From the NCBI GenBank assembly GCA_021083345.1, contig JAJGRE010000001.1:186001-250000 (forward strand): a stretch of 64,000 bases of DNA. The letters run 5' to 3'. This document shows positions 1-64,000 of the stretch, one piece after another; positions within the stretch are counted from its first letter, which is position 1; the number at the start of each line of letters is the position of its first letter. Source of the stretch: Calditrichales bacterium MX18-03 (GTDB lineage Bacteria > Bacillota > Clostridia > Lutisporales > Lutisporaceae). The translations under genes were made by a program, and so were the position numbers. The notes under the pieces were generated by a model. The model saw nothing but the letters and a program-made list of their open reading frames with translations. It did no database searches and was not told where the DNA came from.

Positions 1-423
1 ACAGGCCTTGGCAACGCCTCTGTCAAACGGGACAGGGTATTGTCCAACGCCATACTGGAGCTGGCGGAGACCAGAGCCATTGCCCGCGCGCTGCGCTTTG
101 CGGGCTACGGTGTGGAGTATACCGGCTTTGAAGAGGTGGGGGACGGCAAAGCCCTACCGGAAGGCGTACAGCCCCCAGGGGAAGAACCTGCTTTGGAGCC
201 GCCAAAAGCTGATATGGATCATGCGACCAAAGCACAGATCAATACTATTTTTTCCATTGCCAAGAACATCAATATGTCCAGCGAGGACCTGAGGCTCCTG
301 ATTCAGGAAAAGACCGGCAAGTCCTACAGCAAGGACCTTTCAAAAAAAGATGCAAGCCAGGTGATCGGCATCCTGAAGGAAAAGGAAATGCTGCGCAAGG
401 AAGGCAGCGATATGGTTCAATAA
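1..423 (+). CDS. ERF/Rad52-like single-strand annealing protein, C-terminal part
   Basis: The frame is open from the first base, so the 5' end lies outside the window. The visible 140 residues begin with a stretch containing AETRAIARALRFAGYG, which resembles the AETxAxGRAL signature of ERF/Rad52-type single-strand annealing proteins of phages and Firmicutes. A Pro/Glu-rich linker (about residues 55-72) follows, then a small helical domain (ATKAQINTIFSIAKNINM...) of the type often attached to the C terminus of such proteins. The family anneals ssDNA in recombination. It is followed by its own terminator and is separate from miaB. A DNA-replication or recombination accessory role is inferred; the annealing core cannot be judged from this fragment. 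Confidence 0.6.
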   Translation, partial: TGLGNASVKRDRVLSNAILELAETRAIARALRFAGYGVEYTGFEEVGDGKALPEGVQPPGEEPALEPPKADMDHATKAQINTIFSIAKNINMSSEDLRLLIQEKTGKSYSKDLSKKDASQVIGILKEKEMLRKEGSDMVQ

Positions 424-462
424 ACTGCCGCTTACCTATATCCATGTCATGAAAACCGAAAG

Positions 463-506
463 GCCATCAGCTGGAAAGCGCTTTCAACTGGCGGCTTTTT
501 GTTTTT
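463..506 (+). terminator. Terminator after the annealing-protein gene
   Basis: GCCATCAG pairs (with two imperfect positions) with CTGGCGGC around an inner GAAAGCGCTTTC palindrome. It is followed by a T-rich run CTTTTTGTTTTTG. It sits 40 bases after the stop codon and before the miaB promoter. Confidence 0.75.
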
Positions 507-544
507 GCCAACATGCAAACATCGTACCGGATCTGGTATTTTTA

Positions 545-553
545 TGGTATAAT
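545..553 (+). promoter_or_regulatory. Extended -10 promoter of miaB
   Basis: TGGTATAAT is an extended -10 element (TGnTATAAT) about 83 bases upstream of the miaB start and downstream of the preceding terminator. No good -35 is seen, as is common with extended -10 promoters. Confidence 0.55.
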
Positions 554-635
554 GTTAAGGAATGTCCCTTTTTTAATTAGGGTAAACTAACACCATATAT
601 ATAAATGACATTATAAGAAACCAGAGGGAGATGCC

Positions 636-2084
636 ATGTCAGAAAGAAAAGCAACCATCCAGGTGGATAGCCTGGAGCTGTCCCGCCAACATGAGATCAT
701 GGACAGGATCCGGGAAAATAACGAAATGGAGTATGCCAAAACCGGTAAAAAACCTGCCATGCATGTACTAACCTTCGGCTGCCAGCAGAACAATGCTGAC
801 TCGGAAAGAATCAAAGGCATGCTGAATCAGATGGGCTATGCGGAAGCACCTAGCACCCAGGCTGCCGACGTCATCATCGTCAATACCTGCTGCGTCAGGG
901 AAAACGCTGAGTTGAAATTATACGGACATATCGGCACGTTGAAGCACCTGAAGAGGAATAATCCAAGGCTCATCATCGGGGTATGCGGCTGCATGATGCA
1001 GCAAGAGCATGCGGTGGAAATGATCCGCACCAAATACCGTTATGTGGACATTATTTTCGGAACCCACAACCTGTACAAGCTCCCTGAGCTCTTGGAGCGC
1101 TCGAAGAATGAAAAATACACGCTGATCGATATCCTGAATACCGAGGGTATGATCGTTGAAGATATTCCCGTAAAACGGGAAGACAAATATAAGGCCTGGG
1201 TCACCATCATGTACGGCTGCAACAACTTTTGCTCTTATTGCATCGTTCCCTTTGTTAGAGGAAGGGAGCGTAGCCGGAAGCCCCAGGATATTCTGGAAGA
1301 GATCCGCAAGCTGGCTCAAGAGGGCTGTAAGGAAGTCACCGTGCTGGGTCAGAATGTCAATTCCTACGGCAAGGACCTGGAGGACACAGTGGATTTTGCT
1401 GATCTGCTCAGAATGGTCAATGATGTTGACGGGATAGAGCGGATCCGCTTCATGACCTCCCACCCTAAAGATATCTCCGACAAGCTGATCGAAACCATGC
1501 GGGACTGCAAAAAAGTCTGCGAGCAGCTGCACCTGCCTTTTCAGGCCGGCAGCAACACCATATTGGATAAAATGAACCGCAAATATACCAAGGAGTCTTA
1601 CCTGGAGAAGGTGCGGAAGGCCAAGGAGGCCATGCCCGGCATTGCACTGAGCACCGATGTCATCGTAGGCTTCCCTGGCGAAACGGAAGCGGATTTTGAA
1701 GAGACATTGGACGTCATCCGCCAGGTGGAATACGACCAGGCATTTATGTTCATTTATTCCAAACGCAAGGGAACACCTGCCGCAGAATTGTCGGAGCAGG
1801 TTGATGAAGAAGTCAAGCACAAGCACTTTGACCGCCTGGTGAAGCTTCAGAACAGCGTCTCCAGAAAGCTGAACGAGGCATATATGGACCGTATTGTGGA
1901 AATACTGGTAGAGGGGCCCAGCAAAAATGATCCCGAGAGGCTGACCGGCAGGACCCGTACCGGGAAAGTCGTCAACTTTGACGGTTTTGACAAGCCGCAA
2001 AGGGATACCCTGATCGGCAGCCTGGTAAATGTCAGGATAACCGAAGTATTCTCCTGGTTCCTCAATGGTACGGTTACAGATTAA
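636..2084 (+). CDS. miaB: tRNA-2-methylthio-N6-dimethylallyladenosine synthase
   Basis: Radical-SAM methylthiotransferase that adds the 2-methylthio group to i6A37 in tRNAs reading UNN codons, acting after MiaA (encoded downstream). The N-terminal UPF0004 domain carries the auxiliary-cluster cysteines C49 (FGCQQNNADSE), C85 (NTCCVRE) and C119 (VCGCMMQQ). The radical-SAM CxxxCxxC is C195-C199-C202 (YGCNNFCSYC). A TRAM RNA-binding domain closes the 482-residue protein, which has a roughly 40-residue N-terminal extension before the first domain, as in many Clostridia. The ATG start follows GAGGGAG. First gene of the miaB-mutS-mutL-miaA-hfq block typical of Clostridia. Assignment is firm. Confidence 0.97.
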   Translation: MSERKATIQVDSLELSRQHEIMDRIRENNEMEYAKTGKKPAMHVLTFGCQQNNADSERIKGMLNQMGYAEAPSTQAADVIIVNTCCVRENAELKLYGHIGTLKHLKRNNPRLIIGVCGCMMQQEHAVEMIRTKYRYVDIIFGTHNLYKLPELLERSKNEKYTLIDILNTEGMIVEDIPVKREDKYKAWVTIMYGCNNFCSYCIVPFVRGRERSRKPQDILEEIRKLAQEGCKEVTVLGQNVNSYGKDLEDTVDFADLLRMVNDVDGIERIRFMTSHPKDISDKLIETMRDCKKVCEQLHLPFQAGSNTILDKMNRKYTKESYLEKVRKAKEAMPGIALSTDVIVGFPGETEADFEETLDVIRQVEYDQAFMFIYSKRKGTPAAELSEQVDEEVKHKHFDRLVKLQNSVSRKLNEAYMDRIVEILVEGPSKNDPERLTGRTRTGKVVNFDGFDKPQRDTLIGSLVNVRITEVFSWFLNGTVTD

Positions 2085-2168
2085 GTTTACAGTGTCTTAG
2101 CTATATAGATAATCAATTGTATAGCTGAAAAAAGGTATTCAGCTTTATTGGGTTATCCCTAAACCATC

Positions 2169-2213
2169 AGAGATGCTTGACTTCGTAGCTACGCCCAATA
2201 CTTAGCATCTCTT
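2169..2213 (+). terminator. Hairpin between miaB and mutS
   Basis: AGAGATGCT (2169-2177) pairs perfectly with AGCATCTCT (2204-2212) around a 26-base loop, followed only by TTATTG. It lacks a strong U-tract, so it may be a weak terminator or processing site in the 206-bp miaB-mutS gap. Confidence 0.4.
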
Positions 2214-2290
2214 ATTGCAAAATTTTCAAGTCTTAAGCTGAAAATAATTTTCAGGTTTAGAGTTGCTTAATTATCAGTGAGGTGAATGAG

Positions 2291-4918
2291 TTGGCACAAT
2301 TAACGCCCATGATGCAGCAGTATCTGGATATAAAGAACCAGCATAAGGACAAAATATTGTTCTTTCGGCTGGGGGATTTTTATGAAATGTTTTTTGATGA
2401 TGCCGTACTGGCTTCAAAGGAGCTGGAAATCACGCTGACAGGCAGAGACTGCGGAATGAGCGAGCGGGCGCCCATGTGCGGCATTCCCTATCATTCAGCA
2501 GAAACCTATATCGCCAGACTGATCGATAAGAACTATAAGGTTGCCATCTGTGAGCAGGTGGAGGATCCGGCACTGGCAAAAGGAATCGTCAGGCGGGAGG
2601 TCGTCCGGATCATCACGCCCGGCACCATCATTGACAGCACCATGCTGGATGAAAAGAACAACAACTATCTCATGAGTCTATACGGCGACGACAAGTACAT
2701 GGCACTGGCCTATGCGGATCTGTCTACGGGGGAATTCTTCTGTACCGGCATAGAGGCATCGGAGCTCGGCAATATAAAGAATGAAATCAGTCGGATCGAT
2801 CCGGCTGAGGTAATTGCCAATGACTATTATGCCACGGAGAAGCCCTTGAGCAGTTTCCTTTCCGCTCAGTATCCGGCGTTCAATATATTGGACAGGAAGT
2901 TTTTTGATGCAGAGGACTGTGCACGGCGATTGAAGCGCCAATTCGGCATATCTGCACTGGAGGGCTACGGACTCAGCAACAGCCACCTGATCAGAAGCTG
3001 CGGTGCCATCTTGCTTTACCTGGACGATATACAGAAGGTGGGGCTCAGCAATATCAACAGCCTCAGGAACTACAGCATCTCCAGCTACATGGTGCTGGAT
3101 GCCTTCACACGGCGCAATCTGGAACTTGCAGAGACCATCCGGGGCAAGCAGAAAAAAGGCGCATTGCTTTCCATCATCGATAGAACCTCCACTTCCATGG
3201 GCGGCAGAAAACTGAAGGGCTGGCTGGAAAAACCTCTGCTCAGCACGACGGAGATCAACAGCCGGCTGGATGGCGTCGAAGAGCTTTATAATGATTTTTT
3301 GAAACGGGAAGAGATAAAAGAATACCTCAGGAGCATGTACGATATTGAAAGGCTGGGAAGCCGTATAGCGCTGGGTAGTGCCAATGCCAAGGACCTTACA
3401 GCGTTCAAGCATTCAGTGCGCAACCTGCCATACATCAAAAGCCTGCTGTCTGATAGTACAAGCACCCTGCTCAATGAAATACATACGAGCCTCGATACGC
3501 TAGAAGACCTTTACGGATATATTGACCGGTCTATTCATGAGGACCCGCCTTTCTCACTGCGGGAAGGCAACCTTATCAAAAGCGGTTTCCTGGCGGAGCT
3601 GGATGAGATCCGTGAAGCCTCGGTAAACGGCAAGCAGTGGATTGCCCAGCTGGAGCAGCAGGAAAAAGAGAAGACCGGCATCAAATCCCTGAAAATCGGC
3701 TTCAACAAGGTCTTCGGCTACTATATCGACATTACCCGATCCAATCTGGCCTCGGTTCCGGATTATTTCATCCGCAAGCAGACCTTGTCCAACTCTGAGC
3801 GCTATATCACGCCGGAGCTGAAAAAGCTGGAGGATGTGGTATTGGGTGCCGAGGAGAAGCTGATCGAGCTGGAGTACCAGACCTTTGTCACTATCCGCAA
3901 TGACATAGCGGCACATATAAAAAGAATCCAGCAGACAGCTTCCCGCCTCTCAGATTTGGACTGCATCTGTTCACTGGCTGAAGTATCTCAGAAGAACAGC
4001 TACGTCCGCCCGGTTGTCAACCATGAGGACAAAATCATCATTGAGGGCGGCAGGCACCCGGTTGTTGAAATGCAGGGGGGAGACATCCGCTTCGTTCCCA
4101 ATGATACCGAGCTGGATAATGAAGACAACCGCATGCTGATCATTACCGGTCCCAACATGGCAGGTAAGTCCACTTACATGCGGCAGGTAGCCCTGATTAC
4201 GCTTATGGCACAGATCGGCTGCTTTGTCCCCGCATCCAAAGCCGTTATCGGTGTTGTAGACAGGATCTTTACGAGAGTCGGCGCCTCAGACGATCTGGCG
4301 TCCGGCCAAAGCACCTTCATGGTGGAAATGAGCGAGCTGGCCAATATCATCAATAACGCCACCTGCAAAAGCCTGATCATACTGGATGAGATCGGGCGGG
4401 GAACCAGTACCTTCGATGGCCTCAGCATTGCCTGGTCGGTGGTAGAGTATATAGCCGACAAGTCCAGGCTGGGGGCAAAAACCCTCTTTGCCACGCACTA
4501 TCATGAGCTGACGGAGCTGGAGGACAAAGTGGAAGGTGCCAAGAACTATTGCATTTCCGTGGAGGAAAAGGGCAAAGACATCATATTTCTCCGGAGGATC
4601 ATCCGCGGTGGCGCCAATGGCAGCTACGGCATCCACGTGGCACGGCTGGCCGGTCTGCCGGAGAACATATTGGACCGTTCTTCAGAAATACTTACCATAC
4701 TGGAAAAGTCCGAGAAAAACAACCAGACCAATATCTACATCCGCCAGCGGAAAAGGAAGCCGGTCATGAGTGAGCTAGAACCCAATCTTTTCAACTTTGG
4801 GCGCTTCAGCCTAGTTGATGAGTTGAAAGCGGTGGACGTCAGCAACATAACGCCGGTTCAAGCCTTCAATATCCTGCTGTCGCTGCAGGAAAAAGCAAAG
4901 AATCTGAATGAGATATAG
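2291..4918 (+). CDS. mutS: DNA mismatch repair protein MutS
   Basis: Recognises mismatches and small loops and recruits MutL. The mismatch-binding GDFYEMF motif (Phe-x-Glu reading head) is near residue 30. The core and lever domains follow, then the ABC-type ATPase with Walker A GPNMAGKSTYMRQ and the Walker B/D-loop region DEIGRGTSTFDG. At about 875 residues it has normal length. I place the start at TTG 2291 because the Shine-Dalgarno GAGGTG (2279-2284) lies six bases before it and the protein then begins MAQLTPMMQQYL, as is usual for the family. The in-frame GTG at 2282 is inside the Shine-Dalgarno sequence. mutL follows 11 bases later, so the two are co-transcribed. Confidence 0.97.
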   Translation: MAQLTPMMQQYLDIKNQHKDKILFFRLGDFYEMFFDDAVLASKELEITLTGRDCGMSERAPMCGIPYHSAETYIARLIDKNYKVAICEQVEDPALAKGIVRREVVRIITPGTIIDSTMLDEKNNNYLMSLYGDDKYMALAYADLSTGEFFCTGIEASELGNIKNEISRIDPAEVIANDYYATEKPLSSFLSAQYPAFNILDRKFFDAEDCARRLKRQFGISALEGYGLSNSHLIRSCGAILLYLDDIQKVGLSNINSLRNYSISSYMVLDAFTRRNLELAETIRGKQKKGALLSIIDRTSTSMGGRKLKGWLEKPLLSTTEINSRLDGVEELYNDFLKREEIKEYLRSMYDIERLGSRIALGSANAKDLTAFKHSVRNLPYIKSLLSDSTSTLLNEIHTSLDTLEDLYGYIDRSIHEDPPFSLREGNLIKSGFLAELDEIREASVNGKQWIAQLEQQEKEKTGIKSLKIGFNKVFGYYIDITRSNLASVPDYFIRKQTLSNSERYITPELKKLEDVVLGAEEKLIELEYQTFVTIRNDIAAHIKRIQQTASRLSDLDCICSLAEVSQKNSYVRPVVNHEDKIIIEGGRHPVVEMQGGDIRFVPNDTELDNEDNRMLIITGPNMAGKSTYMRQVALITLMAQIGCFVPASKAVIGVVDRIFTRVGASDDLASGQSTFMVEMSELANIINNATCKSLIILDEIGRGTSTFDGLSIAWSVVEYIADKSRLGAKTLFATHYHELTELEDKVEGAKNYCISVEEKGKDIIFLRRIIRGGANGSYGIHVARLAGLPENILDRSSEILTILEKSEKNNQTNIYIRQRKRKPVMSELEPNLFNFGRFSLVDELKAVDVSNITPVQAFNILLSLQEKAKNLNEI

Positions 4919-4929
4919 AGGATGTCAAA

Positions 4930-6843
4930 ATGGGAAAGATCATATTATTGGATGAAAGCACCATCAATAAAATAGCAGCGGGAGAGGTCATCGAGAAGCC
5001 GGCTTCCATCGTGAAGGAGCTGGCGGAGAACGCCATCGATGCAGGCGCCACAGCCATCAGCATCGAGGTGGCGGAGGGCGGCAAAACCTTCATCAATGTG
5101 ACGGATAACGGCAGCGGCATCCAGGAGGCGGACGTGGAACAGGTGTTCTGCCGCCATGCCACCAGCAAGATCCGCAGTGCGAAGGATCTGTTCAGTATCC
5201 ATACGCTTGGCTTCCGGGGAGAAGCGATGGCCAGCATCGCAGCTGTATCTGAGGTGGAGCTGAAGAGCCGATGGTCGGATGACCAGGCCGGAAGTTTCCT
5301 CTTAATCAAAGGCGGAAAGCAGCTGGATCGGAAGTCCATCGGTTATCCCATAGGCACCAGCGTCACGGTGAGGGATTTGTTCTACAATACGCCTGCCCGA
5401 CTGAAATTCCTAAAAAGCGACCTTTCCGAGCAGGGCTATATTGTAGACATCGTGGAAAAGTTGGCACTGACCCATACAGGCATTTCCTTCAAGCTGACCG
5501 TCAATAACAAGATCGTGCTGCATACGCCAGGAAACGGCGATCTGCTGTCCGTTATCCTGTGCATTTTCGGCAAGAATACGGCAAAAGCCATGCTGCCCTT
5601 GAAGCATGAGAACCTGCTGGTCCGTATCGAAGGGTACATCGGAAAACCTGAGTTAGCCAAAGGAAACTCCACCTTTATGATCTTTTCCGTCAACGGCAGG
5701 AACATCAGGAACAAGATGCTGGCGGAAGCAGTCCGTCAGGCCTACAAGACCCTGCTGATGAACAACAAGTATCCCTTTGCCATCCTGGATATCCATATCC
5801 AGTCGGATCTGATCGATGTCAATGTCCACCCCACAAAACAGGAAATCAAGTTTTCCGATGACAGGGCCGTTTTCAACACCCTATACGTGGCTGTCAAGAA
5901 CTGCCTTAGCTCCAATCAATTGATGCACAGCTTTGAGGAAGAGGCAGATAGCAAGGCGGAAGACCCATACAGTGATACCGGTAAGGCTTCTGACATGCCG
6001 CTGCCTATAACCAGACCCTCAGCCTCTTATCAGGAGAATGTTTTTGATAAAAAAAGAGAACACTTTGAGCAGTTGGCTATCAAGCAGTCCATGCCAAACT
6101 TCATTGCAGATAAATCTCACTCATATGAGCCTCAGGAGCGCCGTAAGGAGACTGAAGCTGCTTTCACTGACTTCAGTGGCGTTTCCAAGCCTGCTTCAGA
6201 GAAGGGCAGCCCCGCATCGGATGATCACGTTCAGGGCACCCAGCCCCAACAAACAGAGCTGGGAGAGGTCCCGCTCCGCATCCTGGGTCAACTGTTTGGG
6301 ACTTATATTCTGGCGCAGCAGGAGGAACAGTTCTATATCATCGACCAGCATGCCGCCCATGAACGGATCATGTACGATTACCTGAAGGCGCGCTATCAGA
6401 CCGGTTCCATTACCGTACAGAGCCTGCTGATGCCGATCATCATTGAAATGAGCCCGGCGGACAAAACGTTGTATGAGCAGCATATTGCCTTATTTCAAAG
6501 GCTGGGCTTTGAAATCGAATGGTTCGGCGAAAATGCCGTTGCTGTACGGGCCATTCCCATTATCATGGGTGAGCCCTGCTCCGGTGCGTTTTTCACCGAT
6601 ATATTGGACTCACTGAAGGATTCAAACGGCGCTGCTGCCGGCAATCCCTCTGAGAAAATCATTATCAGCATGGCCTGCAAAAACGCCGTAAAAGCAGGTG
6701 ACAGCTTGTCACACGAAGAAACCCGCGAGCTTCTGAACAGGCTCTTTGCTACGACAGCCCCCTATACCTGCCCCCATGGCCGGCCTACCATCATCACTAT
6801 GAGCCGGTTTGAGCTGGAGAAGAAGTTCAAAAGAGTGCTGTAA
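4930..6843 (+). CDS. mutL: DNA mismatch repair endonuclease MutL
   Basis: GHKL-ATPase partner of MutS that nicks the new strand in organisms without MutH. N-terminal ATPase motifs are ENAIDAGAT, DNGSGI and TLGFRGEAM. A long, poorly conserved linker (about residues 340-440) leads to the C-terminal dimerisation/endonuclease domain. There the metal-binding motif reads DQHAAHERIMYD, where the usual DQHA(x)2E(x)4E ends in Glu; here the last acidic residue is Asp. The other endonuclease motifs, ACKNAVKAG and CPHGRP, are present. Length 637 residues. It starts 11 bases after mutS behind GAGGATG, clearly in one operon with mutS and probably miaA. Confidence 0.96.
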   Translation: MGKIILLDESTINKIAAGEVIEKPASIVKELAENAIDAGATAISIEVAEGGKTFINVTDNGSGIQEADVEQVFCRHATSKIRSAKDLFSIHTLGFRGEAMASIAAVSEVELKSRWSDDQAGSFLLIKGGKQLDRKSIGYPIGTSVTVRDLFYNTPARLKFLKSDLSEQGYIVDIVEKLALTHTGISFKLTVNNKIVLHTPGNGDLLSVILCIFGKNTAKAMLPLKHENLLVRIEGYIGKPELAKGNSTFMIFSVNGRNIRNKMLAEAVRQAYKTLLMNNKYPFAILDIHIQSDLIDVNVHPTKQEIKFSDDRAVFNTLYVAVKNCLSSNQLMHSFEEEADSKAEDPYSDTGKASDMPLPITRPSASYQENVFDKKREHFEQLAIKQSMPNFIADKSHSYEPQERRKETEAAFTDFSGVSKPASEKGSPASDDHVQGTQPQQTELGEVPLRILGQLFGTYILAQQEEQFYIIDQHAAHERIMYDYLKARYQTGSITVQSLLMPIIIEMSPADKTLYEQHIALFQRLGFEIEWFGENAVAVRAIPIIMGEPCSGAFFTDILDSLKDSNGAAAGNPSEKIIISMACKNAVKAGDSLSHEETRELLNRLFATTAPYTCPHGRPTIITMSRFELEKKFKRVL

Positions 6844-6904
6844 ATCTAAGAAGCTCTATGATTTTCAGTTATTCATCTGATAAGATTTGCGGGGTGACTA
6901 TAGA

Positions 6905-7867
6905 ATGAACAACAACGGACATGAGCTTCCGAAAATCTGCATATTGATAGGACCTACAGCGGTGGGTAAAACCGATATATCCCTTATGCTGGCTAAAAAG
7001 CTAAGCGGTGAGATCATCTCAGCAGATTCTGCACAGGTGTACAGATATATGGATATCGGTACAGCCAAGGTGAAACCGGAGGAAAGGCTGGGAATCCCCC
7101 ATTACCTTCTGGATGAGGTGGATCCGGATGAAAGCTTCAGTGTGGCAGCGTTCAGAAACCGGGCTGAGAAATATATCCTGGACATCAGCAGCAGGGGCCT
7201 GCTGCCCATCATCACAGGCGGTACAGGGCTTTATATCCATTCGTTGCTGAACAATCTGGATTTCACCGAGTCTATATCAGATCCGGACTTTAGAGCGGAA
7301 ATGCAGACCTTAGCCTTGGAAAAGGGAAACGCCAATGTGCACAGTATGTTGCGGGAGATCGATCCTGCCGCATACAGCAGCCTGCATCCCAATGACCTCC
7401 GGCGTGTGATACGGGCGCTGGAAGTATACCGGCATACCGGAAAGCCTATTTCCTTCTATCAGGAAGAGTCCCGGAAACTGCCTCCCCGGTATCAATTTGC
7501 TTATATCGGCCTTACAATGGACAGGGAACGGCTCTATGGCAGGATCGATATGCGGGTAAACAAGATGATATCGGAGGGACTGGTTGAAGAGGTGGAGGGC
7601 CTGCTGAAGATGGGTTACAGCAAGGAACTGACCTCTATGCAGGCCTTGGGCTACAAGGAAATCGTGCAATATCTGGAGGGCAGTATCACTTTGGATGAAG
7701 CAATCCGCATCATCCAGCGCGACTCCAGGCATTATGCCAAGCGGCAATTGACCTGGTTCAGAAGAGACCCACGCATTACCTGGCTGAATGCCGACAACTA
7801 TTACCGAAGGGATATTTTAGCAGAAAATATTATTAGATGTATTGCAGGAAAAATTACTTTAATATAG
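6905..7867 (+). CDS. miaA: tRNA dimethylallyltransferase MiaA
   Basis: Transfers dimethylallyl to A37 of tRNAs, producing the substrate of MiaB. The P-loop GPTAVGKTDIS lies near residue 15, followed by the DSAQVYRYMDIGTAK signature, the HYLLDEVDP motif and GGTGLYI. The 320-residue length is normal. The ATG at 6905 is chosen because GGGGTGAC stands eight bases upstream; the in-frame TTG at 6887 has no ribosome binding site. It lies 61 bases after mutL and 76 bases before hfq, the conserved miaA-hfq order. Confidence 0.96.
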   Translation: MNNNGHELPKICILIGPTAVGKTDISLMLAKKLSGEIISADSAQVYRYMDIGTAKVKPEERLGIPHYLLDEVDPDESFSVAAFRNRAEKYILDISSRGLLPIITGGTGLYIHSLLNNLDFTESISDPDFRAEMQTLALEKGNANVHSMLREIDPAAYSSLHPNDLRRVIRALEVYRHTGKPISFYQEESRKLPPRYQFAYIGLTMDRERLYGRIDMRVNKMISEGLVEEVEGLLKMGYSKELTSMQALGYKEIVQYLEGSITLDEAIRIIQRDSRHYAKRQLTWFRRDPRITWLNADNYYRRDILAENIIRCIAGKITLI

Positions 7868-7943
7868 AATAAATAACAAGTGATTATATAATAATATAAA
7901 TAAGTCATAGGATGAGTCAATCTAATTTTTGGAGGGGAATTGA

Positions 7944-8210
7944 ATGAACAAAGTCAATATAAATCTGCAGGACATATTCCTGAACCAGGTCAGAAAAGAG
8001 CATATACAGATAACCATATACCTGGTTAACGGATTTCAATTAAAAGGTCTGGTCCGGGGCTTTGACAACTACACCATCGTTTTGGATAATGAAGGCAAGC
8101 AGCAGCTGGTTTACAAGCATGCCGTATCCACCATCATGCCGGTGAAGCCCATTAACTTCGCATTCAGCGACAACAGAAACCAGCAGCAGGAGCCCAACAG
8201 GCAAGTATAG
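7944..8210 (+). CDS. hfq: RNA chaperone Hfq
   Basis: Sm-like hexameric RNA-binding protein for sRNA-mRNA pairing. The 88 residues show the Sm1 region ([22 protein letters not shown] start, variable loop, [10 protein letters not shown]) and the Sm2 signature [10 protein letters not shown]. The short C-terminal tail is Gln/Asn-rich ([11 protein letters not shown]), as in Gram-positive Hfq, rather than the long enterobacterial tail. A very strong Shine-Dalgarno (TTGGAGGGG) precedes the ATG. Terminator-like hairpin downstream. Confidence 0.96.
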
Positions 8211-8244
8211 CCCTCAACGGGTCCTATCATATGAGTACACCCAT

Positions 8245-8284
8245 AATCTATTGCTTCTTCGGGGCAGTAGATTATTTGTTTTTT
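8245..8284 (+). terminator. Terminator after hfq
   Basis: AATCTATTGC (8245-8254) pairs with GCAGTAGATT (8264-8273), one G-T pair, loop of nine, then ATTTGTTTTTT. It ends the mutS-to-hfq transcription unit. Confidence 0.65.
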
Positions 8285-8416
8285 GGCCGCCCTGACGACC
8301 CTCGGCGCCATTGCCTTGCCATATGAAATATGGTAGAATTAGATTCGACAAAATTGCTGTTCTTTTGTAGGACTGCGTACTATAATGAAGTATTATGAAA
8401 TTTTGAGGTGCCATAT

Positions 8417-9709
8417 ATGCATTACAAGACTATGGACTATCTGATAAACAAACTGAATATCAGCAAGAAAATCATTGATATCTGTGTCGCTTCAGAGGAA
8501 GAAGTATCCGGACAGTTCAATAAGATTGATGAGATACGCGAGTATAACCAATACAAAGTGCTGAATGCCATGCAGAAAAACAGGGTCAGCGACATCCATT
8601 TCAATTATTCTACAGGCTACGGCTACGGTGATATCGGCCGAGAAACCATTGACAAAGTATATGCCGATGTATTCGGTGCTGAAGATGCATTAGTCAGACC
8701 GCAAATCGTATCGGGTACTCATGCATTGAGCCTTTGCCTCTACGGCGTTCTGCGCCCGGGTGATGAAATGCTGGCCGTAACCGGCAAGCCCTATGATACA
8801 TTGGAGAACATCATCGGGATCGAGAATTGCCCGTCAGGCTGTCTGAAGGATTTAGGCGTGTCCTACAGCCAAATCGATCTGATGGATAACGGTAAAATAA
8901 ATTACAGTGAAATAACGAAAAAGATAAGCGAACGGACCAAGCTCATTCTGATCCAGCGTTCACTGGGCTACTCCTGGCGGCCTTCCTTGTCCTTGGAGGA
9001 TATTGAGTATACCATAAAGTTCATCAAAATCATCAATCCCAGTATTGTGTGCATGGTAGACAACTGCTACGGGGAATTCATTGACTTCAAGGAGCCTACT
9101 GAGGTAGGTGCCGATATCATAGCAGGCTCTCTCATCAAAAATCCCGGCGGCAGCCTAGCACCCACGGGGGGCTATGTGGCCGGCAGAAAGCATCTGATAG
9201 AAATGGCGGCCAGCAGACTGATCGCCCCGGGAATCGGCAAGGAATGCGGGGCTACGCTGGGAATCAACCGGCTGTTCTTTCAAGGGCTGTTCCTGGCACC
9301 GCATATCGTGGCCGAAGCCTTGAAGGGTGCCGTGTTCTGCTCGAAGCTGTTCAATAAGCTGGGCTATGAGGTGAACCCGGAATTCAATGCCCGGAGAAGC
9401 GATATCATTCAAGCTATTAAGTTCGGCAGCAGAGAAGCATTGATCGCTTTTTGCCAGGGCATCCAGAAGGGCTCTCCCGTTGATTCCTTTGTCAATCCGG
9501 AGCCCTGGGATATGCCCGGATATAATGATCAGGTCATCATGGCGGCAGGCGGCTTCATACAGGGTGCTTCCATCGAATTGAGCGCCGATGCACCGCTGCG
9601 TGAGCCGTACATCGCCTATCTGCAGGGCGGCATCACCTTCGATCATGCCAAGATCGGTATCATCTATGCACTGCAGAATCTGACCGCTGCCGGCTGCCTC
9701 AAGCTGTAG
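8417..9709 (+). CDS. PLP enzyme of the methionine gamma-lyase/YnbB (aluminium-resistance) family
   Basis: A 430-residue fold-type-I PLP enzyme, mostly annotated as a methionine gamma-lyase family or aluminium resistance protein; its true substrate is not established from sequence. The N-terminal half has the glycine-rich FNYSTGYGYGDIGRE segment and VSGTHAL before the cofactor site. The probable Schiff-base lysine is in GSLIKNPGGSLAPTGGYVAG, and the cofactor-binding aspartate is in CMVDNCYGEF. The ATG at 8417 is preceded by GAGGTG at six-base spacing; GTG 8408 is inside that site. It lies after hfq, a position this family keeps in many Firmicutes. Monocistronic, bounded by hairpins on both sides. 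Confidence 0.88.
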   Translation: MHYKTMDYLINKLNISKKIIDICVASEEEVSGQFNKIDEIREYNQYKVLNAMQKNRVSDIHFNYSTGYGYGDIGRETIDKVYADVFGAEDALVRPQIVSGTHALSLCLYGVLRPGDEMLAVTGKPYDTLENIIGIENCPSGCLKDLGVSYSQIDLMDNGKINYSEITKKISERTKLILIQRSLGYSWRPSLSLEDIEYTIKFIKIINPSIVCMVDNCYGEFIDFKEPTEVGADIIAGSLIKNPGGSLAPTGGYVAGRKHLIEMAASRLIAPGIGKECGATLGINRLFFQGLFLAPHIVAEALKGAVFCSKLFNKLGYEVNPEFNARRSDIIQAIKFGSREALIAFCQGIQKGSPVDSFVNPEPWDMPGYNDQVIMAAGGFIQGASIELSADAPLREPYIAYLQGGITFDHAKIGIIYALQNLTAAGCLKL

Positions 9710-9751
9710 TACATGAATATTTAGTCATATTTGATTAAAACGCCGTTATGT

Positions 9752-9795
9752 AGAAGCATTAATAAACGCTATTAGGAAATCTTATTAATGCTTCT
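9752..9795 (+). terminator. Perfect 14-bp hairpin after the PLP enzyme gene
   Basis: AGAAGCATTAATAA (9752-9765) is perfectly complementary to TTATTAATGCTTCT (9782-9795), with a 16-base loop. It is followed by ATTGTATTGTTATTT, a weak T-tract. Likely terminator between the PLP enzyme gene and the glutamine synthetase gene. Confidence 0.6.
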
Positions 9796-9904
9796 ATTGT
9801 ATTGTTATTTACAATCGATTTTGCAAGTGGTATAATCAGACAGTAAATTCAATGCATGATTTATAATTATACATTTTAATATATTATTATAAGAGGTGAT
9901 GGAG

Positions 9905-11836
9905 TTGACCAGCTTATCGGACTTAATTATGGATGACCTGTTGTATGTCATCAACCCAAAGGAGTATACAAAAGACGAGCTTATCAATACATTGCGGAAG
10001 CACCCGGAAATCCGCTTTGTTTCCCTGGCAGGCGTCGACCTGATCGGCAACAGCACAGACGAAAAGATACCTGTCAAGCTGTTTACCGAAGACATCGATG
10101 AATTTTTGAACGGTTCCATTCAAACTGACGGCTCCAGCGTCGTACTGCCTGGCATTGCCACCCTCAATAACGGCAAGGTGGATATGATTGCCGATACCAA
10201 GAGCTATTGGTTCGTGGATTACAACTTTGAGAACACAGACCATGAGACGGGAAAACCGGTTGGGACACTGCGCATTCCTTCTTTCCTGGTACACAACGAC
10301 GTGCATGTGGATTCCCGCTCGGTGCTCAAGAATGCCATCGATCATTTCAAGAAATCCATAATCGAGCTTTTCAAGAAGTATCCGGATTTGGCTACCGAGT
10401 ATGGCATTACGGCCGACGATATTGATGAAATCCTCATGACATCCGCTACCGAACTGGAGTTCTGGGTCAAGACGCCTAACGACAAGGCTGATGTTGAAGC
10501 TTTATCTGCCTCTCAGATCCTTCAGGAACAGTACTGGAAGAGAACAAAGGGTGCTGTAAGGACCTCCTTGGAGCAATCTCTCATTCTGATGGAAAAATAC
10601 AACCTGAAGCCGGAAATGGGTCACAAGGAAGTCGGTGGAATAAAAGCACAGCTTGACCAATCGGGCAACCTGACCCATATCATGGAGCAGCTGGAGATAG
10701 ACTGGCGTTTTGATTCGGCATTGCAGGCAGCTGACAATGAGAAATGGGTTCGCTCCATCATCAATGAGATCTTCAGGAAAAACGGATTGGAAGTAACCTT
10801 CCGGGCAAAGCCCATTGAAGGTGTGGCCGGAAGCGGAAAGCACACCCATGTCGGTGTATCCGCCAGACTAAAAAACGGAAAGCTCATTAACCTGTTTACA
10901 CCGAAGAATGTAAAGGAGAGCTTCCTGAGTCCTTTGGGCTATGGTGCTCTGATGGGACTCTTAAAGCACTACGAAGTCATCAATCCTTTTATTTCTTCAA
11001 CCATAGATTCACTTAACCGGCTCAAGCCCGGTTTTGAGGCACCGGTCTGCATCGTCACATCCTTGGGCCACGATGTAGCGACACCATCGAGAAACAGAAC
11101 GATACTGGTCGGCTTGGTAAGGGATTTGAACAGTCCTCTGGCTACACGGTTCGAGGTCAGATCACCCAATCCCCATACAAATACGTATCTTTCCATTGCC
11201 GCGTTCTATCAGGCAATGCTGGATGGCATCAAAGCCGTCGCTGCATCCGGTAAAACCGACAAGGAATTGGAAAAGGAGATCTCCAAGCTGCCGGAGGAGA
11301 AGGGCTTCTACCTGGAAGAAGGCCGCGCATACCGCAGCGAGGAAGATGTATTCGAGCATTATTCCACTGAGGAAAGAAACCGGATCTTTGGCGTTCACCC
11401 AGCCACGGTTTATGAAAATATCAACAACCTGAACAAGTATCCCGAGAAGCTTCTTGTACTGCTGGATGGAGAAGTGATGACGGACCGACTGGTCAGGAGC
11501 TACTGTGCTGCGCTGACCACCAAATGGGTCACAGAAATACTGAACCGTATTCTTCCTGAAAACATGGAAACCGTCAGAAAGTGCAAAGCACTGCACAACA
11601 CGCAGAATGCCCATGATCTAGATATTGCCTATTGGGCACAGATTGACCAGCTGAGGCATTACCTGATGAAGGATACCTACAACTATAAGTCGCTGTTCAC
11701 AAGAATCCGCGAGACGGCAAAAGCGGAGGACTATGCAGCCCTGTCAGTGCTGCAGCTGGAAATGGCTGAAAAGATCAGCGAGCTGAAAGAGGTTTATAAC
11801 GAGTATAAGAAAAACATCATCGATATCGCGTTTTGA
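9905..11836 (+). CDS. Long glutamine synthetase family protein
   Basis: ATP-dependent ligase of the glutamine synthetase superfamily, about 643 residues. Recognisable GS elements, in order, are a beta-grasp-like region, the metal-binding ATELEFWV, EMGHKEVGGIKAQL (equivalent of the EVAPGQHE motif), GSGKHTHVGVS (equivalent of GxGMHxHxS) and TRFEVRSPNPHTNTYL, close to the GSI RxEvRxPDPsaNPYL motif. The last 150 residues are a helical extension absent from ordinary GSI. It does not show the NxGNDHRLG signature of GSIII, so I leave the symbol empty. The TTG start at 9905 is preceded by AGAGGTGAT. Whether it makes glutamine or another gamma-glutamyl product is open. Confidence 0.85.
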   Translation: MTSLSDLIMDDLLYVINPKEYTKDELINTLRKHPEIRFVSLAGVDLIGNSTDEKIPVKLFTEDIDEFLNGSIQTDGSSVVLPGIATLNNGKVDMIADTKSYWFVDYNFENTDHETGKPVGTLRIPSFLVHNDVHVDSRSVLKNAIDHFKKSIIELFKKYPDLATEYGITADDIDEILMTSATELEFWVKTPNDKADVEALSASQILQEQYWKRTKGAVRTSLEQSLILMEKYNLKPEMGHKEVGGIKAQLDQSGNLTHIMEQLEIDWRFDSALQAADNEKWVRSIINEIFRKNGLEVTFRAKPIEGVAGSGKHTHVGVSARLKNGKLINLFTPKNVKESFLSPLGYGALMGLLKHYEVINPFISSTIDSLNRLKPGFEAPVCIVTSLGHDVATPSRNRTILVGLVRDLNSPLATRFEVRSPNPHTNTYLSIAAFYQAMLDGIKAVAASGKTDKELEKEISKLPEEKGFYLEEGRAYRSEEDVFEHYSTEERNRIFGVHPATVYENINNLNKYPEKLLVLLDGEVMTDRLVRSYCAALTTKWVTEILNRILPENMETVRKCKALHNTQNAHDLDIAYWAQIDQLRHYLMKDTYNYKSLFTRIRETAKAEDYAALSVLQLEMAEKISELKEVYNEYKKNIIDIAF

Positions 11837-11841
11837 TAAAG

Positions 11842-11877
11842 AAAGCGCTTCACGTAACGTGAAGCGCTTTTTTTATC
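11842..11877. terminator. Bidirectional terminator between GS gene and lexA
   Basis: AAAGCGCTTCACG (11842-11854) pairs perfectly with CGTGAAGCGCTTT (11858-11870) around TAA, followed by a T-run. On the minus strand the symmetric A/T flank lets it also serve the converging lexA, whose stop codon overlaps the T-run. Confidence 0.9.
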
Positions 11878-12493
11878 TTATTTTTCTGAAAACGCCGATA
11901 ACCTTACCCAAAACCGCTACTTCCCTGACAATAATGGGAAGGAGGTAGGGGTTCTCCGGCTGCAGCCTGAAGTAGTCCTTTTCCTTATAGAAGGTCTTGA
12001 CGGTTGCCTCGTCATTCAGGAGCGCCACCACAATCTCACCGTTTCTGGCTACCGACTGCTGCCTAACGATGACATAGTCTCCGTCGAATATACCTGCATT
12101 GATCATGCTATCGCCTTTGACCACCAGTACGAATGCATTCTTATTCCCCACAAAGTCAACCGGAACCGGAAAGGTATCCTCAATGTTCTCTTCCGCCAGA
12201 ATGGGCTGTCCTGCAGTAACCTTTCCTACAATGGGCAGTTCCACCATTTCCTTCTGAGGTACCACGACGCTGCTGCCGTCCAGGATCTCTATTGCTCTCG
12301 GTTTTGTAGGGTCGCGTCTGATAAAGCCTTTCTTTTCCAGCCGTTCCAGATGCCCGTGTACGGTAGAGGTTGACTTGAGCTTGACGGCATCGCATATTTC
12401 ACGAACGGAAGGCGGATAACCCTTCCTGTTGATTTCTTTTTTTATGAAACTCAAAACTTCCAACTGTTTTTTGCTAATTTCATCCATCATCAT
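11873..12493 (-). CDS. lexA: SOS repressor LexA
   Basis: Represses SOS genes and self-cleaves when RecA is activated. The N-terminal winged helix ([26 protein letters not shown] region) is followed by the S24 peptidase domain. The cleavage site is A94-G95 in VTAGQPILA, the nucleophile is Ser129 in VKGDSM and the general base is Lys166 in EATVKTFYK. From the ATG at 12493 the protein has 207 residues; GGAG lies five bases upstream. Upstream in-frame codons would lengthen it by 30 residues without homology. Divergent from a yneA-like gene, with LexA boxes in both promoters (autoregulation). Confidence 0.95.
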
Positions 12494-12571
12494 ATACACT
12501 CCATTTTCCCTGTCTATCAGAATAAAGGATAAACCCATGCAGCCTGATATACGGTATTTTCCATATAAGCT

Positions 12572-12609
12572 ATTATAACACATCCAGTAAAGAATTCAAA
12601 CATATGTTC
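12572..12609 (-). promoter_or_regulatory. lexA promoter with LexA box
   Basis: On the minus strand TTGAAT (plus 12594-12599) and TATAAT (plus 12572-12577) are 16 bases apart. A LexA box GAACATATGTTT (plus 12598-12609; one mismatch to GAAC-N4-GTTC) overlaps the -35, consistent with autorepression. Confidence 0.75.
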
Positions 12610-12734
12610 GTAATATTTGACGATAGGACTGGCTTTTTTGCAGAAAATGCTTTGTTAATAGGGGTCTTAAGCCAAACCTGCACATCACTTCCCAGAAATT
12701 GCTGGGTGCTTATCCATTTTTTTATAAAATAAGC

Positions 12735-12782
12735 TTGACACCGTACATATGTTCGTATAGAATAATAGTAGAACATACGTTC
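12735..12782 (+). promoter_or_regulatory. SOS promoter of the yneA-like gene with two LexA boxes
   Basis: TTGACA (12735-12740), a 17-base spacer and TAGAAT (12758-12763) form a near-consensus promoter. One LexA box, GTACATATGTTC (12743-12754, one mismatch), lies inside the spacer. A perfect box GAACATACGTTC (12771-12782) lies at the transcription start. Tight repression by LexA with induction on DNA damage is inferred. Confidence 0.85.
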
Positions 12783-12801
12783 GTTTGGAGGTGCAAGTAC
12801 C

Positions 12802-13098
12802 ATGAAGAAACACTATCAGATAAAAAATCGATTCCGGTTTTTCATTTCGCTCTGTGTCCTGATGACCGTCCTATTTGCATTATTTTTTACTTCCGTTGTC
12901 AGTGCCGGAAGCAGTGACCAACTGACCATGGTCTCACGGTACGTAGAAGAGGGGGATACCCTTTGGAAGCTTTCCAGACAATATAACAACGGAAGCATGG
13001 ATATACGGGACTATATTCAGACCGTCATGGAGGTCAACCAGCTCCAGTCGGCCAACATCAAGTCAGGAGACTTACTGTATTTTCCGCAGTACAATTAA
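12802..13098 (+). CDS. YneA-like SOS cell-division inhibitor, LysM domain
   Basis: A 98-residue protein with a basic N terminus, one membrane segment or signal anchor (about residues 14-33, FFISLCVLMTVLFALFF) and an extracellular LysM domain (YVEEGDTLWKLSRQY ... SGDLLYFPQ). Size, topology and position divergent from lexA match Bacillus YneA, which delays septation during the SOS response and is rapidly degraded. It has its own LexA-controlled promoter. Start ATG behind GGAGGTG. The name YneA is by architecture and synteny, since LysM proteins diverge quickly. No clear terminator is visible in the 110 bp after it. Confidence 0.85.
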   Translation: MKKHYQIKNRFRFFISLCVLMTVLFALFFTSVVSAGSSDQLTMVSRYVEEGDTLWKLSRQYNNGSMDIRDYIQTVMEVNQLQSANIKSGDLLYFPQYN

Positions 13099-13207
13099 TG
13101 CTCGACCGGTATGTGCGTAAAAAACAGGCTGTCTGCCCGACGCTGCCTTTGCAGGCTTATGAGCATTCAACCTGGTTTCTTATATCCTTCTTATAATCTC
13201 ATGTAGT

Positions 13208-14398
13208 TTAGCGTATGACGATATCGGTCAATTCTTTGTTTGCTGCCAGCAAACCGATATTCCGGCTTACAATAGGCATTTTTTCCAATAGCGTTATGAC
13301 AGGCTGATATGAGCTTCCGATGACAACGGTTTTCTGCAGCTCTAAGATTTCTTTCTTATCCTCCTTGACGCTTTCATAGCGGATCAGATTCAGTTCAAAG
13401 CCGTTATGATTGGTTATCAATTCGCAAAAAGCCTTAGATGTCACTTTGCCCTTATGCAATCCCACAAATATAATTTTGTTTTCCTCTAATCCATAAAAAT
13501 AAAAGGGAAGGCTGTTATCCTCAGCTTTATCCGAATCATCCGACAAGTAGTCTTTCAAGATTATTTCATCCAAATACATCCCTGCAGCCGGTTCATCGGA
13601 TACGATGCTTGATGCTAACTGCAGCAGTTTTTCAACATTTCTATAAAACCACTTTTCCTTATCGATTTTCTTGTTATAGACCATGACTTTCGGGACGACG
13701 GTATATTTCCTGTCTTTATAGATGATCACCACTGAGAAGCCATCAAATCGAATGCCTTGCATTTGCGACAGCTCCACATCGTCCGGCTCATACTCGTCCA
13801 TCAATAACGCATCCATAATGATAGATCCATCATAGTTGGAAAATTCAGCTCTGCAATCATTCATCTCCCTTATGAACAGCTTTTTCTTGAGGTTTTCATC
13901 CTGAACCAGCTCCGGCAATGCCGCTTCCTTTTTACCGCCTTTGCCGGCAATGAATGAGTTCATTTTGTTGTTGCCGTGCTTGCCTTCCACCACATCCACA
14001 TCACTATTCAGCAGGATAGTTGGGTATTTATTGATATAGCGCTCTATATGCTCAGGCTTGATTTTGGCAATCTTGTCATAAAGAGCAGTTTCCTTATTAT
14101 CAACCAGCTTCTTGAAGATCCGGTCCCATTGAATGACCATTTTTTCGTTTTTGTTGATAAAGGGGATCCCATCGATGGTATTGATGACTTCTCTGATCAG
14201 CTCTTTAATTTTATTTTTCTCAAAATCCTCGTTTATCCTGGCAATGATTTGATATATAATAAAGACAACATATAGGAGTGTCGTAATCAGCCATGCGGTG
14301 GTATAGTCCATACCAAACAGGTTAAACAGTATATATTCAACAAGCATGGTCATGATGTAAATCAGTAGTGCAAATGTGTTGGTAGCAATGCTGTACAT
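13208..14398 (-). CDS. Unknown membrane-anchored protein, two N-terminal TM helices
   Basis: I do not recognise this 396-residue protein. Two hydrophobic segments at the N terminus (about residues 8-27 and 36-52) form a hairpin. They are followed by a charged helical linker (NEDFEKNKIKELIREV) and a roughly 300-residue soluble, probably cytoplasmic, domain rich in Lys/Asp/Glu with no catalytic motif I can name. The ribosome binding site (AAAGG) is 12 bases before the ATG and weak. It is monocistronic, convergent with the yneA-like gene and divergent from the Cys-rich protein. Base composition is slightly more AT-rich than the repair genes. Confidence 0.7.
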   Translation of the reverse strand: MYSIATNTFALLIYIMTMLVEYILFNLFGMDYTTAWLITTLLYVVFIIYQIIARINEDFEKNKIKELIREVINTIDGIPFINKNEKMVIQWDRIFKKLVDNKETALYDKIAKIKPEHIERYINKYPTILLNSDVDVVEGKHGNNKMNSFIAGKGGKKEAALPELVQDENLKKKLFIREMNDCRAEFSNYDGSIIMDALLMDEYEPDDVELSQMQGIRFDGFSVVIIYKDRKYTVVPKVMVYNKKIDKEKWFYRNVEKLLQLASSIVSDEPAAGMYLDEIILKDYLSDDSDKAEDNSLPFYFYGLEENKIIFVGLHKGKVTSKAFCELITNHNGFELNLIRYESVKEDKKEILELQKTVVIGSSYQPVITLLEKMPIVSRNIGLLAANKELTDIVIR

Positions 14399-14516
14399 TA
14401 TATCACAATCCTTTCATCTGATGGTTCAACATTGTTATACTCCTATTATAAGCGTTATGCCCCACATTGTCTATTTCGGCAAAATATGCGTGAGCATGAG
14501 ATAAGGGAGGAACACC

Positions 14517-14807
14517 ATGAATATCAAAGAATGTGTCCTGGAAGACCGTAAGTGCACCGACTGCGGAGAATGCAATATCTGCGACCTTGATCCCCAAAAG
14601 GTCTGTGACAATTGCTGCGCATGCATCGACGGCACATCAGACTACCGCAGTGTGGAAATTGATGATGTACTGGATGATGATGAGAGCCTGATCCTGGATA
14701 CAGAGGACCTGGATAACTGGAAGTACGATGAAGATTATACTGTCGAATACAGTGACGAGGAAGCCCAGTCCGAAGACCTGTTGCGAAAAAAGCATCATCG
14801 CAATTAA
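14517..14807 (+). CDS. Small acidic protein with N-terminal cysteine cluster
   Basis: Unknown 96-residue protein. Nine cysteines fall within the first 40 residues (CTDCGECNICDLDP, then VCDNCCACI), mostly spaced CxxC, followed by a very acidic tail (DDVLDDDES..., EDLDNWKYDEDY) and a basic end (RKKHHRN). The Cys spacing suggests zinc or iron-sulfur binding; no transport signal or membrane segment is seen, so it is probably cytoplasmic. The start ATG is behind AAGGGAGG. It converges with the tracts behind the recombinase gene. Function unknown; a metal store, redox or regulatory adaptor role is speculation. Confidence 0.75.
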   Translation: MNIKECVLEDRKCTDCGECNICDLDPQKVCDNCCACIDGTSDYRSVEIDDVLDDDESLILDTEDLDNWKYDEDYTVEYSDEEAQSEDLLRKKHHRN

Positions 14808-14823
14808 CATAAATTTTTTTATG

Positions 14824-15792
14824 TTAATCTGCCTCCGGCTTTTGAGGGGTCTCATTGGATAAGGGGTTGGATTTCACAGCCTGCCGAAGGATATCTTCAT
14901 CCAGATGGGTGTAAATCTGTGTGGTTGATATGTTCTCATGACCCAAAATCTGCTGCAGGGACCGTATATCCACTTTTCCATATTTGTACATCAGTGTCGC
15001 GGCAGTGTGCCGCAGCTTGTGAGTAGAATAAATATCGGTATCCAGCTCGGAGATGCCGATATATTTTTTTACCAAATACTGAATGGTTCTCTTGCTAATG
15101 CGCTGCTTGCGCTCACTTAGGAAGAGGGCTTGCTTATCCTTGACCCCGTCGGCAGGGCGTACCCTTAGGTAGCGTTGGATTGCGTCGATGCAGGCCTGGT
15201 TCAGGTAGACCGTACGCTCTTTATTGCCTTTTCCGATAACCGTCAGAATATCGCCGGAGATCCTGTTGATGTCGATGCCCACCAGTTCCGAGAGTCGCAA
15301 ACCGCAGTTCAGGAACAGCATGATGATGGCATAATCCCGTTCCCTATATTCGCCTTCTATAGAAGCAATCAGCTGCCGGCTTTCCTCCAAGGTCAGGTAA
15401 GCCGGATGGCGGGAATTCAGCTTTGGCGTTTCCAGACCTATAGCTGGGTTCTCTTCGATCATCTTCATTTTGTGGAGGTACTTGAAAAAAGAGCGCAAGC
15501 AAGCAACCTTTCGCGCCCTGGCGCTGTTTTTATTCTCCCGCTGATTGGCGACGAAGGAGAGGAAGGCATAGAAGTCGGCCAAGCTGATATTTTGCATATA
15601 ATAAATATCAATGTCTGTTATAGGAATATTTTCCAGCTCCATATCAGATGAAACGATGTTGCGTCTGATTTTCAGGAACTTGAAGAACAGAGACAAGTCA
15701 TAGCCGTAAGCAACAATGGTGTTTTTTGATTTTCCGCGGATAGTCTCCATATAGGAAAGGAAGTCAATTGCGATAGTGGGTAGATTGTTCAC
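14824..15792 (-). CDS. Tyrosine recombinase (XerC/XerD type)
   Basis: A 322-residue integrase with the N-terminal SAM-like core-binding domain (about 1-105) and the C-terminal catalytic domain. The active-site set is complete: Arg in CGLRLSELVG, Lys in GKGNKERTV, HxxR in THKLRHTAA, and the final His and Tyr in LGHENISTTQIYTHLD. GTG start behind AAAGGGG. XerCD enzymes resolve chromosome dimers at dif; this one could do that or act on a dedicated site. A 28-bp perfect palindrome lies about 35 bases upstream of its start (15828-15855). No integrated element or second recombinase is visible nearby. Confidence 0.9.
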   Translation of the reverse strand: MNNLPTIAIDFLSYMETIRGKSKNTIVAYGYDLSLFFKFLKIRRNIVSSDMELENIPITDIDIYYMQNISLADFYAFLSFVANQRENKNSARARKVACLRSFFKYLHKMKMIEENPAIGLETPKLNSRHPAYLTLEESRQLIASIEGEYRERDYAIIMLFLNCGLRLSELVGIDINRISGDILTVIGKGNKERTVYLNQACIDAIQRYLRVRPADGVKDKQALFLSERKQRISKRTIQYLVKKYIGISELDTDIYSTHKLRHTAATLMYKYGKVDIRSLQQILGHENISTTQIYTHLDEDILRQAVKSNPLSNETPQKPEAD

Positions 15793-15827
15793 CCAGACCG
15801 TCCCCTTTCAGCTTAATATTCATCCTG

Positions 15828-15855
15828 ATTGCGCGAAATATTTATTTCGCGCAAT
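15828..15855. repeat. Perfect 28-bp palindrome upstream of the recombinase gene
   Basis: ATTGCGCGAAAT (15828-15839) and ATTTCGCGCAAT (15844-15855) are exact inverted copies around ATTT. There is no T-run, so it is not an obvious terminator. The 28-bp length and 11-6-11 layout recall Xer sites, but the bases do not match Firmicute dif; it could equally be a repressor operator for the recombinase gene. Confidence 0.6.
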
Positions 15856-16382
15856 GTAAATATTCTCTAAAGGCAGGCAAATTCCTGCTAAGTCATGTAA
15901 AAGCTGATAAATTTTCTTTCCATTATTAGTCTTCGTCATATTTGCTATAAAAAGTTATATTTAATTTCTTATTGCATCACTATCGACAATTTGATTTGTT
16001 TTCTTCACAACTTTGTTTAGGCGCCGCCTGATTCGGTTCAAACTTTAATGAATATGCTGATGTATAGCCGCACACCGGATGCTTCATAGTGTCATTGCAT
16101 TGCCCCAATAAAAAAAATCGCTTATAGGCGATTTAAACGCGTCATTTTTTTAAAGCTCTTAAAACATGTTTTAAAATTCTCAAACACACAATTTATCTGG
16201 TTAGCAGCATTTGTTTTTACATGATAAGTTCCTTGATTAAGAAATAATTTATGTCTCGTTTCTTATCGAATCTCTAATAAACAATTTCGAAAGCAATATG
16301 CCAGCCAAATATCTAGTTACGCATATTCTATGTGACCGCGTTCAATTCTGACTACCCCTCCTCTCTTCCACCGATATTGTAA
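15856..16382. other. AT-rich stretch without a convincing gene
   Basis: About 640 bp (15856-16498) lie between the palindrome and the next gene. I see no coding frame with a ribosome binding site. It contains a minus-strand terminator (16111-16134), a Fur-like box (16383-16397) and otherwise AT-rich sequence. A plus-strand frame at 16382-16615 is antisense to the neighbouring gene and is rejected. Confidence 0.6.
16111..16134 (-). terminator. Minus-strand terminator
   Basis: AAATCGC (16115-16121) pairs with GCGATTT (16128-16134). The A-run on the left becomes a U-run on the minus strand. It would end transcripts coming from the CPR-like gene at 16499-16933. Confidence 0.6.
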
Positions 16383-16397
16383 TGATAATCATTATCA
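16383..16397. promoter_or_regulatory. Perfect Fur-type box, orphan
   Basis: TGATAATCATTATCA is a perfect 7-1-7 inverted repeat and matches the core of the Fur box consensus. No iron-related gene is adjacent: it lies 100 bases past the stop codon of the CPR-like gene and far upstream of the recombinase gene. Confidence 0.5.
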
Positions 16398-16498
16398 ATA
16401 ACACGAATCTCCTTTTCTATTCAAAATGGCCTAAAACCAAATGTTTTAAGCCACTTCATGTTTATCCTTCCTGTAATCTCCCGCTTTCTAGGGCTATG

Positions 16499-16933
16499 TC
16501 AGCGTTGATTATAGTTATTCTGGTAGTCATTTACTTTTACCGGTATTTTCTTCTTCCTTGTCGTATCCCCATAATCAAAGTCATCATCACATATCCCTTC
16601 CCACTCCGCTTCTGAATTCTCCTCTTCAACCCGGCATATTTTCACGTCATTAACCCATACTTTAATGACATACTTTACCCCAGGGATCAGTGGACCGAAT
16701 ATAAACTGTCCGCATTCGTCTGTGAATGCGTGTGTTATGGGTGTCAAGATGCAATGATCGCCATGATCCTTTGACTTAAAGAGTTTTACGACTGCGTCCC
16801 TTACCAGTCTTCCTTTCTCGTCTTTTACGACGCCATGTATCACACTTCTTGGCTCTTCAGCAATTTTTATGACAGCATCAATCTGCTCGTTCTCTTTTGG
16901 AATAAAAGTATACTTGGAGATATTTGTTCCCAT
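16499..16933 (-). CDS. CPR-like (carboxypeptidase regulatory-like) small protein, paralog 1
   Basis: A 144-residue protein whose central part (about 30-105) is a beta-sandwich of the carboxypeptidase regulatory-like/Cna-B type: SVIHGVVKDEKGRLV, DAVVKLF, then HAFTDECGQFIFGPL and YVIKVWVND. The rest is an acidic, Asp/Asn-rich tail. No signal peptide or membrane segment. It shares these motifs with the genes at 18233-18613 and 19320-19790, so three paralogs occur within 3.3 kb. Start ATG 16933 is behind GAGGAGG. A sigma-K-like promoter lies upstream (16974-17002), suggesting expression in the mother cell during sporulation. A structural spore-surface role is inferred, not shown. Confidence 0.75.
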   Translation of the reverse strand: MGTNISKYTFIPKENEQIDAVIKIAEEPRSVIHGVVKDEKGRLVRDAVVKLFKSKDHGDHCILTPITHAFTDECGQFIFGPLIPGVKYVIKVWVNDVKICRVEEENSEAEWEGICDDDFDYGDTTRKKKIPVKVNDYQNNYNQR

Positions 16934-16973
16934 GTTGAGCCTCCTCAATAGATTGATTTAGATTATCCCATAT

Positions 16974-17002
16974 TATTGTATGTGCCAAAACTTTAAGTCG
17001 TG
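16974..17002 (-). promoter_or_regulatory. Sigma-K-like promoter of CPR-like paralog 1
   Basis: On the minus strand CACG is followed by exactly 16 bases and CATACAATA, matching the sigma-K pattern mACm-N16/17-CATAnnnTA. The -10 also resembles sigma-E (CATACAMT). It is about 40 bases upstream of the start codon. The same CG-containing -35 and N16 spacing recurs at 18727-18755. Confidence 0.6.
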
Positions 17003-17029
17003 ATGTACTGCTTCCTGTTGAAAAAATAG

Positions 17030-17059
17030 TAAATTTAACGCGTCACCTTACATAAAATA
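17030..17059 (+). promoter_or_regulatory. Possible sporulation (sigma-E-like) promoter of the first SPOCS gene
   Basis: CATAAAATA at 17051-17059 fits the -10 of mother-cell sigma factors. A TAAATTT 14 bases upstream is a poor -35 of sigma-E type. It lies 38 bases before the start codon. Weak evidence. Confidence 0.3.
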
Positions 17060-17096
17060 GTAGTGATACGCCAACAGATTGCCAGGAGGATCTATA

Positions 17097-17576
17097 ATGT
17101 ATAGCAAAGTAAAGAACCTTGTGGAATATATCGGGCTAGCCGATGAGCTTCCTATGCTGGATAATCCGGCTAGTTTCAAGCAGTTCTGCTTGCATGAAAC
17201 GACATGTCTGCCGGAATCAAAGCCGAGCATACTTCAACTTGTCAAAGTCGTTTCAGATATTGCCATATTGGATACCCGGGTAGTAAGGACACCAAAGGCA
17301 GTATCCCTAGAAGGCCAGAAGCTTACCGGCTTCAAACTGATGCTGGAGGGTCTTTTAAAGCAGAAAATTGAATATGTCGGTGATACACCTGCGCAGGAAG
17401 TCCATGCAGTACATTGCAACATCCCATTCAGCACATTTATCATTCTGCCGGAAAATTTCAAACCAAATACTGCTGTTAAAGCAGCAGGGTACCTTGAAGA
17501 TATTTCATCCTGTGTGTTCGAGAAAAGGATTATTATTCAAAATGCAATCCTTTTGGCAGTTGCAGACCTTTATTAA
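17097..17576 (+). CDS. SPOCS (DUF3794) domain protein 1
   Basis: A 159-residue protein made of a single SPOCS/DUF3794 domain, the domain found in SipL- and SpoVID/SafA-type spore morphogenetic proteins. Typical features are AVSLEGQKLTG, then IEYVGDTPAQEVHAVH and the signature NIPFSTFIILP. Unlike SipL it has no LysM domain. Start ATG 17097 is chosen for the CAGGAGG seven bases before it. The next SPOCS gene follows 16 bases after the stop, so the pair is an operon. It diverges from CPR-like paralog 1. A role in spore coat or surface assembly is inferred from the domain family. Confidence 0.8.
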   Translation: MYSKVKNLVEYIGLADELPMLDNPASFKQFCLHETTCLPESKPSILQLVKVVSDIAILDTRVVRTPKAVSLEGQKLTGFKLMLEGLLKQKIEYVGDTPAQEVHAVHCNIPFSTFIILPENFKPNTAVKAAGYLEDISSCVFEKRIIIQNAILLAVADLY

Positions 17577-17592
17577 TCGTTGGAGGTGCCCT

Positions 17593-18126
17593 ATGCATAA
17601 GCCGGGAGATAATGTCATTGAAAGCATCGGTATCGTCAGGCCCGAGGAGCTGCCGAAGCATCCGATCTGGTTTACCGACTTTGACACTTACGATACTTTG
17701 CAGCTGCCTCAGGAAAAGCCGCCGATAAAAGAATTATTGTCAATTGCCGTTGAGCCTGAAATCCGATCGACAACGATAACCCCCACTACTGAATCGGTCT
17801 CCTTTGAAGGGCAGATGCTGGAGTCCAACAATCTGATACTGGAAACCGTCATAAAGCTTAGAATAAAATATCTGACCGATACGTCAGCTCAAAGCATCCA
17901 TATTGCCTGCTTTGACAGCATTATCAGAAGCATCTGCATTGTCCTCCCGGCACAGCATATAGATCGGATACTTGAGAATTCTTACGATATGTCCCAATTG
18001 CACGACGAGGGCAAAATCATAGTAAGATCCTATATAGAAGATATTTATGGAGCTATTATCAATAGTCGCACCCTATTTGTCAGCACAGCCTTATTTATTG
18101 ATGCGACACTGCAAAGGCTCCACTGA
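17593..18126 (+). CDS. SPOCS (DUF3794) domain protein 2
   Basis: A 177-residue relative of the preceding protein: VSFEGQMLESNNL, LRIKYLTDTSAQSIHIA and a degenerate version of the PFxTFIxLP signature (DSIIRSICIVLP). It lacks LysM, signal peptide and membrane segments. The ATG at 17593 has GGAGGTG upstream; the longer open frame to 17368 overlaps the previous gene and is not used. Second gene of the two-gene SPOCS operon, ended by a strong hairpin. The sequence drift from protein 1 suggests the two have separate partners, possibly different CPR-like proteins. Confidence 0.75.
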   Translation: MHKPGDNVIESIGIVRPEELPKHPIWFTDFDTYDTLQLPQEKPPIKELLSIAVEPEIRSTTITPTTESVSFEGQMLESNNLILETVIKLRIKYLTDTSAQSIHIACFDSIIRSICIVLPAQHIDRILENSYDMSQLHDEGKIIVRSYIEDIYGAIINSRTLFVSTALFIDATLQRLH

Positions 18127-18180
18127 ACTTCTGTCCTCGCTTATGCCTGTCTCCCCGAAGGGTACTATGGCTTCTTAATA

Positions 18181-18203
18181 GACTCCTGTACAATACAGGA
18201 GTC
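18181..18203. terminator. Bidirectional hairpin between SPOCS 2 and CPR-like paralog 2
   Basis: GACTCCTGTA (18181-18190) and TACAGGAGTC (18194-18203) are perfectly paired around CAA. Flanks are AT-rich but without a long T-run. It lies between convergent genes. The CAATACAGGAGTC part also occurs in the terminator after trkH. Confidence 0.65.
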
Positions 18204-18232
18204 TATTAACATTGCCTTAAAATTTCCAGCGA

Positions 18233-18613
18233 TTAATACTCACTGTCGTCACAATCGTCATGGGGTCTTACTTTTTTGCCGGAAGGTACGCAGTCGTCCT
18301 TTTTTTCGCAAACTTTTCTTTCCGGCTTGTAGTAGAAAACCTTTATCAGGAAATCCACACACGATGGAACACCGAAAAGAAACTGTCCGCATTCATCAGT
18401 AAAAGCAAAAGTGATAGGAGTCACATCGCAAGGGTCGTTGCAGTTTTCCTTCTTGAACAGCTTAACCAATGCGTTCTTTACCGGTGTACCATCAGGAAAT
18501 CTGACGACGCCATGAATCGCAGCTCTTTTCTCAGGCACCAAGGTGAGATTGAGGTCCTGTTCTTCGTTGGGTTTCAGGTTTACCTCGACACTTTTTAACT
18601 TCCAACCCATCAT
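18233..18613 (-). CDS. CPR-like small protein, paralog 2
   Basis: A 126-residue paralog of the proteins at 16499 and 19320: AAIHGVVRFPDGTPV, NALVKLFKKENCNDPC, FAFTDECGQFLFGVP and a short Cys/Asp/Lys-rich tail (CEKKDDCVPSG). Four cysteines in the tail and insert could form disulfides or cross-links. The N terminus begins MMGWKLK, like the MG starts of the other two. Start behind AAAGGAGAG. It is single and convergent with the SPOCS pair. Structural, possibly spore-coat, function is inferred from the neighbourhood only. Confidence 0.72.
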   Translation of the reverse strand: MMGWKLKSVEVNLKPNEEQDLNLTLVPEKRAAIHGVVRFPDGTPVKNALVKLFKKENCNDPCDVTPITFAFTDECGQFLFGVPSCVDFLIKVFYYKPERKVCEKKDDCVPSGKKVRPHDDCDDSEY

Positions 18614-18726
18614 TTATACTCTCCTTTTCTAAATTTAAATTGGGTTTTTAGGCCTAGTACACTATATTAACTGCAACAGAGGAGTGTTACATTTTAGGGA
18701 CATGTTTTTAAACCCTCCTATCCTAT

Positions 18727-18755
18727 AACGCTGTCACTTGAAATTTCATATAATA
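18727..18755 (+). promoter_or_regulatory. Sigma-K-like promoter of the 159-aa gene
   Basis: AACG, exactly 16 bases, then CATATAATA fits the sigma-K consensus. It is 31 bases before the start codon and has the same ACG-N16-CATAnAATA layout as the promoter at 16974-17002. Confidence 0.6.
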
Positions 18756-18785
18756 TACCAGAGTAAATAATACGGAGATGTTGAT

Positions 18786-19265
18786 ATGAGCGATTATTTG
18801 AAAGAGCTTTGCCTGCTGCATAAAATCATACTGGTATATACCGATAATGACTATACCATTTTATCTGCAGGAGCAAGGAACAGAACCCCTGTCATAAAAG
18901 CCTTTGTCGGTTTTGCAGATTGCCCTGAGGGCATTGCCGATGCAATATTGAGATACTACACCAAAAATGACCAAAAAGCCCTGAGGCAAATACAGAACTT
19001 TGCCGAAGAATATCTGTTTTTTTTGGGATATGATATTGAACCGCCGGACGACTTGTTTCTGAACCTGACCGGTGATATCAGCAGAATCGAAATTACAAAC
19101 AAAGATGAGAAGAAAAAAAAGACCCGGGATTATGTTGAGATGGATATCCTGTCCATCTCAGAAAAAGATATGGCGAGTAAGTGTAAAAATGTAAGATCTG
19201 AAAAATTGATTCATGTCTCGGAAGATGATGTAGCAGAGCTAAATATTATTATTAAAGACCGCTAG
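18786..19265 (+). CDS. Unknown 159-aa protein of the SPOCS/CPR cluster
   Basis: Not firmly recognised. The first half (ILVYTDNDYTILSAGARNR, then FADCPEGIADAILRYYTKNDQKALRQIQNFAEEYL) resembles the segment that precedes the catalytic helix in SprT-like zinc metalloproteases, but no HExxH is present and the second half is lysine-rich with a repeated acidic pattern (VEMDILSISEKDM, HVSEDDVAEL). It may be a non-catalytic remnant or an adaptor. Start ATG has GGAG upstream, and a sigma-K-like promoter precedes it. Convergent with CPR-like paralog 3 through a shared terminator. The SprT resemblance is my reading and is weak. Confidence 0.6.
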   Translation: MSDYLKELCLLHKIILVYTDNDYTILSAGARNRTPVIKAFVGFADCPEGIADAILRYYTKNDQKALRQIQNFAEEYLFFLGYDIEPPDDLFLNLTGDISRIEITNKDEKKKKTRDYVEMDILSISEKDMASKCKNVRSEKLIHVSEDDVAELNIIIKDR

Positions 19266-19279
19266 TATTATATCAAATA

Positions 19280-19320
19280 AAAGCAAAGAGGCCCTGCACA
19301 CCGCAGCGCCTCTTTGCTTT
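19280..19320. terminator. Strong bidirectional terminator
   Basis: AAAGCAAAGAGGC (19280-19292) is perfectly complementary to GCCTCTTTGCTTT (19308-19320), loop of 15, with A/T flanks on both sides. It serves the 159-aa gene and the convergent CPR-like paralog 3, whose stop codon overlaps it. Confidence 0.85.
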
Positions 19321-19790
19321 TATATCTCGTTTTCCTCTTCTTCCGCACCGTTACTGTCATAAAACTCCTGGTAAGCAGCTTTGCTCCCTTGAACTGAATC
19401 ATCGTGATATGCTCTTATGCCAGGATTCCTGCAGGGTTTGCAATGGTCATCGTATGGTTTGCCGAAATCATCCGGGCGAATGATCAATTCGCGTATTTTA
19501 ATATTGTTTATCCATACTTTGATGACATATTGCTTGCATGCGGTCAGGGGTCCGAAAAGAAACTGCCCGCATTCATCCGTGAATGCATGCGTTATGGGTT
19601 TTAATTTGCAATCCTCCTGTGGATTCAGTACTTCAAACAACTTAACGACTGCATCCTGTACATTCCTATTCTTATGGTCCTTTACAACGCCATGAATCAC
19701 ACTTCGACTTTCTTCCGGAACCCGGATAATTGTTTCTATTTGTTCATTTTCTCCAGGCGTAAAACTAAATTTGACAAGCCGTGAACCCAT
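19320..19790 (-). CDS. CPR-like small protein, paralog 3
   Basis: A 156-residue protein closest to paralog 1: shared SVIHGVVKD, DAVVKLFE, PITHAFTDECGQFLFGPL and YVIKVWINNIKI. N terminus MGSRLVKFSFTPGENEQIE parallels the ISKYTFIPKENEQID of paralog 1. The C-terminal 50 residues are acidic and contain an HCKPCRNPG segment. No signal peptide. Start behind AGGAGGA. It diverges from SPOCS protein 3 over a 190-bp intergenic. The near-invariant FTDECGQF block in all three suggests a conserved binding surface. Confidence 0.75.
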   Translation of the reverse strand: MGSRLVKFSFTPGENEQIETIIRVPEESRSVIHGVVKDHKNRNVQDAVVKLFEVLNPQEDCKLKPITHAFTDECGQFLFGPLTACKQYVIKVWINNIKIRELIIRPDDFGKPYDDHCKPCRNPGIRAYHDDSVQGSKAAYQEFYDSNGAEEEENEI

Positions 19791-19982
19791 GTTTATCCTC
19801 CTAATTCAATACTATACTAATATATATTGAGGGAGGAAATAATTATTCAAATAAAAGTCGGCTAATGCTTTTCCTTTTCCGTTATATATACAATCGACGT
19901 GGAATACTTATAGTTTAGGAAATAAGTAAAAAAGTCATGATCATTAGCCATTGGGAAATCATCTTAATGATGGAGTGTAAAT

Positions 19983-20498
19983 ATGGATGAAAACACATTT
20001 GCTAATGCTTTGCTCCATAAAAAAAACAGGCTGTGGTTCTCAGAAATGCATTGCGCCGAAAGAATTGATCTTCCTAAGCATTTTCCCGACATCCGTCATG
20101 TTGTTTCTACTTTTTCAATCATTGAAATACTCTCGATAAAAACCATCAAGACAATCTGCAGTCAATCTTTCGAAGGACAATGCCTCACTGGGAAAGCAGC
20201 CGGTATTGAAATGCTTGTAAAGGGCAAAACGCTCTACCAATCGTCACAAGACTCAAAAACCTTACACATCGTTGAAAGCATTTTTTATCAATCAGCGTCT
20301 GTAACAATTCCTTGTAAAATAGAGGGAACTGACACTGAGGTATTATTAGCGAGAGGGCGCCTGAGGTGTGAAACTCTAATCAATTGTGACACAGCGAGGG
20401 TCATGAATTCTCGCTGCATTACAAAGAATCTATCTTTAAGCTTATACATAAAACTGTTGTCAGCTGCAGACCGATGTTACGATAGCTACATATTGTAG
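19983..20498 (+). CDS. Divergent SPOCS-like (DUF3794-like) protein 3
   Basis: A 171-residue protein with a weaker SPOCS resemblance: SQSFEGQCLTGKAAG matches the SLEGQKLTG block of protein 1, followed by a strand pattern similar in spacing, but the PFxTFIxLP signature is lost (reads SASVTIPCKI). Single gene, with GGAGTG before the ATG. Its last 13 bases overlap the end of the convergent glycosyltransferase gene. Cys-containing C terminus (CETLINCDTARVMNSRC). I treat it as a diverged family member because of the FEGQ block and its position. Confidence 0.6.
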   Translation: MDENTFANALLHKKNRLWFSEMHCAERIDLPKHFPDIRHVVSTFSIIEILSIKTIKTICSQSFEGQCLTGKAAGIEMLVKGKTLYQSSQDSKTLHIVESIFYQSASVTIPCKIEGTDTEVLLARGRLRCETLINCDTARVMNSRCITKNLSLSLYIKLLSAADRCYDSYIL

Positions 20499-21619
20499 AC
20501 AATTGATTCATAAAGGGATACCACCTTTTTTATCGAGCCTTCCCAAGTCTTATCTGTTGCATTATTACCATATTTTTTTTCGGCAATTCTTCTATAGTCT
20601 GCATTACAGATTATTCCCAACAAGACATCTTTGATCAGGTTATGATCTCTTGGATCTGCTAGAATTGCTGCTGTACCTGCTACTTCCTCAAACACAGGTA
20701 GTTTGCTGCAGATGACAGGTGTGTTGCATGCAATGGCCTCCACTGTAGTAGACGGGTAACCTTCATAATCGGATAGATTTAACATGCAAAGGGCTCTATT
20801 GTAGAAAGCCGGCATATCCTCATAATCGACAATTCCTGGAAACAACACGGCATCCTCTATTTGCAGCCGGCTGGCATATTGCCTAAGTGATTGATAATAA
20901 CCTTCCCTCTTGCCATCCACCTTCCCTGCAATAACCAGCTTCAAATCATCCCGGTACTCCATAATCGCCTTAAATATTTTAATTGCTTTATCAAGGTTTT
21001 TTCTCGGATGTATGCTCCCTGCAAAAAGCACAAAATCTTCTTTGATTCCATATTTCTGTTCCAAAACTCTGGTATGGTCATGCGCCGGCAAAGGTCTGAA
21101 GATGTGTGAGCATCCGGGATGGATTACGGCAATCTTCTTATCAGGTATTCGGTAATTTTTAATAATTTCCATTTTGATAAAATCTGAGACAGCTATTATT
21201 GCATCGGCTTTCCTGATCGCATTTGGAAAGACCGACTCAAACTTGTTGCAGTATTTCACATCTGTATCGCATCTATTTGACACCGGGTAAAGGTCATGTA
21301 CCGTAATGATGAATTTGCATGCTTTTGTGAAAGGAATACTTAACCCGTTGTTGGGTGAATGAAACAAGTCTACTCTATTGGCTGCCAGATAGTCATCCAG
21401 TTTTGAGAAAATATTCTCTTTCCTGTTGATACCGATATTTGAATACGTCAGATTCTTTTTTTTCTGCCAGCCCTGTACATATGCATTTCCTTCCCAAATC
21501 AAATGATACTGAGGCTGTCCATAGCTCTCAAGCAATTGATTCAGAAGCTCAAAGGAATACGTATAGAGGCCTGTCCCTTTCAGTCTGCTGACCGCCAGTC
21601 CATCAAAGCAAATTTTCAT
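20486..21619 (-). CDS. GT4-family glycosyltransferase
   Basis: A 377-residue GT-B retaining glycosyltransferase. The N-terminal acceptor domain has the glycine-rich SRLKGTGLYTY. The C-terminal nucleotide-sugar domain begins at LFAGSIHPRKNLDKA and includes the catalytic EGYPSTTVEAIACNTPV (E-x7-E motif). No membrane segment, so cytoplasmic. Start ATG 21619 is set by GTGAGGTG six bases upstream; earlier in-frame ATGs lack one. It follows SPOCS protein 4 by ten bases and is co-transcribed with it. Glycosylation of spore-surface proteins or a polysaccharide is inferred from context; sugar and acceptor are unknown. Confidence 0.88.
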   Translation of the reverse strand: MKICFDGLAVSRLKGTGLYTYSFELLNQLLESYGQPQYHLIWEGNAYVQGWQKKKNLTYSNIGINRKENIFSKLDDYLAANRVDLFHSPNNGLSIPFTKACKFIITVHDLYPVSNRCDTDVKYCNKFESVFPNAIRKADAIIAVSDFIKMEIIKNYRIPDKKIAVIHPGCSHIFRPLPAHDHTRVLEQKYGIKEDFVLFAGSIHPRKNLDKAIKIFKAIMEYRDDLKLVIAGKVDGKREGYYQSLRQYASRLQIEDAVLFPGIVDYEDMPAFYNRALCMLNLSDYEGYPSTTVEAIACNTPVICSKLPVFEEVAGTAAILADPRDHNLIKDVLLGIICNADYRRIAEKKYGNNATDKTWEGSIKKVVSLYESIVYNM

Positions 21620-21629
21620 ATCTTTCACC

Positions 21630-22271
21630 TCACAGGTACTCCGCATCAATATCAATTAACTGCTGTCTGCTTTCAACATTATCGTTCATGATGACCTCTT
21701 TTTTTCGATCAAAGGTGGAATTCCCGGAACCGATAGCTTTCGTATTCATAATAGCTCTTTCATCAGATAGGCATATTTCTGTTGACATATCGGAGAAGGC
21801 TTCGTCATTATTCTTTTCTCTTACACCCTCAGAAGCAAATTCAACAGATACCATATATACGATATGACTATAAACACTTCTGCTATCAAGCCGATAAAAA
21901 AAGGCATCCAAAACATATATGCTGGTACCCTCCGCCCGAATGCCTTTCGGTAAATTAAAAAATGTATTATAGGGAAGCTCCAGGTCAATAACGCTGGCTG
22001 AATTGGTATCGTTATCAGCAGAATATAATATTTTCAACTGTTTTATACCATCAAGAATGACAGTGCGCCCCAAAGGAGTAGCGATACTTCTTTCCTTTCT
22101 AGCCTCAATCTTAATCAATATTTGATATATACTTTTAATGAGGGGGTAGGATTCCGGAATGTGTATGACATCATTCTCAGAATACTGTATTGTCTCTCCA
22201 TAAAAGCTTGACGGAAGCTCAGCCTCTTCCGCTATTCCGGATATGCTGATAAAATTTCTAACGATATCCAT
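21630..22271 (-). CDS. SPOCS (DUF3794) domain protein 4
   Basis: A 213-residue protein with a SPOCS domain at about residues 40-165: TVILDGIKQLKILYSADNDT, then DLELPYNTFFNLPKG, equivalent to the PFxTFIxLP signature. A 45-residue Glu/Asp/Ser-rich tail follows (SDERAIMNTKAIGSGNST region). The start at 22271 is set by GAGGGTGG six bases upstream, giving MDIVRNFISI. First gene of a pair with the glycosyltransferase. It lies 128 bases after hypE on the same strand with no clear terminator between, so some read-through from the hydrogenase operon is possible. An inverted repeat (ATTGCTT-N5-AAGCAAT) precedes the Shine-Dalgarno. Confidence 0.72.
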   Translation of the reverse strand: MDIVRNFISISGIAEEAELPSSFYGETIQYSENDVIHIPESYPLIKSIYQILIKIEARKERSIATPLGRTVILDGIKQLKILYSADNDTNSASVIDLELPYNTFFNLPKGIRAEGTSIYVLDAFFYRLDSRSVYSHIVYMVSVEFASEGVREKNNDEAFSDMSTEICLSDERAIMNTKAIGSGNSTFDRKKEVIMNDNVESRQQLIDIDAEYL

Positions 22272-22399
22272 GTTCATCCACCCTCTACATATATATTGCT
22301 TCCTATAAGCAATCATTCATTAATTTTGGTCCAAACCTAGCAGTAGGGCTTATCCTATATCCTAATTCTGTCGGATCCATTACCGTAGCCCCGATTCTT

Positions 22400-23401
22400 T
22401 CAGCATATTCTCGGCAGCATCGGACCCTCCAGCGGATTCAGTATTCTTTTCCCTCCAATATTTGTTTGAAGATAAACAACCTCTTCTCTTCTACCGGTAA
22501 AACTGCCGATTATGCAGGCACCCATTCCATTCTCACAGCTTTTGATGCGTTGCAATACAGCCGAAGAAATATCCGGATCAACAACCAGTATCACCCTGCC
22601 TTCACAAGCAAGATACAAAGGATCCAGCCCCAAAAGCCGGCATATCCCCTCAACCTCTCTTCGTATTGGTATGGCATGTTCACAAATATTTGATTCCATG
22701 CCTTCTCTTTCGGAAATCTCATTTAAAGCCGTAGCCAACCCGCCTCTGGTAGGGTCTTTCATCAGCTTGATTCCAGAATAATACGGCTTAAGCTGAGTAA
22801 TGATGTTGTATACAGATCCGCAATCACTGCTGAAAGGACCCTTCACGGGGATCTTATATCTTTCCAGTGCAATGGCTGCACCATGCTCTGCAATGCTGCC
22901 CGTAACGATGATATGGTCTCCAGGTTTAACTTCTTTATGGCAGTATGCGCAGTCTACAATACCTATGCCGGAAGTATTGATAAAAATACCGTCCACTGCC
23001 CCCTTTTCCACTACTTTTGTATCTCCGGTAATGATGCAGGCCCCGGTTTCCTGGCATGCCACACGCATAGACCGGACAATCCGTTCCAGCTCATCCAGCT
23101 TGAAACCCTCCTCTATGATAAAACCGGCACTCACGTATAAGGGCTTAGCGCCGGACACAGCCAAATCGTTGGTTGTCCCGTATACAGCCAGCTTTCCTAT
23201 ATCACCACCTGGAAAGAAAAGCGGCTTTATAACGAAGGAGTCTGTGGTAAAGGCCAGCCGCCCTTCGGCTGTATGAAAGACACCCGCATCCAGTCCCTGC
23301 AGCAGCATTTCATTGCCAAAGTATTTGTAGAATAATTCCCGGATCAGCAGCGCGGTGTGTTTTCCGCCGTCCCCATGATAGAGCCTGATCAATTCTTCCA
23401 T
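22400..23401 (-). CDS. hypE: Hydrogenase maturation factor HypE
   Basis: Dehydrates the carbamoyl group received from HypF on its C-terminal cysteine to a thiocyanate, supplying CN ligands for the NiFe centre. The AIR-synthase-like fold shows HYGDGGKHTALL near the N terminus, FTTDSFVIKPLFFPGGDIGKL at about 50, GDTKVVEKG and KDPTRGGLATALNE. The protein ends exactly in the canonical PRIC, with Cys as last residue. Length 333. Its start overlaps the hypD stop by one base. Last gene of the nine-gene hydrogenase operon. Confidence 0.97.
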   Translation of the reverse strand: MEELIRLYHGDGGKHTALLIRELFYKYFGNEMLLQGLDAGVFHTAEGRLAFTTDSFVIKPLFFPGGDIGKLAVYGTTNDLAVSGAKPLYVSAGFIIEEGFKLDELERIVRSMRVACQETGACIITGDTKVVEKGAVDGIFINTSGIGIVDCAYCHKEVKPGDHIIVTGSIAEHGAAIALERYKIPVKGPFSSDCGSVYNIITQLKPYYSGIKLMKDPTRGGLATALNEISEREGMESNICEHAIPIRREVEGICRLLGLDPLYLACEGRVILVVDPDISSAVLQRIKSCENGMGACIIGSFTGRREEVVYLQTNIGGKRILNPLEGPMLPRIC

Positions 23402-24480
23402 TATTTCATTGGCACTCTCCCGTTATTGAAATAGATGGCGCAAGAACCTTCGCTTGAAACCATGCATGGGCCCAGAGGGTTCTGCGGCCTGCACACCACC
23501 TCGAACATCCTGCATTCATAAGGCAGTATGTTCCCGATAATAACGTCCCCACAGCTGCAGCCTGACTTTGGCAGCGGATTTGACAATCGGATGCAGAATC
23601 TGTTCAAAGCATCAAAGTCTTTGTATCTGCTGCTCAGCACATAGGCTGAATCCTTGATCCGGCCGATACCACGCCAGCTTGCTTCATCAACTTCAAATAC
23701 CTCTTGCAGCAGCTTATTGGCCGTTGCATTTCCCTCATCACCGACACAAGTTTTATACAGATTTCTCAGGCTGGATCTTTCTTGACCGTTGCATTGCCGG
23801 GTCAGCATATAGATTCCACAGGCCATATCCATCGCTTCAAATCCGCATATGACAGCCGGGATAGCATATTCCTGCGCAATAAAGCTGAAATACCTGGCCC
23901 CCATGACAGCTGCCACATGGCCAGGACAAATAATGCCATGAAGCCTGTTCCTTTTTGCAGCCAGGATATGATGCAGCACAGGAGGCATCCGCTTCAACGC
24001 CATCAGGAAGCTCAGGTTGCCTATGCCGTTTTCTTTTGCCAGCTTTACTGCCAATGCGATGCTTGGAGCCGTTGTTTCGAATCCCACCGCCAAAAACACC
24101 AGCTGCCTGCCGGACAATTTCTTTGACAGAGCCAGGCAATCCAACGGCGAATATGCGATAGATACGTTGCCCCGCTTGCCGAACTGATCCGACAGGCTTT
24201 CATGGGTACCCCTGACCCGAAGCATATCCCCAAAGGTGGCCAGATGGATGTCCTTTTCCTTTAGTAGCGCAATCGCTGCATCAATGCATGCTTCGTCCGT
24301 GACACATACCGGACAGCCGGGTCCTGAAAGCAGCCTTATACTTGGCGGCAGCATCTCTCTGATGCCCGATTGAAAGAATGCTCGGGTATGCGTTCCACAT
24401 ACTTCCATCAAATTAAGTTCACTTGCTGTTTTTTTACGGATATCTTCCATCAAGCAAGTGATGAGCCTTTTCGTATCCAT
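23401..24480 (-). CDS. hypD: Hydrogenase maturation factor HypD
   Basis: Iron-sulfur scaffold on which, with HypC, Fe(CN)2CO is assembled. Motifs: MEVCGTHTRAFFQSG near the N terminus, GPGCPVCVT, AVGFETTAPS, CPGHVAAVMG and GFEAMD. The C-terminal 4Fe-4S cysteines lie in KSGCSCGDVIIG, ECRMF and CRPQNPLGPC. Length 359. I start at ATG 24480 because GAAGG is six bases upstream, directly after the hypC stop; the longer open frame to 24606 runs through hypC in another frame. Confidence 0.96.
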   Translation of the reverse strand: MDTKRLITCLMEDIRKKTASELNLMEVCGTHTRAFFQSGIREMLPPSIRLLSGPGCPVCVTDEACIDAAIALLKEKDIHLATFGDMLRVRGTHESLSDQFGKRGNVSIAYSPLDCLALSKKLSGRQLVFLAVGFETTAPSIALAVKLAKENGIGNLSFLMALKRMPPVLHHILAAKRNRLHGIICPGHVAAVMGARYFSFIAQEYAIPAVICGFEAMDMACGIYMLTRQCNGQERSSLRNLYKTCVGDEGNATANKLLQEVFEVDEASWRGIGRIKDSAYVLSSRYKDFDALNRFCIRLSNPLPKSGCSCGDVIIGNILPYECRMFEVVCRPQNPLGPCMVSSEGSCAIYFNNGRVPMK

Positions 24481-24481
24481 A

Positions 24482-24703
24482 TCAAACCTTCTCATCCAGG
24501 AGTTCAGAGAATACCTCCTGCAAATAAGCCAAATATGCTTCATTGATCTTCTGAATGGCACAACCTGCATGAACCAAGATACAGTCACCAAGCTCCGGCT
24601 TGTCAATCAACAGGATGCTTACGATGCTTTCAACGCCCATGATATCTACCGTAGCCCAAGCTTTATCCATGGCTGTAATTCTTCCCGGTACTGCAAGGCA
24701 CAT
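24482..24703 (-). CDS. hypC: Hydrogenase maturation chaperone HypC
   Basis: A 73-residue chaperone that carries the Fe(CN)2CO unit and delivers it to the large-subunit precursor. It begins with MCLAVPG, whose Cys2 is the essential ligand, and contains the family GDxxLVHAGxA motif as GDCILVHAGCA. Located two bases after hypF and one base before hypD, tightly coupled in the operon. Confidence 0.96.
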   Translation of the reverse strand: MCLAVPGRITAMDKAWATVDIMGVESIVSILLIDKPELGDCILVHAGCAIQKINEAYLAYLQEVFSELLDEKV

Positions 24704-24705
24704 TT

Positions 24706-26970
24706 TTAATCCTCCAAAATACTGTCTGCAATGACCAGCTGCCCAACGGATATGCCGCTGTCATTGATCGGTATCTGCTCATTAAAAAAAACGCTGAAGC
24801 CTGAGTCTTTCAAGCGGCGGTGCAAATCCTCAAGCAAATATCGGTTTTCAAATACGCCGCCGCTTAGCACCACATCATTGACTTTATGAATCTCCCTTAG
24901 TCGAAGAACCATATCGGCAGCAGCCGCTGCAATGGTATTATGAAACTTGGCGGAAATGGCGGAAGCTGGAACCCGACAGTCCAAATCTGCAAGGACACCA
25001 GCAAGGATATCCCGGTAATCCAACTCCCAAGGCTCAGAATTCGTATTGATGCGGTAGCCGTAGCATGACGTGATGCCGGCTTCTGCCATGTCCTCCAGCT
25101 CTATGGCAGCTTGTGCATCGTAGGTGATTCGGTCTCTGACCCCTATCAGTGCCGCGATGCAGTCGAACAGCCGCCCCATGCTGGTGGAAGAATGGCAGTT
25201 GAGCCCCGAAGCCAGGGCATGCAGTACAGCATCCATCTCATACCTTTCGACAGTCTTAATATAGTCCCGCGCTTCTAGACCCAAGGCTCGCAAGTAGCAT
25301 GCAGCTGAGCGCCAGGGCTCTTGCACTACCCGGTCTCCTCCTTGCAGTAATACCTGTCCAAGATGTCCGACGCGTCTGAAACACTTTCTGCTGCCAATAA
25401 AAAACTCCCCTCCCCAGATACTGCCGTCATAGCCCAAGCCAGTGCCATCAAAAATGATGCCGATTACTTCCCCGAAAAGCTTATGCTCTGCCATACAGCT
25501 TACCATATGGGCATGGTGATGCTGCACGGGAATTTTGGGGCCGGTCTGTTTTTCAGCATGCCAAGTTGAAAGGTACTGAGGATGAAGATCATGGACATAT
25601 ATCAGCGGATTAGCCTTCAGCAACGCAGTCTGCTTATCAATGATCTCTTTGAAGCGTTCATATACCGCCATTTCTTTCAGATCCCCTATATATTGGCTCA
25701 TATATGCATACCCGCTCTGTGACAGGCAAACTGAATTCTTTTGCTCAGCTCCCAGGGCCAGAATATCATGGTTAATGCCAAGATCTAGCGCATAGGGGAT
25801 GTATCCTCTGGCTCTCCGGCTTACCTGTTCTCTTCCGGCTGCAAGCTTTACAACCGAGTCGTCAGTGGAGCTGTATATGTCACGGTTATGGAGAAGAAAA
25901 TAGTCCGCTATCCCATCCAAGCCTTGTATGACAGAATCATTCTCACACTGTATGGGATCCCTTGACCTGTTGCCGCTTGTCATCACAAGCATTTCCAGCC
26001 CATCATCGAATAAGAGATGCTGAAGCGGCAAATATGGCAGCATCAAGCCTATGCTTTTCAAGCACGGCGCAATATTTTCTCCCATAATGGCCTTCTCTTT
26101 TTTTTTCAATAACACGATGGGCCTTCTTGGACTACTGAGCAGCTTCAGCTCTTGAGAGGATATCTCGCAATACCTGGCTGCAATCTGGATATTTTTCGTC
26201 ATCACAGCCAAGGGCTTGTGTGGTCTCTTCTTCCTGTTTCTCAGCTTCATCACAGCTTCATCATTCGAAGCGTCACAGCAGAGGTGAAATCCGCCGATTC
26301 CTTTGATTGCTATGATGTTGCCCTTCTTGATCAACTCGATGGTTCTGCCTATCGGGTCAGTACAATTAATCGTGCATCCATGGCTGTGGGCCAGTTCGAG
26401 AGATGGACCACAGTCACTGCAGCAATTGGGCTGTGTATGAAACCTTCTGCTTTCAGGGTTGTTATACTCAGTCTCGCAGCAGCTGCATTGCTGAAAATCC
26501 TTCATTGTAGTATTGCAGCGGTCATATGGAAGTGCTTTGATGATGGAGAAACGCGGACCGCATTCCGTGCAATTTGTAAAGGCATAACGGTACCGTCTTG
26601 AATGTGGATCACGAACCTCGCTCATACATTTTTCGCAAGCGCCGACATCCGGTGAAACCAGCTTCAGCCCCTTAGAGAACGTATCACTTTCCCTGATTTC
26701 AAAGTCCTCATACCCTGCGCTTGCTTGTAACCTTATCTCAACCTTTTTGATGTCGGCCAGTACAGGAGGTCTTGCTGCAACGTCTCTAACAAAGCATTTC
26801 AGCGAGTTCCTTTCTCCCTCTGCGTCAATGATTACCATGGCACCGGCATTGTTTACCCAACCGCAAATGCCGTATTCTTTAGCTTTCTGAAAAATATATG
26901 GCCTATAGCCAACGCCCTGCACAACACCGCATAAACGGATCATATACCTGCTCTTTTCAGTATCATTCAA
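24706..26970 (-). CDS. hypF: Carbamoyltransferase HypF
   Basis: Converts carbamoyl phosphate to a carbamoyl adenylate and passes it to the HypE cysteine. Domains in order: acylphosphatase-like (GVVQGVGYRPYIFQKAKE, residues about 14-95), two zinc-finger units (CEKCMSEVRDP...CTECGPR and CETEYNN...CCSDCGP), YrdC-like (about 205-390, KGIGGFHLCCDA) and the Kae1-like ATPase domain with VQHHHAHMVSCMAEH and SGGVFENRYL. Length 754 is normal. The probable start is TTG 26970, which overlaps the preceding gene by eight bases; ATG 26943 is an alternative with a poor ribosome binding site. Confidence 0.96.
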   Translation of the reverse strand: MNDTEKSRYMIRLCGVVQGVGYRPYIFQKAKEYGICGWVNNAGAMVIIDAEGERNSLKCFVRDVAARPPVLADIKKVEIRLQASAGYEDFEIRESDTFSKGLKLVSPDVGACEKCMSEVRDPHSRRYRYAFTNCTECGPRFSIIKALPYDRCNTTMKDFQQCSCCETEYNNPESRRFHTQPNCCSDCGPSLELAHSHGCTINCTDPIGRTIELIKKGNIIAIKGIGGFHLCCDASNDEAVMKLRNRKKRPHKPLAVMTKNIQIAARYCEISSQELKLLSSPRRPIVLLKKKEKAIMGENIAPCLKSIGLMLPYLPLQHLLFDDGLEMLVMTSGNRSRDPIQCENDSVIQGLDGIADYFLLHNRDIYSSTDDSVVKLAAGREQVSRRARGYIPYALDLGINHDILALGAEQKNSVCLSQSGYAYMSQYIGDLKEMAVYERFKEIIDKQTALLKANPLIYVHDLHPQYLSTWHAEKQTGPKIPVQHHHAHMVSCMAEHKLFGEVIGIIFDGTGLGYDGSIWGGEFFIGSRKCFRRVGHLGQVLLQGGDRVVQEPWRSAACYLRALGLEARDYIKTVERYEMDAVLHALASGLNCHSSTSMGRLFDCIAALIGVRDRITYDAQAAIELEDMAEAGITSCYGYRINTNSEPWELDYRDILAGVLADLDCRVPASAISAKFHNTIAAAAADMVLRLREIHKVNDVVLSGGVFENRYLLEDLHRRLKDSGFSVFFNEQIPINDSGISVGQLVIADSILED

Positions 26971-27220
26971 GGGACTCGCCCTCTACATGATCGATAGTGG
27001 CTGTATGGCTGTCGATGTCCTGCCTTTCTATACACAGCTCCGTCCAATCGCCTACCAGCCCGTCATTACATTCCTTCAGTTGCGCAAGCAGATTGTCGTG
27101 ACATATATGACTGTTTCGACTTGTCGTAATGCATACCTTATTCAATCTTCCAATACGGTTTTCCTTGCAAAGTGTATTCAGTGAATCGGAAATCCTTTTA
27201 AACAAAAAGGTATCATGCAT
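26963..27220 (-). CDS. HypA-like protein lacking the zinc-finger domain
   Basis: An 85-residue protein whose start and pattern match HypA, the nickel-delivery protein: it begins MHD (HypA begins MHE, His2 being the nickel ligand), followed by an amphipathic helix (LFKRISDSLNTLCKEN), a strand (LNKVCITTSRNSHI) and a second helix-strand unit ending GDWTELCIERQD. The family's zinc domain, with two CxxC pairs, is completely absent, and the protein ends soon after the last strand. Its ATG directly abuts the protease stop. No hypB is present in the window. Nickel insertion help without zinc is inferred; it could also be a decayed hypA that is still translated for coupling. Confidence 0.65.
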   Translation of the reverse strand: MHDTFLFKRISDSLNTLCKENRIGRLNKVCITTSRNSHICHDNLLAQLKECNDGLVGDWTELCIERQDIDSHTATIDHVEGESLE

Positions 27221-27685
27221 TCATATCGCCTCCATACCGTTTGCAAATGCCTCTATATATCTCTTGACCACAGCAAGGATGTGCGGATAGCTGCATCTCA
27301 GGCTGTCGCTCAATCCCAATCCATACTGCAGCTCGCATGGCTCAATGCCGATCAGTATGCCTTCCGGCATACGGTTAGCAAGCCGCATCGCATCCAGGAT
27401 ATGCAAGCCATGCATTGAGCAGCAGCTTCCAATCCCGTCCTTCAAATCACTCAGCGGAATTGCTGTTACATCCCCCGGCAACTTTCCCGATATAAATGCA
27501 TCAATCAGGATGACCAGATTTGATTCATCAATCTTCTCTGCGCAGCAATCCACATCAGTTTCTCCCAAAAAATACTCGATACGGGAATCCTCTTCGCTTC
27601 TTCCCAAATCCTCAGCCAGATAGACCCCTATCCCATCATCCGTCATCAGCCTGTTTCCGATTCCCAGTACCAGCGTCTTTTTCAT
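27221..27685 (-). CDS. NiFe-hydrogenase maturation endopeptidase
   Basis: HycI/HyaD/HybD-type protease that removes the C-terminal peptide of the large subunit after nickel insertion. Motifs: GIGNRLMTDDGIGV (nickel-ligand acidic residue), LIDAF (second acidic ligand) and SMHGL (His ligand). 154 residues from the ATG at 27685, which overlaps the large-subunit stop in ATGA. Its predicted substrate is the C-terminal 15 residues of the neighbouring large subunit. I cannot say which hyp-protease symbol fits best, so none is given. Confidence 0.93.
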   Translation of the reverse strand: MKKTLVLGIGNRLMTDDGIGVYLAEDLGRSEEDSRIEYFLGETDVDCCAEKIDESNLVILIDAFISGKLPGDVTAIPLSDLKDGIGSCCSMHGLHILDAMRLANRMPEGILIGIEPCELQYGLGLSDSLRCSYPHILAVVKRYIEAFANGMEAI

Positions 27686-29091
27686 GACATCACCTTGATG
27701 GTTTTCAAATGCCTGCCTTCGGCGTATACATGAGTCGCACAGGAAACGCAAGGATCAAAGGATCTTACGATCCGACCAAGCTCAACCGGACTATTCAAGT
27801 TACCAATCCTGGTGCCGATCAGGGCCTGTTCTGCACTTCCTTTCAACCCGTTTGTGCGTGTTGAAAAGTTCCATGCAGAAGGTGTTATGATCTGATAGAA
27901 GGCGATTGCCCCATCGTTTATTTTTATCCAATGACCCAGAGCACCTCTGGTCGTATCGATTAAACCTGCCCCCTCCGCTACTTGAGGAACCTCATAGATG
28001 GACTGGACGGACACATCGGGAATCAGATTCTTCAACAGTGTATGCATAACACCTGCAATCTTCTTTGCCTCCAGCACTCTGGCAATGGTCCTGTCCATGG
28101 TGGAAATTCCGTTGCGATACTCACCGCTAAGCCATTGTCTTGCAAGAGGTCCTACTTCATAAGGCAGACCGTTGTATCTGGGTGCCTTGATCCAGGAATA
28201 GGCTTCAGGCTTTGCCGTGTTTTCCTCTGTCATGATTTCAAAGGGCATATATCCACTCTCACCACCGGAGTACCAGGCAAATTGCGTCTCTTCTACAATT
28301 CCAGCGGGGTCGAAAACTTGAACGCTGCCGTCAGTCTGTACAAGTGGATCTACATAAAGCGTCCCTAAATCCTTATAACCGTTGAAACAGCCATAACTAA
28401 GCAAATTTCCACAGCCTCTTCCATTCTGATAATAGTCCTGATAATATTCTGCAATGGTAAATACGTCCGGTACCATCCTATCCTCTATGAAATTGGTTAT
28501 GATGCTCAGAATGGATTTTAGCTTTATGATCTTATCGGTAGTAGCCTGCGTCGTAATCCCTCCGATAAAAACGCCATGGTTGTGAGGGGCTTTGCCTCCA
28601 AGCACGGCAAGCATCTCGTGGGCCTGCCTGCTTAAATCAAGGGAATCAAAATAATGCGAAGCGATAATATCATTTTTCTCCTTGGGCAGTCTGAAATCCT
28701 CATGATCTGCAGCAAATAGGGGGTACCCTTCCGGAAGCCTGACATAGTCAGGTACTGTATATTGGTAGAAATGCCTCAGGTGGTTTTGAAGGAACTCGCA
28801 GCCATGGATGATATCCCGCAGGTATCTGCCTTGTTCAGATGGAACGACTCCCATTGCAGCCTCCAGGGCAAGAGTGGAAGCCATAGAGTGGGCTGTGGAG
28901 CATATTCCACAAATCCGCTGTGTAAAGTAAACGGCATCGAAAGGCTTTCTACCCAGCAGCATCTTCTCAAAGCCTCTGAAAAGCAGACCTTCCGTAATGG
29001 CGTCAATCACTTTGCCGTCTTCGATCAGTGCCTGTATCTCCATAAATCCGCTTATGCGGGTGACGGGGTTTATGATAATCCTGCTTGCCAC
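27682..29091 (-). CDS. NiFe-hydrogenase large (catalytic) subunit
   Basis: Carries the NiFe active site. The L1 motif RICGIC...H supplies C61, C64 and H68. The L2 motif DPCVSCATH near the C terminus supplies the second Cys pair. The residues after that His (VYAEGRHLKTIKVMS) form the extension removed by the downstream protease, showing that this is a precursor of a genuine NiFe enzyme and not a Complex-I homologue. 469 residues. GTG start behind GAGGGG. No Tat signal is seen on the partner subunit, so the enzyme should be cytoplasmic. Uptake or group-2-like function is likely but not proven. Confidence 0.96.
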   Translation of the reverse strand: MASRIIINPVTRISGFMEIQALIEDGKVIDAITEGLLFRGFEKMLLGRKPFDAVYFTQRICGICSTAHSMASTLALEAAMGVVPSEQGRYLRDIIHGCEFLQNHLRHFYQYTVPDYVRLPEGYPLFAADHEDFRLPKEKNDIIASHYFDSLDLSRQAHEMLAVLGGKAPHNHGVFIGGITTQATTDKIIKLKSILSIITNFIEDRMVPDVFTIAEYYQDYYQNGRGCGNLLSYGCFNGYKDLGTLYVDPLVQTDGSVQVFDPAGIVEETQFAWYSGGESGYMPFEIMTEENTAKPEAYSWIKAPRYNGLPYEVGPLARQWLSGEYRNGISTMDRTIARVLEAKKIAGVMHTLLKNLIPDVSVQSIYEVPQVAEGAGLIDTTRGALGHWIKINDGAIAFYQIITPSAWNFSTRTNGLKGSAEQALIGTRIGNLNSPVELGRIVRSFDPCVSCATHVYAEGRHLKTIKVMS

Positions 29092-29094
29092 GTC

Positions 29095-29991
29095 TTACCC
29101 CTCCCTCGTCGTGTTATAGCTGATGAAGGGTTCCATCCTATCTGGAAAGCCGAATTGGGCGCATCCGATGCAAGGTGTATCGTCCTGTATCGGCCAATTG
29201 ACGTAATCGTTCCATTTCCGTATGGGACAGTCCACCCGGGTAACAGGACCGCGGCAGCCCAGCTTGAACATGCACGTGTTCTCTCCCAGCTTTGTTGCAA
29301 ATATACCTTTATCGAAAAAAGCTCTTCTGGGGCACCGGTCATGAATCAGCGTACTATAAAACAGCAGCGGTCTGTCTTTCTGATCCAGTTCAGGCTCACC
29401 ATAGAGAAGGATATGTGCCAGCGTCCCCGTGAACCAATCCGGATGGCATGGGCACCCCGGAAGCTTGATCACTTTTTTGTCCAGAACAGCTTGAACACCG
29501 ACACAGTCTGCAGGATTGGGCATGGCAGCTGACACCCCTCCATGGGTCGCACAAGCGCCCAATGCAATAACATGTGCTGCCTTTTCACCTAACAGCTTTA
29601 CAGCTTTCAATGCCGTCAAGGGTTCGCCTTTCCATCTTCCGATGATGTTGTATATACCGTTTTCTTTAGTTGAGACAGCCCCCTCGACAGCCAGGATGTA
29701 ATCCTCCATGCCGATGTTCATCAACTGTTCCATAGCAGCTTCACCTTCCGCTGCCATCAGGCTGTTGCTGTATTTCATATTGACCATTTGGGTTATCAGG
29801 TATTTCAAGTCAGGATTTGCACCGTTCAGCATCGAGATGATATTGCCAGAGCAGCCTGTCAGCTCCAGCCATACCAGGTTCTTCTTCTCAAGGTTCTTCC
29901 GTTGGATTTCATTTGAAGCTTTCCTTATGAGGTCGCCGGCGGAACTCAATCTGGCAGCATACTCCGGGCATACTGCAGTGTCTTTATTCAT
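29095..29991 (-). CDS. NiFe-hydrogenase small (electron-transfer) subunit
   Basis: A 298-residue iron-sulfur subunit with three predicted clusters. Proximal cluster: GCSGN, GACATHGG and PGCPCHP; the usual CxxC at the first position reads LTGC, so one of the four expected cysteines is Leu. Distal and medial clusters are complete: IHDRC (His, Cys), CMFKLGC, DCPIRKWN and CIGCAQFGF. The N-terminal 45 residues are charged with no twin-arginine signal, so it is cytoplasmic. It overlaps the preceding cytochrome b5-like gene by four bases (ATGA) and precedes the large subunit by three. Confidence 0.94.
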   Translation of the reverse strand: MNKDTAVCPEYAARLSSAGDLIRKASNEIQRKNLEKKNLVWLELTGCSGNIISMLNGANPDLKYLITQMVNMKYSNSLMAAEGEAAMEQLMNIGMEDYILAVEGAVSTKENGIYNIIGRWKGEPLTALKAVKLLGEKAAHVIALGACATHGGVSAAMPNPADCVGVQAVLDKKVIKLPGCPCHPDWFTGTLAHILLYGEPELDQKDRPLLFYSTLIHDRCPRRAFFDKGIFATKLGENTCMFKLGCRGPVTRVDCPIRKWNDYVNWPIQDDTPCIGCAQFGFPDRMEPFISYNTTREG

Positions 29992-30449
29992 CCTATCAAC
30001 TTCCCAACTGCCGTCAATTTATTCAAAATCTGCTGCCCGGCATGGCATGAAGCAAATTCCTTTGACAGGTCCTTACCGGCTGTGAGCCCGAAATGTGAGG
30101 CGGCAGCCCATGCAGCATTACCCGTCACATCATAAATGGTGCCGTTTATTGCCACGTATGCCGGCTTTCCTCCTTTACCCGTATATTTGGAAAGCTCCTC
30201 TTCAGTAAGGTCTATGCGGTTCCCTTGAATAAACGTCCGATCATTTTCTCCGGGACCCATAGCTTGCATGTCTTGATCGGCAAACGCATTGCAGAGTAAT
30301 CTTAGCTCCTGCATACAAGATCTGATGTCATGTAACAAAATATATCTTGAATAAATGCATGGACTGGTGTAAAGTAGCTGTATCCTTTTCTCTGCATCAT
30401 CTATTGCGTGTTTCATCTTCTGGCAAATAGACCTCTCTGATTTCAACAT
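29988..30449 (-). CDS. Cytochrome b5-like (heme/steroid-binding) domain protein
   Basis: A 153-residue protein. Residues 1-70 are helical and contain several Cys and His. Residues 78-150 match the bacterial cytochrome b5/MAPR-type domain: DLTEEELSKYTGKGGKPAYVA pattern start, NGTIYDVTG, AAASHFGLTAGKDLSKEF and CHAG. It opens the hydrogenase operon and overlaps the small-subunit start, so it is probably the physical or electron-transfer partner of the hydrogenase. No membrane segment. Heme ligation cannot be proven; the family binds heme in several ways. Behind TAGGAGAG. Confidence 0.85.
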   Translation of the reverse strand: MLKSERSICQKMKHAIDDAEKRIQLLYTSPCIYSRYILLHDIRSCMQELRLLCNAFADQDMQAMGPGENDRTFIQGNRIDLTEEELSKYTGKGGKPAYVAINGTIYDVTGNAAWAAASHFGLTAGKDLSKEFASCHAGQQILNKLTAVGKLIG

Positions 30450-30475
30450 TCCTTTCTCTCCTAAGATTTAATGAA

Positions 30476-30493
30476 TTGCTCATACCAGAGCAA
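30476..30493. promoter_or_regulatory. Inverted repeat upstream of the hydrogenase operon
   Basis: TTGCTC-N6-GAGCAA, an 18-bp inverted repeat 27 bases before the first start codon. The length and TTG...CAA ends recall Rex/Fnr-type operators, but the inner bases differ. Candidate redox operator. Confidence 0.35.
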
Positions 30494-30600
30494 CTACAAT
30501 AAATCATATGCGACTATTAGCGCTTTATGAGTGGTATCCATTTTGACAACACAAGAAAACCTCAATTGATATTGATTGAGAGGCGTTTCATTTCAATAGA

Positions 30601-30642
30601 TTAAGGGAGACTATAAAGCTATTTCTTCATAGTCTCCCTTAA
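30601..30642. terminator. Perfect 14-bp hairpin between CDF gene and hydrogenase operon
   Basis: TTAAGGGAGACTAT (30601-30614) and ATAGTCTCCCTTAA (30629-30642) pair perfectly. It follows the CDF stop codon on the minus strand. The T-tract is weak (TCTATTG). Confidence 0.6.
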
Positions 30643-30659
30643 TCTCTGATCAAAGCTTT

Positions 30660-31610
30660 CTATTCAAATGCATATGGTTCAACATGCACAGTTGCTTTGC
30701 AGCTGATACTCGCTTCAATTTCCCGTTCCACTTGCTCTGATATATCATGGGCTTCCACGAGCGAGAAGCCTTTGTCAACTTCCACATGCAAAGATATCTC
30801 TTTGTGACAGCCGTAGCTATGGATGTTCACCTTGTGAACCCCAAAAACACCGGATACCGACAACACAATATTCTCGATGCTCTTAAGCTCGTCTTCATCG
30901 GGCATCTCACCAATTAATTTGGAGACCGCATCCAAAGCGATGCAGATACCTGTGTAGACGATAAGTGCAGAAACTAACAGTCCGAACACAGCATCCACCT
31001 TGTAGTATCCAAATTGAGAGGCCACTATTGCAATTGCTACCAGTACCGAAGCAATTCCGTCCGTTCTGTGGTGCCATGCATCAGCAACGAGGGCGGAGGC
31101 ATTTGTCCTATTTCCCAAGTCAACAGAAAACCTGGCCATCCACTCCTTGAACACAGCCCCCAGGACCATTGCCAATGCGACAATATAGCTTCCTTTCACA
31201 GAGGTATTTGATAGAAGCCGGGCATAGGATGATTTACCAAACTCGAAGCCTACTGCTAATAGCATCATGGCTATGATAAGTGTTGCAATAAACTCAATCC
31301 TGCCATGTCCATATGGATGTTTGTCATCCGCAGGTGAACTAGACAGCTTGAAACCGAGGAGCACGACGATGGAAGTCATGACATCCGATGCCGTATGTGC
31401 TGCGTCAGCAAGCAGAGAAATGCTGTTCAGCATCAAGCCCATAAAAACCTTTACTATTGCCAACAGCAAGTTTCCTACGATGCTGACATATGCCTCCAGA
31501 TACGCATATTTTCGTCTTAAATTTGGATCCTTCACACTTTTTTCTGGCTTATTGCCTTTAATAAACAACTCGATTAAACTGTCCGTACTTCTGCTTACAA
31601 AATTGCTCAA
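30660..31610 (-). CDS. CDF-family metal exporter, probably nickel/cobalt
   Basis: A 316-residue cation diffusion facilitator. Six membrane helices with the transport-site motifs ADAAHTASD (helix II) and ADAWHHRTDG (helix V), the HPYGHGR loop between helices II and III, and a C-terminal ferredoxin-like cytoplasmic domain with GCHKEISLHVEVD. CDF pumps export Zn, Mn, Fe, Ni or Co in exchange for protons. Here the leader carries a NiCo riboswitch, so Ni/Co is the likely substrate. It lies directly next to the nickel-dependent hydrogenase operon, suggesting joint nickel balance. Confidence 0.93.
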   Translation of the reverse strand: MSNFVSRSTDSLIELFIKGNKPEKSVKDPNLRRKYAYLEAYVSIVGNLLLAIVKVFMGLMLNSISLLADAAHTASDVMTSIVVLLGFKLSSSPADDKHPYGHGRIEFIATLIIAMMLLAVGFEFGKSSYARLLSNTSVKGSYIVALAMVLGAVFKEWMARFSVDLGNRTNASALVADAWHHRTDGIASVLVAIAIVASQFGYYKVDAVFGLLVSALIVYTGICIALDAVSKLIGEMPDEDELKSIENIVLSVSGVFGVHKVNIHSYGCHKEISLHVEVDKGFSLVEAHDISEQVEREIEASISCKATVHVEPYAFE

Positions 31611-31642
31611 TAGTCTTCACTCTCCCAGTCAATAGTCAGCAT

Positions 31643-31678
31643 AAAAAAGCCTGTGGGACTATCCTTAGTCCCACAAGC
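31643..31678 (-). terminator. Riboswitch-controlled terminator before the CDF gene
   Basis: On the minus strand GCTTGTGGGACTA pairs with TAGTCCCACAGGC (31649-31661 with 31666-31678), then a U6 run. It shares TGTGGGAC with the aptamer's 3' side, so metal-bound aptamer and terminator are mutually exclusive: an ON switch. Confidence 0.88.
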
Positions 31679-31740
31679 CCCATGCTTGCTGCCAATTTAT
31701 GGCCCGGCTTCAACTTTGCAGTTTGCCTGATCAACTTCAC
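31666..31740 (-). ncRNA. NiCo riboswitch (czcD-type aptamer)
   Basis: The minus-strand leader reads GATCAGGCAA, a small hairpin with a GCAA loop, GAAGCCGGGC, a second hairpin, GGCAGCAAGC and TGTGGGAC. These are the conserved blocks of the NiCo riboswitch (CAGGCAA, GCAGCCGGGC, GGCA-CA, TGTGGGAC) in the right order around a four-way junction. The gene behind it is a CDF exporter, the usual partner. Identification rests on my memory of the consensus; a covariance search would be decisive. Confidence 0.88.
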
Positions 31741-31761
31741 TTCTTTAAATCCTTTAATGGT

Positions 31762-31790
31762 ATATTATAACATTTTTCCTGCTTTGTCAA
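31762..31790 (-). promoter_or_regulatory. Promoter of the CDF gene
   Basis: On the minus strand TTGACA (plus 31785-31790) is followed by 15 bases and TATAAT, or by 17 and TAATAT. It starts transcription just before the NiCo aptamer. Confidence 0.65.
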
Positions 31791-31892
31791 TCGTATTTGA
31801 GAAGACTGTTTGGTTCAGTTTTCTTGATTTGATAGCATTTATCATTTTCATTTGATAATGATATCGGTTGCCAAGAGAGTCATAATAGCTTC

Positions 31893-32315
31893 TTATGATT
31901 CCGTTTCATATGGCCAGTTTATGATTCCCCCTATATCGTATACATTTGAGTATCCCATCTTCCGAAGCAATTCGTATGCAGATGCACTACGCCTGCCACT
32001 CCTGCAGTATACAAATATCGTTGCAGTTTTGTCAGGCAGCTTCTTTGATGCCTCTGCCTCAAGTGCATCCAATGAAATCAATGTACTATTCGGGATATGC
32101 TTTTCTTTATACTCTTCCGCTGTCCTGACATCCAATAGAATAATATCCTTTTCTGTATCCAGTCTCTTTTTTGCTTCAGAAGGGGACAAGCTTTTGTTTA
32201 GTTCGCTTGATTTCCTCTGACTATCAGTGGTGATCTGTTTATTGTTGGTGCATCCAGCAAGAATAACAACAAGAGCTAAGACGACCACTGTGAATAGTAA
32301 TTGCATTTTCATCAT
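31893..32315 (-). CDS. Rhodanese-domain lipoprotein
   Basis: A 140-residue extracytoplasmic protein. The lipoprotein signal peptide (MMKMQLLFTVVVLALVVI) ends in the lipobox LAGC, so the mature protein is tethered to the outside of the membrane by Cys21. A Ser/Lys-rich spacer leads to a single rhodanese domain with LDVRTAEEYKEKHIPNS and the active-site loop YCRSGRRSA, whose Cys would carry the persulfide. It follows the cysteine-desulfurase-like gene on the same strand by 104 bases. Sulfane-sulfur transfer at the cell surface is the inferred role. Confidence 0.9.
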   Translation of the reverse strand: MMKMQLLFTVVVLALVVILAGCTNNKQITTDSQRKSSELNKSLSPSEAKKRLDTEKDIILLDVRTAEEYKEKHIPNSTLISLDALEAEASKKLPDKTATIFVYCRSGRRSASAYELLRKMGYSNVYDIGGIINWPYETES

Positions 32316-32419
32316 CTAATCCTCACATTTATTTGAATATAGCTTCAATCGACAGCTTATTTTCATTTATAGCGCATTCATGTGAAGTTTTTATGAAGAA
32401 CCAAGGACATCTGTCTACC

Positions 32420-33883
32420 TTATTCGAACCATTTGCCAATACTATGAAGATCTTTCTCCATATGAATGTTTTCAAACTCGTTAGTTTTAGGATTGTACCT
32501 GTAGTCCTCTTTCCAGTCGTTTATATTTCGTATCGTTTTTTTGAGACAATCCGTGATATAGTAGACCTCCTCATCCGTCATGACAGGATGAACGGATAAT
32601 CTGACCCAGCCCGGTTTTTCAGCCAGATTCCCATCATCGATCTGCTTGGTAATGCTGTCAGATTGTGAATGCTTTATGTTCAATAGATAATGACCATAGG
32701 TACCGGCACAGGAGCATCCGCCTCGCAGCTGCACCCCAAAGCGATCGTTCATCAGCCTGACCAACAGGTTGTAATGTGTGTTGTCCACATAGAATGAGAC
32801 GATTCCCAAACGTTCTTTAATGTCTCCGGCTAGAATATGCAGTCCTTCCACACCTTCCAGCTCAGAAAAGATTATTTTCAATAATTCTTTTTCCCGCTTT
32901 ATCATGTTATCTACATTCATTTCATTTTTTAGACGGATACACAGTGCCGTTCTTATGGTCTGCAAGAATCCCGGCGTTCCTCCGTCTTCACGGGTTTCAA
33001 TATCTGCAACATAGGAACGTCCCCCCCAGGGGTTCGTCCAATTTACAGTACCTCCGCCTGGTACATCCGGAACCTTATTGGAATATAAACGGCTGTCAAA
33101 TACCATGACACCTGACGTACCAGGTCCTCCTAAGAATTTATGCGGGGAGAAAAAAATCCCATCCAGCTTTTGCAGCGGGTTTTCCGGATGCATATCAATG
33201 GTGACATAGGGTGCCGAAGCAGCGAAGTCCACAAAGCAGATCCCGTTATGACGATGCATTATTTCAGCCATCTGATGATAAGGCGTCTGGATTCCCGTAA
33301 TGTTGGAGCAGGCTGTAAAAGCGCCGATTTTCATCCGGCGGTCACTATGCTTTCGGACAGCCTTTTCCAGTTCATCCAAATCTACCAAACCCTTTGCATC
33401 CGGTTCTACTACCACTACATCTGCAATGGTTTCCAACCATGAAGTCTGATTTGAATGGTGTTCCATATGTGTGACGAATACAACCGGCCTCATCTCATCC
33501 GGTATGGTCAGCTTATCCTTGAATCTCTCATTGATTTTGATGCCCAAAATACGCTGCATCTTGTTGACAACCGAAGTCATACCAAAACCGGAATTAATGA
33601 TCACATCGTTCTGATCGGCATTGACATGCTTTTTTATTTCATTTCTTGCAAAAAGATAAGCTCTGGTCATGGTTGAACCTGTTTCATTGGATTCCGAATG
33701 GGTATTGCCTACGAAAGGACCAAAACGGTTCATCATTTTTTCTTCTATCGTGCGATATAGTCGACCGCTTGCTGTCCAATCAGCATATATGATTCTCTTT
33801 CTGCCATAATAGCTGTCAAAAGCTTGCTCATAACCGATCACATTTTTTCTATGCTCTTTGAAGTATTCTTCCATACCCATTAT
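32420..33883 (-). CDS. Class V aminotransferase, cysteine-desulfurase-like
   Basis: A 487-residue PLP enzyme of the NifS/SufS/selenocysteine-lyase superfamily. The cofactor lysine is in SPHKFLGGPGTSG. HMEHHSN and FVDFAASAPY give the cofactor-stacking His and the Asp. A cysteine-rich loop RGGCSCAGTYGH lies where desulfurases have their sulfur-accepting Cys. It is some 80 residues longer than SufS. Start ATG 33883 is set by GGAG eight bases upstream; ATG 33907 has none. A sigma-54 promoter stands 60 bases upstream. No IscU/SufU scaffold gene is adjacent, so it more likely serves sulfide or persulfide production than general cluster assembly. Confidence 0.88.
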   Translation of the reverse strand: MMGMEEYFKEHRKNVIGYEQAFDSYYGRKRIIYADWTASGRLYRTIEEKMMNRFGPFVGNTHSESNETGSTMTRAYLFARNEIKKHVNADQNDVIINSGFGMTSVVNKMQRILGIKINERFKDKLTIPDEMRPVVFVTHMEHHSNQTSWLETIADVVVVEPDAKGLVDLDELEKAVRKHSDRRMKIGAFTACSNITGIQTPYHQMAEIMHRHNGICFVDFAASAPYVTIDMHPENPLQKLDGIFFSPHKFLGGPGTSGVMVFDSRLYSNKVPDVPGGGTVNWTNPWGGRSYVADIETREDGGTPGFLQTIRTALCIRLKNEMNVDNMIKREKELLKIIFSELEGVEGLHILAGDIKERLGIVSFYVDNTHYNLLVRLMNDRFGVQLRGGCSCAGTYGHYLLNIKHSQSDSITKQIDDGNLAEKPGWVRLSVHPVMTDEEVYYITDCLKKTIRNINDWKEDYRYNPKTNEFENIHMEKDLHSIGKWFE

Positions 33884-33942
33884 GCCTTCTCCTATCTCTT
33901 TTAACATAGTATTATTGATGTTACTTCATATTTTATCTTGAG

Positions 33943-33959
33943 CAACTATCATGCCAAGC
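33943..33959 (-). promoter_or_regulatory. Sigma-54 promoter of the desulfurase-like gene
   Basis: The minus strand reads TTGGCATGATAGTTGCT, an almost perfect -24/-12 element (TGGCAyr-N4-TTGCw), with GG and GC exactly ten bases apart. It is about 60 bases before the start codon and just behind the gene of a sigma-54 activator. Confidence 0.88.
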
Positions 33960-33996
33960 TTTTGACTTAAGAATGGCCTTCTTTGGGTTGAAATTT

Positions 33997-34017
33997 TCTC
34001 AATATGCGATATTCGGA
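33997..34017. promoter_or_regulatory. Candidate activator site upstream of the sigma-54 promoter
   Basis: TCTCAATATGCGATATTCGGA contains the inverted repeat AATAT-GCG-ATATT about 45 bases upstream of the -24 element. Its TCTCAATATG half is repeated in the terminator stem at 34030-34058, giving several copies of the same word upstream of the promoter. Confidence 0.45.
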
Positions 34018-34020
34018 GCA

Positions 34021-34058
34021 GAAAAAAATCTCAATATGAGAATTTATCTCATATTGAG
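34021..34058 (-). terminator. Terminator of the sigma-54 activator gene
   Basis: CTCAATATGAGA (34030-34041) pairs perfectly with TCTCATATTGAG (34047-34058). The A-run on its left is a U-run on the minus strand. The stem sequence may double as an upstream activator site. Confidence 0.8.
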
Positions 34059-34072
34059 ACCTGTATTAGCCT

Positions 34073-35848
34073 TCAATATCCATATTCTTTTAGCTTCCTG
34101 TAAAGAGTAGCCCTGCTGATTCCCAAAGCCTGGGCTGCCTTTGTTATTGCCTGCTTGGAGCTTCCAAAGCAGCGGATTGCCTTTTCAATTTCAATTTGCT
34201 CAAGCTTTTTTATCGGTATGACGGCTTCACTTATTTCCGCTGCTCCGGGTATGTGAAGATTTTTAAAGCGGCTTGGCAAATCGCTTTCACTAATTGAATC
34301 ACTGCCGCACATATTAACGGCATATTCGATGGTATTCTCCAATTCTCTGACGTTGCCCGGCCATTGATAAGCCTTCAGAACCGCCATGGCACCCGAATCA
34401 ACCTCGTTAATGTTCTTTTCCAGCTTCCGATTGCACTTATCCAAAAGGTACTTAACAAGGATTTCGATATCCTCTTGCCTTTCCCTTAAGGGGGGAATGC
34501 TCAGCGGAATAACATTCAACCGGTAATACAGATCCTGACGGAATTCGCCTTCCAATACCTTTTTATCCAGTTCTTTGTTGGTTGCTGCTATCACCCTAAC
34601 ATCAATAGGAATCCAATCTTTCCCCCCTACCTTTTCAATGACTCTCTCCTGCAAGACCCTTAAAAGTTTGGTCTGCAGGTGCAGCTGCATGTCCCCTATT
34701 TCATCCAGAAAAATCGTTCCGTTGTTTGCTAATTCAAATTTTCCGGCTTTACCGCCTCTTTTTGCTCCGGTAAATGCACCTTCCTCGTATCCGAAAAGCT
34801 CACTCTCTAAAAGCTGCTCCGGAATAGCCGAGCAATTGATAGAAATAAAGGGTCTTTTGCTTCGCTTGCTATGGAAGTGTATAGCCCTGGCAAAAAGCTC
34901 TTTTCCTGTACCGCTTTCACCCAGTATAAGCACGGTAGAAGCTGATCTTGAAGCTTTCTCAGCTTCGGCTTTGACTTTATTAAGATTATGACTGCTTCCA
35001 ATAATCTGCTCAAAGCCCGTTTCAATCATTCCGATAGAAACATTATTAACGATGTTTAAGACATCTGAGATATCACTAAACACAAACACGGTGCCAAGAT
35101 TCTTTCCATCTAAGCAGATAGGGTTTGAATCGTAAAAACCTCTGATACGCTTCTGATTTTTTTTGTACATGAACTCTCTGTTTTTTGCCTGTTGACATTT
35201 AAGGAGCAAGTCCCCTAACTCAAGGCTACCTATCAAATCCTTTATGTTTAAATCCTTGGGGTATCTTTCATCCAATTGAAACAAGCCAACCGCTTTTTCA
35301 TTATAATGCAGTATCTTGCCTGCGCTGTCGACTGCAATAATTCCTCTATCGACAGAATTCAAGACAGTTTCCAGCTCTTTCGCCAGAAGCTCTATTCTCT
35401 CGGTGTTTTCTTGTTCCAACACCATCGAAGAAATAAGTTCTGCCATTCTATTTAAAAAAATCAATAGATTCGCCTTGTTTTTTATAATCTCATCCTTTTG
35501 AACTTGGTCAAATGCTACTAATCCGATGACACCTAAGGTGCTGGTGTTTACCTTAATTGGACAGCAGACTTCTGCGTATTCAATGCAGTGTGTCAGCACC
35601 TCACAATTATTGCAAATTTCATGCTTTTGGGGATCTTCAATAATGAAATGTTCACCGCTCTTCAAGGCATAGCCAAATACAGAGGTTCCACTGACCTTCT
35701 GTCCTATACATTCCTTATAACGTCCTGTCCCGGCTATCCTGTTAAGCTGTTTGTCTACGATGGTGACATCTACATTCATTACACTTGATATTGCTTCAGA
35801 GACATCTTGTACACGGGTAACGACCTTGATCAAATCCATCTCAATCAT
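34073..35848 (-). CDS. Sigma-54-dependent transcriptional activator
   Basis: A 591-residue enhancer-binding protein. The N-terminal sensory part (about 1-145) is GAF-like and has a cysteine cluster (CNNCEVLTHCIEYAEVCC) that could bind a metal or an iron-sulfur centre. A PAS domain follows (about 155-260). The AAA+ domain has Walker A GESGTGKE, the sigma-54-contacting EGAFTGAKRG, Walker B TIFLDEIGD and RFRQDLYYRLNV-type sensor region. The C terminus is a Fis-type HTH (KAAQALGISRATLYRKL). Its start overlaps the thioredoxin stop (ATGA). A sigma-54 promoter follows the gene, so its target is probably the desulfurase-like gene. Confidence 0.95.
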   Translation of the reverse strand: MIEMDLIKVVTRVQDVSEAISSVMNVDVTIVDKQLNRIAGTGRYKECIGQKVSGTSVFGYALKSGEHFIIEDPQKHEICNNCEVLTHCIEYAEVCCPIKVNTSTLGVIGLVAFDQVQKDEIIKNKANLLIFLNRMAELISSMVLEQENTERIELLAKELETVLNSVDRGIIAVDSAGKILHYNEKAVGLFQLDERYPKDLNIKDLIGSLELGDLLLKCQQAKNREFMYKKNQKRIRGFYDSNPICLDGKNLGTVFVFSDISDVLNIVNNVSIGMIETGFEQIIGSSHNLNKVKAEAEKASRSASTVLILGESGTGKELFARAIHFHSKRSKRPFISINCSAIPEQLLESELFGYEEGAFTGAKRGGKAGKFELANNGTIFLDEIGDMQLHLQTKLLRVLQERVIEKVGGKDWIPIDVRVIAATNKELDKKVLEGEFRQDLYYRLNVIPLSIPPLRERQEDIEILVKYLLDKCNRKLEKNINEVDSGAMAVLKAYQWPGNVRELENTIEYAVNMCGSDSISESDLPSRFKNLHIPGAAEISEAVIPIKKLEQIEIEKAIRCFGSSKQAITKAAQALGISRATLYRKLKEYGY

Positions 35849-36168
35849 CCAAGGTTTTCTTGTATAAGATTTTCAATCACCTCAGGGGTACAGTTCTCTG
35901 CGCCGCTTATTTCTTTTACCTTCTCTCCATTTTTGTAGATGATGAAGGTCGGCAATCCCATCACCTTCTGACCTATTGCCAGTCTCCTGTTTTCTGTCGT
36001 GTTAAGCTTGCAGAACTTCATTTGCCCTTCATACTTCTCTGCCAATCTGTGAACATCCGGCATCAGCGCTTTGCAAGGCTCGCACTTGTCACCCCAGAAA
36101 TCCACCAATACCACACCTTCCGCTTGAAGCACCTCAGCCTCGAAATTATCCTTATTCAGCTCTACCAT
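35845..36168 (-). CDS. Thioredoxin with CEPC active site
   Basis: A 107-residue thioredoxin fold: VVLVDFWGDKCEPCKAL with active site CEPC rather than the classical CGPC, and the cis-proline loop VMGLPTFIIYKNG. The tryptophan that normally precedes the active site is displaced (FWGDKC), as in variant thioredoxins of amino-acid-fermenting Clostridia. The start at 36168 is set by AGGGGTG six bases upstream. It overlaps the activator gene by four bases, so enzyme and regulator are translated together. Disulfide reduction for the downstream sulfur pathway, or signalling to the activator's cysteines, is plausible. Confidence 0.93.
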   Translation of the reverse strand: MVELNKDNFEAEVLQAEGVVLVDFWGDKCEPCKALMPDVHRLAEKYEGQMKFCKLNTTENRRLAIGQKVMGLPTFIIYKNGEKVKEISGAENCTPEVIENLIQENLG

Positions 36169-36203
36169 TTCATACACCCCTTTCACGTATTGCTCTTTCT
36201 TGT

Positions 36204-36212
36204 ATTATAACA
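36204..36212 (-). promoter_or_regulatory. Extended -10 promoter of the thioredoxin-activator operon
   Basis: On the minus strand TGTTATAAT (plus 36204-36212) matches TGnTATAAT. It lies about 35 bases before the thioredoxin start, just past the chrA stop codon. Confidence 0.55.
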
Positions 36213-36218
36213 TACCGC

Positions 36219-37403
36219 TTATCCCATCATCCATCCTATTATTCCACCTGCTAAAATAAGCCACGCAGAGTTGATTTTGGTGCGGAATACCAGTGCCAGA
36301 GCAATCATAGCCAGTGCTGCGGTAACCCAATCTGTTATTGCCGATACACCCAGTTTCCAGCTGACTACAACCATCAGACCCCATGACGCGACATTTACAC
36401 CATCCAATATACCGGATACCCAGGAAGAAGAACGCAGTCTTGCAATGAAAGGATTGATTGCCCAAACCAGAACAAATGCCGGTAAAAAGATACCGATAGT
36501 GGCCAAAATGGCACCCGGGTAACCTTTGATAATATAACCGACAAAGGTGGCGGTCGTAAATACAGGGCCCGGTGTAAACTGCCCAACGGCCACGGCATCC
36601 AGCAGCTGCTGGCTGGTCAGTACCTGGAAGCGCTCAACCAGCTCCGACTCCAGAAAGGCCAGGAGTACATAACCGCTTCCGTATAATACCGAGCCGATTT
36701 TCAAAAAGGTCAGGAACACAGTGGTCAGGGACATCTTTTTCTGTTCAAACTGATCGCTCAAGAATGCAGCTGCCAACCCATACAGTGGAAGTGACACGGA
36801 TAGGTTGACGCCACGCAGCTTCTTCCAATTTGCGATAATCATCATAGCCAAGCCAGCTATTGCCAACAACAGGATTTCGCCAAGTCCCATGAAGGCCAGC
36901 AGGATCACACCGGCTCCGATGATACCGGCATTTTTATTTTTCACTGCTGATTTGCCAAGGTTGTACAAAGCTTGCAAAACGATTGCGATGATGATCGGCT
37001 TGATGCCGTATAGAATATTGGCAACCTCCGGCAGCGTACCGAAGCGCATATAGGATACCGCAAAGAAAAGGACAATCAGCATTGCCGGCAGTATAAAGCA
37101 GCTGCCCGCAAGCAGAAGGCCTAAAATTCCCCCGCGTTCATAGCCCAGATGGATTGCCAGTTCCGTTGAGTTAGGTCCGGGAATCAGGTTGGTGGCACCC
37201 AATAGGTCTAGAAACTTCTCCCGGCTGAGCCATTTGCGCTTCTTGACGATCTCATCGTCCATCATTGCAATGTGGGCTGCCGGTCCGCCAAAGGCCGTAG
37301 CCCCCAATTTGAAAAATACGCCGGCAATTTCCTTATATCGTTCTCTCTTCTCGACTTGTGTCAGGTTTTGAAATTCACTCTTCTTATTCTCAATCATTTG
37401 CAT
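36219..37403 (-). CDS. chrA: Chromate-type anion transporter ChrA
   Basis: A 394-residue CHR-family membrane protein with two homologous halves of about five to six helices each. The first half has FKLGATAFGGPAAHIAMM and GATNLIPGPNSTELAIHLGY; the second half repeats the pattern in FLKIGSVLYGSGYVLLAF and VAVGQFTPGPVFTTATFVGY. The paired F..G...GG and PGP motifs are diagnostic. CHR proteins export chromate with sulfate-like specificity; physiological substrate in an anaerobe may differ. It diverges from a PadR regulator across a 159-bp region with tandem repeats. The ribosome binding site is GGAGG. Confidence 0.9.
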   Translation of the reverse strand: MQMIENKKSEFQNLTQVEKRERYKEIAGVFFKLGATAFGGPAAHIAMMDDEIVKKRKWLSREKFLDLLGATNLIPGPNSTELAIHLGYERGGILGLLLAGSCFILPAMLIVLFFAVSYMRFGTLPEVANILYGIKPIIIAIVLQALYNLGKSAVKNKNAGIIGAGVILLAFMGLGEILLLAIAGLAMMIIANWKKLRGVNLSVSLPLYGLAAAFLSDQFEQKKMSLTTVFLTFLKIGSVLYGSGYVLLAFLESELVERFQVLTSQQLLDAVAVGQFTPGPVFTTATFVGYIIKGYPGAILATIGIFLPAFVLVWAINPFIARLRSSSWVSGILDGVNVASWGLMVVVSWKLGVSAITDWVTAALAMIALALVFRTKINSAWLILAGGIIGWMMG

Positions 37404-37508
37404 TTTCCTCCGTATCGATTGAACATGGATGTGCCGCTCAATTTACTGCATTACTACTACTGTCGGTGAAAATACTGCTTGAAGTAGCATGAATACTATG
37501 ATACCATT

Positions 37509-37531
37509 ATATCGTATTCCGATATCGTATT
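37509..37531. promoter_or_regulatory. Tandem repeat between chrA and padR
   Basis: ATATCGTATT occurs at 37509-37518 and again at 37522-37531 (13-bp period). It sits in the divergent region just upstream of the padR ribosome binding site, a likely PadR operator. Confidence 0.5.
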
Positions 37532-37562
37532 TCGTTTTAATTATAATTCAGGAGTGAGCAAG

Positions 37563-37871
37563 ATGCAAGACCAAATTTTACGGAAGCTTTTTCTGGGTTT
37601 TATTCAGATCCATATTCTGCACCATGCAAAAAAAGAGCCTTTTTTCGGCTCTTGGATGATTGAAGAGCTGGAGGAGCATGGGTATGATATGAGTCCCGGG
37701 ACACTGTACCCTTTGCTGCATAGCATGGAGTCCGGCGGCTTGTTGGAACGGGAAGACCGATTGGTTGATAAGAAGATCCGGAAATATTACAAGATAACCC
37801 AAAGAGGCATTGAAGTCCTGGAGGAAGCATGCAAAAAGGCTTATGAGCTTTTTAAGGAAATCAAGGATTAA
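37563..37871 (+). CDS. PadR-family transcriptional regulator
   Basis: A 102-residue winged-helix repressor of the PadR family: ILHHAKKEPFFGSWMIEELEEHGYDMSPGTLYPLLHSM is the characteristic N-terminal DNA-binding region, followed by the YYKITQRGIEVLEEA wing and last helix. Start ATG 37563 has AGGAGTG six bases upstream; GTG 37554 is inside that site. Divergent from chrA, which it probably controls together with itself. Confidence 0.9.
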   Translation: MQDQILRKLFLGFIQIHILHHAKKEPFFGSWMIEELEEHGYDMSPGTLYPLLHSMESGGLLEREDRLVDKKIRKYYKITQRGIEVLEEACKKAYELFKEIKD

Positions 37872-37948
37872 TCGCCTGCCGAGCCTTGTGGAACCCTTCT
37901 CCATCCGATATAATTTTATTAAAATCTTGTACCGATAAGGAGATATTT

Positions 37949-38929
37949 ATGCTGTATATTAAAAATGATTCTACCAATCCCTATTTCAACCACGCAGCTG
38001 AAGAATACTTTCTTAAGGAATTTGACGATGAGTGCTTTATGCTGTGGCGCAATGCGCCCTGCATCCTGATCGGGAAAAACCAGAATGCCTTATCCGAGAT
38101 CAATGTGGACTATGTTAAAGCCAACAATATAACCGTTGTCAGAAGGTTAACCGGCGGCGGCGCTGTTTTTAACGATCTGGGGAATATCAACTTTACCTTT
38201 ATCACCAACAGGGCTTCGGACAACACCATCGACTTCAGGAAATTCACGCAGCCCATCATCAATGCCTTGGGTGACCTCTCTGTGAATGCCGAGTTTTCAG
38301 GTCGCAACGATATTACCATAGACGGCAAAAAATTCTCCGGCAATGCCCAGTATTATCACAAAAGCCGGGTGCTGCACCATGGGACACTGCTTTTTTCGGG
38401 CAACCTGACAGATTTATCCCAGGCACTGAAGACAAAGCCCTTGAAATTTGAAGACAAGAGCGTAAAGTCCATTGCCAGCAGGGTAACGAATATCAGCCAG
38501 CATCTATCCGCACCCATGGACGTGCTGGAATTCAGAAACTACCTAATGGGCCATGTGATGAAGGCAAACCATATATCGGAGGTTTACACCTTCACAGAGG
38601 AAGACTTGAAGAAAATTGAAGAAATCGTCGAAAAGCGGTTTTCCACCTGGGAGTGGAATTTCGGAAGTTCACCGGAGTACAGCTTCGCCAATGAAAAGCG
38701 GTTTGCAGGGGGCACCGTCGAGCTGCGAATGCAGGTTGAGGGCGGCACCATTCAAGCCATCAGCATCTATGGCGACTTTTTCGGAGAAAGGGATGTCAAG
38801 GAATTGGAAAACGCCCTGAAGGGCGTCAGGCACGATGAAGCAAGCATCCGAAAGGCGCTTGCCGGCTTTGAAATTGAGAAATACCTTGCAAATATAACGC
38901 TGGATGATCTCATCAGCTGTATATTTTAA
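37949..38929 (+). CDS. lplA: Lipoate-protein ligase A
   Basis: Attaches free lipoate to lipoyl domains (GcvH, 2-oxoacid dehydrogenase E2) via lipoyl-AMP. The 326-residue protein has the RRLTGGGAVFNDLGNINFTF lipoate-binding loop (RRxTGGGAVxHD family motif), DITIDGKKFSGNAQ with the catalytic Lys, and HHGTLLF, followed by the C-terminal accessory domain. Start ATG 37949 behind AAGGAGAT; the longer frame to 37886 lacks a site. Monocistronic, ended by a bidirectional terminator. No lipoyl-domain gene is in the window. Confidence 0.95.
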   Translation: MLYIKNDSTNPYFNHAAEEYFLKEFDDECFMLWRNAPCILIGKNQNALSEINVDYVKANNITVVRRLTGGGAVFNDLGNINFTFITNRASDNTIDFRKFTQPIINALGDLSVNAEFSGRNDITIDGKKFSGNAQYYHKSRVLHHGTLLFSGNLTDLSQALKTKPLKFEDKSVKSIASRVTNISQHLSAPMDVLEFRNYLMGHVMKANHISEVYTFTEEDLKKIEEIVEKRFSTWEWNFGSSPEYSFANEKRFAGGTVELRMQVEGGTIQAISIYGDFFGERDVKELENALKGVRHDEASIRKALAGFEIEKYLANITLDDLISCIF

Positions 38930-38936
38930 TGCAATT

Positions 38937-38985
38937 AAAACAAGCCCTCCTCATCTTTTTTTGGGTGGGGAGAGCTTGTTTTTTT
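38937..38985. terminator. Bidirectional terminator between lplA and crcB
   Basis: AAAACAAGC...CCTCC pairs with GGGGAG.GCTTGTTTT, followed by T7 on the plus strand and with A-rich flank for the minus strand. It separates convergent genes. Confidence 0.85.
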
Positions 38986-38986
38986 A

Positions 38987-39349
38987 TTATTTCATGATCC
39001 CTATTCCTATCATAAACCCAATAATACCCAGAAATATTGTCCCTGTTATATAAATGGCCGCATTTATTTTCTCGTTGTCCTGGTATAGCTTGAAGCCTTC
39101 AAACATAAAGGTTGAAAAAGTCGTAAACGCGCCAAGATAGCCTTCTGCCATGAGAAGATAGAAGTTGCCGGACTGATATAGGCTGCTGACGATGCCCAGA
39201 AGCAACGCACCGGAAATATTGACAACCATCGTGCCGATAGGCAAAACCGAAGCTTGTTTTTCTGAAATTGCTTTACCCAATAAGTACCTGGAAATACTCC
39301 CAAATACGCCTCCTATACCCACCACTAAATATTCCACAGCAATCATCAC
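38987..39349 (-). CDS. crcB: CrcB/Fluc fluoride channel subunit 2
   Basis: A 120-residue, four-helix fluoride channel subunit. Family motifs: GIGGVFGSISRYLLG, NISGALLLGI (the pore Asn) and GYLGAFTTFSTFMFE (the Phe-box and fluoride-lining TTFST). It begins with GTG 39349 or ATG 39346 behind AAGGA. It follows the other crcB by 23 bases; such pairs form heterodimeric channels in many Firmicutes. No fluoride riboswitch is visible upstream. Confidence 0.93.
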   Translation of the reverse strand: MMIAVEYLVVGIGGVFGSISRYLLGKAISEKQASVLPIGTMVVNISGALLLGIVSSLYQSGNFYLLMAEGYLGAFTTFSTFMFEGFKLYQDNEKINAAIYITGTIFLGIIGFMIGIGIMK

Positions 39350-39372
39350 ATCCTTAACTTCTTTTATCTCGG

Positions 39373-39768
39373 CTATCGCAGTTCCACTATCCGGACCACC
39401 TTTTTCCCTGCCATGTCACCAAGGATTACGGCGATCAATCCTATTGCGACAGAAAGCAGCATATACAACAAAGCGATGTAAAGTCTTCCGGCTAGCATTA
39501 AGCTCACCGTCTCCCGGCATAGTGTAGAAAAGGTTGTAAAAGCGCCCAGGAATCCGGTCGCTATGCCAAGACGCCAGTCCGTATCGATTTCCCACTTATC
39601 CAGGACCAGCCTTAAGAAAACCGCCAGAACGAAACAGCCTGTCATGTTGATAATCATGGTGTTCAAATGTAGCTGGTTGAAAATATGCAAGCCTTCCATG
39701 CGCTTCATTAGAAAACGCAGTATAGCGCCGCCAAAGCCGCCCGTACCAATCAGGATATAACGCCGCAT
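39373..39768 (-). CDS. crcB: CrcB/Fluc fluoride channel subunit 1
   Basis: A 131-residue paralog of the next gene: IGTGGFGGAILRFLM, NMTGCFVLAVF and GFLGAFTTFSTLCRE. The start at 39768 follows GAGAGGTGG; in-frame codons up to 39807 run into the trkH terminator. First gene of the crcB pair, about 40 bases downstream of the terminator after trkH, so its promoter must overlap that terminator or it depends on read-through. Confidence 0.93.
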   Translation of the reverse strand: MRRYILIGTGGFGGAILRFLMKRMEGLHIFNQLHLNTMIINMTGCFVLAVFLRLVLDKWEIDTDWRLGIATGFLGAFTTFSTLCRETVSLMLAGRLYIALLYMLLSVAIGLIAVILGDMAGKKVVRIVELR

Positions 39769-39797
39769 CCTGCCACCTCTCTCCCAAAATAAGCTCA

Positions 39798-39836
39798 GAA
39801 AAAACAAAACTCCTGCATCCGTGTCAATACAGGAGT
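39798..39836 (-). terminator. Terminator after trkH
   Basis: On the minus strand ACTCCTG pairs with CAGGAGT (39809-39815 with 39830-39836), extended by an adjacent T-A pair, followed by TTTGTTTTTTCTG. It stands between trkH and the crcB pair. Confidence 0.75.
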
Positions 39837-39846
39837 CATCAGTCTA

Positions 39847-41298
39847 TCAGATATTGACCCGCTTCCAGAAGGACGGCATGGCCAGCAGAAGGATCGGGTA
39901 TATTTCCAGTCGCCCGATGATCATGCAAAGCGACAATACCAGCTTGCTGAAATCAGATAAGGTAGAGTAGTTGCCCACCGCACCTACAATGCCGAAGCCC
40001 GGTCCTATATTGCCCAAGCAGGCCGCAACGGACGCAATATTGGTAGCCCAGTCCAGGTTATCCAGGGAAACTGCAAGCACAGCCATTATGAAAATGGTGA
40101 TATACATAAAGAAAAACCCCAGAACCTCGGTCAAGGTCCTCTCATCCAGCGCTTTCTTCCCAAATCTGACAGAATAGACCGCTTTAGGATGAATAATCTG
40201 CAGAAGCTCACGCCTCATGATTTTTATGAGCAGCAGGATCCTTACATTTTTTATGGCACCGCCGGTTGATCCTGCACAACCGCCGACAAACATTAGAATA
40301 AACAAGATGATCTTGCTGAACATCGGCCATTGCTCAAAGTCCGTTGTAACAAACCCCGTGGTGCTTATGATGGATACTACTTGGAAGGACGCATGTCTCA
40401 AGGCTTCCAGCATGGAGGCAAAAACAGAGCCGTATATATTCATTGTAACCATTACAATGGAGAGGATGACAACCCACAGATAGAACCGGAACTCCTCATC
40501 CTTGAACAAAACACTAAAGCTTCCCTTGGTCATTTGATAATACAGCGAAAAATTTGCACCACTGATGAACATGAATACGGTGATGACGACCTCTAAAAAG
40601 AGGTTGTTATAGGCGCCCACACTCATGTTCATGTTGGAAAAGCCTCCGGTACCGACAGTCCCGAAAGTATGGATAAAGGCATCATACAAGGGCATACCGC
40701 CAAAAAGCAGCAGTACAACCTCTACTGCCGTGATGACTAGATAAATCTTATACAGGATTTTGGCTGTTTCTCCCACTCTGGGCACCAGTTTTCCCGGATT
40801 GAGTCCCGGGCTTTCCGCTTTCATCATCTGAACAGCACCTGCACCTACAGAGGGCAATATCGCCAGCGTCAGCACTATGACTCCCATCCCACCCACCCAA
40901 TGGGTGAAGCTCCTCCAAAACAAGATCCCTTTTGGAAGCCCTTCAATCTGTGTCAGGATGCTTGCGCCGGTGGTGGTGAAGCCGGAGCTTGTCTCAAAAA
41001 AGCAGTCTATGAAAGAAGGTATGGCACCACTGATGTAAAACGGCAGTGCACCGAATAACGACATGATGATCCAGCTTAAAGCGACAATGGCGAAGCCATC
41101 CCTGGCGTAGATGTTCTTGTTTCTAAGCTTGATGAAAACCAGCGGTACGGCTATAGCCAGAATCATGACAATGCTGTAGAAAAAAGCCTTGGCATCGTGG
41201 CCATTATAGAGCAGCGCCACGATAAGTGACGGCAGCATAAACAGCGCTTCACATATTAATAATATCCCCAAGACTCTTAATACCATTCTGAAGTTCAC
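39847..41298 (-). CDS. trkH: Trk/Ktr potassium uptake membrane subunit
   Basis: A 483-residue TrkH/KtrB-type channel with four M1-P-M2 repeats, seen as the selectivity-filter segments SSGFTTTGASI, GTGGFSNMNMS, STTGFVTTDFEQW and CLGNIGPGFGIVG. It imports K+ (often Na+- or H+-coupled). I place the start at GTG 41298 because AGGAGG lies eight bases upstream, inside the end of trkA; the open frame extends to 41331. The 50-base overlap means translation coupling with the gating subunit trkA. Confidence 0.94.
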   Translation of the reverse strand: MNFRMVLRVLGILLICEALFMLPSLIVALLYNGHDAKAFFYSIVMILAIAVPLVFIKLRNKNIYARDGFAIVALSWIIMSLFGALPFYISGAIPSFIDCFFETSSGFTTTGASILTQIEGLPKGILFWRSFTHWVGGMGVIVLTLAILPSVGAGAVQMMKAESPGLNPGKLVPRVGETAKILYKIYLVITAVEVVLLLFGGMPLYDAFIHTFGTVGTGGFSNMNMSVGAYNNLFLEVVITVFMFISGANFSLYYQMTKGSFSVLFKDEEFRFYLWVVILSIVMVTMNIYGSVFASMLEALRHASFQVVSIISTTGFVTTDFEQWPMFSKIILFILMFVGGCAGSTGGAIKNVRILLLIKIMRRELLQIIHPKAVYSVRFGKKALDERTLTEVLGFFFMYITIFIMAVLAVSLDNLDWATNIASVAACLGNIGPGFGIVGAVGNYSTLSDFSKLVLSLCMIIGRLEIYPILLLAMPSFWKRVNI

Positions 41299-42655
41299 TC
41301 TGTATTCCTCCTGCAGCAGCTGCCGCGACATCGTTCAAATGCGTAATCTTCAGGTTCTTTGAAATAACGATGACCCGGTCCCCTTCTTTGATGACGTCAT
41401 TTCCGTGGGGTATGACAATTTCATTTTTCCTAACGATGGTTGCAATGATGATATTATGCGGTAAACCAAGCTTCTTGATCTTTATGTTAAGCAGCTTGCA
41501 TGTACTGTCAGCTATATATTCCGTCATCTCAGCCTGTCCTTCTATGATCCGGTACAATGACTCCACATGATTACCCCGTACATATTTAAGAATCTGATTG
41601 GTGGTAATCAGCTTGGGGCTTATCACACTATCTATGCCCAGGTTTTTAATGATGTTGATATAGTTGACGCGGCTGACTTTTGCAATAACCTTCTTGACCT
41701 CATTCTGCTTGGCCAGCAGGGCTGACATCAGGTTCTCCTCATCCATCCCTGTCATGGCTATGAAGCCGTCCATGTCACTGATATTCTCTGACTTCAGAAG
41801 CTCCTCATCGGTCCCGTCCCCGTGTATGATCAGTGCCTCCGGTATTTGTTCCGAAAGCTGCAGGCATTTGTCTTTGTCGATCTCAATGATTTTTATCTTC
41901 ATGTCCATTTCAGCAAGTATCTTGGCTAAGTAGACAGCGATTCTTCCCCCGCCGACAATCAAGACATTCTTTATTTTCAAAGGACATTTTCCAACCAGCT
42001 TACAAAAACTATATATGTTGGAAGGTTTTCCGATAATACAGATGCTGTCGTTTTCCTTAAGGACAAAATCGCCTCTTGGAACAAAAACCTCATTATCCCG
42101 GACAACGACGCCGATCAAAATGGATGATGTCAGCCTTCCGGGAATATCTCTCAGCATTGTGCCAACGATAGGCATGTCCTCTGTCACTTTTATTTCTACC
42201 ATCGTTACTCTGCCTTTGGCAAAGCTCTCAACATTGATAGCGGTAGAAAAATTCAGTACATTGGCAATTTCTTCAGCAGCTGCTTGTTCCGGATTGATGA
42301 TCAAATCAAGATCCAGCTCTTCCTTCAGCAATGAGAGCTCATGGGCGTATTCAGGATCCCTGATCCTGGCAATGGTATGCTTAACTCCGAGTTTCTTTGC
42401 TGTCAGACAGCAGACCATGTTCACCTCATCGCTGCTGGTTACCGCAATTAACAAGTCTGTCATTCCGATGCCTGCTTCTATCAGGATGTTCGCACTGGCA
42501 CCGTTTCCTTTGATGCTGAGTATCTCAAGGCTTTCATCCGCTTTACTCAGTGCATTGAAATTCTTGTCGATAATCGTAACATGATGCTTGCCTTTGGAAA
42601 GGTGTTCAGCCAGACTGTAGCCCACCTTGCCCGCGCCGATTATAATAATTTTCAT
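41249..42655 (-). CDS. trkA: Trk potassium uptake regulatory subunit TrkA
   Basis: A 468-residue cytoplasmic gating ring subunit with two RCK units in tandem. Each unit has a Rossmann NAD-binding domain (IIIGAGKVGYSLAEHL and VLIVGGGRIAVYLAKIL) and an RCK-C ligand domain (about 140-220 and 375-450). This doubled arrangement is that of TrkA rather than the single-unit KtrA. Overlaps the start of trkH. A terminator and 180 bp separate it from the upstream response regulator gene. In Firmicutes RCK-C domains can bind c-di-AMP, but no ydaO riboswitch is seen here. Confidence 0.94.
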   Translation of the reverse strand: MKIIIIGAGKVGYSLAEHLSKGKHHVTIIDKNFNALSKADESLEILSIKGNGASANILIEAGIGMTDLLIAVTSSDEVNMVCCLTAKKLGVKHTIARIRDPEYAHELSLLKEELDLDLIINPEQAAAEEIANVLNFSTAINVESFAKGRVTMVEIKVTEDMPIVGTMLRDIPGRLTSSILIGVVVRDNEVFVPRGDFVLKENDSICIIGKPSNIYSFCKLVGKCPLKIKNVLIVGGGRIAVYLAKILAEMDMKIKIIEIDKDKCLQLSEQIPEALIIHGDGTDEELLKSENISDMDGFIAMTGMDEENLMSALLAKQNEVKKVIAKVSRVNYINIIKNLGIDSVISPKLITTNQILKYVRGNHVESLYRIIEGQAEMTEYIADSTCKLLNIKIKKLGLPHNIIIATIVRKNEIVIPHGNDVIKEGDRVIVISKNLKITHLNDVAAAAAGGIQSELQNGIKSLGDIINM

Positions 42656-42773
42656 TATGTGGCCCCCAATTAATCAACCTGATTGCTCTAATTAATATTA
42701 AATATATCTCTATTTTACTTTAAACACATAGCACTATGCAATAGAGACTCTTTAGCTCAGTAATCACTAATGT

Positions 42774-42798
42774 AAAAAACAGCATATGCAATATGCTG
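42774..42798 (-). terminator. Terminator after the response regulator gene
   Basis: CAGCATAT (42780-42787) pairs with ATATGCTG (42791-42798) around a three-base loop. The A6 run to its left gives U6 on the minus strand. Confidence 0.8.
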
Positions 42799-42834
42799 CC
42801 TGGTTGAAACGCAGTTGTTGAAACTATCTGTTAT

Positions 42835-43407
42835 TCAGATATCCGAAAACTGTCTGGCGGTATTAAAAAACTTTTCGGCCTTCTTAATATCCCCTTTTTT
42901 CTCCAATACTTTTCCCATCAGATAATAAATCTCAGCATTATCCGGCTGACGGCCCAGCTCCTGCTTCAGCAGGTCATAAGCGTCCTCAAGCTTATCGCCA
43001 TCAACCAGCTTCTTCGCTGCAGCAACGGGATCGTCTGTGCTGAGCTGAATGCTTTCTTTCAGCTCTTTTATAACTGAGCGCACTTTATCTGCAGTAAAGG
43101 GTTTCTGTAGGTATTGTACAGCCCCCAGCTTTGTACATTCCACCGCATTTTTTACGGTGGCAAAGGCCGTCATGATGATAACCGGGACATGGATGCCCAC
43201 AGCTCTTGCTTTCCGCAGCACTTCCGTTCCGCTCATTTCAGGCAGCTTAATATCCAGAAAAACCAGGTCAAACGACTCCGCATGGAGCATTTCCAATGCC
43301 ATCTTGCCATCGTACGCTACACCCACCTGATAGCCTTCCAGTTCGAGGCAGGCTGTCAAAAGCGACCTTATATTCTTTGTATCATCTACTACCAATACCT
43401 TTTTCAT
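42835..43407 (-). CDS. Response regulator with TPR-type C terminus
   Basis: A 190-residue protein. Receiver domain (1-120) with the acidic pocket VVDDTKN, phospho-acceptor Asp in FLDIKLPEMSG, the Thr in MTAFA and Lys in LQKPF. The remaining 70 residues form a tetratricopeptide-like pair of helices (LEDAYDLLKQELGRQPDNAEIYYLMGKV) and not a DNA-binding domain. It therefore probably acts by protein contact. It overlaps the histidine kinase gene by four bases. Confidence 0.9.
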   Translation of the reverse strand: MKKVLVVDDTKNIRSLLTACLELEGYQVGVAYDGKMALEMLHAESFDLVFLDIKLPEMSGTEVLRKARAVGIHVPVIIMTAFATVKNAVECTKLGAVQYLQKPFTADKVRSVIKELKESIQLSTDDPVAAAKKLVDGDKLEDAYDLLKQELGRQPDNAEIYYLMGKVLEKKGDIKKAEKFFNTARQFSDI

Positions 43408-45254
43408 GACTGCACCTCCGAATGACTAAGCGGCAGCGTAAAGGTAAAGCTGCTGCCTTCCCCTACCATGCTTTCACACCAGATTTCCCCGCCGTTGGCT
43501 TCAATGATCTCTTTCACAATGGCCAGGCCCAGCCCCGTGCCATTATCATCATTATCTGCATGTTCGATACGAACAAACTTCTCAAAAATTTTTTCACAGT
43601 ATGCTTCCGGGATCCCGATTCCCGTATCCGAAACCGATACACACATCTTGCCGTATGTCACCTCTGCCGTAATGCTGATTCTGCCGTTTCTATCAGTATA
43701 TTTCAAGGCATTGGACAGCAGATTGTTCAACACCCAAACCGTTTTCTCATAGTCCGCATTCACCATCGGCAAACATTCATTCTCCTCAAACGCCAGCCTG
43801 ATGCCTTTTCTTTCCGAATGCTCTGCAAAAAGCCGGATGGACTCTTTAATGATACTGTTGATGGAGCAGGCTTCTACCTTGAATACGGCCCCACCCGACT
43901 CAAGCTTTGATAGCTGCAGCAGGTTGTTTACCAATGCCGTCAGTCCGTTGATATCCTCTCCGATGGTTTCCAGAAGCTTTTTCTGTTTATCGTTGATGGT
44001 ACCGATGTTTTCATCCATCAAAAGACTTGTACCCATCATAATGGAGGTCAGCGGCGTCTTGAATTCATGTGAAATGGTGGATATGAAATCTGCTTTGATC
44101 CGCTCCATCTCCTTCAATGCCGTAACATTCTGGAATAGGACCACAAAGCCGTTGACTGCCGCTTCCATATCCTTGACAGGTGTAACGATTATATTGAAGT
44201 AATACGATCTGTCCCGTTTTGGGATGTTGATGATGGCCTGGGTATTTTCCTTTTCAGAATCACGCATCAAGCCGGTAATCAAGCTGAAGAGCTCTCCATT
44301 TCGGATGGTTTCCAGGAAATGCTTGTGCACTGCCTGCGTTTCCTGAACTTCGAAAAAGCTTTCGCAGGCATTGTTCAGTAGAACGATCCTGTATTCCTTA
44401 TCCAAGAGTATCAAAGGCTCTGAGATATTCTTGACAATCACAGTGGATTTTATCTTTTCTGCCATCAGTTCACCCAAAGTACTATGCTCATATTGCTGCA
44501 GTCTTTTGGTCATGCTATTGAACTCGTTTGCCAGCTCACCGATCTCATCCTTGGTGGTGATAGATGCATATTGATTCAGTTCCCCTGCCTTTACAAGACG
44601 GATTGCAGTCTTTAATTCATAAATAGGTTTCAGCAGCCGGTTGGTGAGATAGATGGCAACAATAAGTCCTGCCAAAGAAGCCAAAATGAATAGAATCAGA
44701 ATAATATTCAGTGAGTTCAGCGCACTTTGCGTAACAACCCGCTTGCTGCTGAACATAGCCTTTTCATTGATTTCTATCAAAGCCTTGATTTCATGCCTCA
44801 ATTGCTCAGACAGCGGCCGCATCCTGGTGCTGAAATAAGATAGTGCTTTGTCGTGCCCTTCTGAGCTTGCTACCTCCTGCAATTCTAAAAACGACTTGGT
44901 GTATTCGTTGTAAGACTTCTCAATTACCTTTACTTTTTCTCTTTCACCCGCTTCAGTAATATTGTCGGATTCAACTTTAAACCATTGACCGAAACGCCTG
45001 GTGTTTTCCGAAAATGCATCTACTCCGCTTTGCTTATCGATATTTATATAAGTTAGAACTGCGTTGTCCTGCCTCTCGACAACCTCCAGCATCCGGTTCA
45101 GCGCACTGATGCTTTGATAATTATCGATCATAAGGCCGTCGATTCCCTTACTGAGACGATAGATGTTCAGTACGGAAATACTGCCTACCAAAATGATCAA
45201 CACCACCAGGTAGATGCAAATTCCGGTAATCTTGCCCTTAAGGGTCTGAAACAT
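43404..45254 (-). CDS. Membrane sensor histidine kinase (HAMP-PAS-HisKA-HATPase)
   Basis: A 616-residue kinase. Two membrane segments (about 10-30 and 180-203) enclose a roughly 150-residue external helical sensor. A HAMP domain follows (RLLKPIYELKTAIRLV), a PAS domain (about 270-370), the phospho-acceptor His in ISHEFKTPLTSIM, and the ATPase boxes NNLLSNALKYTD (N), VSDTGIGIP (G1) and GTGLGLAIVKEI (G2). Overlaps its cognate response regulator in ATGA. The signal cannot be deduced; trkA/trkH downstream are separated by a terminator. Confidence 0.93.
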   Translation of the reverse strand: MFQTLKGKITGICIYLVVLIILVGSISVLNIYRLSKGIDGLMIDNYQSISALNRMLEVVERQDNAVLTYINIDKQSGVDAFSENTRRFGQWFKVESDNITEAGEREKVKVIEKSYNEYTKSFLELQEVASSEGHDKALSYFSTRMRPLSEQLRHEIKALIEINEKAMFSSKRVVTQSALNSLNIILILFILASLAGLIVAIYLTNRLLKPIYELKTAIRLVKAGELNQYASITTKDEIGELANEFNSMTKRLQQYEHSTLGELMAEKIKSTVIVKNISEPLILLDKEYRIVLLNNACESFFEVQETQAVHKHFLETIRNGELFSLITGLMRDSEKENTQAIINIPKRDRSYYFNIIVTPVKDMEAAVNGFVVLFQNVTALKEMERIKADFISTISHEFKTPLTSIMMGTSLLMDENIGTINDKQKKLLETIGEDINGLTALVNNLLQLSKLESGGAVFKVEACSINSIIKESIRLFAEHSERKGIRLAFEENECLPMVNADYEKTVWVLNNLLSNALKYTDRNGRISITAEVTYGKMCVSVSDTGIGIPEAYCEKIFEKFVRIEHADNDDNGTGLGLAIVKEIIEANGGEIWCESMVGEGSSFTFTLPLSHSEVQS

Positions 45255-45506
45255 ATGCCCACCCTTTTCCCTTTCATCATCATAAATTCAGTATAAGAGT
45301 GTGTTTTTATACCGTCAAACCGCAATACCAATAAAAACCTATGAAAAAATGTGCTGTTCATATGGTATATGATGATAAATGATTTAAATCGCTATTTATG
45401 CATAAGATATAAATTAAACGGGTACTTTTTGAGTCTTTAATAATTTATTCAAAGCCATTATAATTTATAAATGTGATATACTGTATTGTGAAAGGAATAG
45501 ATATCC

Positions 45507-46211
45507 ATGTTGATACAACCCGTGGAATCTGGCAAAACCGCCTTGCTTGAGATACAAAAGCTTACAAAATACTTTGTATGTGAAGAAGCCGCCGGCTATA
45601 AAGGGGTATTGAACAAGCTGGTTGGAAAAAAGGAAGTCGGAATAGAAAACTTTTCTCTTAGCATCCATGCCGGACAGATTATCGGTATTACAGGTGAGCA
45701 TAAGTGCGGAAAATCAACCCTGCTTAAGATATTATGCGGTTTGATTCCCTTTAACTCCGGCACCATTATCTATAAGGGAAAAAAGATTGGTACGCCTGAG
45801 CTTTATGAGCTGGCACATTATGTAGCAAAAGAAAAGTTTACGACACCTGAATACAGCCTGACGCTGTTTGAATGTATACTGCGTTTTGTTGCAGAGGCAC
45901 AGGACAGTAGAACAGCAGCGGTTGACAAAGCAGAAGAACTGATTGAAGCGTATGGACTTGAACCGTACAAGTTTAAGGAAATGGCCAAAATCTCCATGGA
46001 GGCAAGGAACCGGGTTGCTATCGTCAGGGGATTGATCAGCAATAAGCCCATTCTTTGCTTTGACCAGCCTTACAGCTATATTGAAAGCCAATACATCCCC
46101 GTATTCAATAATCATCTGAAGGCGCTTGCCCAGTCGGGTCGGACCATTATTCTCACGACTACCGACAGTAAGGCACTGGAGGATGCCTGTACCCAGGTTA
46201 TTACGATGTAA
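45507..46211 (+). CDS. Orphan ABC-type ATPase with degenerate catalytic motifs
   Basis: A 234-residue ABC ATPase domain. Walker A is intact (GEHKCGKST). The signature motif LSGGQ is replaced by ISMEARNR, and Walker B reads ILCFDQP, with Gln in place of the catalytic Glu. The D-loop/H-loop end is TIILTTTDSKALED, with Thr/Asp where the H-loop His should be. It can probably bind ATP but hydrolyse it poorly. No permease gene is adjacent; the gene is monocistronic with a strong terminator. A regulatory or structural role, or pairing with a distant active ATPase, is inferred. Confidence 0.82.
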   Translation: MLIQPVESGKTALLEIQKLTKYFVCEEAAGYKGVLNKLVGKKEVGIENFSLSIHAGQIIGITGEHKCGKSTLLKILCGLIPFNSGTIIYKGKKIGTPELYELAHYVAKEKFTTPEYSLTLFECILRFVAEAQDSRTAAVDKAEELIEAYGLEPYKFKEMAKISMEARNRVAIVRGLISNKPILCFDQPYSYIESQYIPVFNNHLKALAQSGRTIILTTTDSKALEDACTQVITM

Positions 46212-46229
46212 ATTCATAGAATAAACGAT

Positions 46230-46262
46230 GGAGGACGCGATCAGACGCGCCCTCCTTTTTTT
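46230..46262 (+). terminator. Terminator after the orphan ABC gene
   Basis: GGAGG-ACGCG pairs with CGCG-CCTCC around ATCAGA, then T7. It may also act on the convergent gene. Confidence 0.85.
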
Positions 46263-46286
46263 ACCACCGTACTGTATATATTATGT

Positions 46287-47063
46287 TTATTTCTTTTTCC
46301 CGGCTGCTTCTCTGACGGCAGCCTGATGCTTGGGATCCACCTTGCTTGTCCCATGCGTCTTGCTGTTAAGAAAATGAACATCAATGACACCGCTCATGCC
46401 GTTGTTCTTGACCTTGTCCAGATTCGTACCCTTGCGGTATCCGCCGCTTCTGCTGCTGACCAGCGTATTGGCAGGCGCCTTGTCAATTCCGGCATGAGGC
46501 ATTGCTGCTATGGAGGCTGCTATCTTCCGACCGTTGACTTCAATCACCGCCGGCCTTCTGTCCCAGCTCCAATCGCCGCCCCAGATCTGCTTGATCTTCT
46601 TTGCATCTTCTGCTGTAGCCGCCTCACAATCCGCATGATTCCCGCCATATGTACGCACAAGCTTGAAGGTCTTGCCTGTTCTGACGTCCGTTACCTTGGC
46701 AGTTGACCCGATCTTGAAAATTTTCGATGCCCCTGTCCACCAATCCAGCAGCTCAACACCGCCGGCGTTTTTCTTTGCTGCGATGCCTGTTGAATTGCCG
46801 AAAAGCGCCTTCATCGTTGCTACACCGGCAATGCCGTCCGGCTTCAGGTTATTCTTTTCCTGGAACTTCTTTACCGCAGCTTCAGTCAAACTACCAAAAT
46901 GACCTGTTGCAGCTCCTGTAAAATAGCCCTTTTGTTTCAGCTGGTTCTGAAGCTTCACCACTTCAGCACCGCTGCTGCCTTCCTTCAGCGCATCTGCAAA
47001 AGCCGCTGTGCTGAAAGCAAAGCAAAACAACAGCACCCAAACGAAAAGCCTGTTTGTATTCAA
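46287..47063 (-). CDS. Secreted peptidoglycan-binding protein under c-di-AMP control
   Basis: A 258-residue exported protein: signal peptide (about 1-24, LFVWVLLFCFAFSTAAFA), a PG_binding_1 domain (GSSGAEVVKLQNQLKQKGY ... DGIAGVATMKALFG) and a C-terminal domain of about 170 residues with HADCEAATAEDAKKIKQIW and HFLNSKTHGTSKVDP, seen in other clostridial wall proteins. I choose TTG 47063 as start, with AGGAG seven bases upstream, because it gives a proper signal peptide; GTG 47081 overlaps the Shine-Dalgarno. A ydaO riboswitch sits directly upstream. Cell-wall remodelling or osmotic adaptation is the likely role. Confidence 0.88.
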   Translation of the reverse strand: MNTNRLFVWVLLFCFAFSTAAFADALKEGSSGAEVVKLQNQLKQKGYFTGAATGHFGSLTEAAVKKFQEKNNLKPDGIAGVATMKALFGNSTGIAAKKNAGGVELLDWWTGASKIFKIGSTAKVTDVRTGKTFKLVRTYGGNHADCEAATAEDAKKIKQIWGGDWSWDRRPAVIEVNGRKIAASIAAMPHAGIDKAPANTLVSSRSGGYRKGTNLDKVKNNGMSGVIDVHFLNSKTHGTSKVDPKHQAAVREAAGKKK

Positions 47064-47080
47064 TATTACGCTCCTCTCCA

Positions 47081-47195
47081 CAGCTTACGAGGTTAGTTGC
47101 CGGATTCGGGCAGAGAGTTCGCCCTGGGTCTTTCGACCGTTCACCCCAATGTATGTCCCCCGCTCCCCTTAGGGATTCAGCTTACCACCTGCGCC
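47081..47195 (-). ncRNA. c-di-AMP riboswitch (ydaO/yuaA type)
   Basis: On the minus strand the conserved blocks GGGGTGAACGG, CTCTCTGCCCGAATCCGGC and CTAACCTCGTAAGC occur in the right order, preceded by AGCTGAATCCCTAAGGGGAG. They are characteristic of the ydaO-yuaA RNA. The aptamer ends within 20 bases of the start codon and no terminator follows, so control is probably at translation. Its partner gene encodes a wall protein, the classic target class. Confidence 0.93.
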
Positions 47196-47331
47196 TTCAA
47201 AGTATTGCTTGAAGTCACAGTCCGATACAGTTCATGCATTTTTTTACAATACGGCTTGTCTCAATTTTATACAATCCTTGTCCATAAATCAATGGTACAG
47301 GCTTCCAATCGTTTAAAATAGGACTTTCCGC

Positions 47332-49695
47332 TTATATATCCCGGACCTGCAGCACCCGCATTGCATTCAGGACTGCGACCAAAGCCACGCCCACATCGGC
47401 AAAAACTGCTTCCCACATGGTAGCTATTCCGCCTGCTCCCAGTATCAGTACGATCAGTTTCACGCCAAAGGCAAAAAGGATATTCTGCCAGACGATACTT
47501 CTAGTCTGCTTGGCTATCCTGATGGAAGCGGCTATCTTGGAGGGCTCATCGGTCATGATAACGATATCCGCCGCCTCAATAGCAGCGTCCGAGCCCAAGC
47601 CGCCCATGGCAATCCCGATATCCGCCCTGGCCAGCACCGGCGCGTCGTTAATCCCATCACCGACAAAAACCAGCTTTCCTTTTGTCTTTTCTTTTTCCAG
47701 TTGTTCCAACCGCTCGACCTTCTGATGGGGAAGCAGATCGGTGAACACACCGTCGAGACCCAGCTTGCGGGCAACCGCTTCTCCTACCGCACGGGTATCT
47801 CCCGTAAGCATCACAGTTCTCCTGACGCCCATTTGCTTCAGTTCCTTAATTGCCTGATGCGCGTCCTGCTTAATCTCATCCGATATGACTATACAGCCTG
47901 CATAGGCCTTGTCAACCGCAATGTGCACAACAGTACCCAACTGATTATCGCTGGAAAAAGCAACGCCCTCTCTGTCCATCAGTTTGCCATTACCTGCCAA
48001 AATCTCTTTCCCATTGACCCTTACCTGTGTGCCGTAGCCGGAAATCTCCTGATATTCACTGATCTCATTACGGTCGGCTGCCTTTCCATAAGCCTTCAGA
48101 ATGGAGACAGCTATGGGATGATTGGAATAGCTTTCGCCCAGAGCTGCGTATTCCAATAGCGCCTCCTGGCTGATGCCCGCTGTTGGTATGATTTCCGTTA
48201 CATTGAACACGCCCTTTGTCAGAGTGCCGGTTTTGTCAAACACCACTGTATCCACACTGTTCAAAGCTTCCAGGTAATTACTGCCTTTGATCAGTATACC
48301 GTTCCGTGAAGCACCGCCTATACCACCGAAGAAGCTTAACGGAATGGAAATAACCAGCGCACAAGGGCAGGATACCACGAGGAATATCAAAGCCCGATAT
48401 ATCCACTTGCTGAAGGATTCACCAGGTATCATAAGCGGCGGCAGCACAGCAAGTGCCATAGCAATAAAAACAACGGCCGGTGTATAATAACGTGCGAATT
48501 TGGTAATGAAGTTTTCTGTAGGCGCTTTCTTGCCAGCGGCATTCTGCACCAGATCCAGGATCTTGGAAACAGTGGACTCTCCAAATTCCCTGGTCACCTG
48601 CACAGTCAAAACGCCGTTCGTATTGATAGAGCCGGCCAGAACAGCATCACCGGCTTCCACTTCCCGGGGCAGAGATTCTCCGGTCAGTGCGGAAGTATCC
48701 AGCATAGAGCTTCCGTCGGTCACGATGCCGTCCAGCGGTATCTTTTCCCCGGGCCTGACCAGGATGTAATCATCCACACGGACAGCCTCCGGCGATACCC
48801 GCTCTGTATTTTCTCCCAGCTTCAAATTGGCGAAATCAGGCCGGATGTCCATCAGCGCACGGATAGACCTTCTCGAATGGTCCACCGCCTTGTCCTGAAA
48901 AAACTCTCCAATCTGATAAAACAGCATGACCGCTACCCCTTCCGGAAATTCGCCGATAGCAAATGCCCCGACGGTAGCGACGCTCATAAGGAAATTCTCA
49001 TCAAAAACCTCACCGTTTCTTATATTATTGATTGATTTGACCAGAACTTCTCCGCCGATCAGCAGGTAGGAGACCAGATAAAGGCCTAACTCCAGCCAGA
49101 AGTTCATGTTCAAGATACCTGCCAGCGCAAATATTGCAAGCCCCACCCCCAGGCGGATCCACTCAGCTTTGTCACCTGCTTCCGCCTCCTTATCCATGGT
49201 GTTTTCCGCCTTGTCATTTTTATTCTTTTCAGCTACGATTTTTACATCGGGTTCGATACGCCTGACAATGCCCTCAGCTTCCTGGAGAATTCTGCTTAAG
49301 TCCTCCATTTTGACCGGTTCAATGATCAATTTCTTATTGACAAAATCGACGGTTGCTGCAGCAACACCGGTCAAATTCTTCACTTCATGCTCGATTTTTG
49401 CTGCACAGTTTGCGCAGCCCAGTCCCATCAAGAGAAATACTTTTTTTTCGTGTTTTGATATCACTTTTTCAGTGATGATAACATGAGGCTCCAATCGGTT
49501 AATGATTTCCCTTGCCTGTAGCAGAACGTTGTCCAGCCTTTCATGGTCCTCTACTTCGATAGCGAGGGTCTTAGTGGTAAAATTCATTGAGACAGCAAGC
49601 ACCCCGTTCAGTTTTCCTATCCTGTCCTCAATTTTTGACGCACAATTGGCACAATCCAGGCCCTCCAGTAAAAATTCCTTTTTTACTCTTTTCAT
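47332..49695 (-). CDS. cadA: P1B-type heavy-metal ATPase (Cd/Zn/Pb exporter)
   Basis: A 787-residue P-type ATPase. Two heavy-metal-associated domains lie at the N terminus (GLDCANCASKIE and GLGCANCAAKIE). Membrane helices with the transport motif SCPCALVISIP, the phosphorylation site DKTGTLTKG, the hinge GDGINDAP and the P1B HP motif (SNHPIA) follow. CPC plus CadC-type regulator indicates Cd/Zn/Pb export rather than copper. Start ATG 49695 behind AGGGGGTG; the open frame to 49806 runs into cadC. 25 bases after cadC, one operon. Confidence 0.94.
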   Translation of the reverse strand: MKRVKKEFLLEGLDCANCASKIEDRIGKLNGVLAVSMNFTTKTLAIEVEDHERLDNVLLQAREIINRLEPHVIITEKVISKHEKKVFLLMGLGCANCAAKIEHEVKNLTGVAAATVDFVNKKLIIEPVKMEDLSRILQEAEGIVRRIEPDVKIVAEKNKNDKAENTMDKEAEAGDKAEWIRLGVGLAIFALAGILNMNFWLELGLYLVSYLLIGGEVLVKSINNIRNGEVFDENFLMSVATVGAFAIGEFPEGVAVMLFYQIGEFFQDKAVDHSRRSIRALMDIRPDFANLKLGENTERVSPEAVRVDDYILVRPGEKIPLDGIVTDGSSMLDTSALTGESLPREVEAGDAVLAGSINTNGVLTVQVTREFGESTVSKILDLVQNAAGKKAPTENFITKFARYYTPAVVFIAMALAVLPPLMIPGESFSKWIYRALIFLVVSCPCALVISIPLSFFGGIGGASRNGILIKGSNYLEALNSVDTVVFDKTGTLTKGVFNVTEIIPTAGISQEALLEYAALGESYSNHPIAVSILKAYGKAADRNEISEYQEISGYGTQVRVNGKEILAGNGKLMDREGVAFSSDNQLGTVVHIAVDKAYAGCIVISDEIKQDAHQAIKELKQMGVRRTVMLTGDTRAVGEAVARKLGLDGVFTDLLPHQKVERLEQLEKEKTKGKLVFVGDGINDAPVLARADIGIAMGGLGSDAAIEAADIVIMTDEPSKIAASIRIAKQTRSIVWQNILFAFGVKLIVLILGAGGIATMWEAVFADVGVALVAVLNAMRVLQVRDI

Positions 49696-49720
49696 TGATA
49701 CACCCCCTATAGCCTTCTCT

Positions 49721-50086
49721 CTATTTTTCTTTGATATGAACCAATCCCTGATCAAATATCTGCTTGATATGCTCATCATCCAGGGAGTAATAAACGACTT
49801 TCCCATCTTTCCTGTGCTTCACCAGTCTGGTCTGCTTCAATACCCTCAGCTGATGAGATATGGCCGACTGGTTCATATCAAGCAATGCAGCAATATCGCA
49901 CACGCACATTTCAGATTCAAACAATGCACAAAGGATCTTGATCCTGGTGGTATCTCCGAATACTTTAAAAAGCTCGGCAAGATCATAAAGCGTTTCTTCA
50001 TCAGGCATCGTATCCCTTACTTTGCTAATGACTTCTTCATGAATCACCGAGCAGCTGCAGCTCTCTATATTCGTTCTCGTTTCCAT
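49721..50086 (-). CDS. cadC: ArsR/SmtB-family metal repressor, CadC type
   Basis: A 121-residue winged-helix repressor that releases DNA on metal binding. It has both parts of the CadC alpha3N metal site: an N-terminal CSC (residues 10-12) and CVC in the third helix (SEMCVCDIAALL). DNA-reading helix: NQSAISHQLRVLKQ. It precedes cadA and its operator overlaps the promoter. Metal selectivity for Cd/Pb/Zn is inferred from these ligands. Confidence 0.93.
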   Translation of the reverse strand: METRTNIESCSCSVIHEEVISKVRDTMPDEETLYDLAELFKVFGDTTRIKILCALFESEMCVCDIAALLDMNQSAISHQLRVLKQTRLVKHRKDGKVVYYSLDDEHIKQIFDQGLVHIKEK

Positions 50087-50107
50087 GCTTTCCTCCTGTT
50101 AATTCAT

Positions 50108-50145
50108 CATATGCTTATATGTTCATATGTTCCATTATTATTATA
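50108..50145 (-). promoter_or_regulatory. Promoter/operator of cadC-cadA
   Basis: A TATAAT (plus 50140-50145, minus strand) precedes CATATG-N10-CATATG (50108-50129), an inverted repeat with the ATATGAACATAT half-site typical of ArsR/SmtB operators, immediately before the cadC ribosome binding site. Confidence 0.65.
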
Positions 50146-50337
50146 TTCCCATTCTATTTCCTAGTCAATATATAATAATTCAGCCATAAATTACATTGAG
50201 TAAAAAAATGAAAGCTTCCCAAAATAATAGTACATCATGATAAAGTGCACAAACCAAGGTAAAGCAACAAGCTGAGGCGTGTAATCCCAACTACATGTAG
50301 CTGAAACGTACATAAATACAATAGGAGGTGAAAACAA

Positions 50338-50556
50338 ATGGCAAGAAATACAGGATCAAACAGGACATTAGTGCCGGAAGCTAAAGCAGGATTGGATCGG
50401 TTCAAATGGGAAGTATCCAGAGAGGTCGGCGTTAATCTGACCGAAGGCTATAATGGTGATATCAAGGCAAAGGACGCAGGCAAAATCGGCGGACAAATGG
50501 TCAAGAAACTCATTGAAATCGCTGAACGGAATCTGGCCGGCGGTACACGTTTCTAA
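50338..50556 (+). CDS. Alpha/beta-type small acid-soluble spore protein
   Basis: A 72-residue SASP that coats spore DNA and protects it from UV and hydrolysis. Typical segments: LVPEAKAGLDRFKWEVSREVGV, containing the GPR protease cleavage region (the usual YEIAxEFGV appears as WEVSREVGV), GYNGDIKAKDAGKIGGQMVKKLIE and the ending. Strong GGAGGTG before the ATG. A sigma-G promoter is expected, but I could not identify one with confidence. Shows that the organism makes spores. Confidence 0.95.
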   Translation: MARNTGSNRTLVPEAKAGLDRFKWEVSREVGVNLTEGYNGDIKAKDAGKIGGQMVKKLIEIAERNLAGGTRF

Positions 50557-50564
50557 AACGAAGA

Positions 50565-50588
50565 GGGCTGCAGCGCAGCCCCCTTTTT
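50565..50588 (+). terminator. Terminator after the SASP gene
   Basis: GGGCTGC (50565-50571) pairs with GCAGCCC (50575-50581), then CCTTTTT. The stop codon of the convergent efflux adaptor gene lies inside the T-run. Confidence 0.88.
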
Positions 50589-51822
50589 ACATGATTTTTG
50601 TTCCTTCAGCCAGTTTTTCATCGGGACTCAGTATGACCTCATCCCCTTCCTTCAAACCCTCCAGTACTTCCACTTGCTCGTCGCTTTCCAGCCCTTTCCT
50701 GATTTCCCGCAAGCGAGCTATGCCGCCTTCATTGACAAAGACTTGGACTTTGTCCTGATAGTCGAAAACAGCGCTCTCATGAATCAGCAGGGTACCTTTA
50801 CTGCTTGCAGTAATAACCTTTATATCCAGGTCATAACCCGGTCTCAGATCCGATCCGCCATTTTCAAAATTGATTTCAACCTTAACCCTTTTTTGCTGGA
50901 TACCCAAGTCCGACTGCTTTTCGAAGGCTTTGGGATAAATCATGCGGACCTTCCCGACGACACCCCTCACATTCAAGTCTTCATTATCGATCAGGACGGA
51001 AGAGCCGATAGTAATAGCCCCGATATCCTCTATCAGAATGTCGCTTTCCAGATAGAGATCCTTATTGCTGCCCCCCAATTCAAAAAGCTGCATACCGGGC
51101 TGAACGAAGCTGCCGGGTTCTATCGTTCTGGCCATGACGATGCCGTCCATTGGGGCTTTAATGGTCATATCCTTCAGCTGTTTTTTCAGCACCTCGATCT
51201 GAGCCTTTATGCCTGCCAGCTGAGCCTCATATTGCTTACCCGCATAAATGGAGTTGTCCTTCTGAATCAGCGCCAGGTTAGATTTTGATGTTTCAAGACC
51301 CGTTTCCGCTGCTGAAAGCAGGGAAAGCTTGCTTTGGTAAGTATCCAGGCTGATGATACCGCTTTCGTAAAGGACCTTGTGATTATCTGCAACTCTTTTG
51401 GCTTCATTATAGGCAGCTTCTGCAGCTTTAACCAGCGTCGTCAGTTTATTGATCTCTTCCTGCTCTACCGGCTTTCTGGCTTGCTCGTATACGGCAGAAG
51501 CAGTCAACCGCTGAGCTTCCAATACCCGGATCTGCAGCAATATATCCATTTCGTCCAGCTTCACCAGTACATCCCCGGCCTTGACCGAAGCGCCGACTTC
51601 AGCGCAAACCTCCCTGACACGGCCTCCCTGAGCCGAATAGACAGAAGCCTGATCTTCCATCCTCACCACAGCAGTCTCCTCAACGTACTTGTGTATGTCG
51701 CCTCTTATAACCTTGTCAAGTTCAACGTCAACCGCCTTGCTACCCGACATTCTGATGCCGTAAGCTGCTGCTGCCAGCACCGCCAGAACAAGAACGAACC
51801 CTATTATCCTCTTCTTCTTCAT
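50587..51822 (-). CDS. Efflux membrane-fusion/adaptor protein (HlyD/MacA-like)
   Basis: A 411-residue adaptor with one N-terminal membrane anchor (residues 5-22), split barrel-sandwich (lipoyl-like) domain (VYSAQGGRVREVCAEVGASVKAGDVLVKLD start and KAPMDGIVMARTIEPGSFV), a long coiled-coil hairpin (about 95-200) and beta-barrel domains. It follows the FtsX-type permease gene by 12 bases and completes the TetR-ATPase-permease-adaptor operon. In Gram-positives such proteins assist export of peptides, lipids or drugs. Confidence 0.9.
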   Translation of the reverse strand: MKKKRIIGFVLVLAVLAAAAYGIRMSGSKAVDVELDKVIRGDIHKYVEETAVVRMEDQASVYSAQGGRVREVCAEVGASVKAGDVLVKLDEMDILLQIRVLEAQRLTASAVYEQARKPVEQEEINKLTTLVKAAEAAYNEAKRVADNHKVLYESGIISLDTYQSKLSLLSAAETGLETSKSNLALIQKDNSIYAGKQYEAQLAGIKAQIEVLKKQLKDMTIKAPMDGIVMARTIEPGSFVQPGMQLFELGGSNKDLYLESDILIEDIGAITIGSSVLIDNEDLNVRGVVGKVRMIYPKAFEKQSDLGIQQKRVKVEINFENGGSDLRPGYDLDIKVITASSKGTLLIHESAVFDYQDKVQVFVNEGGIARLREIRKGLESDEQVEVLEGLKEGDEVILSPDEKLAEGTKIM

Positions 51823-51834
51823 TTCAACCCCTCC

Positions 51835-54186
51835 TTAAGAAATCCTGCTTTTCAGTGCATCTATGAAATTCATTGTATATATTTTTCTTCTGGCAGCCAA
51901 CTGTGCTATGACAACGAAAAAGATTGTAGCTGCCGCTGCATTGATAAAGATACTAGGCGCAATGATCTTTGGAAAAGTGATAATATCCGTGCTGAAAGCA
52001 TTTATAATACCGTTTATCATACCCAAGCCTATCGGCATGCCAACCAGTATGGCGATGAAAGTCATCACGAAGTTTTCCCTGTTGACCATCCTGAATATAT
52101 CCTTCTTGTCAAAGCCCATCACCCGGAGTGATGCAAACTCCATGTTCCGCTCTGCAATTCCGATGATGGTGGCATTGTAAATGATGGCAAAACCCAAAAT
52201 CCCTCCGAATACCAAGTAAAACACAATAGCAACGTACATGGTGTCCAGGTACTCCATGAAGGAATTTTTCATATCGGCAACAGAGTTAACAGCCGAAATA
52301 TTATAGACGTCCTTCAGCTTTTCCTTGACCTCATCCTGGGATTTCATGCTGACGCCGGTAATCATCTGCTGATCTGCCAGCAGTTCTTGCATGGCCTCGA
52401 TATCCATATAAGCATTCGCCCCCAGGTATTGTTTGATGACATCGCTTACCGTGATGACAATGTCGTCTTTTCCCGGTACAAAATTCTTTATGGTAATGCG
52501 GTCTCCTTTTTTTACTTGCAGCGTTTTTGACAATGCCTCTGTAATAAAGAAACCCTTTTCAGGCAGCGTCACTTTTACATCCTGACTGTTCCGGAATTCA
52601 TAGAGTCGGGTGCTGCGCGGCAAGCCGATGACGCCGGTGGTTTTTTCCCGCCAACCGTTTTTCAGCTCAAAAGGAAACTTCAGCTCGGGCTCCATAATGC
52701 TCGCATCGATCAGATGGCTTAAATCCTTGATGACTTGCTTGTTCATGGGACGGGAGAACTCGATGGTGTAATCCATTTTCTGATACTGCCCGAACTGCAA
52801 TTCAAAGATATCGGTAAAAGCTTCCGCTTCAAAGAGCGGAACGGTATTAATGGCATAAGCCAGGGCCAGACCCAGGACCAGGAAAGCAAAACGCCTCTTG
52901 TTCCGCATAATGTTCCGGATCACCATTTTCCAGCTGAAAGCAACCCGGCGCCATAAGAAAACGATCCGCTCCAGGAGGATCCGCTTTCCTGATTTGGGCG
53001 CCTCCGGCCTCATGGAATCAGCCGGCATGATCCGGAGCACCGACCGTGCCCCTATGAGCCCGGATAAGATGCAAAAGACACTGGTCAATATTAAGGCACT
53101 GATAATAAACCCATAATATATGCCGATTCGGATAAGCGGAATATTGAAATAGACGGCAAACAGCTGGCTGAACGGACCGGCTAGAAGGAGGCCGCCGGTA
53201 ATTCCGATAAAGGATCCTATCATACCGATTGCAAGTACGTACTTTGTATAGTGGGACATAATGCTCAGATTGCTGTAGCCCAGTGCCTTCAGTACGCCGA
53301 TAGCCATTCTGTCATTCTGTACGATCCTTGAAAGCATGATGGATATGATGATAGCACCCACTGAGAGAAACATGACAGGCAGGATGGTCGCCATCTTTTC
53401 TACCCCATCCATTTTCTGAATCAGTACGTTGTGGCTTAATTGATCTTTTCTTTCAATCATTCTCTTGACGCCGTATTTATCCAGCTTTTTTTCAAGACGG
53501 TCTATGACATCATCCATTTTGCTTTCATCTTCCACAATGACCAGCAGTTCGTTATAACTGCCGCCATAGCCTGAAACCGATTGTGCGAATTCCTCACTGA
53601 CAAAAGCGACGCCGAATTTTTCAGGTACAGGCATGATAGCCTGCTCGTTTTCCATCAGGTAGATAAACTCTGAGCTGGCTGCAATACCGGAAACAGAGAG
53701 TTCATGAACCCTGCCGTTGATCTTTGGCGAAAGCTTATCGCCAGGCCCGATATTCCTGGCTTTTGCAAACTGCTCCAACAGGAAGGCATTGTCAATGCCC
53801 AGTTTTGCACGCTTACCGCTTAAGCGGTACAATATATTGATCTTTTCCTCGTCCGGTGGAATGGAAATCAGGCGGATATTGACCCTCTCGTCTTTATTTT
53901 CAACCTGAAGCGGCACATCAAAGCTGACACGTCCCTGAACCGTTTTGACGCCTTCTATGGTCAGCAGCTCAGATAAAGCCCCCTTGGGAATCTTAACAAG
54001 CTGTATATGAATATCATTCAGATTAGTCAGCGCATAATAGTTGTCAACCGCACTCCTGATATTGATGCTGGTTACGTTGAACAGCATATAGATTAAAAGC
54101 GCAACTGCAACGATGACAACAACGGAGATAAACTGGCCCTTGGAGTGCTTGATCATGCGCAGCAGGCGTATATCCAGCTTCTTCAT
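51835..54186 (-). CDS. FtsX-family ABC transporter permease, large
   Basis: A 783-residue permease with two FtsX halves. One N-terminal helix (IKHSKGQFISVVVIVAVALL) precedes an extracytoplasmic domain of about 230 residues. Then come three helices (about 265-380), a connecting region (RIVFLWRRVAFSWKMVIRNIMRNKRR), a second extracytoplasmic domain and three terminal helices. This layout fits lipid- or peptide-acting, MacB/Lol-related exporters. The start ATG 54186 overlaps the ATPase stop by one base; GTG 54192 is an alternative. Confidence 0.9.
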   Translation of the reverse strand: MKKLDIRLLRMIKHSKGQFISVVVIVAVALLIYMLFNVTSINIRSAVDNYYALTNLNDIHIQLVKIPKGALSELLTIEGVKTVQGRVSFDVPLQVENKDERVNIRLISIPPDEEKINILYRLSGKRAKLGIDNAFLLEQFAKARNIGPGDKLSPKINGRVHELSVSGIAASSEFIYLMENEQAIMPVPEKFGVAFVSEEFAQSVSGYGGSYNELLVIVEDESKMDDVIDRLEKKLDKYGVKRMIERKDQLSHNVLIQKMDGVEKMATILPVMFLSVGAIIISIMLSRIVQNDRMAIGVLKALGYSNLSIMSHYTKYVLAIGMIGSFIGITGGLLLAGPFSQLFAVYFNIPLIRIGIYYGFIISALILTSVFCILSGLIGARSVLRIMPADSMRPEAPKSGKRILLERIVFLWRRVAFSWKMVIRNIMRNKRRFAFLVLGLALAYAINTVPLFEAEAFTDIFELQFGQYQKMDYTIEFSRPMNKQVIKDLSHLIDASIMEPELKFPFELKNGWREKTTGVIGLPRSTRLYEFRNSQDVKVTLPEKGFFITEALSKTLQVKKGDRITIKNFVPGKDDIVITVSDVIKQYLGANAYMDIEAMQELLADQQMITGVSMKSQDEVKEKLKDVYNISAVNSVADMKNSFMEYLDTMYVAIVFYLVFGGILGFAIIYNATIIGIAERNMEFASLRVMGFDKKDIFRMVNRENFVMTFIAILVGMPIGLGMINGIINAFSTDIITFPKIIAPSIFINAAAATIFFVVIAQLAARRKIYTMNFIDALKSRIS

Positions 54187-54893
54187 TACCACTCAATCCT
54201 TTCAGGCGGAATCGGGTTCTGGTTGACTTTGATCTCGACGATCTTTCCGCTCCGCATTTTGATGACCCGGTCTCCCATGTCGCCAATGGCCATATTATGG
54301 GTAATGATGACCACTGTCTTATTAAAGGTCTTATTGATTTTATGAAGCAGCTCAAGGATCAGAATCCCTGTCTGAAAATCCAAAGCACCGGTCGGTTCAT
54401 CACAGAGCAGCAGAAGCGGATTCTTTGCTACCGCTCTTGCAATGGCCACACGCTGCTGCTCACCGCCGCTCATCTGAGAGGGAAAATAGTCCTTACGGTC
54501 TCCCAGCCCGACTTCAGCCATCACGTCGTCAATATTCAAGGCCCCCTTGCAAATCTCTGTGGCAAGCTCCACGTTTTCACGAGCTGTCAGATTCGCCATG
54601 AGATTGTAGAACTGAAAGACAAATCCCACCTTTTCACGCCGGTAGGCAGTCAGCTTTCTGTCGTTATATCCGGTTATTTCTTCATCCTTGACCAGGATGC
54701 GTCCTTCTGTGGGAAGGTCCATACCGCCCATGATATTGAGCAGCGTACTCTTTCCTGAGCCGCTGGGACCCAGTATGACGACAAACTCGCCTTCATACAG
54801 CTCGAAATCTGCGTTTTGCAGTGCATTGACAGATACCTCCCCCATCTGGTAGCTCTTGCTCACATTTTCAACTTTCATCAACACTTGCTGCAT
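54186..54893 (-). CDS. ABC transporter ATP-binding protein (MacB/LolD type)
   Basis: A 235-residue ATPase with Walker [14 protein letters not shown]-loop VFQFYNL, signature [14 protein letters not shown], Walker [13 protein letters not shown] and H-loop IITHN. The [11 protein letters not shown] and [13 protein letters not shown] patterns place it with the MacB/LolD/FtsE group that pairs with FtsX-type permeases. ATG 54893 behind AGGAGGG; it overlaps the tetR end by 26 bases, so the repressor and transporter are co-translated. Confidence 0.95.
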
Positions 54894-55515
54894 CTTGGCT
54901 TCCCTCCTTATCCTGTAATTCGCTTTCAGCCTTGACCGGGGTAACCCCGCCTAGCAGACCATATTTCACAAAATCAAACAGCTTTTCATAAAACCACTGC
55001 CTGCTGCTTTCCTCATTCATATACTCCGATCTCATGAAAACCAAGGGAAGGTTCAAAAGAAGAACAGACACAAATTCAACGTCCACCGGCCGGATTTCCC
55101 CTTTTTGTATACCGTCCTCCAGAATATACCGCCACATTTTCAATGAGTTTTCCTGTTTCATTTCTTTGATCTTTTCCATCAGGTAAGGCCGCTCGATGAT
55201 TTCTGCGGCAAGATCAGAAGGCAATTGCTTCGAAAGCGTTGTGATGTATTGGTACAAGCTTTCGATTTTATCCAGCGTATGCTCCTTTTTATTCAGCATA
55301 TCCATAATGATGACGGTGTGAATGCTTGACATCCGACCCATAACAGCAAGGAAAAGCTCATCCTTTGAAGGAAAATACTTATAAATCGTCATCTTGCTGA
55401 TACCTGCTTCACCAGCTATCTGATCCATGGATACCCTGCTGTAGCCATACTGCATAAACAACTCCTCTGCCTTTTCCAGCAGCCTGCTCATTTTTTTCTC
55501 GCGCTGTCCTGCCAC
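54868..55515 (-). CDS. TetR/AcrR-family repressor
   Basis: A 215-residue regulator with the TetR N-terminal helix-turn-helix (EKAEELFMQYGYSRVSMDQIAGEAGISKMTIYKYFPSK pattern: GxSKMTIYKYF) and an all-helical ligand domain. I start it at GTG 55515, nine bases after AGGAG; ATG 55524 has no spacing to that site. First gene of the first efflux operon, and presumably represses it. An inverted repeat 38 bases upstream is a candidate operator. Confidence 0.92.
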   Translation of the reverse strand: MAGQREKKMSRLLEKAEELFMQYGYSRVSMDQIAGEAGISKMTIYKYFPSKDELFLAVMGRMSSIHTVIIMDMLNKKEHTLDKIESLYQYITTLSKQLPSDLAAEIIERPYLMEKIKEMKQENSLKMWRYILEDGIQKGEIRPVDVEFVSVLLLNLPLVFMRSEYMNEESSRQWFYEKLFDFVKYGLLGGVTPVKAESELQDKEGSQDAASVDES

Positions 55516-55552
55516 ATGTATCATCTCCTTCAGTATCGAGAGTTTGTACTTT

Positions 55553-55569
55553 TATACTGTTTGAGTATA
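55553..55569. promoter_or_regulatory. Candidate TetR operator
   Basis: TATACT-N5-AGTATA inverted repeat upstream of the tetR-type gene in an AT-rich promoter region with additional AGTAT words. Confidence 0.5.
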
Positions 55570-55601
55570 ATATTATTATAATTGATTATTCAAAGGATTT
55601 C

Positions 55602-55654
55602 AAAAATGAAAAAGCATCTGATTTCTCCTTATTTGGAGTATCACATGCTTTTTC
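55602..55654 (-). terminator. Terminator of the second efflux operon
   Basis: GAAAAAGCAT (55608-55617) pairs with ATGCTTTTTC (55645-55654), with an inner CTCC/GGAG pairing. On the minus strand a T5 run follows. Confidence 0.75.
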
Positions 55655-55684
55655 ATCTGACTTTCGCCCTTTATATCCTCAAAT

Positions 55685-56863
55685 CTATTCCGCCCTCAGT
55701 GCTTCTATCGGATTCATGCTGGCCGCCTTATAGGCCGGAAAAAGACCGAAAAGCACGCCGATAATCAGAGATATGCCAAAAGACAGCAGAATCCAGGGGA
55801 TTGAATAGACCTCCGGAACGATATCCATGATGCCAATGACAAAACGGATCACTGAAACACCGACGGCGACACCCAGTAAGCCGCCGATGCCAGTTACGAT
55901 AACGGCTTCAATCAGAAACTGCACCATGATGTTTCTTTTCTTGGCTCCTATTGCCTTTCGAATACCGATTTCCCTTGTCCTTTCAGTAACGGATACCAGC
56001 ATGATATTCATGATTCCGATACCGCCGACAATCAGCGATATCGCCGCTATGCCCGCCAGCACCACCGTCATGGTGCCGGTCACATTATTCAGCGTCGACA
56101 GCATCTGTGCCTGGTTGAACACCCTGAAGGTGCTGGTATCCTTGTAGATCTTCTCTAGGAAGCTGTTCAGCTTGCTCATGACACTGTCAACCGCCTCCGG
56201 CGTTGCCGCCTGTACGGCGAAGTTGCGGATGACCGTCGCCCTTCCCAGCCTTTGGGCGACTGTAACCGGGATGATGACCTGATCATCCTGGGAGTCTGTC
56301 TGACCGTTCTCCTTTTCCTCCAGTATGCCCACCACCTTGAATACCTGCCCGTTGATCTTAACGGACTGCCCGATCGGGTCGGCATCCTCGAACAATTCAT
56401 TGACCACAGCGGTTCCCAGGACTGCCACCTTCTGCATATAATCCACATCCAGCTGCAGCAGGAACCGGCCTGCCTGCACATGGACATTCCGGATCGTCTC
56501 ATATTCGGGACTGGTACCATTGATGGAAGTCTCGGTGTTCTTTGTCCCGTGCTTGACCGTCATGGCAGCGTTGACCTGGGGTGCAACTGCAGTGATCTCT
56601 TCACTGTTTTCAGCTGCAAAAGCAGCCAGGTCCTCATAGGTCACGTTCCTGTTGCTGTTTCTGCCCGTTATGGATATCTGAATCAAATTGGTGCCCATTC
56701 CCTGAATGGTATCCGTGATGCTTTTGGTACTGCCCTGAGCAAAGCCCACCGCCGCAATGACGGAGCCCACTCCAATGATGACGCCCAACATGGTCAGAAA
56801 AGACCTCACTTTATTGCTGCGGATGCTTTTGACGGCCATCTTGTAAGCCTGCAGAAAACCCAT
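55685..56863 (-). CDS. MacB-like ABC transporter permease
   Basis: A 392-residue permease: N-terminal helix within ALKSIRSNKVRSFLTMLGVIIGVGSVIAA-type motif (here KSIRSNKVRSFLTMLG), a periplasmic-core-domain-like extracellular segment (about 45-265) and three C-terminal helices in an FtsX domain with VTERTREIGIRKAIGAKKRNI. This is the four-helix MacB topology with ATPase encoded separately. It follows the ATPase gene with no gap. Confidence 0.94.
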   Translation of the reverse strand: MGFLQAYKMAVKSIRSNKVRSFLTMLGVIIGVGSVIAAVGFAQGSTKSITDTIQGMGTNLIQISITGRNSNRNVTYEDLAAFAAENSEEITAVAPQVNAAMTVKHGTKNTETSINGTSPEYETIRNVHVQAGRFLLQLDVDYMQKVAVLGTAVVNELFEDADPIGQSVKINGQVFKVVGILEEKENGQTDSQDDQVIIPVTVAQRLGRATVIRNFAVQAATPEAVDSVMSKLNSFLEKIYKDTSTFRVFNQAQMLSTLNNVTGTMTVVLAGIAAISLIVGGIGIMNIMLVSVTERTREIGIRKAIGAKKRNIMVQFLIEAVIVTGIGGLLGVAVGVSVIRFVIGIMDIVPEVYSIPWILLSFGISLIIGVLFGLFPAYKAASMNPIEALRAE

Positions 56864-57541
56864 CTAAACCACCGCCCTATCATCACAGATTTTACCATCC
56901 TGTATTCGGATCATTCTTTTGGCCTGCATTGCTACTTCCTTGTCATGGGTAATCAGCACGATGGTATTGCCTTTCACATGCAGCTCTTTCAGCATCCTCA
57001 TGATGTCCGCACCGGATTTTGTGTCCAGATTCCCGGTGGGTTCATCAGCCAATATGATGGGTGGCTTTGAAACCAACGCCCTGGCAATCGCCACGCGCTG
57101 CTGCTGCCCCCCCGAAAGCTCTGAGGGCCTGTGAAACAGGCGGTCACCCAGACCTACCAGTTCCAGCGCTTCAGCTGCCCTCTCCATCCGTTCCCTAGCG
57201 TGGATGCCCTGGTAAATCAGCGGCAGCTCTACGTTTTCCAATGCATTCAGCTTCTGAAGCAGATTAAATCCCTGAAAGATGAAGCCAATCTTGAAGTTGC
57301 GGATGTCCGCCAGCTGATTATCATTCATGCTGCTGACCTCCATACCGTCCAGTAAATACCGGCCGGAGGTAGGGGTATCCAGACAGCCGATCATATTCAT
57401 CAAAGTAGACTTACCGGAGCCGGAGGGTCCAACAACGGCCACGAACTCATGGGCATCAACCCGGAGGCTGACATGATCCAGTGCCCGCACCTCAATGTCA
57501 CCCATCCGGTAGACCTTGCACATGTCTTCTATGTGTATCAT
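56864..57541 (-). CDS. MacB-like ABC transporter ATP-binding protein
   Basis: A 225-residue ATPase: Walker [14 protein letters not shown]-loop FIFQGFNLL, signature [14 protein letters not shown], Walker [13 protein letters not shown] and H-loop LITHD. Start ATG 57541 behind AGGAGGGG; longer in-frame starts lack a site. Partner of the downstream permease and the upstream adaptor. Confidence 0.95.
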
Positions 57542-57551
57542 AAAACCCCTC

Positions 57552-59345
57552 CTAGTTCCTTCTGAAGGTTCCACCGCCGCCCATAGGCACTGCCATTCCG
57601 CCGGCGGGCATACGCTGCGTAGCATTCTGACTGCCGGAGACAGGTGGCAGGAGGATGATGTCTCCCTCCTTCAGGCCGCTTATGATTTCGAAATGATCCT
57701 CATTGTGAATACCCGTTTCCACCGGTCTCATCTCGGCATTCTCATAATATTTCTGCAGCTCCGGGTTCATTGTGCCGGCTGCGGCCATATTCCTTCGGTT
57801 CTGTCTGTTTTCACCGGTACCTGACCCGTTTCCTCCGCTGCTGCTATTTTCACCGGTTTTGCTGCCGGTCTGTTGATCCTGTGTATTACCGCTCTCCTTC
57901 TTCACCCACACAAAGTTTCTCTGTCCCCTTTTCTGTACACCCTGTATGGGTACATAAAGCGTATTCTCTTTGCTGTCGATCAGGATCTCAGCGTTTGCAT
58001 TCATTCCGCCCTTCAGCTTTTCGGTCTCACTGATCAGAATAGTCACCGGATAGGTCGTCACACCATTGCTGGAGGTTCCTTCAATGGCAATTTTACTGAC
58101 TGTCCCCTTAATAGGCTTTGCGTTCGTCTCAGGCAAGGCATCTACCGTCACATTGGCCGTCTGCCCCACAGCCAGCTTGGCAATGTCCAGCTCATCCACC
58201 GGTACATCGAACTCCATGCTGCTGTAGTTTGCTACGCTGCATACCAGATCTCCCGCCTTGACGGTTACCCCTGGCTTCAGATCCTCCATAAAAAGCGTGC
58301 CGTCTATGGGGGCGTAAATTTTGTAGTAGGCCAGCTGCTTGAGGGCAGAGCTTAGCTGATTCTGCAGATCTTCAATCTGCAGGGCATTGGTTTCCCGAAC
58401 CAGCTGAAGCTCATCGTTATCAATTTCTGCCACCACTGTCCCTTTGCCGATAAACTGACCTATTGTAACCTTGATGCTTCTGACCGTTCCCCCGGTGCCT
58501 GATTTCACAGTGATGCTGTCATAGTAAGCCAGCGTCCCGCTTTCAGAGCTGCGCAGCCTGTTACCCGATGCCACTATCTCTGCATTTGCAACCATGCCTT
58601 CCGTCAATAAGCCTGCATTATTGATCAGTATTTCAACGTTATAGGTCTCAACGCCGTTCTCACCGGTATACTTGGGTTCGCTGATGCTTGAAACGGTGCC
58701 TTGAACGTTATGGAGCTCCTCCTTGGCGGTATCAAATGCATTAACCGACACGGCCTGCCCTTTTTGGAGCAGCTTCCGGTATGTATTGCTGAAAGGCACC
58801 AACAGCCTCAGCTTTGACTTATCCACGATGGTCAGGAGTGCAGCGTTGCTGCCGATGTTATCACCTTCTTTTACCAGCAGTTCCGTTACTTCTCCGCTGA
58901 TAGGCGCAAGGACCGTGCCGTTTTCCAGGTCCTTGGCATTGTCTTCCTGCTGAAGACGTGCTTGTGCGATACTGTTTTCCAGTTTCTTCACTTCGATAAT
59001 GGCAGCCTCGTCGTCAAGCTCCATAATGAGATCCCCGGCTTTTAAGCTGTCTCCATCCTTTACATTGACTTTGCGGATGATGCCGTTCACGTTGGAGGTC
59101 AGATCATACCGGCTGGATGCCACCACTGATCCGGAGCCTTTGACGGCAATAGACAGGCTGCCCCTCTGTACGGCGGCAGTCTGTTGTCGGATCGCCCCTT
59201 TTACATCCTTTTGTGCCCTGAAATAATAAAATCCGAAAGCGGCTGCTGCAGCAATGAAAATGAACAAGCCTGCAAAAACCAAGGCTTTCCGCCGCTTTCC
59301 GGTACTCATCCTGATTTTTTTATCCAATACGGTATTTGGGTCCAA
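57552..59345 (-). CDS. Efflux adaptor with two tandem membrane-fusion modules
   Basis: A 597-residue, membrane-anchored adaptor (helix about 19-42). It is longer than the 350-450 residues usual for MacA-like proteins because the barrel-sandwich/beta-barrel unit appears twice: first SVVASSRYDLTSNVNGIIRK to VVASGNRLR, then SITVKSGTGGTVRSIKVTIG to NAEILIDSKE. Each unit has a GDLIMELDDE / GTVVAEIDNDE half-lipoyl motif. The C-terminal region has a low-complexity Ser/Gly/Asn insert (about 500-530) and a Gly/Met-rich tail. TTG start behind AAGGAGGAG. Confidence 0.9.
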   Translation of the reverse strand: MDPNTVLDKKIRMSTGKRRKALVFAGLFIFIAAAAAFGFYYFRAQKDVKGAIRQQTAAVQRGSLSIAVKGSGSVVASSRYDLTSNVNGIIRKVNVKDGDSLKAGDLIMELDDEAAIIEVKKLENSIAQARLQQEDNAKDLENGTVLAPISGEVTELLVKEGDNIGSNAALLTIVDKSKLRLLVPFSNTYRKLLQKGQAVSVNAFDTAKEELHNVQGTVSSISEPKYTGENGVETYNVEILINNAGLLTEGMVANAEIVASGNRLRSSESGTLAYYDSITVKSGTGGTVRSIKVTIGQFIGKGTVVAEIDNDELQLVRETNALQIEDLQNQLSSALKQLAYYKIYAPIDGTLFMEDLKPGVTVKAGDLVCSVANYSSMEFDVPVDELDIAKLAVGQTANVTVDALPETNAKPIKGTVSKIAIEGTSSNGVTTYPVTILISETEKLKGGMNANAEILIDSKENTLYVPIQGVQKRGQRNFVWVKKESGNTQDQQTGSKTGENSSSGGNGSGTGENRQNRRNMAAAGTMNPELQKYYENAEMRPVETGIHNEDHFEIISGLKEGDIILLPPVSGSQNATQRMPAGGMAVPMGGGGTFRRN

Positions 59346-59411
59346 TTGCCTCTCCTCCTTGAACTTATTGACAGGTCATCTATAACCCTATACAACACTA
59401 TCTTATTTCAT

Positions 59412-60881
59412 CTATGTGATGGATTTGTGATGAAGGTCGGGAAGCTCCGCCCAAAAACGGACGCCGCTCTCAGTATTCTCCACCCCATATCGGCCGTTAT
59501 GAAGCTCAATGATCGCTTTAACGATGGCCAGCCCCAGTCCCGTTCCGTCATTATCAACGGTGCTGCCGGATTCTGCCTTATAAAAGCTGGTCCATAGGTT
59601 CTCGATCTCTTCATCGGCGATGGGTTCACCGGTATTGTAAACAGAAAGGCTTACCCCCTGCGTTTGTTCTATCAGACAGATCTGTATTCTCCCTCCTATG
59701 CTTACGTGCTTGACCGCATTACTGAAAAAATTCGAAATAACCTGCTCCAGCCTGAGCTTATCCGCCAGCAGTAAACAACTTTCAGGAGAAAGGATTTCCA
59801 GTTCCACCTGCTTTGTTTCCAAGCTCTTGCGGTATTTCTCCGCCACCTCCCGTGTCAGCTCCGCCAGGTCGAAGGACTGTTTGTTGATCTTGAATATGCC
59901 GGACTCATAAGAGGACAAGTCTAAGAGATCCCGGATCAGGTGGCTCATTTTTTCGGACTCTTCCACTATCACATCGCAATAATATTCCATGTCCTCCGCA
60001 CTTCTTGCCGTACCGTGCTTCAAGCCGTCCGCATAGCCCTGTATCATGCTGATGGGCGTCTTAAGCTCATGGGATACGCTGGATACAAACCGCCGGCGCA
60101 TTTTCTCCATCCGCCGCTCTTGCTCGATATCCGCCTGCAGCTGCAGGTTCTTTTCCTTCAACTCATTAAGTGCGTGGCTCAGCTTGTCCGATATGAGATT
60201 GATACTGGCCCCCAAAGCCCCAATTTCGTCCCTGGCTTCAATTTTAATCTTGTTGTCGAACTTCAGCTCGGCAATCTCTTTTGCCAGGCTGTTGATGCCG
60301 ATAATGGGCTTGGTCAGTCTTGCTGAAAGAAAATATACAATAATGGAACCAATGATAAGGGTCGCAAGACCTGAGAGCAAAACAAACCGCTCTGCCATCG
60401 AACTGCTTTCGCGAACCATCCCAAGGGGCTTTTCTATAATAAAAAGCCGGCTGTCCGGAAGCCTTCCGACAAACACCATGAATCTCAGGCGGTTGTTTTC
60501 CTGAGGTGAAAGGAAAAAGATCCCACCCCGTTCGGTGCGCCTTTCAATATCCTTCAAAAGCGCTCTGACACCCGGAAGGATGCGCAAAAACCCGCCTTTG
60601 TTGAAGCGCGAATAGGTACTGATCATGGTCTCCAGGTCCGGATCAACAACGGTAATATTTCCTCCGAATTCGCTGTTCAGTTCGTGAATCAGCACTTCTT
60701 CATCAACGGCGTCGTTCATCCCGTTTTTGAAGTCAGCATAGATTTTTTCCATGCTGCGCTTGCTTCCCCAGATAAAAATATCGTCCAGAAAATACGCATT
60801 GGTAACAAAAAAAATGAATTGAAAAACAGCCAGCAGCGCAATAAATACGATAAAAAGCTTGAACCGGATTGAATGCATCAT
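59412..60881 (-). CDS. Sensor histidine kinase of the second efflux system
   Basis: A 489-residue kinase with two membrane helices (about 8-28 and 163-186), an external sensor of about 135 residues, HAMP (RLTKPIIGINSLAKEI), phospho-acceptor His in VSHELKTPISMIQG, N box ISNFFSNAVKHV and G2 box GTGLGLAIVKAI. Overlaps the response regulator by four bases (ATGA). 66 bases before the adaptor gene, so it likely controls that efflux operon. Confidence 0.94.
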   Translation of the reverse strand: MMHSIRFKLFIVFIALLAVFQFIFFVTNAYFLDDIFIWGSKRSMEKIYADFKNGMNDAVDEEVLIHELNSEFGGNITVVDPDLETMISTYSRFNKGGFLRILPGVRALLKDIERRTERGGIFFLSPQENNRLRFMVFVGRLPDSRLFIIEKPLGMVRESSSMAERFVLLSGLATLIIGSIIVYFLSARLTKPIIGINSLAKEIAELKFDNKIKIEARDEIGALGASINLISDKLSHALNELKEKNLQLQADIEQERRMEKMRRRFVSSVSHELKTPISMIQGYADGLKHGTARSAEDMEYYCDVIVEESEKMSHLIRDLLDLSSYESGIFKINKQSFDLAELTREVAEKYRKSLETKQVELEILSPESCLLLADKLRLEQVISNFFSNAVKHVSIGGRIQICLIEQTQGVSLSVYNTGEPIADEEIENLWTSFYKAESGSTVDNDGTGLGLAIVKAIIELHNGRYGVENTESGVRFWAELPDLHHKSIT

Positions 60882-61552
60882 GCTTCCACCTCTAATTTGT
60901 AGCCAAACCCCCTGACCGTTTTGATCAGGGTCCCCAGGGTACCCAGCTTGGCCCTGATGTTTTTGATATGTGTATCTACCGTTCTGGGGTCTCCGTAGAA
61001 ATCATAACCCCACACCGAATCCAATATCCGATCCCTTTCCAGGGCAATGTTCTTATTTTTGATCAGGTAGACCAGCAGCTCATATTCCTTGGGGCTCATG
61101 TCCACTGCTTCATTATGCCTTCTGATTGTCCTGCTGGCCGTGTCGACCTCTATTTCATTATAGCGGAAGCAAACGGCAGCGTTTTTGTTCACCCGTCGCA
61201 GCACGGTACGGACCCTGGCCATAAAGACCTCATACCGGAAAGGCTTTACAATATAATCGTCCGCACCCAGATCCAGACCGAATGCCTCATCATGACTTTC
61301 CCCCAAGGCAGTCAGGAACAGGATGGGAACCGGAGACTCCTTGCGGACCTCCCTGCAGACCTCCCAGCCGCTGATTCCCGGCATCATCACATCCAGCACC
61401 AGGAAATCGAAGTCTTTGCAGCTGCGAAACAGCGACAATGCCTCCTCCCCGTTTTCTGCCTCCGTCACTTCATAACCGTCATTTTTCAGGTAATCGCTGA
61501 TAATTTTGCGGATCCTTTTCTCATCATCTGCAATCAGAGCTCTAACTGCCAT
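60878..61552 (-). CDS. OmpR-family response regulator
   Basis: A 224-residue regulator: receiver domain with ADDEKRI, phospho-Asp in LVLDVMMPGISG and KPF lysine, and a winged-helix output domain (MSPKEYELLVYLIKN ... RTVDTHIKNIRAKLG). Start ATG 61552 is behind AAGGAGGT; upstream in-frame starts cross a terminator. First gene of the RR-HK-adaptor-ATPase-permease unit. Confidence 0.95.
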   Translation of the reverse strand: MAVRALIADDEKRIRKIISDYLKNDGYEVTEAENGEEALSLFRSCKDFDFLVLDVMMPGISGWEVCREVRKESPVPILFLTALGESHDEAFGLDLGADDYIVKPFRYEVFMARVRTVLRRVNKNAAVCFRYNEIEVDTASRTIRRHNEAVDMSPKEYELLVYLIKNKNIALERDRILDSVWGYDFYGDPRTVDTHIKNIRAKLGTLGTLIKTVRGFGYKLEVEA

Positions 61553-61605
61553 CTTTACCTCCTTGCCGCTGCCGGTCATTTGCCTTAACTTATTATATAC
61601 ACAGG

Positions 61606-61632
61606 AAAAAAGCCCTTGCAATAAGCAAGGGC
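61606..61632 (-). terminator. Terminator between the secreted protein gene and the response regulator
   Basis: GCCCTTGC (61612-61619) pairs with GCAAGGGC (61625-61632). The A6 run at 61606-61611 provides U6 on the minus strand. It could act as an attenuator that lets only part of the transcription enter the two-component operon. Confidence 0.88.
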
Positions 61633-61655
61633 AAAAGAGCAGGCCCAATCCGGCC

Positions 61656-62399
61656 TTAGCCTTCGTTGTTCTTCCTTTTTTCCATATGCTTTTGCTCTTT
61701 CTTTTCGGGTTTTTGGCGGTGCATTTCTCTTTTTATTGCTTCTGCCTGTGCTTCGGTGATGATTTTATCTTCCACCATTTTTTCCAGTGTGCTTTTTCGA
61801 GATGCTTTGTTTTCCTCAAGGTATTGCTTGCGCTCCGCCTCAGTCATTCCCTGCAGCTTGGCAAGCTCAAGCTTCCTTTTATCCCTTTCAGCCTTCATAT
61901 AGCTGATGATTTTTTCCACATCCGTTGTAGTCAGCACACCTTTTTCCACCAGTTTGTCGAATCGATGAGCCATGTTTTCATCCCGCATGGCTTCATGTTT
62001 CTGACGGATTAAGTCCCCTTCTGTCTGCGTAATGACGTTTTCCTTAATCAGGGAATCCAGCAGGCTTCCTTTCTTTCTTGACTCTTCTCTCTGTTCCTTG
62101 GTCATCCGCTGTCTTTCTAATGCTGCTTTTTCCATATATTGCAGAATTTCGTCCGCTTTCGCCCTGCTGATTTTTCCTTCTTCTACCAGCTTGTCAAGTA
62201 CAGCCTTCAAATATTCTGCCGGCTTTTTCTGTTGCCTGCCTGCCTTGTTCTCTTGCTCAAGCCTTGACAGCTTCAACCCCGCATAAGCATTGCCGCCTGT
62301 GCTGCGTTCCACCGCAAAGACGGGCAGTGCAGCCGTCACCAGAAAGGTTCCTGCCAGCACAGCACCGATGATCTTATTTCTTACAGAACCTGCCGCCAT
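61656..62399 (-). CDS. Secreted four-repeat helical protein
   Basis: A 247-residue exported protein with signal peptide (residues 1-29, ending PVFAVE). The mature part has four copies of a short helical repeat of about 20 residues: LDKLVEEGKISRAKADEI, LDSLIKENVITQTEGDLI, FDKLVEKGVLTTTDVEKI and LEKMVEDKIITEAQAEAI (pattern LxxLVxxGxIT...A..I, SHOCT-like). They are separated by very charged linkers; the end is Lys/Glu-rich. Function unknown; similar repeat proteins occur next to sensor kinases. A terminator separates it from the response regulator gene downstream. Confidence 0.82.
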   Translation of the reverse strand: MAAGSVRNKIIGAVLAGTFLVTAALPVFAVERSTGGNAYAGLKLSRLEQENKAGRQQKKPAEYLKAVLDKLVEEGKISRAKADEILQYMEKAALERQRMTKEQREESRKKGSLLDSLIKENVITQTEGDLIRQKHEAMRDENMAHRFDKLVEKGVLTTTDVEKIISYMKAERDKRKLELAKLQGMTEAERKQYLEENKASRKSTLEKMVEDKIITEAQAEAIKREMHRQKPEKKEQKHMEKRKNNEG

Positions 62400-62626
62400 T
62401 CACATTCTCCTTTCGTTTTCCTCAAGAGCCGCATGAAAGCCTCCGGTCACTTTATGACCGCTTTCATATAACGGAATGCTTCCGCTATATTCTTAGTTTA
62501 AGCAGCTTTTGTGATAATCTTGTGATGAAAAATAAGAAACTTATTAGAAGAATTCCCATCTCATCTTCATATTTTCATGAATTGACGAGCTTCTTCAGAA
62601 TATATAGCGGTTGCATGAATTTGCTA

Positions 62627-62655
62627 TTGACACAAAGACGAATATTATTTATAAT
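62627..62655 (+). promoter_or_regulatory. Consensus promoter of the tRNA gene
   Basis: TTGACA (62627-62632), 17 bases, TATAAT (62650-62655): a perfect vegetative promoter ending 14 bases before the tRNA. Confidence 0.92.
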
Positions 62656-62669
62656 AGATTCTGTGTCAC

Positions 62670-62745
62670 AGGGGTATAGCTCAACCGGTAGAGTAGTGGT
62701 CTCCAAAACCATTGGTTGTGGGTTCAAGTCCTACTGCCCCTGCCA
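62670..62745 (+). tRNA. tRNA-Trp (anticodon CCA)
   Basis: Complete cloverleaf: acceptor AGGGGTA/TGCCCCT, D-arm GCTC...GAGT, anticodon stem GTGGT/ACCAT with loop CTCCAAA (CCA), T-arm GTGGG-TTCAAGT-CCTAC, discriminator G and encoded CCA end. Reads UGG. Single gene with its own promoter and terminator. Confidence 0.97.
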
Positions 62746-62758
62746 TATATGAAGATTA

Positions 62759-62792
62759 CAGCCGCATATTGAATGCGGCTGTTTTGTTTTTT
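62759..62792 (+). terminator. Terminator after tRNA-Trp
   Basis: CAGCCGCAT (62759-62767) pairs perfectly with ATGCGGCTG (62773-62781), loop ATTGA, then TTTTGTTTTTT. Confidence 0.93.
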
Positions 62793-62824
62793 GCATTTTG
62801 TTTACGTAATATTTTCTATGTTAA

Positions 62825-63571
62825 CTAAAAGCAGCCCGGCTGCTTCACACCCCATTTTCTTAGTGTATGATCCTTGCCGATCCACACTGCGGTTCCGGTC
62901 GGGATTACATCATACAGTTCCCGAATGTCCGAGTTGATCATTCTGATGCAGCCTTTAGATATCTCCAAGCCGATGGAGTAAGGGCTATTGTTGCCGTGAA
63001 TGCCGTATTTATAGCCCTTTCCCGGCGAAAGACCTAACCATCTGTAGCCCAGGGGATTCTTTGCCGTGCCGCCCTTTACGCGTTCCTTTGTCTCAGGGTT
63101 GATCCATACCGGATTTTTACCCTTGATCACCAACGAAAACTTGCCTTCCGGCGTTGAGGTTGTGTTCTTGCCAATGGCTACCGGGAATTTTCTTACCACA
63201 TCGCCGCCCTGGTAGAGTGTCAGAATCCGCTTGGTCTGATTGATCGTGATCCAATAGCCTTCAGAGGGCGGTGCAGCCACATTGTCCGGATGATCATAGC
63301 GCCCGTTTATGGTCAAGCGGTTGATGACGGCGCTTTCGAAGCGGTGTCCGGCAATACCGTCCGCAGTCAGGTTGTTGTCGCATTGAAACCGGAGGATTGC
63401 GTTCCTGTAGTTGACCGCGTCTCTAATATGATCGATTTGATAAAATCCAAGCGTTTTCAAGGCGTTGACATATGGACGGCTGTCTTGCCTACATGCCGAT
63501 GCCTGCAGTTCCGGCAGGCACGCCAGATATAAAAAAGCTGTCAGCACAAAGGCTGCAACCGTTTTGACCAT
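62825..63571 (-). CDS. L,D-transpeptidase (YkuD) with peptidoglycan-binding domain
   Basis: A 248-residue exported enzyme that makes or exchanges 3-3 cross-links in peptidoglycan. Signal peptide (1-24), a PG_binding_1-like domain (VNALKTLGFYQ ... LTADGIAGHRFESAV) and a YkuD domain (about 108-240) with YGIHGNN and the catalytic ISKGCIRM. GTFS-like segment STPEGKFSL precedes it. Start behind AGGAGGG. Convergent with the tRNA gene. Vegetative or spore wall role cannot be told apart. Confidence 0.94.
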   Translation of the reverse strand: MVKTVAAFVLTAFLYLACLPELQASACRQDSRPYVNALKTLGFYQIDHIRDAVNYRNAILRFQCDNNLTADGIAGHRFESAVINRLTINGRYDHPDNVAAPPSEGYWITINQTKRILTLYQGGDVVRKFPVAIGKNTTSTPEGKFSLVIKGKNPVWINPETKERVKGGTAKNPLGYRWLGLSPGKGYKYGIHGNNSPYSIGLEISKGCIRMINSDIRELYDVIPTGTAVWIGKDHTLRKWGVKQPGCF

Positions 63572-63803
63572 ATCAACCCTCCTTCATGATTTACAAAATG
63601 TTTTTATAAAATTAGTATCTGTTTTTCAGAGCAACTTATGAGAACCTAAAATTGGACTGCGCCACTTCCATTTTTGTAAAAAAAAGCGGATGGACAAGTC
63701 CATTATATATGAAATGATAAACCTTCATTAAAACGGACGGCATATATAAGCTCGTATTGTTAGCCTTATCAGATCTAAAACTGGGACTATCCCTCTGCTT
63801 CCG

Positions 63804-63836
63804 CAAAAATAAAAGGAATAGGCGCTAGCCTATTCC
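63804..63836 (-). terminator. Terminator after asnS
   Basis: GGAATAGG (63815-63822) pairs with CCTATTCC (63829-63836). On the minus strand TTTTATTTTTG follows. It ends the asnS transcript nine bases after the stop codon. Confidence 0.88.
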
Positions 63837-63844
63837 AATATGAA

Positions 63845-64000
63845 CTAAAACTCTGCTGATTTGACGGTTCTGGGGAAGGGTACGACATCTCGGATGTTGG
63901 ACATCCCGGTGATGTACATGATGATGCGCTCGAAGCCCAGACCATAGCCGGCATGCTTCACCCCGCCGTATTTTCTGGTATCCAGGTACCACCAGTAATC
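63845..64000 (-). CDS. asnS: Asparagine--tRNA ligase, C-terminal end
   Basis: The last 51 residues of a class II synthetase; the gene continues beyond the window. Read on the minus strand it gives [28 protein letters not shown] and [24 protein letters not shown] is class II motif 3, and the MSNIRDV(I/V)PFPRT...AEF ending is typical of AsnRS. Stop codon TAG at 63845-63847. Confidence 0.93.

What the first reader, a model, noticed from the sequence alone, without database searches (positions are those of the whole stretch)
16499..22271. Interleaved SPOCS and CPR-like paralog cluster with a glycosyltransferase: candidate new spore-surface system
Seen: three paralogous CPR-like proteins (shared FTDECGQF block) alternate in orientation with four DUF3794/SPOCS or SPOCS-like proteins lacking LysM, one unknown protein and a GT4 enzyme, all in 5.8 kb. 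Two promoters have the identical ACG-N16-CATAnAATA layout expected for sigma-K. Known: SPOCS domains occur in spore envelope morphogenesis proteins (SipL, SpoVID, SafA). Inference: small SPOCS proteins act as adaptors or assembly factors for the CPR-like beta-sandwich proteins, which are glycosylated and built into the coat, exosporium or appendages. I know of no described system with this composition.
Basis: partly seen in the sequence, partly recalled or inferred. Interest (0 to 1): 0.78.

Follow-up and report, generated by a model that had tools for sequence, protein, structure and literature searches.

The report
Spore-surface assembly cluster with SPOCS proteins
A compact, conserved gene cluster in a spore-forming anaerobe encodes small adaptor-like proteins, small beta-sandwich proteins and a sugar-transfer enzyme; it most likely builds part of the spore's outer surface, and it shares its core pair of small adaptors with the gene cluster that makes the ribbon appendages of Clostridium taeniosporum spores.

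Summary
In 16.5-22.3 kb there are three CPR-like proteins, four SPOCS proteins, one unknown protein and a GT4 enzyme. All four SPOCS proteins are recovered by a profile built without them (E 1e-58 to 5e-13). Two sigma-K-like promoters match exactly (0 of 100 shuffles reach two). In loci from other Clostridia these four families are the only widely shared neighbours. Each window SPOCS protein falls in its own conserved subfamily; SPOCS-d sits directly upstream of the GT4 and ends in a motif, LIDIDAEYL, found in all 11 members from GT4-bearing clusters and in neither of two others. CPR occurs only in genomes with SpoIVA (15 of 15; background 208 of 291).

Two Clostridiaceae loci match the published C. 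taeniosporum ribbon-appendage cluster in gene order, sizes and identities. HYPO2 and HYPO3 of that cluster are therefore almost certainly SPOCS proteins; HYPO1 may be CPR-like. The window cluster is a reduced cousin: its genome has no collagen or DUF11 match.

Best reading: a mother-cell module for spore-surface assembly and glycosylation, a new variant of a known kind. Glycosylation of CPR proteins and appendage formation in this organism are not shown.

The parts
16499..16933 (-). CPR1: type I CPR-like beta-sandwich protein, 144 aa, acidic tail, conserved Cys61 and Cys74
16974..17001 (-). sigma-K-like promoter ACGACTTAAAGTTTTGGCACATACAATA upstream of CPR1
17097..17576 (+). SPOCS-a, 159 aa, PF12673; same subfamily as the HYPO2-like proteins of L053/L058
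17593..18126 (+). SPOCS-b, 177 aa; same subfamily (96/99) as the HYPO3-like proteins of L053/L058
18233..18613 (-). CPR2: type II CPR-like protein, 126 aa; clade (98/86) of CPR genes that mostly sit beside the unknown family
18728..18755 (+). sigma-K-like promoter ACGCTGTCACTTGAAATTTCATATAATA upstream of the unknown gene
18786..19265 (+). conserved protein of unknown family, 159 aa, partner of type II CPR; predicted alpha/beta N-terminal domain plus C-terminal strands
19320..19790 (-). CPR3: type I CPR-like protein, 156 aa
19983..20498 (+). SPOCS-c, 171 aa; its relatives continue into a PD40 beta-propeller, which is missing here
20486..21619 (-). GT4 glycosyltransferase, 377 aa, EGYPSTTVE (EX7E) motif present
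21630..22268 (-). SPOCS-d, GT4-linked subfamily (100/99), C-terminal motif LIDIDAEYL; an upstream in-frame ATG starts at 22316

Best explanation
The cluster is a mother-cell-expressed module for building and sugar-modifying part of the spore's outer surface (outer coat, exosporium or appendage base). Inferred steps: a late sporulation sigma factor (sigma-K-like) switches on CPR1 and the unknown gene; the small SPOCS proteins a and b, encoded as a tandem pair, act as non-enzymatic protein-protein adaptors or lattice parts on the forming spore surface, as the SPOCS domain does in SpoVID and SipL; the CPR-like beta-sandwich proteins with acidic, Cys-containing tails are structural subunits laid on that scaffold; SPOCS-d recruits the GT4 enzyme to the same place through its conserved C-terminal LIDIDAEYL motif so that a surface component is glycosylated locally; the unknown protein is an assembly partner of type II CPR. 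The cluster shares the SPOCS-a/SPOCS-b pair with the ribbon-appendage cluster of C. taeniosporum but lacks the fibre proteins (P29, collagen glycoprotein). Shown: gene content, homology, conserved neighbourhood, subfamily structure, SpoIVA association, promoter matches, motif-GT4 association. Inferred: expression, location, contacts and the acceptor of the sugar.
For: Conserved neighbourhood: all-against-all comparison of ORFs in 22 loci finds CPR (21 loci), SPOCS (11), GT4 (10) and the unknown family (8) as the only neighbours shared by more than four loci. In Clostridiaceae, 19 of 29 CPR places in genomes that also have SPOCS lie within 10 kb of a SPOCS place, against about 2% by my rough chance estimate. 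Four separate SPOCS subfamilies are each conserved across several families. Spore link: 15 of 15 CPR-positive genomes have SpoIVA against 208 of 291, P 0.006. Relatives carry DUF11-SPOCS, collagen-like and P29-like genes in the same cluster. L053/L058 reproduce the C. taeniosporum appendage cluster in order, sizes and internal identities. In Clostridium, a CPR gene lies in the CotS coat-kinase/GT4 region. The CsxC and BC_2427 families match members of the SPOCS set (best E 0.0012 and 1.7e-5); CsxC is a C. sporogenes exosporium protein (PMC4942563). The LIDIDAEYL motif is present in 11 of 11 SPOCS-d members from GT4-bearing clusters and 0 of 2 others. No signal peptide or membrane segment is evident in any of the nine proteins by a hydropathy scan, as expected for mother-cell assembly. 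Promoter matches.
Against: No expression, proteomic or interaction data. Promoter enrichment across relatives is only modest (13/94 against 11/191, p 0.02, spacing 16-18; the strict consensus is not enriched). The window genome has no DUF11 or collagen match, so the fibre-forming parts of the known cluster are absent. CPR occurs without SPOCS in many genomes (Alkalithermobacter, some Lachnospiraceae, most Clostridium), so the two are not obligate partners. The CPR fold match is weak (best Foldseek E 0.02). The motif test has only two negatives, one of them at a contig end.
Confidence: 0.65

Rival explanations
1. The cluster makes true spore appendages (fibres or ribbons) in this organism; the CPR proteins are the fibre subunits that replace P29 and the collagen glycoprotein.
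For: Same SPOCS-a/SPOCS-b tandem as the appendage-type clusters; three CPR paralogues and an N-terminal arm that is confidently placed yet assigned no strand in the model, which could pair with a neighbouring subunit; a CPR-type gene occupies the HYPO1 position in L053.
Against: No collagen or DUF11 match in the genome; no Pfam match of the nine proteins to the known ENA domains; a circular-permutation/strand-donation idea for CPR failed its control; appendage-type CPR proteins are a separate, distant branch.
Confidence: 0.15
2. It is a loose cluster of independently acquired spore coat genes (a coat gene island) without a joint assembly function.
For: CPR occurs alone in many genomes; gene order and strand vary; the type II CPR plus unknown pair stands alone in Lachnospiraceae and other loci.
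Against: The same families recur together in Lutisporaceae, Peptostreptococcaceae, Thermohalobacteraceae and Clostridiaceae; the SPOCS-d/GT4 pair with a coupled motif.
Confidence: 0.15
3. The GT4 and SPOCS-d make a surface polysaccharide or sugar coat of the crust type, and the other proteins are its protein anchors.
For: The GT4 is related to the GT4 enzymes beside CotS kinases in Clostridium (GT4 profile E 1e-70 to 1e-85).
Against: No nucleotide-sugar synthesis or polymer export gene found in the cluster; no CotS kinase in it.
Confidence: 0.05

Closest known systems
Clostridium taeniosporum ribbon-appendage gene cluster CRD1-HYPO1-HYPO2-HYPO3-CRD2-P29a-GP85-P29b-CL2 (PMC5749712)
   Same: A tandem of two about 160-aa SPOCS proteins (HYPO2/HYPO3 by size, order and identity; SPOCS-a and SPOCS-b are in the same subfamilies as their counterparts in L053/L058); probably a CPR-like gene (HYPO1 position); sigma-K-like promoters.
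   Different: No DUF11-SPOCS (CRD), no P29, no collagen glycoprotein in the window; extra GT4 with SPOCS-d, extra type I and II CPR genes and the unknown protein; mixed gene orientation. C. taeniosporum DNA itself was not available here.
SipL / SpoVID / CotE (SPOCS morphogenetic proteins)
   Same: SPOCS domain.
   Different: Single small domain, no LysM; the genome has a separate 538-aa SipL-like protein with three SPOCS domains elsewhere.
CsxC and BC_2427 families (NCBIfam; CsxC is an exosporium protein of C. sporogenes, PMC4942563)
   Same: Weak but repeated profile similarity to the SPOCS set (3 of 35 and 9 of 35 members respectively at E up to 0.1).
   Different: The window SPOCS-a scores are far below the curated cut-offs.
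ENA / F-ENA endospore appendages (DUF3992, DUF4183; PMC11952670)
   Same: Small beta-sandwich proteins are used on spore surfaces; DUF11 domains occur in clostridial F-Anchor.
   Different: No DUF3992 or DUF4183 match in any of the nine proteins.
CotS/CotSA coat kinase-glycosyltransferase loci
   Same: GT4 of the same broad family; in Clostridium a CPR gene lies in that region.
   Different: No CotS kinase in the window cluster.

Membership tests
SPOCS domain (PF12673) | profile match over the curated cut-off | tested here: met
   SPOCS-a 33.8 bits against 23.6; b, c and d only by the outside-built profile
SipL / SpoVID | SPOCS plus C-terminal LysM | tested here: not met
   no LysM match in SPOCS-a to d
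C. taeniosporum appendage cluster | tandem HYPO2/HYPO3 small SPOCS pair | tested here: met
   same subfamilies and order as in L053/L058, whose sizes and identities match the published cluster; C. taeniosporum sequence itself not compared
C. taeniosporum appendage cluster | DUF11 proteins CRD1/CRD2 and P29a/b | tested here: not met
   no DUF11 match in the genome
C. taeniosporum appendage cluster | collagen-like glycoprotein GP85/CL2 | tested here: not met
   no collagen match in the genome
C. taeniosporum appendage cluster | forms appendages on spores | not testable with these tools
   needs microscopy
CarboxypepD_reg (PF13620) | match over the curated cut-off | tested here: not met
   16.8-20.4 bits against 32.3; 22 of 27 family members match at E up to 0.01
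CarboxypepD_reg (PF13620) | transthyretin-like beta-sandwich fold | tested here: inconclusive
   model core pLDDT over 90; top PDB matches include intradiol dioxygenases and transthyretin at E 0.02-0.1
CsxC / BC_2427 | NCBIfam cut-off | tested here: not met
   12.8 and 14.4 bits against 135 and 200 for SPOCS-a
ENA / F-ENA | DUF3992 or DUF4183 | tested here: not met
   no such match at E up to 10
GT4 glycosyltransferase | Glycos_transf_1 / Glyco_transf_4 domains and EX7E | tested here: met
   93.3 and 48.6 bits; EGYPSTTVE
CotS/CotSA locus | CotS-family kinase beside the GT4 | tested here: not met
   no kinase-like gene among the nine

The most novel reading that the evidence does not exclude
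A previously undescribed spore-surface machine, widespread in Clostridia, in which tandem small SPOCS proteins form the scaffold, CPR-like beta-sandwich proteins form the outer lattice or fibres, and a dedicated SPOCS protein brings a glycosyltransferase to the spore surface by a C-terminal peptide; clostridial ribbon appendages would be one elaboration of it.
Probability: 0.35. Interest if true: 0.78.

Novelty: new variant of a known kind. Interest (0 to 1): 0.62.

Why it matters
How clostridial spores build their outermost layers and appendages is poorly known, and the appendage cluster of C. taeniosporum was published with its small proteins labelled hypothetical. Recognising those as SPOCS proteins ties appendage assembly to the SpoVID/SipL class of coat morphogenetic proteins and gives a defined gene set (two small SPOCS proteins, CPR, SPOCS-d plus GT4) to delete and image. 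The SPOCS-d tail peptide gives a direct, simple test of how a glycosyltransferase might be brought to the spore surface.

Tried and rejected
Circular permutation or donor-strand reading of the CPR proteins: moving the N-terminal arm to the C-terminus did not raise the PF13620 score consistently beyond scrambled-arm controls (one of five rose, 24.5 against 18.9 bits, but one control scored 30.7), so it was dropped. Sigma-K promoter enrichment across relatives: only modest; the strict published consensus is not enriched. Metallopeptidase-like reading of the unknown protein: top Foldseek matches MATCAP and abylysin at E 0.4-1.2; no HExxH motif in the sequence; kept only as a lead. PDB profile searches with all three families gave nothing useful. 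Direct check of C. taeniosporum: its chromosome (CP017253) was not found in the collections I searched; replaced by L053/L058. Requirement of SPOCS for CPR: refuted by genomes with CPR alone. Restriction to non-spore-formers: refuted, including small genomes of 1.1-2 Mb that have SpoIVA.
Full report
Observation. The three CPR-like proteins are paralogues (53% and 38% identity to CPR1) with the shared FTDECGQF block. SPOCS-a is a clear PF12673 member; b, c and d are below or without Pfam thresholds, but a profile built only from SPOCS-a-type proteins of other genomes recovers them at E 2e-27, 5e-13 and 7e-16, better than the genome's own SipL-like protein (6e-10). The two sigma-K-like promoters are exact and unexpected by chance (0 of 100 shuffles), 40 bp before the CPR1 ATG and 30 bp before the unknown gene.

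Neighbourhood. One scan of the genome collection with the CPR alignment gave 18 loci: Tepidibacter, Alkalithermobacter, Clostridium aestuarii, brassicae and ganghwense, Lutispora saccharofermentans, Thermohalobacteraceae, Herbinix, Anaerocolumna and MAGs. All-against-all comparison of ORFs in these and a few further loci found the CPR, SPOCS, GT4 and unknown families as the only neighbours shared by more than four loci. Relatives add a protein with nine DUF11 repeats and a C-terminal SPOCS domain, SPOCS proteins with a PD40 beta-propeller, and collagen-like proteins. In 208 Clostridiaceae genomes, 65 have CPR and 40 have SPOCS matches; of 29 CPR places in genomes with both, 19 lie within 10 kb of SPOCS. 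Of fourteen genomes behind the loci, nine have SPOCS matches; in eight of them these lie mainly at the CPR locus, and in the ninth (G049) the only match is in a 551-aa open frame.

Subfamilies. A tree of 99 SPOCS domains puts the four window proteins in four groups: SPOCS-a with the HYPO2-like proteins (90/91), SPOCS-b with the HYPO3-like proteins (96/99), SPOCS-c inside a group of SPOCS-propeller proteins (100/100, nested in the larger SPOCS-b group), SPOCS-d in a group of 13 (100/99). Of those 13, ten lie directly upstream of a GT4 gene on the same strand. Eleven end in LIDIDAEYL or a close variant of it, all from clusters that contain the GT4; the two members without a detected GT4 (L059 at a contig end, L060) lack it. 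SPOCS-c stops where its relatives continue into the propeller, so the window copy lacks that domain. A tree of 56 CPR proteins separates type II (CPR2, in a 98/86 group whose members mostly neighbour the unknown family), a Clostridium group in the CotS/GT4 region, a small-genome group, and a distant appendage-type group; CPR1 and CPR3 (type I) fall in the unresolved middle with the other SPOCS-linked CPR genes. Lutispora has type I, type II and appendage-type genes in one cluster.

Spore link. In a class-wide sample of 291 genomes, 15 have CPR and all 15 have SpoIVA, against 208 of 291 overall (P 0.006). The window genome has SpoIVA and a separate SipL-like protein. None of the nine proteins has a signal peptide-like or membrane segment by a simple hydropathy scan, in keeping with assembly from the mother cell.

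Link to a known structure. The C. taeniosporum appendage cluster is CRD1 (564 aa), HYPO1, HYPO2 (158), HYPO3 (160), CRD2 (413), P29a (269), GP85 (collagen-like), P29b (269), CL2; CRD1 and CRD2 are 36.6% identical over 399 aa, P29 matches CRD1 at 22% and CRD2 at 29%, and HYPO2 and HYPO3 are 34% identical over 140 aa (PMC5749712). Locus L053 has, in this order, 556 aa (DUF11 + SPOCS), CPR 161, SPOCS 166, SPOCS 160, DUF11-SPOCS 413, 269, collagen, 268, collagen; its CRD-like pair is 33.4% identical over 398 aa, P29-like against CRD1-like 22-24%, against CRD2-like 22-27%, and its small SPOCS pair 31% over 148 aa. L058 has the same run from the CPR gene to the second P29-like gene. HYPO2/HYPO3 are therefore almost certainly SPOCS proteins. 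HYPO1 as CPR is inferred from position only; the similarity of the L053/L058 CPR proteins to type I/II is weak directly (E 0.005 and 0.001) and rests on intermediates. [quoted passage not shown] I found no paper joining them to SPOCS.

Mechanism. SPOCS domains are contact modules of coat morphogenesis: that of SpoVID binds CotE and SafA (PMC10867305). The small SPOCS pair therefore most likely acts as an adaptor or lattice part. CPR proteins are predicted beta-sandwiches with a confidently placed N-terminal arm and a disordered acidic tail and two cysteines conserved in 21-22 of 27, which fits structural surface subunits. SPOCS-d and GT4 form a unit; the tail motif is my proposed docking peptide. 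None of these contacts was tested.

Limits. No expression or protein data exist here. The window genome has no DUF11 or collagen match, so I do not file the cluster as an appendage cluster. CPR occurs often without SPOCS. The acceptor of the GT4 is unknown.

Noticed in passing
window 12802-13098 (+): Small secreted-looking LysM protein divergent from a LexA repressor gene (11873-12583, -), an arrangement like that of the SOS division inhibitor YneA.
   Followed up: partly
window 13208-14398 (-): 396-aa protein with N-terminal hydrophobic segments and no Pfam or NCBIfam match.
   Followed up: partly
window 22400-29091 (-): NiFe hydrogenase large subunit, maturation protease and hyp-type maturation genes lie directly beside the cluster.
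   Followed up: partly
L062, L063, L064, L066: A CPR subfamily (100/100) in genomes of 1.1-1.7 Mb that still have SpoIVA, lying among housekeeping genes (in L062 and L064 beside what looks like the glutamate racemase gene).
   Followed up: partly
L047-L051, L057: In Clostridium a single CPR gene lies near tsaD-like genes and a CotS-kinase/GT4 coat gene group.
   Followed up: partly
L052 (G245) 2986-15571: An array of small SPOCS genes plus two SPOCS proteins of about 1630 aa in a genome without a CPR match.
   Followed up: no
L020 797-2344: A protein with DUF4489 matches in three stretches lies next to an appendage-type CPR gene in Tepidibacter.
   Followed up: no
L019 3973-5112, L025 7998-9131, L029 8091-9224: These GT4 relatives lack the EX7E pattern by a simple text search; they may use a variant or be non-catalytic.
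   Followed up: no
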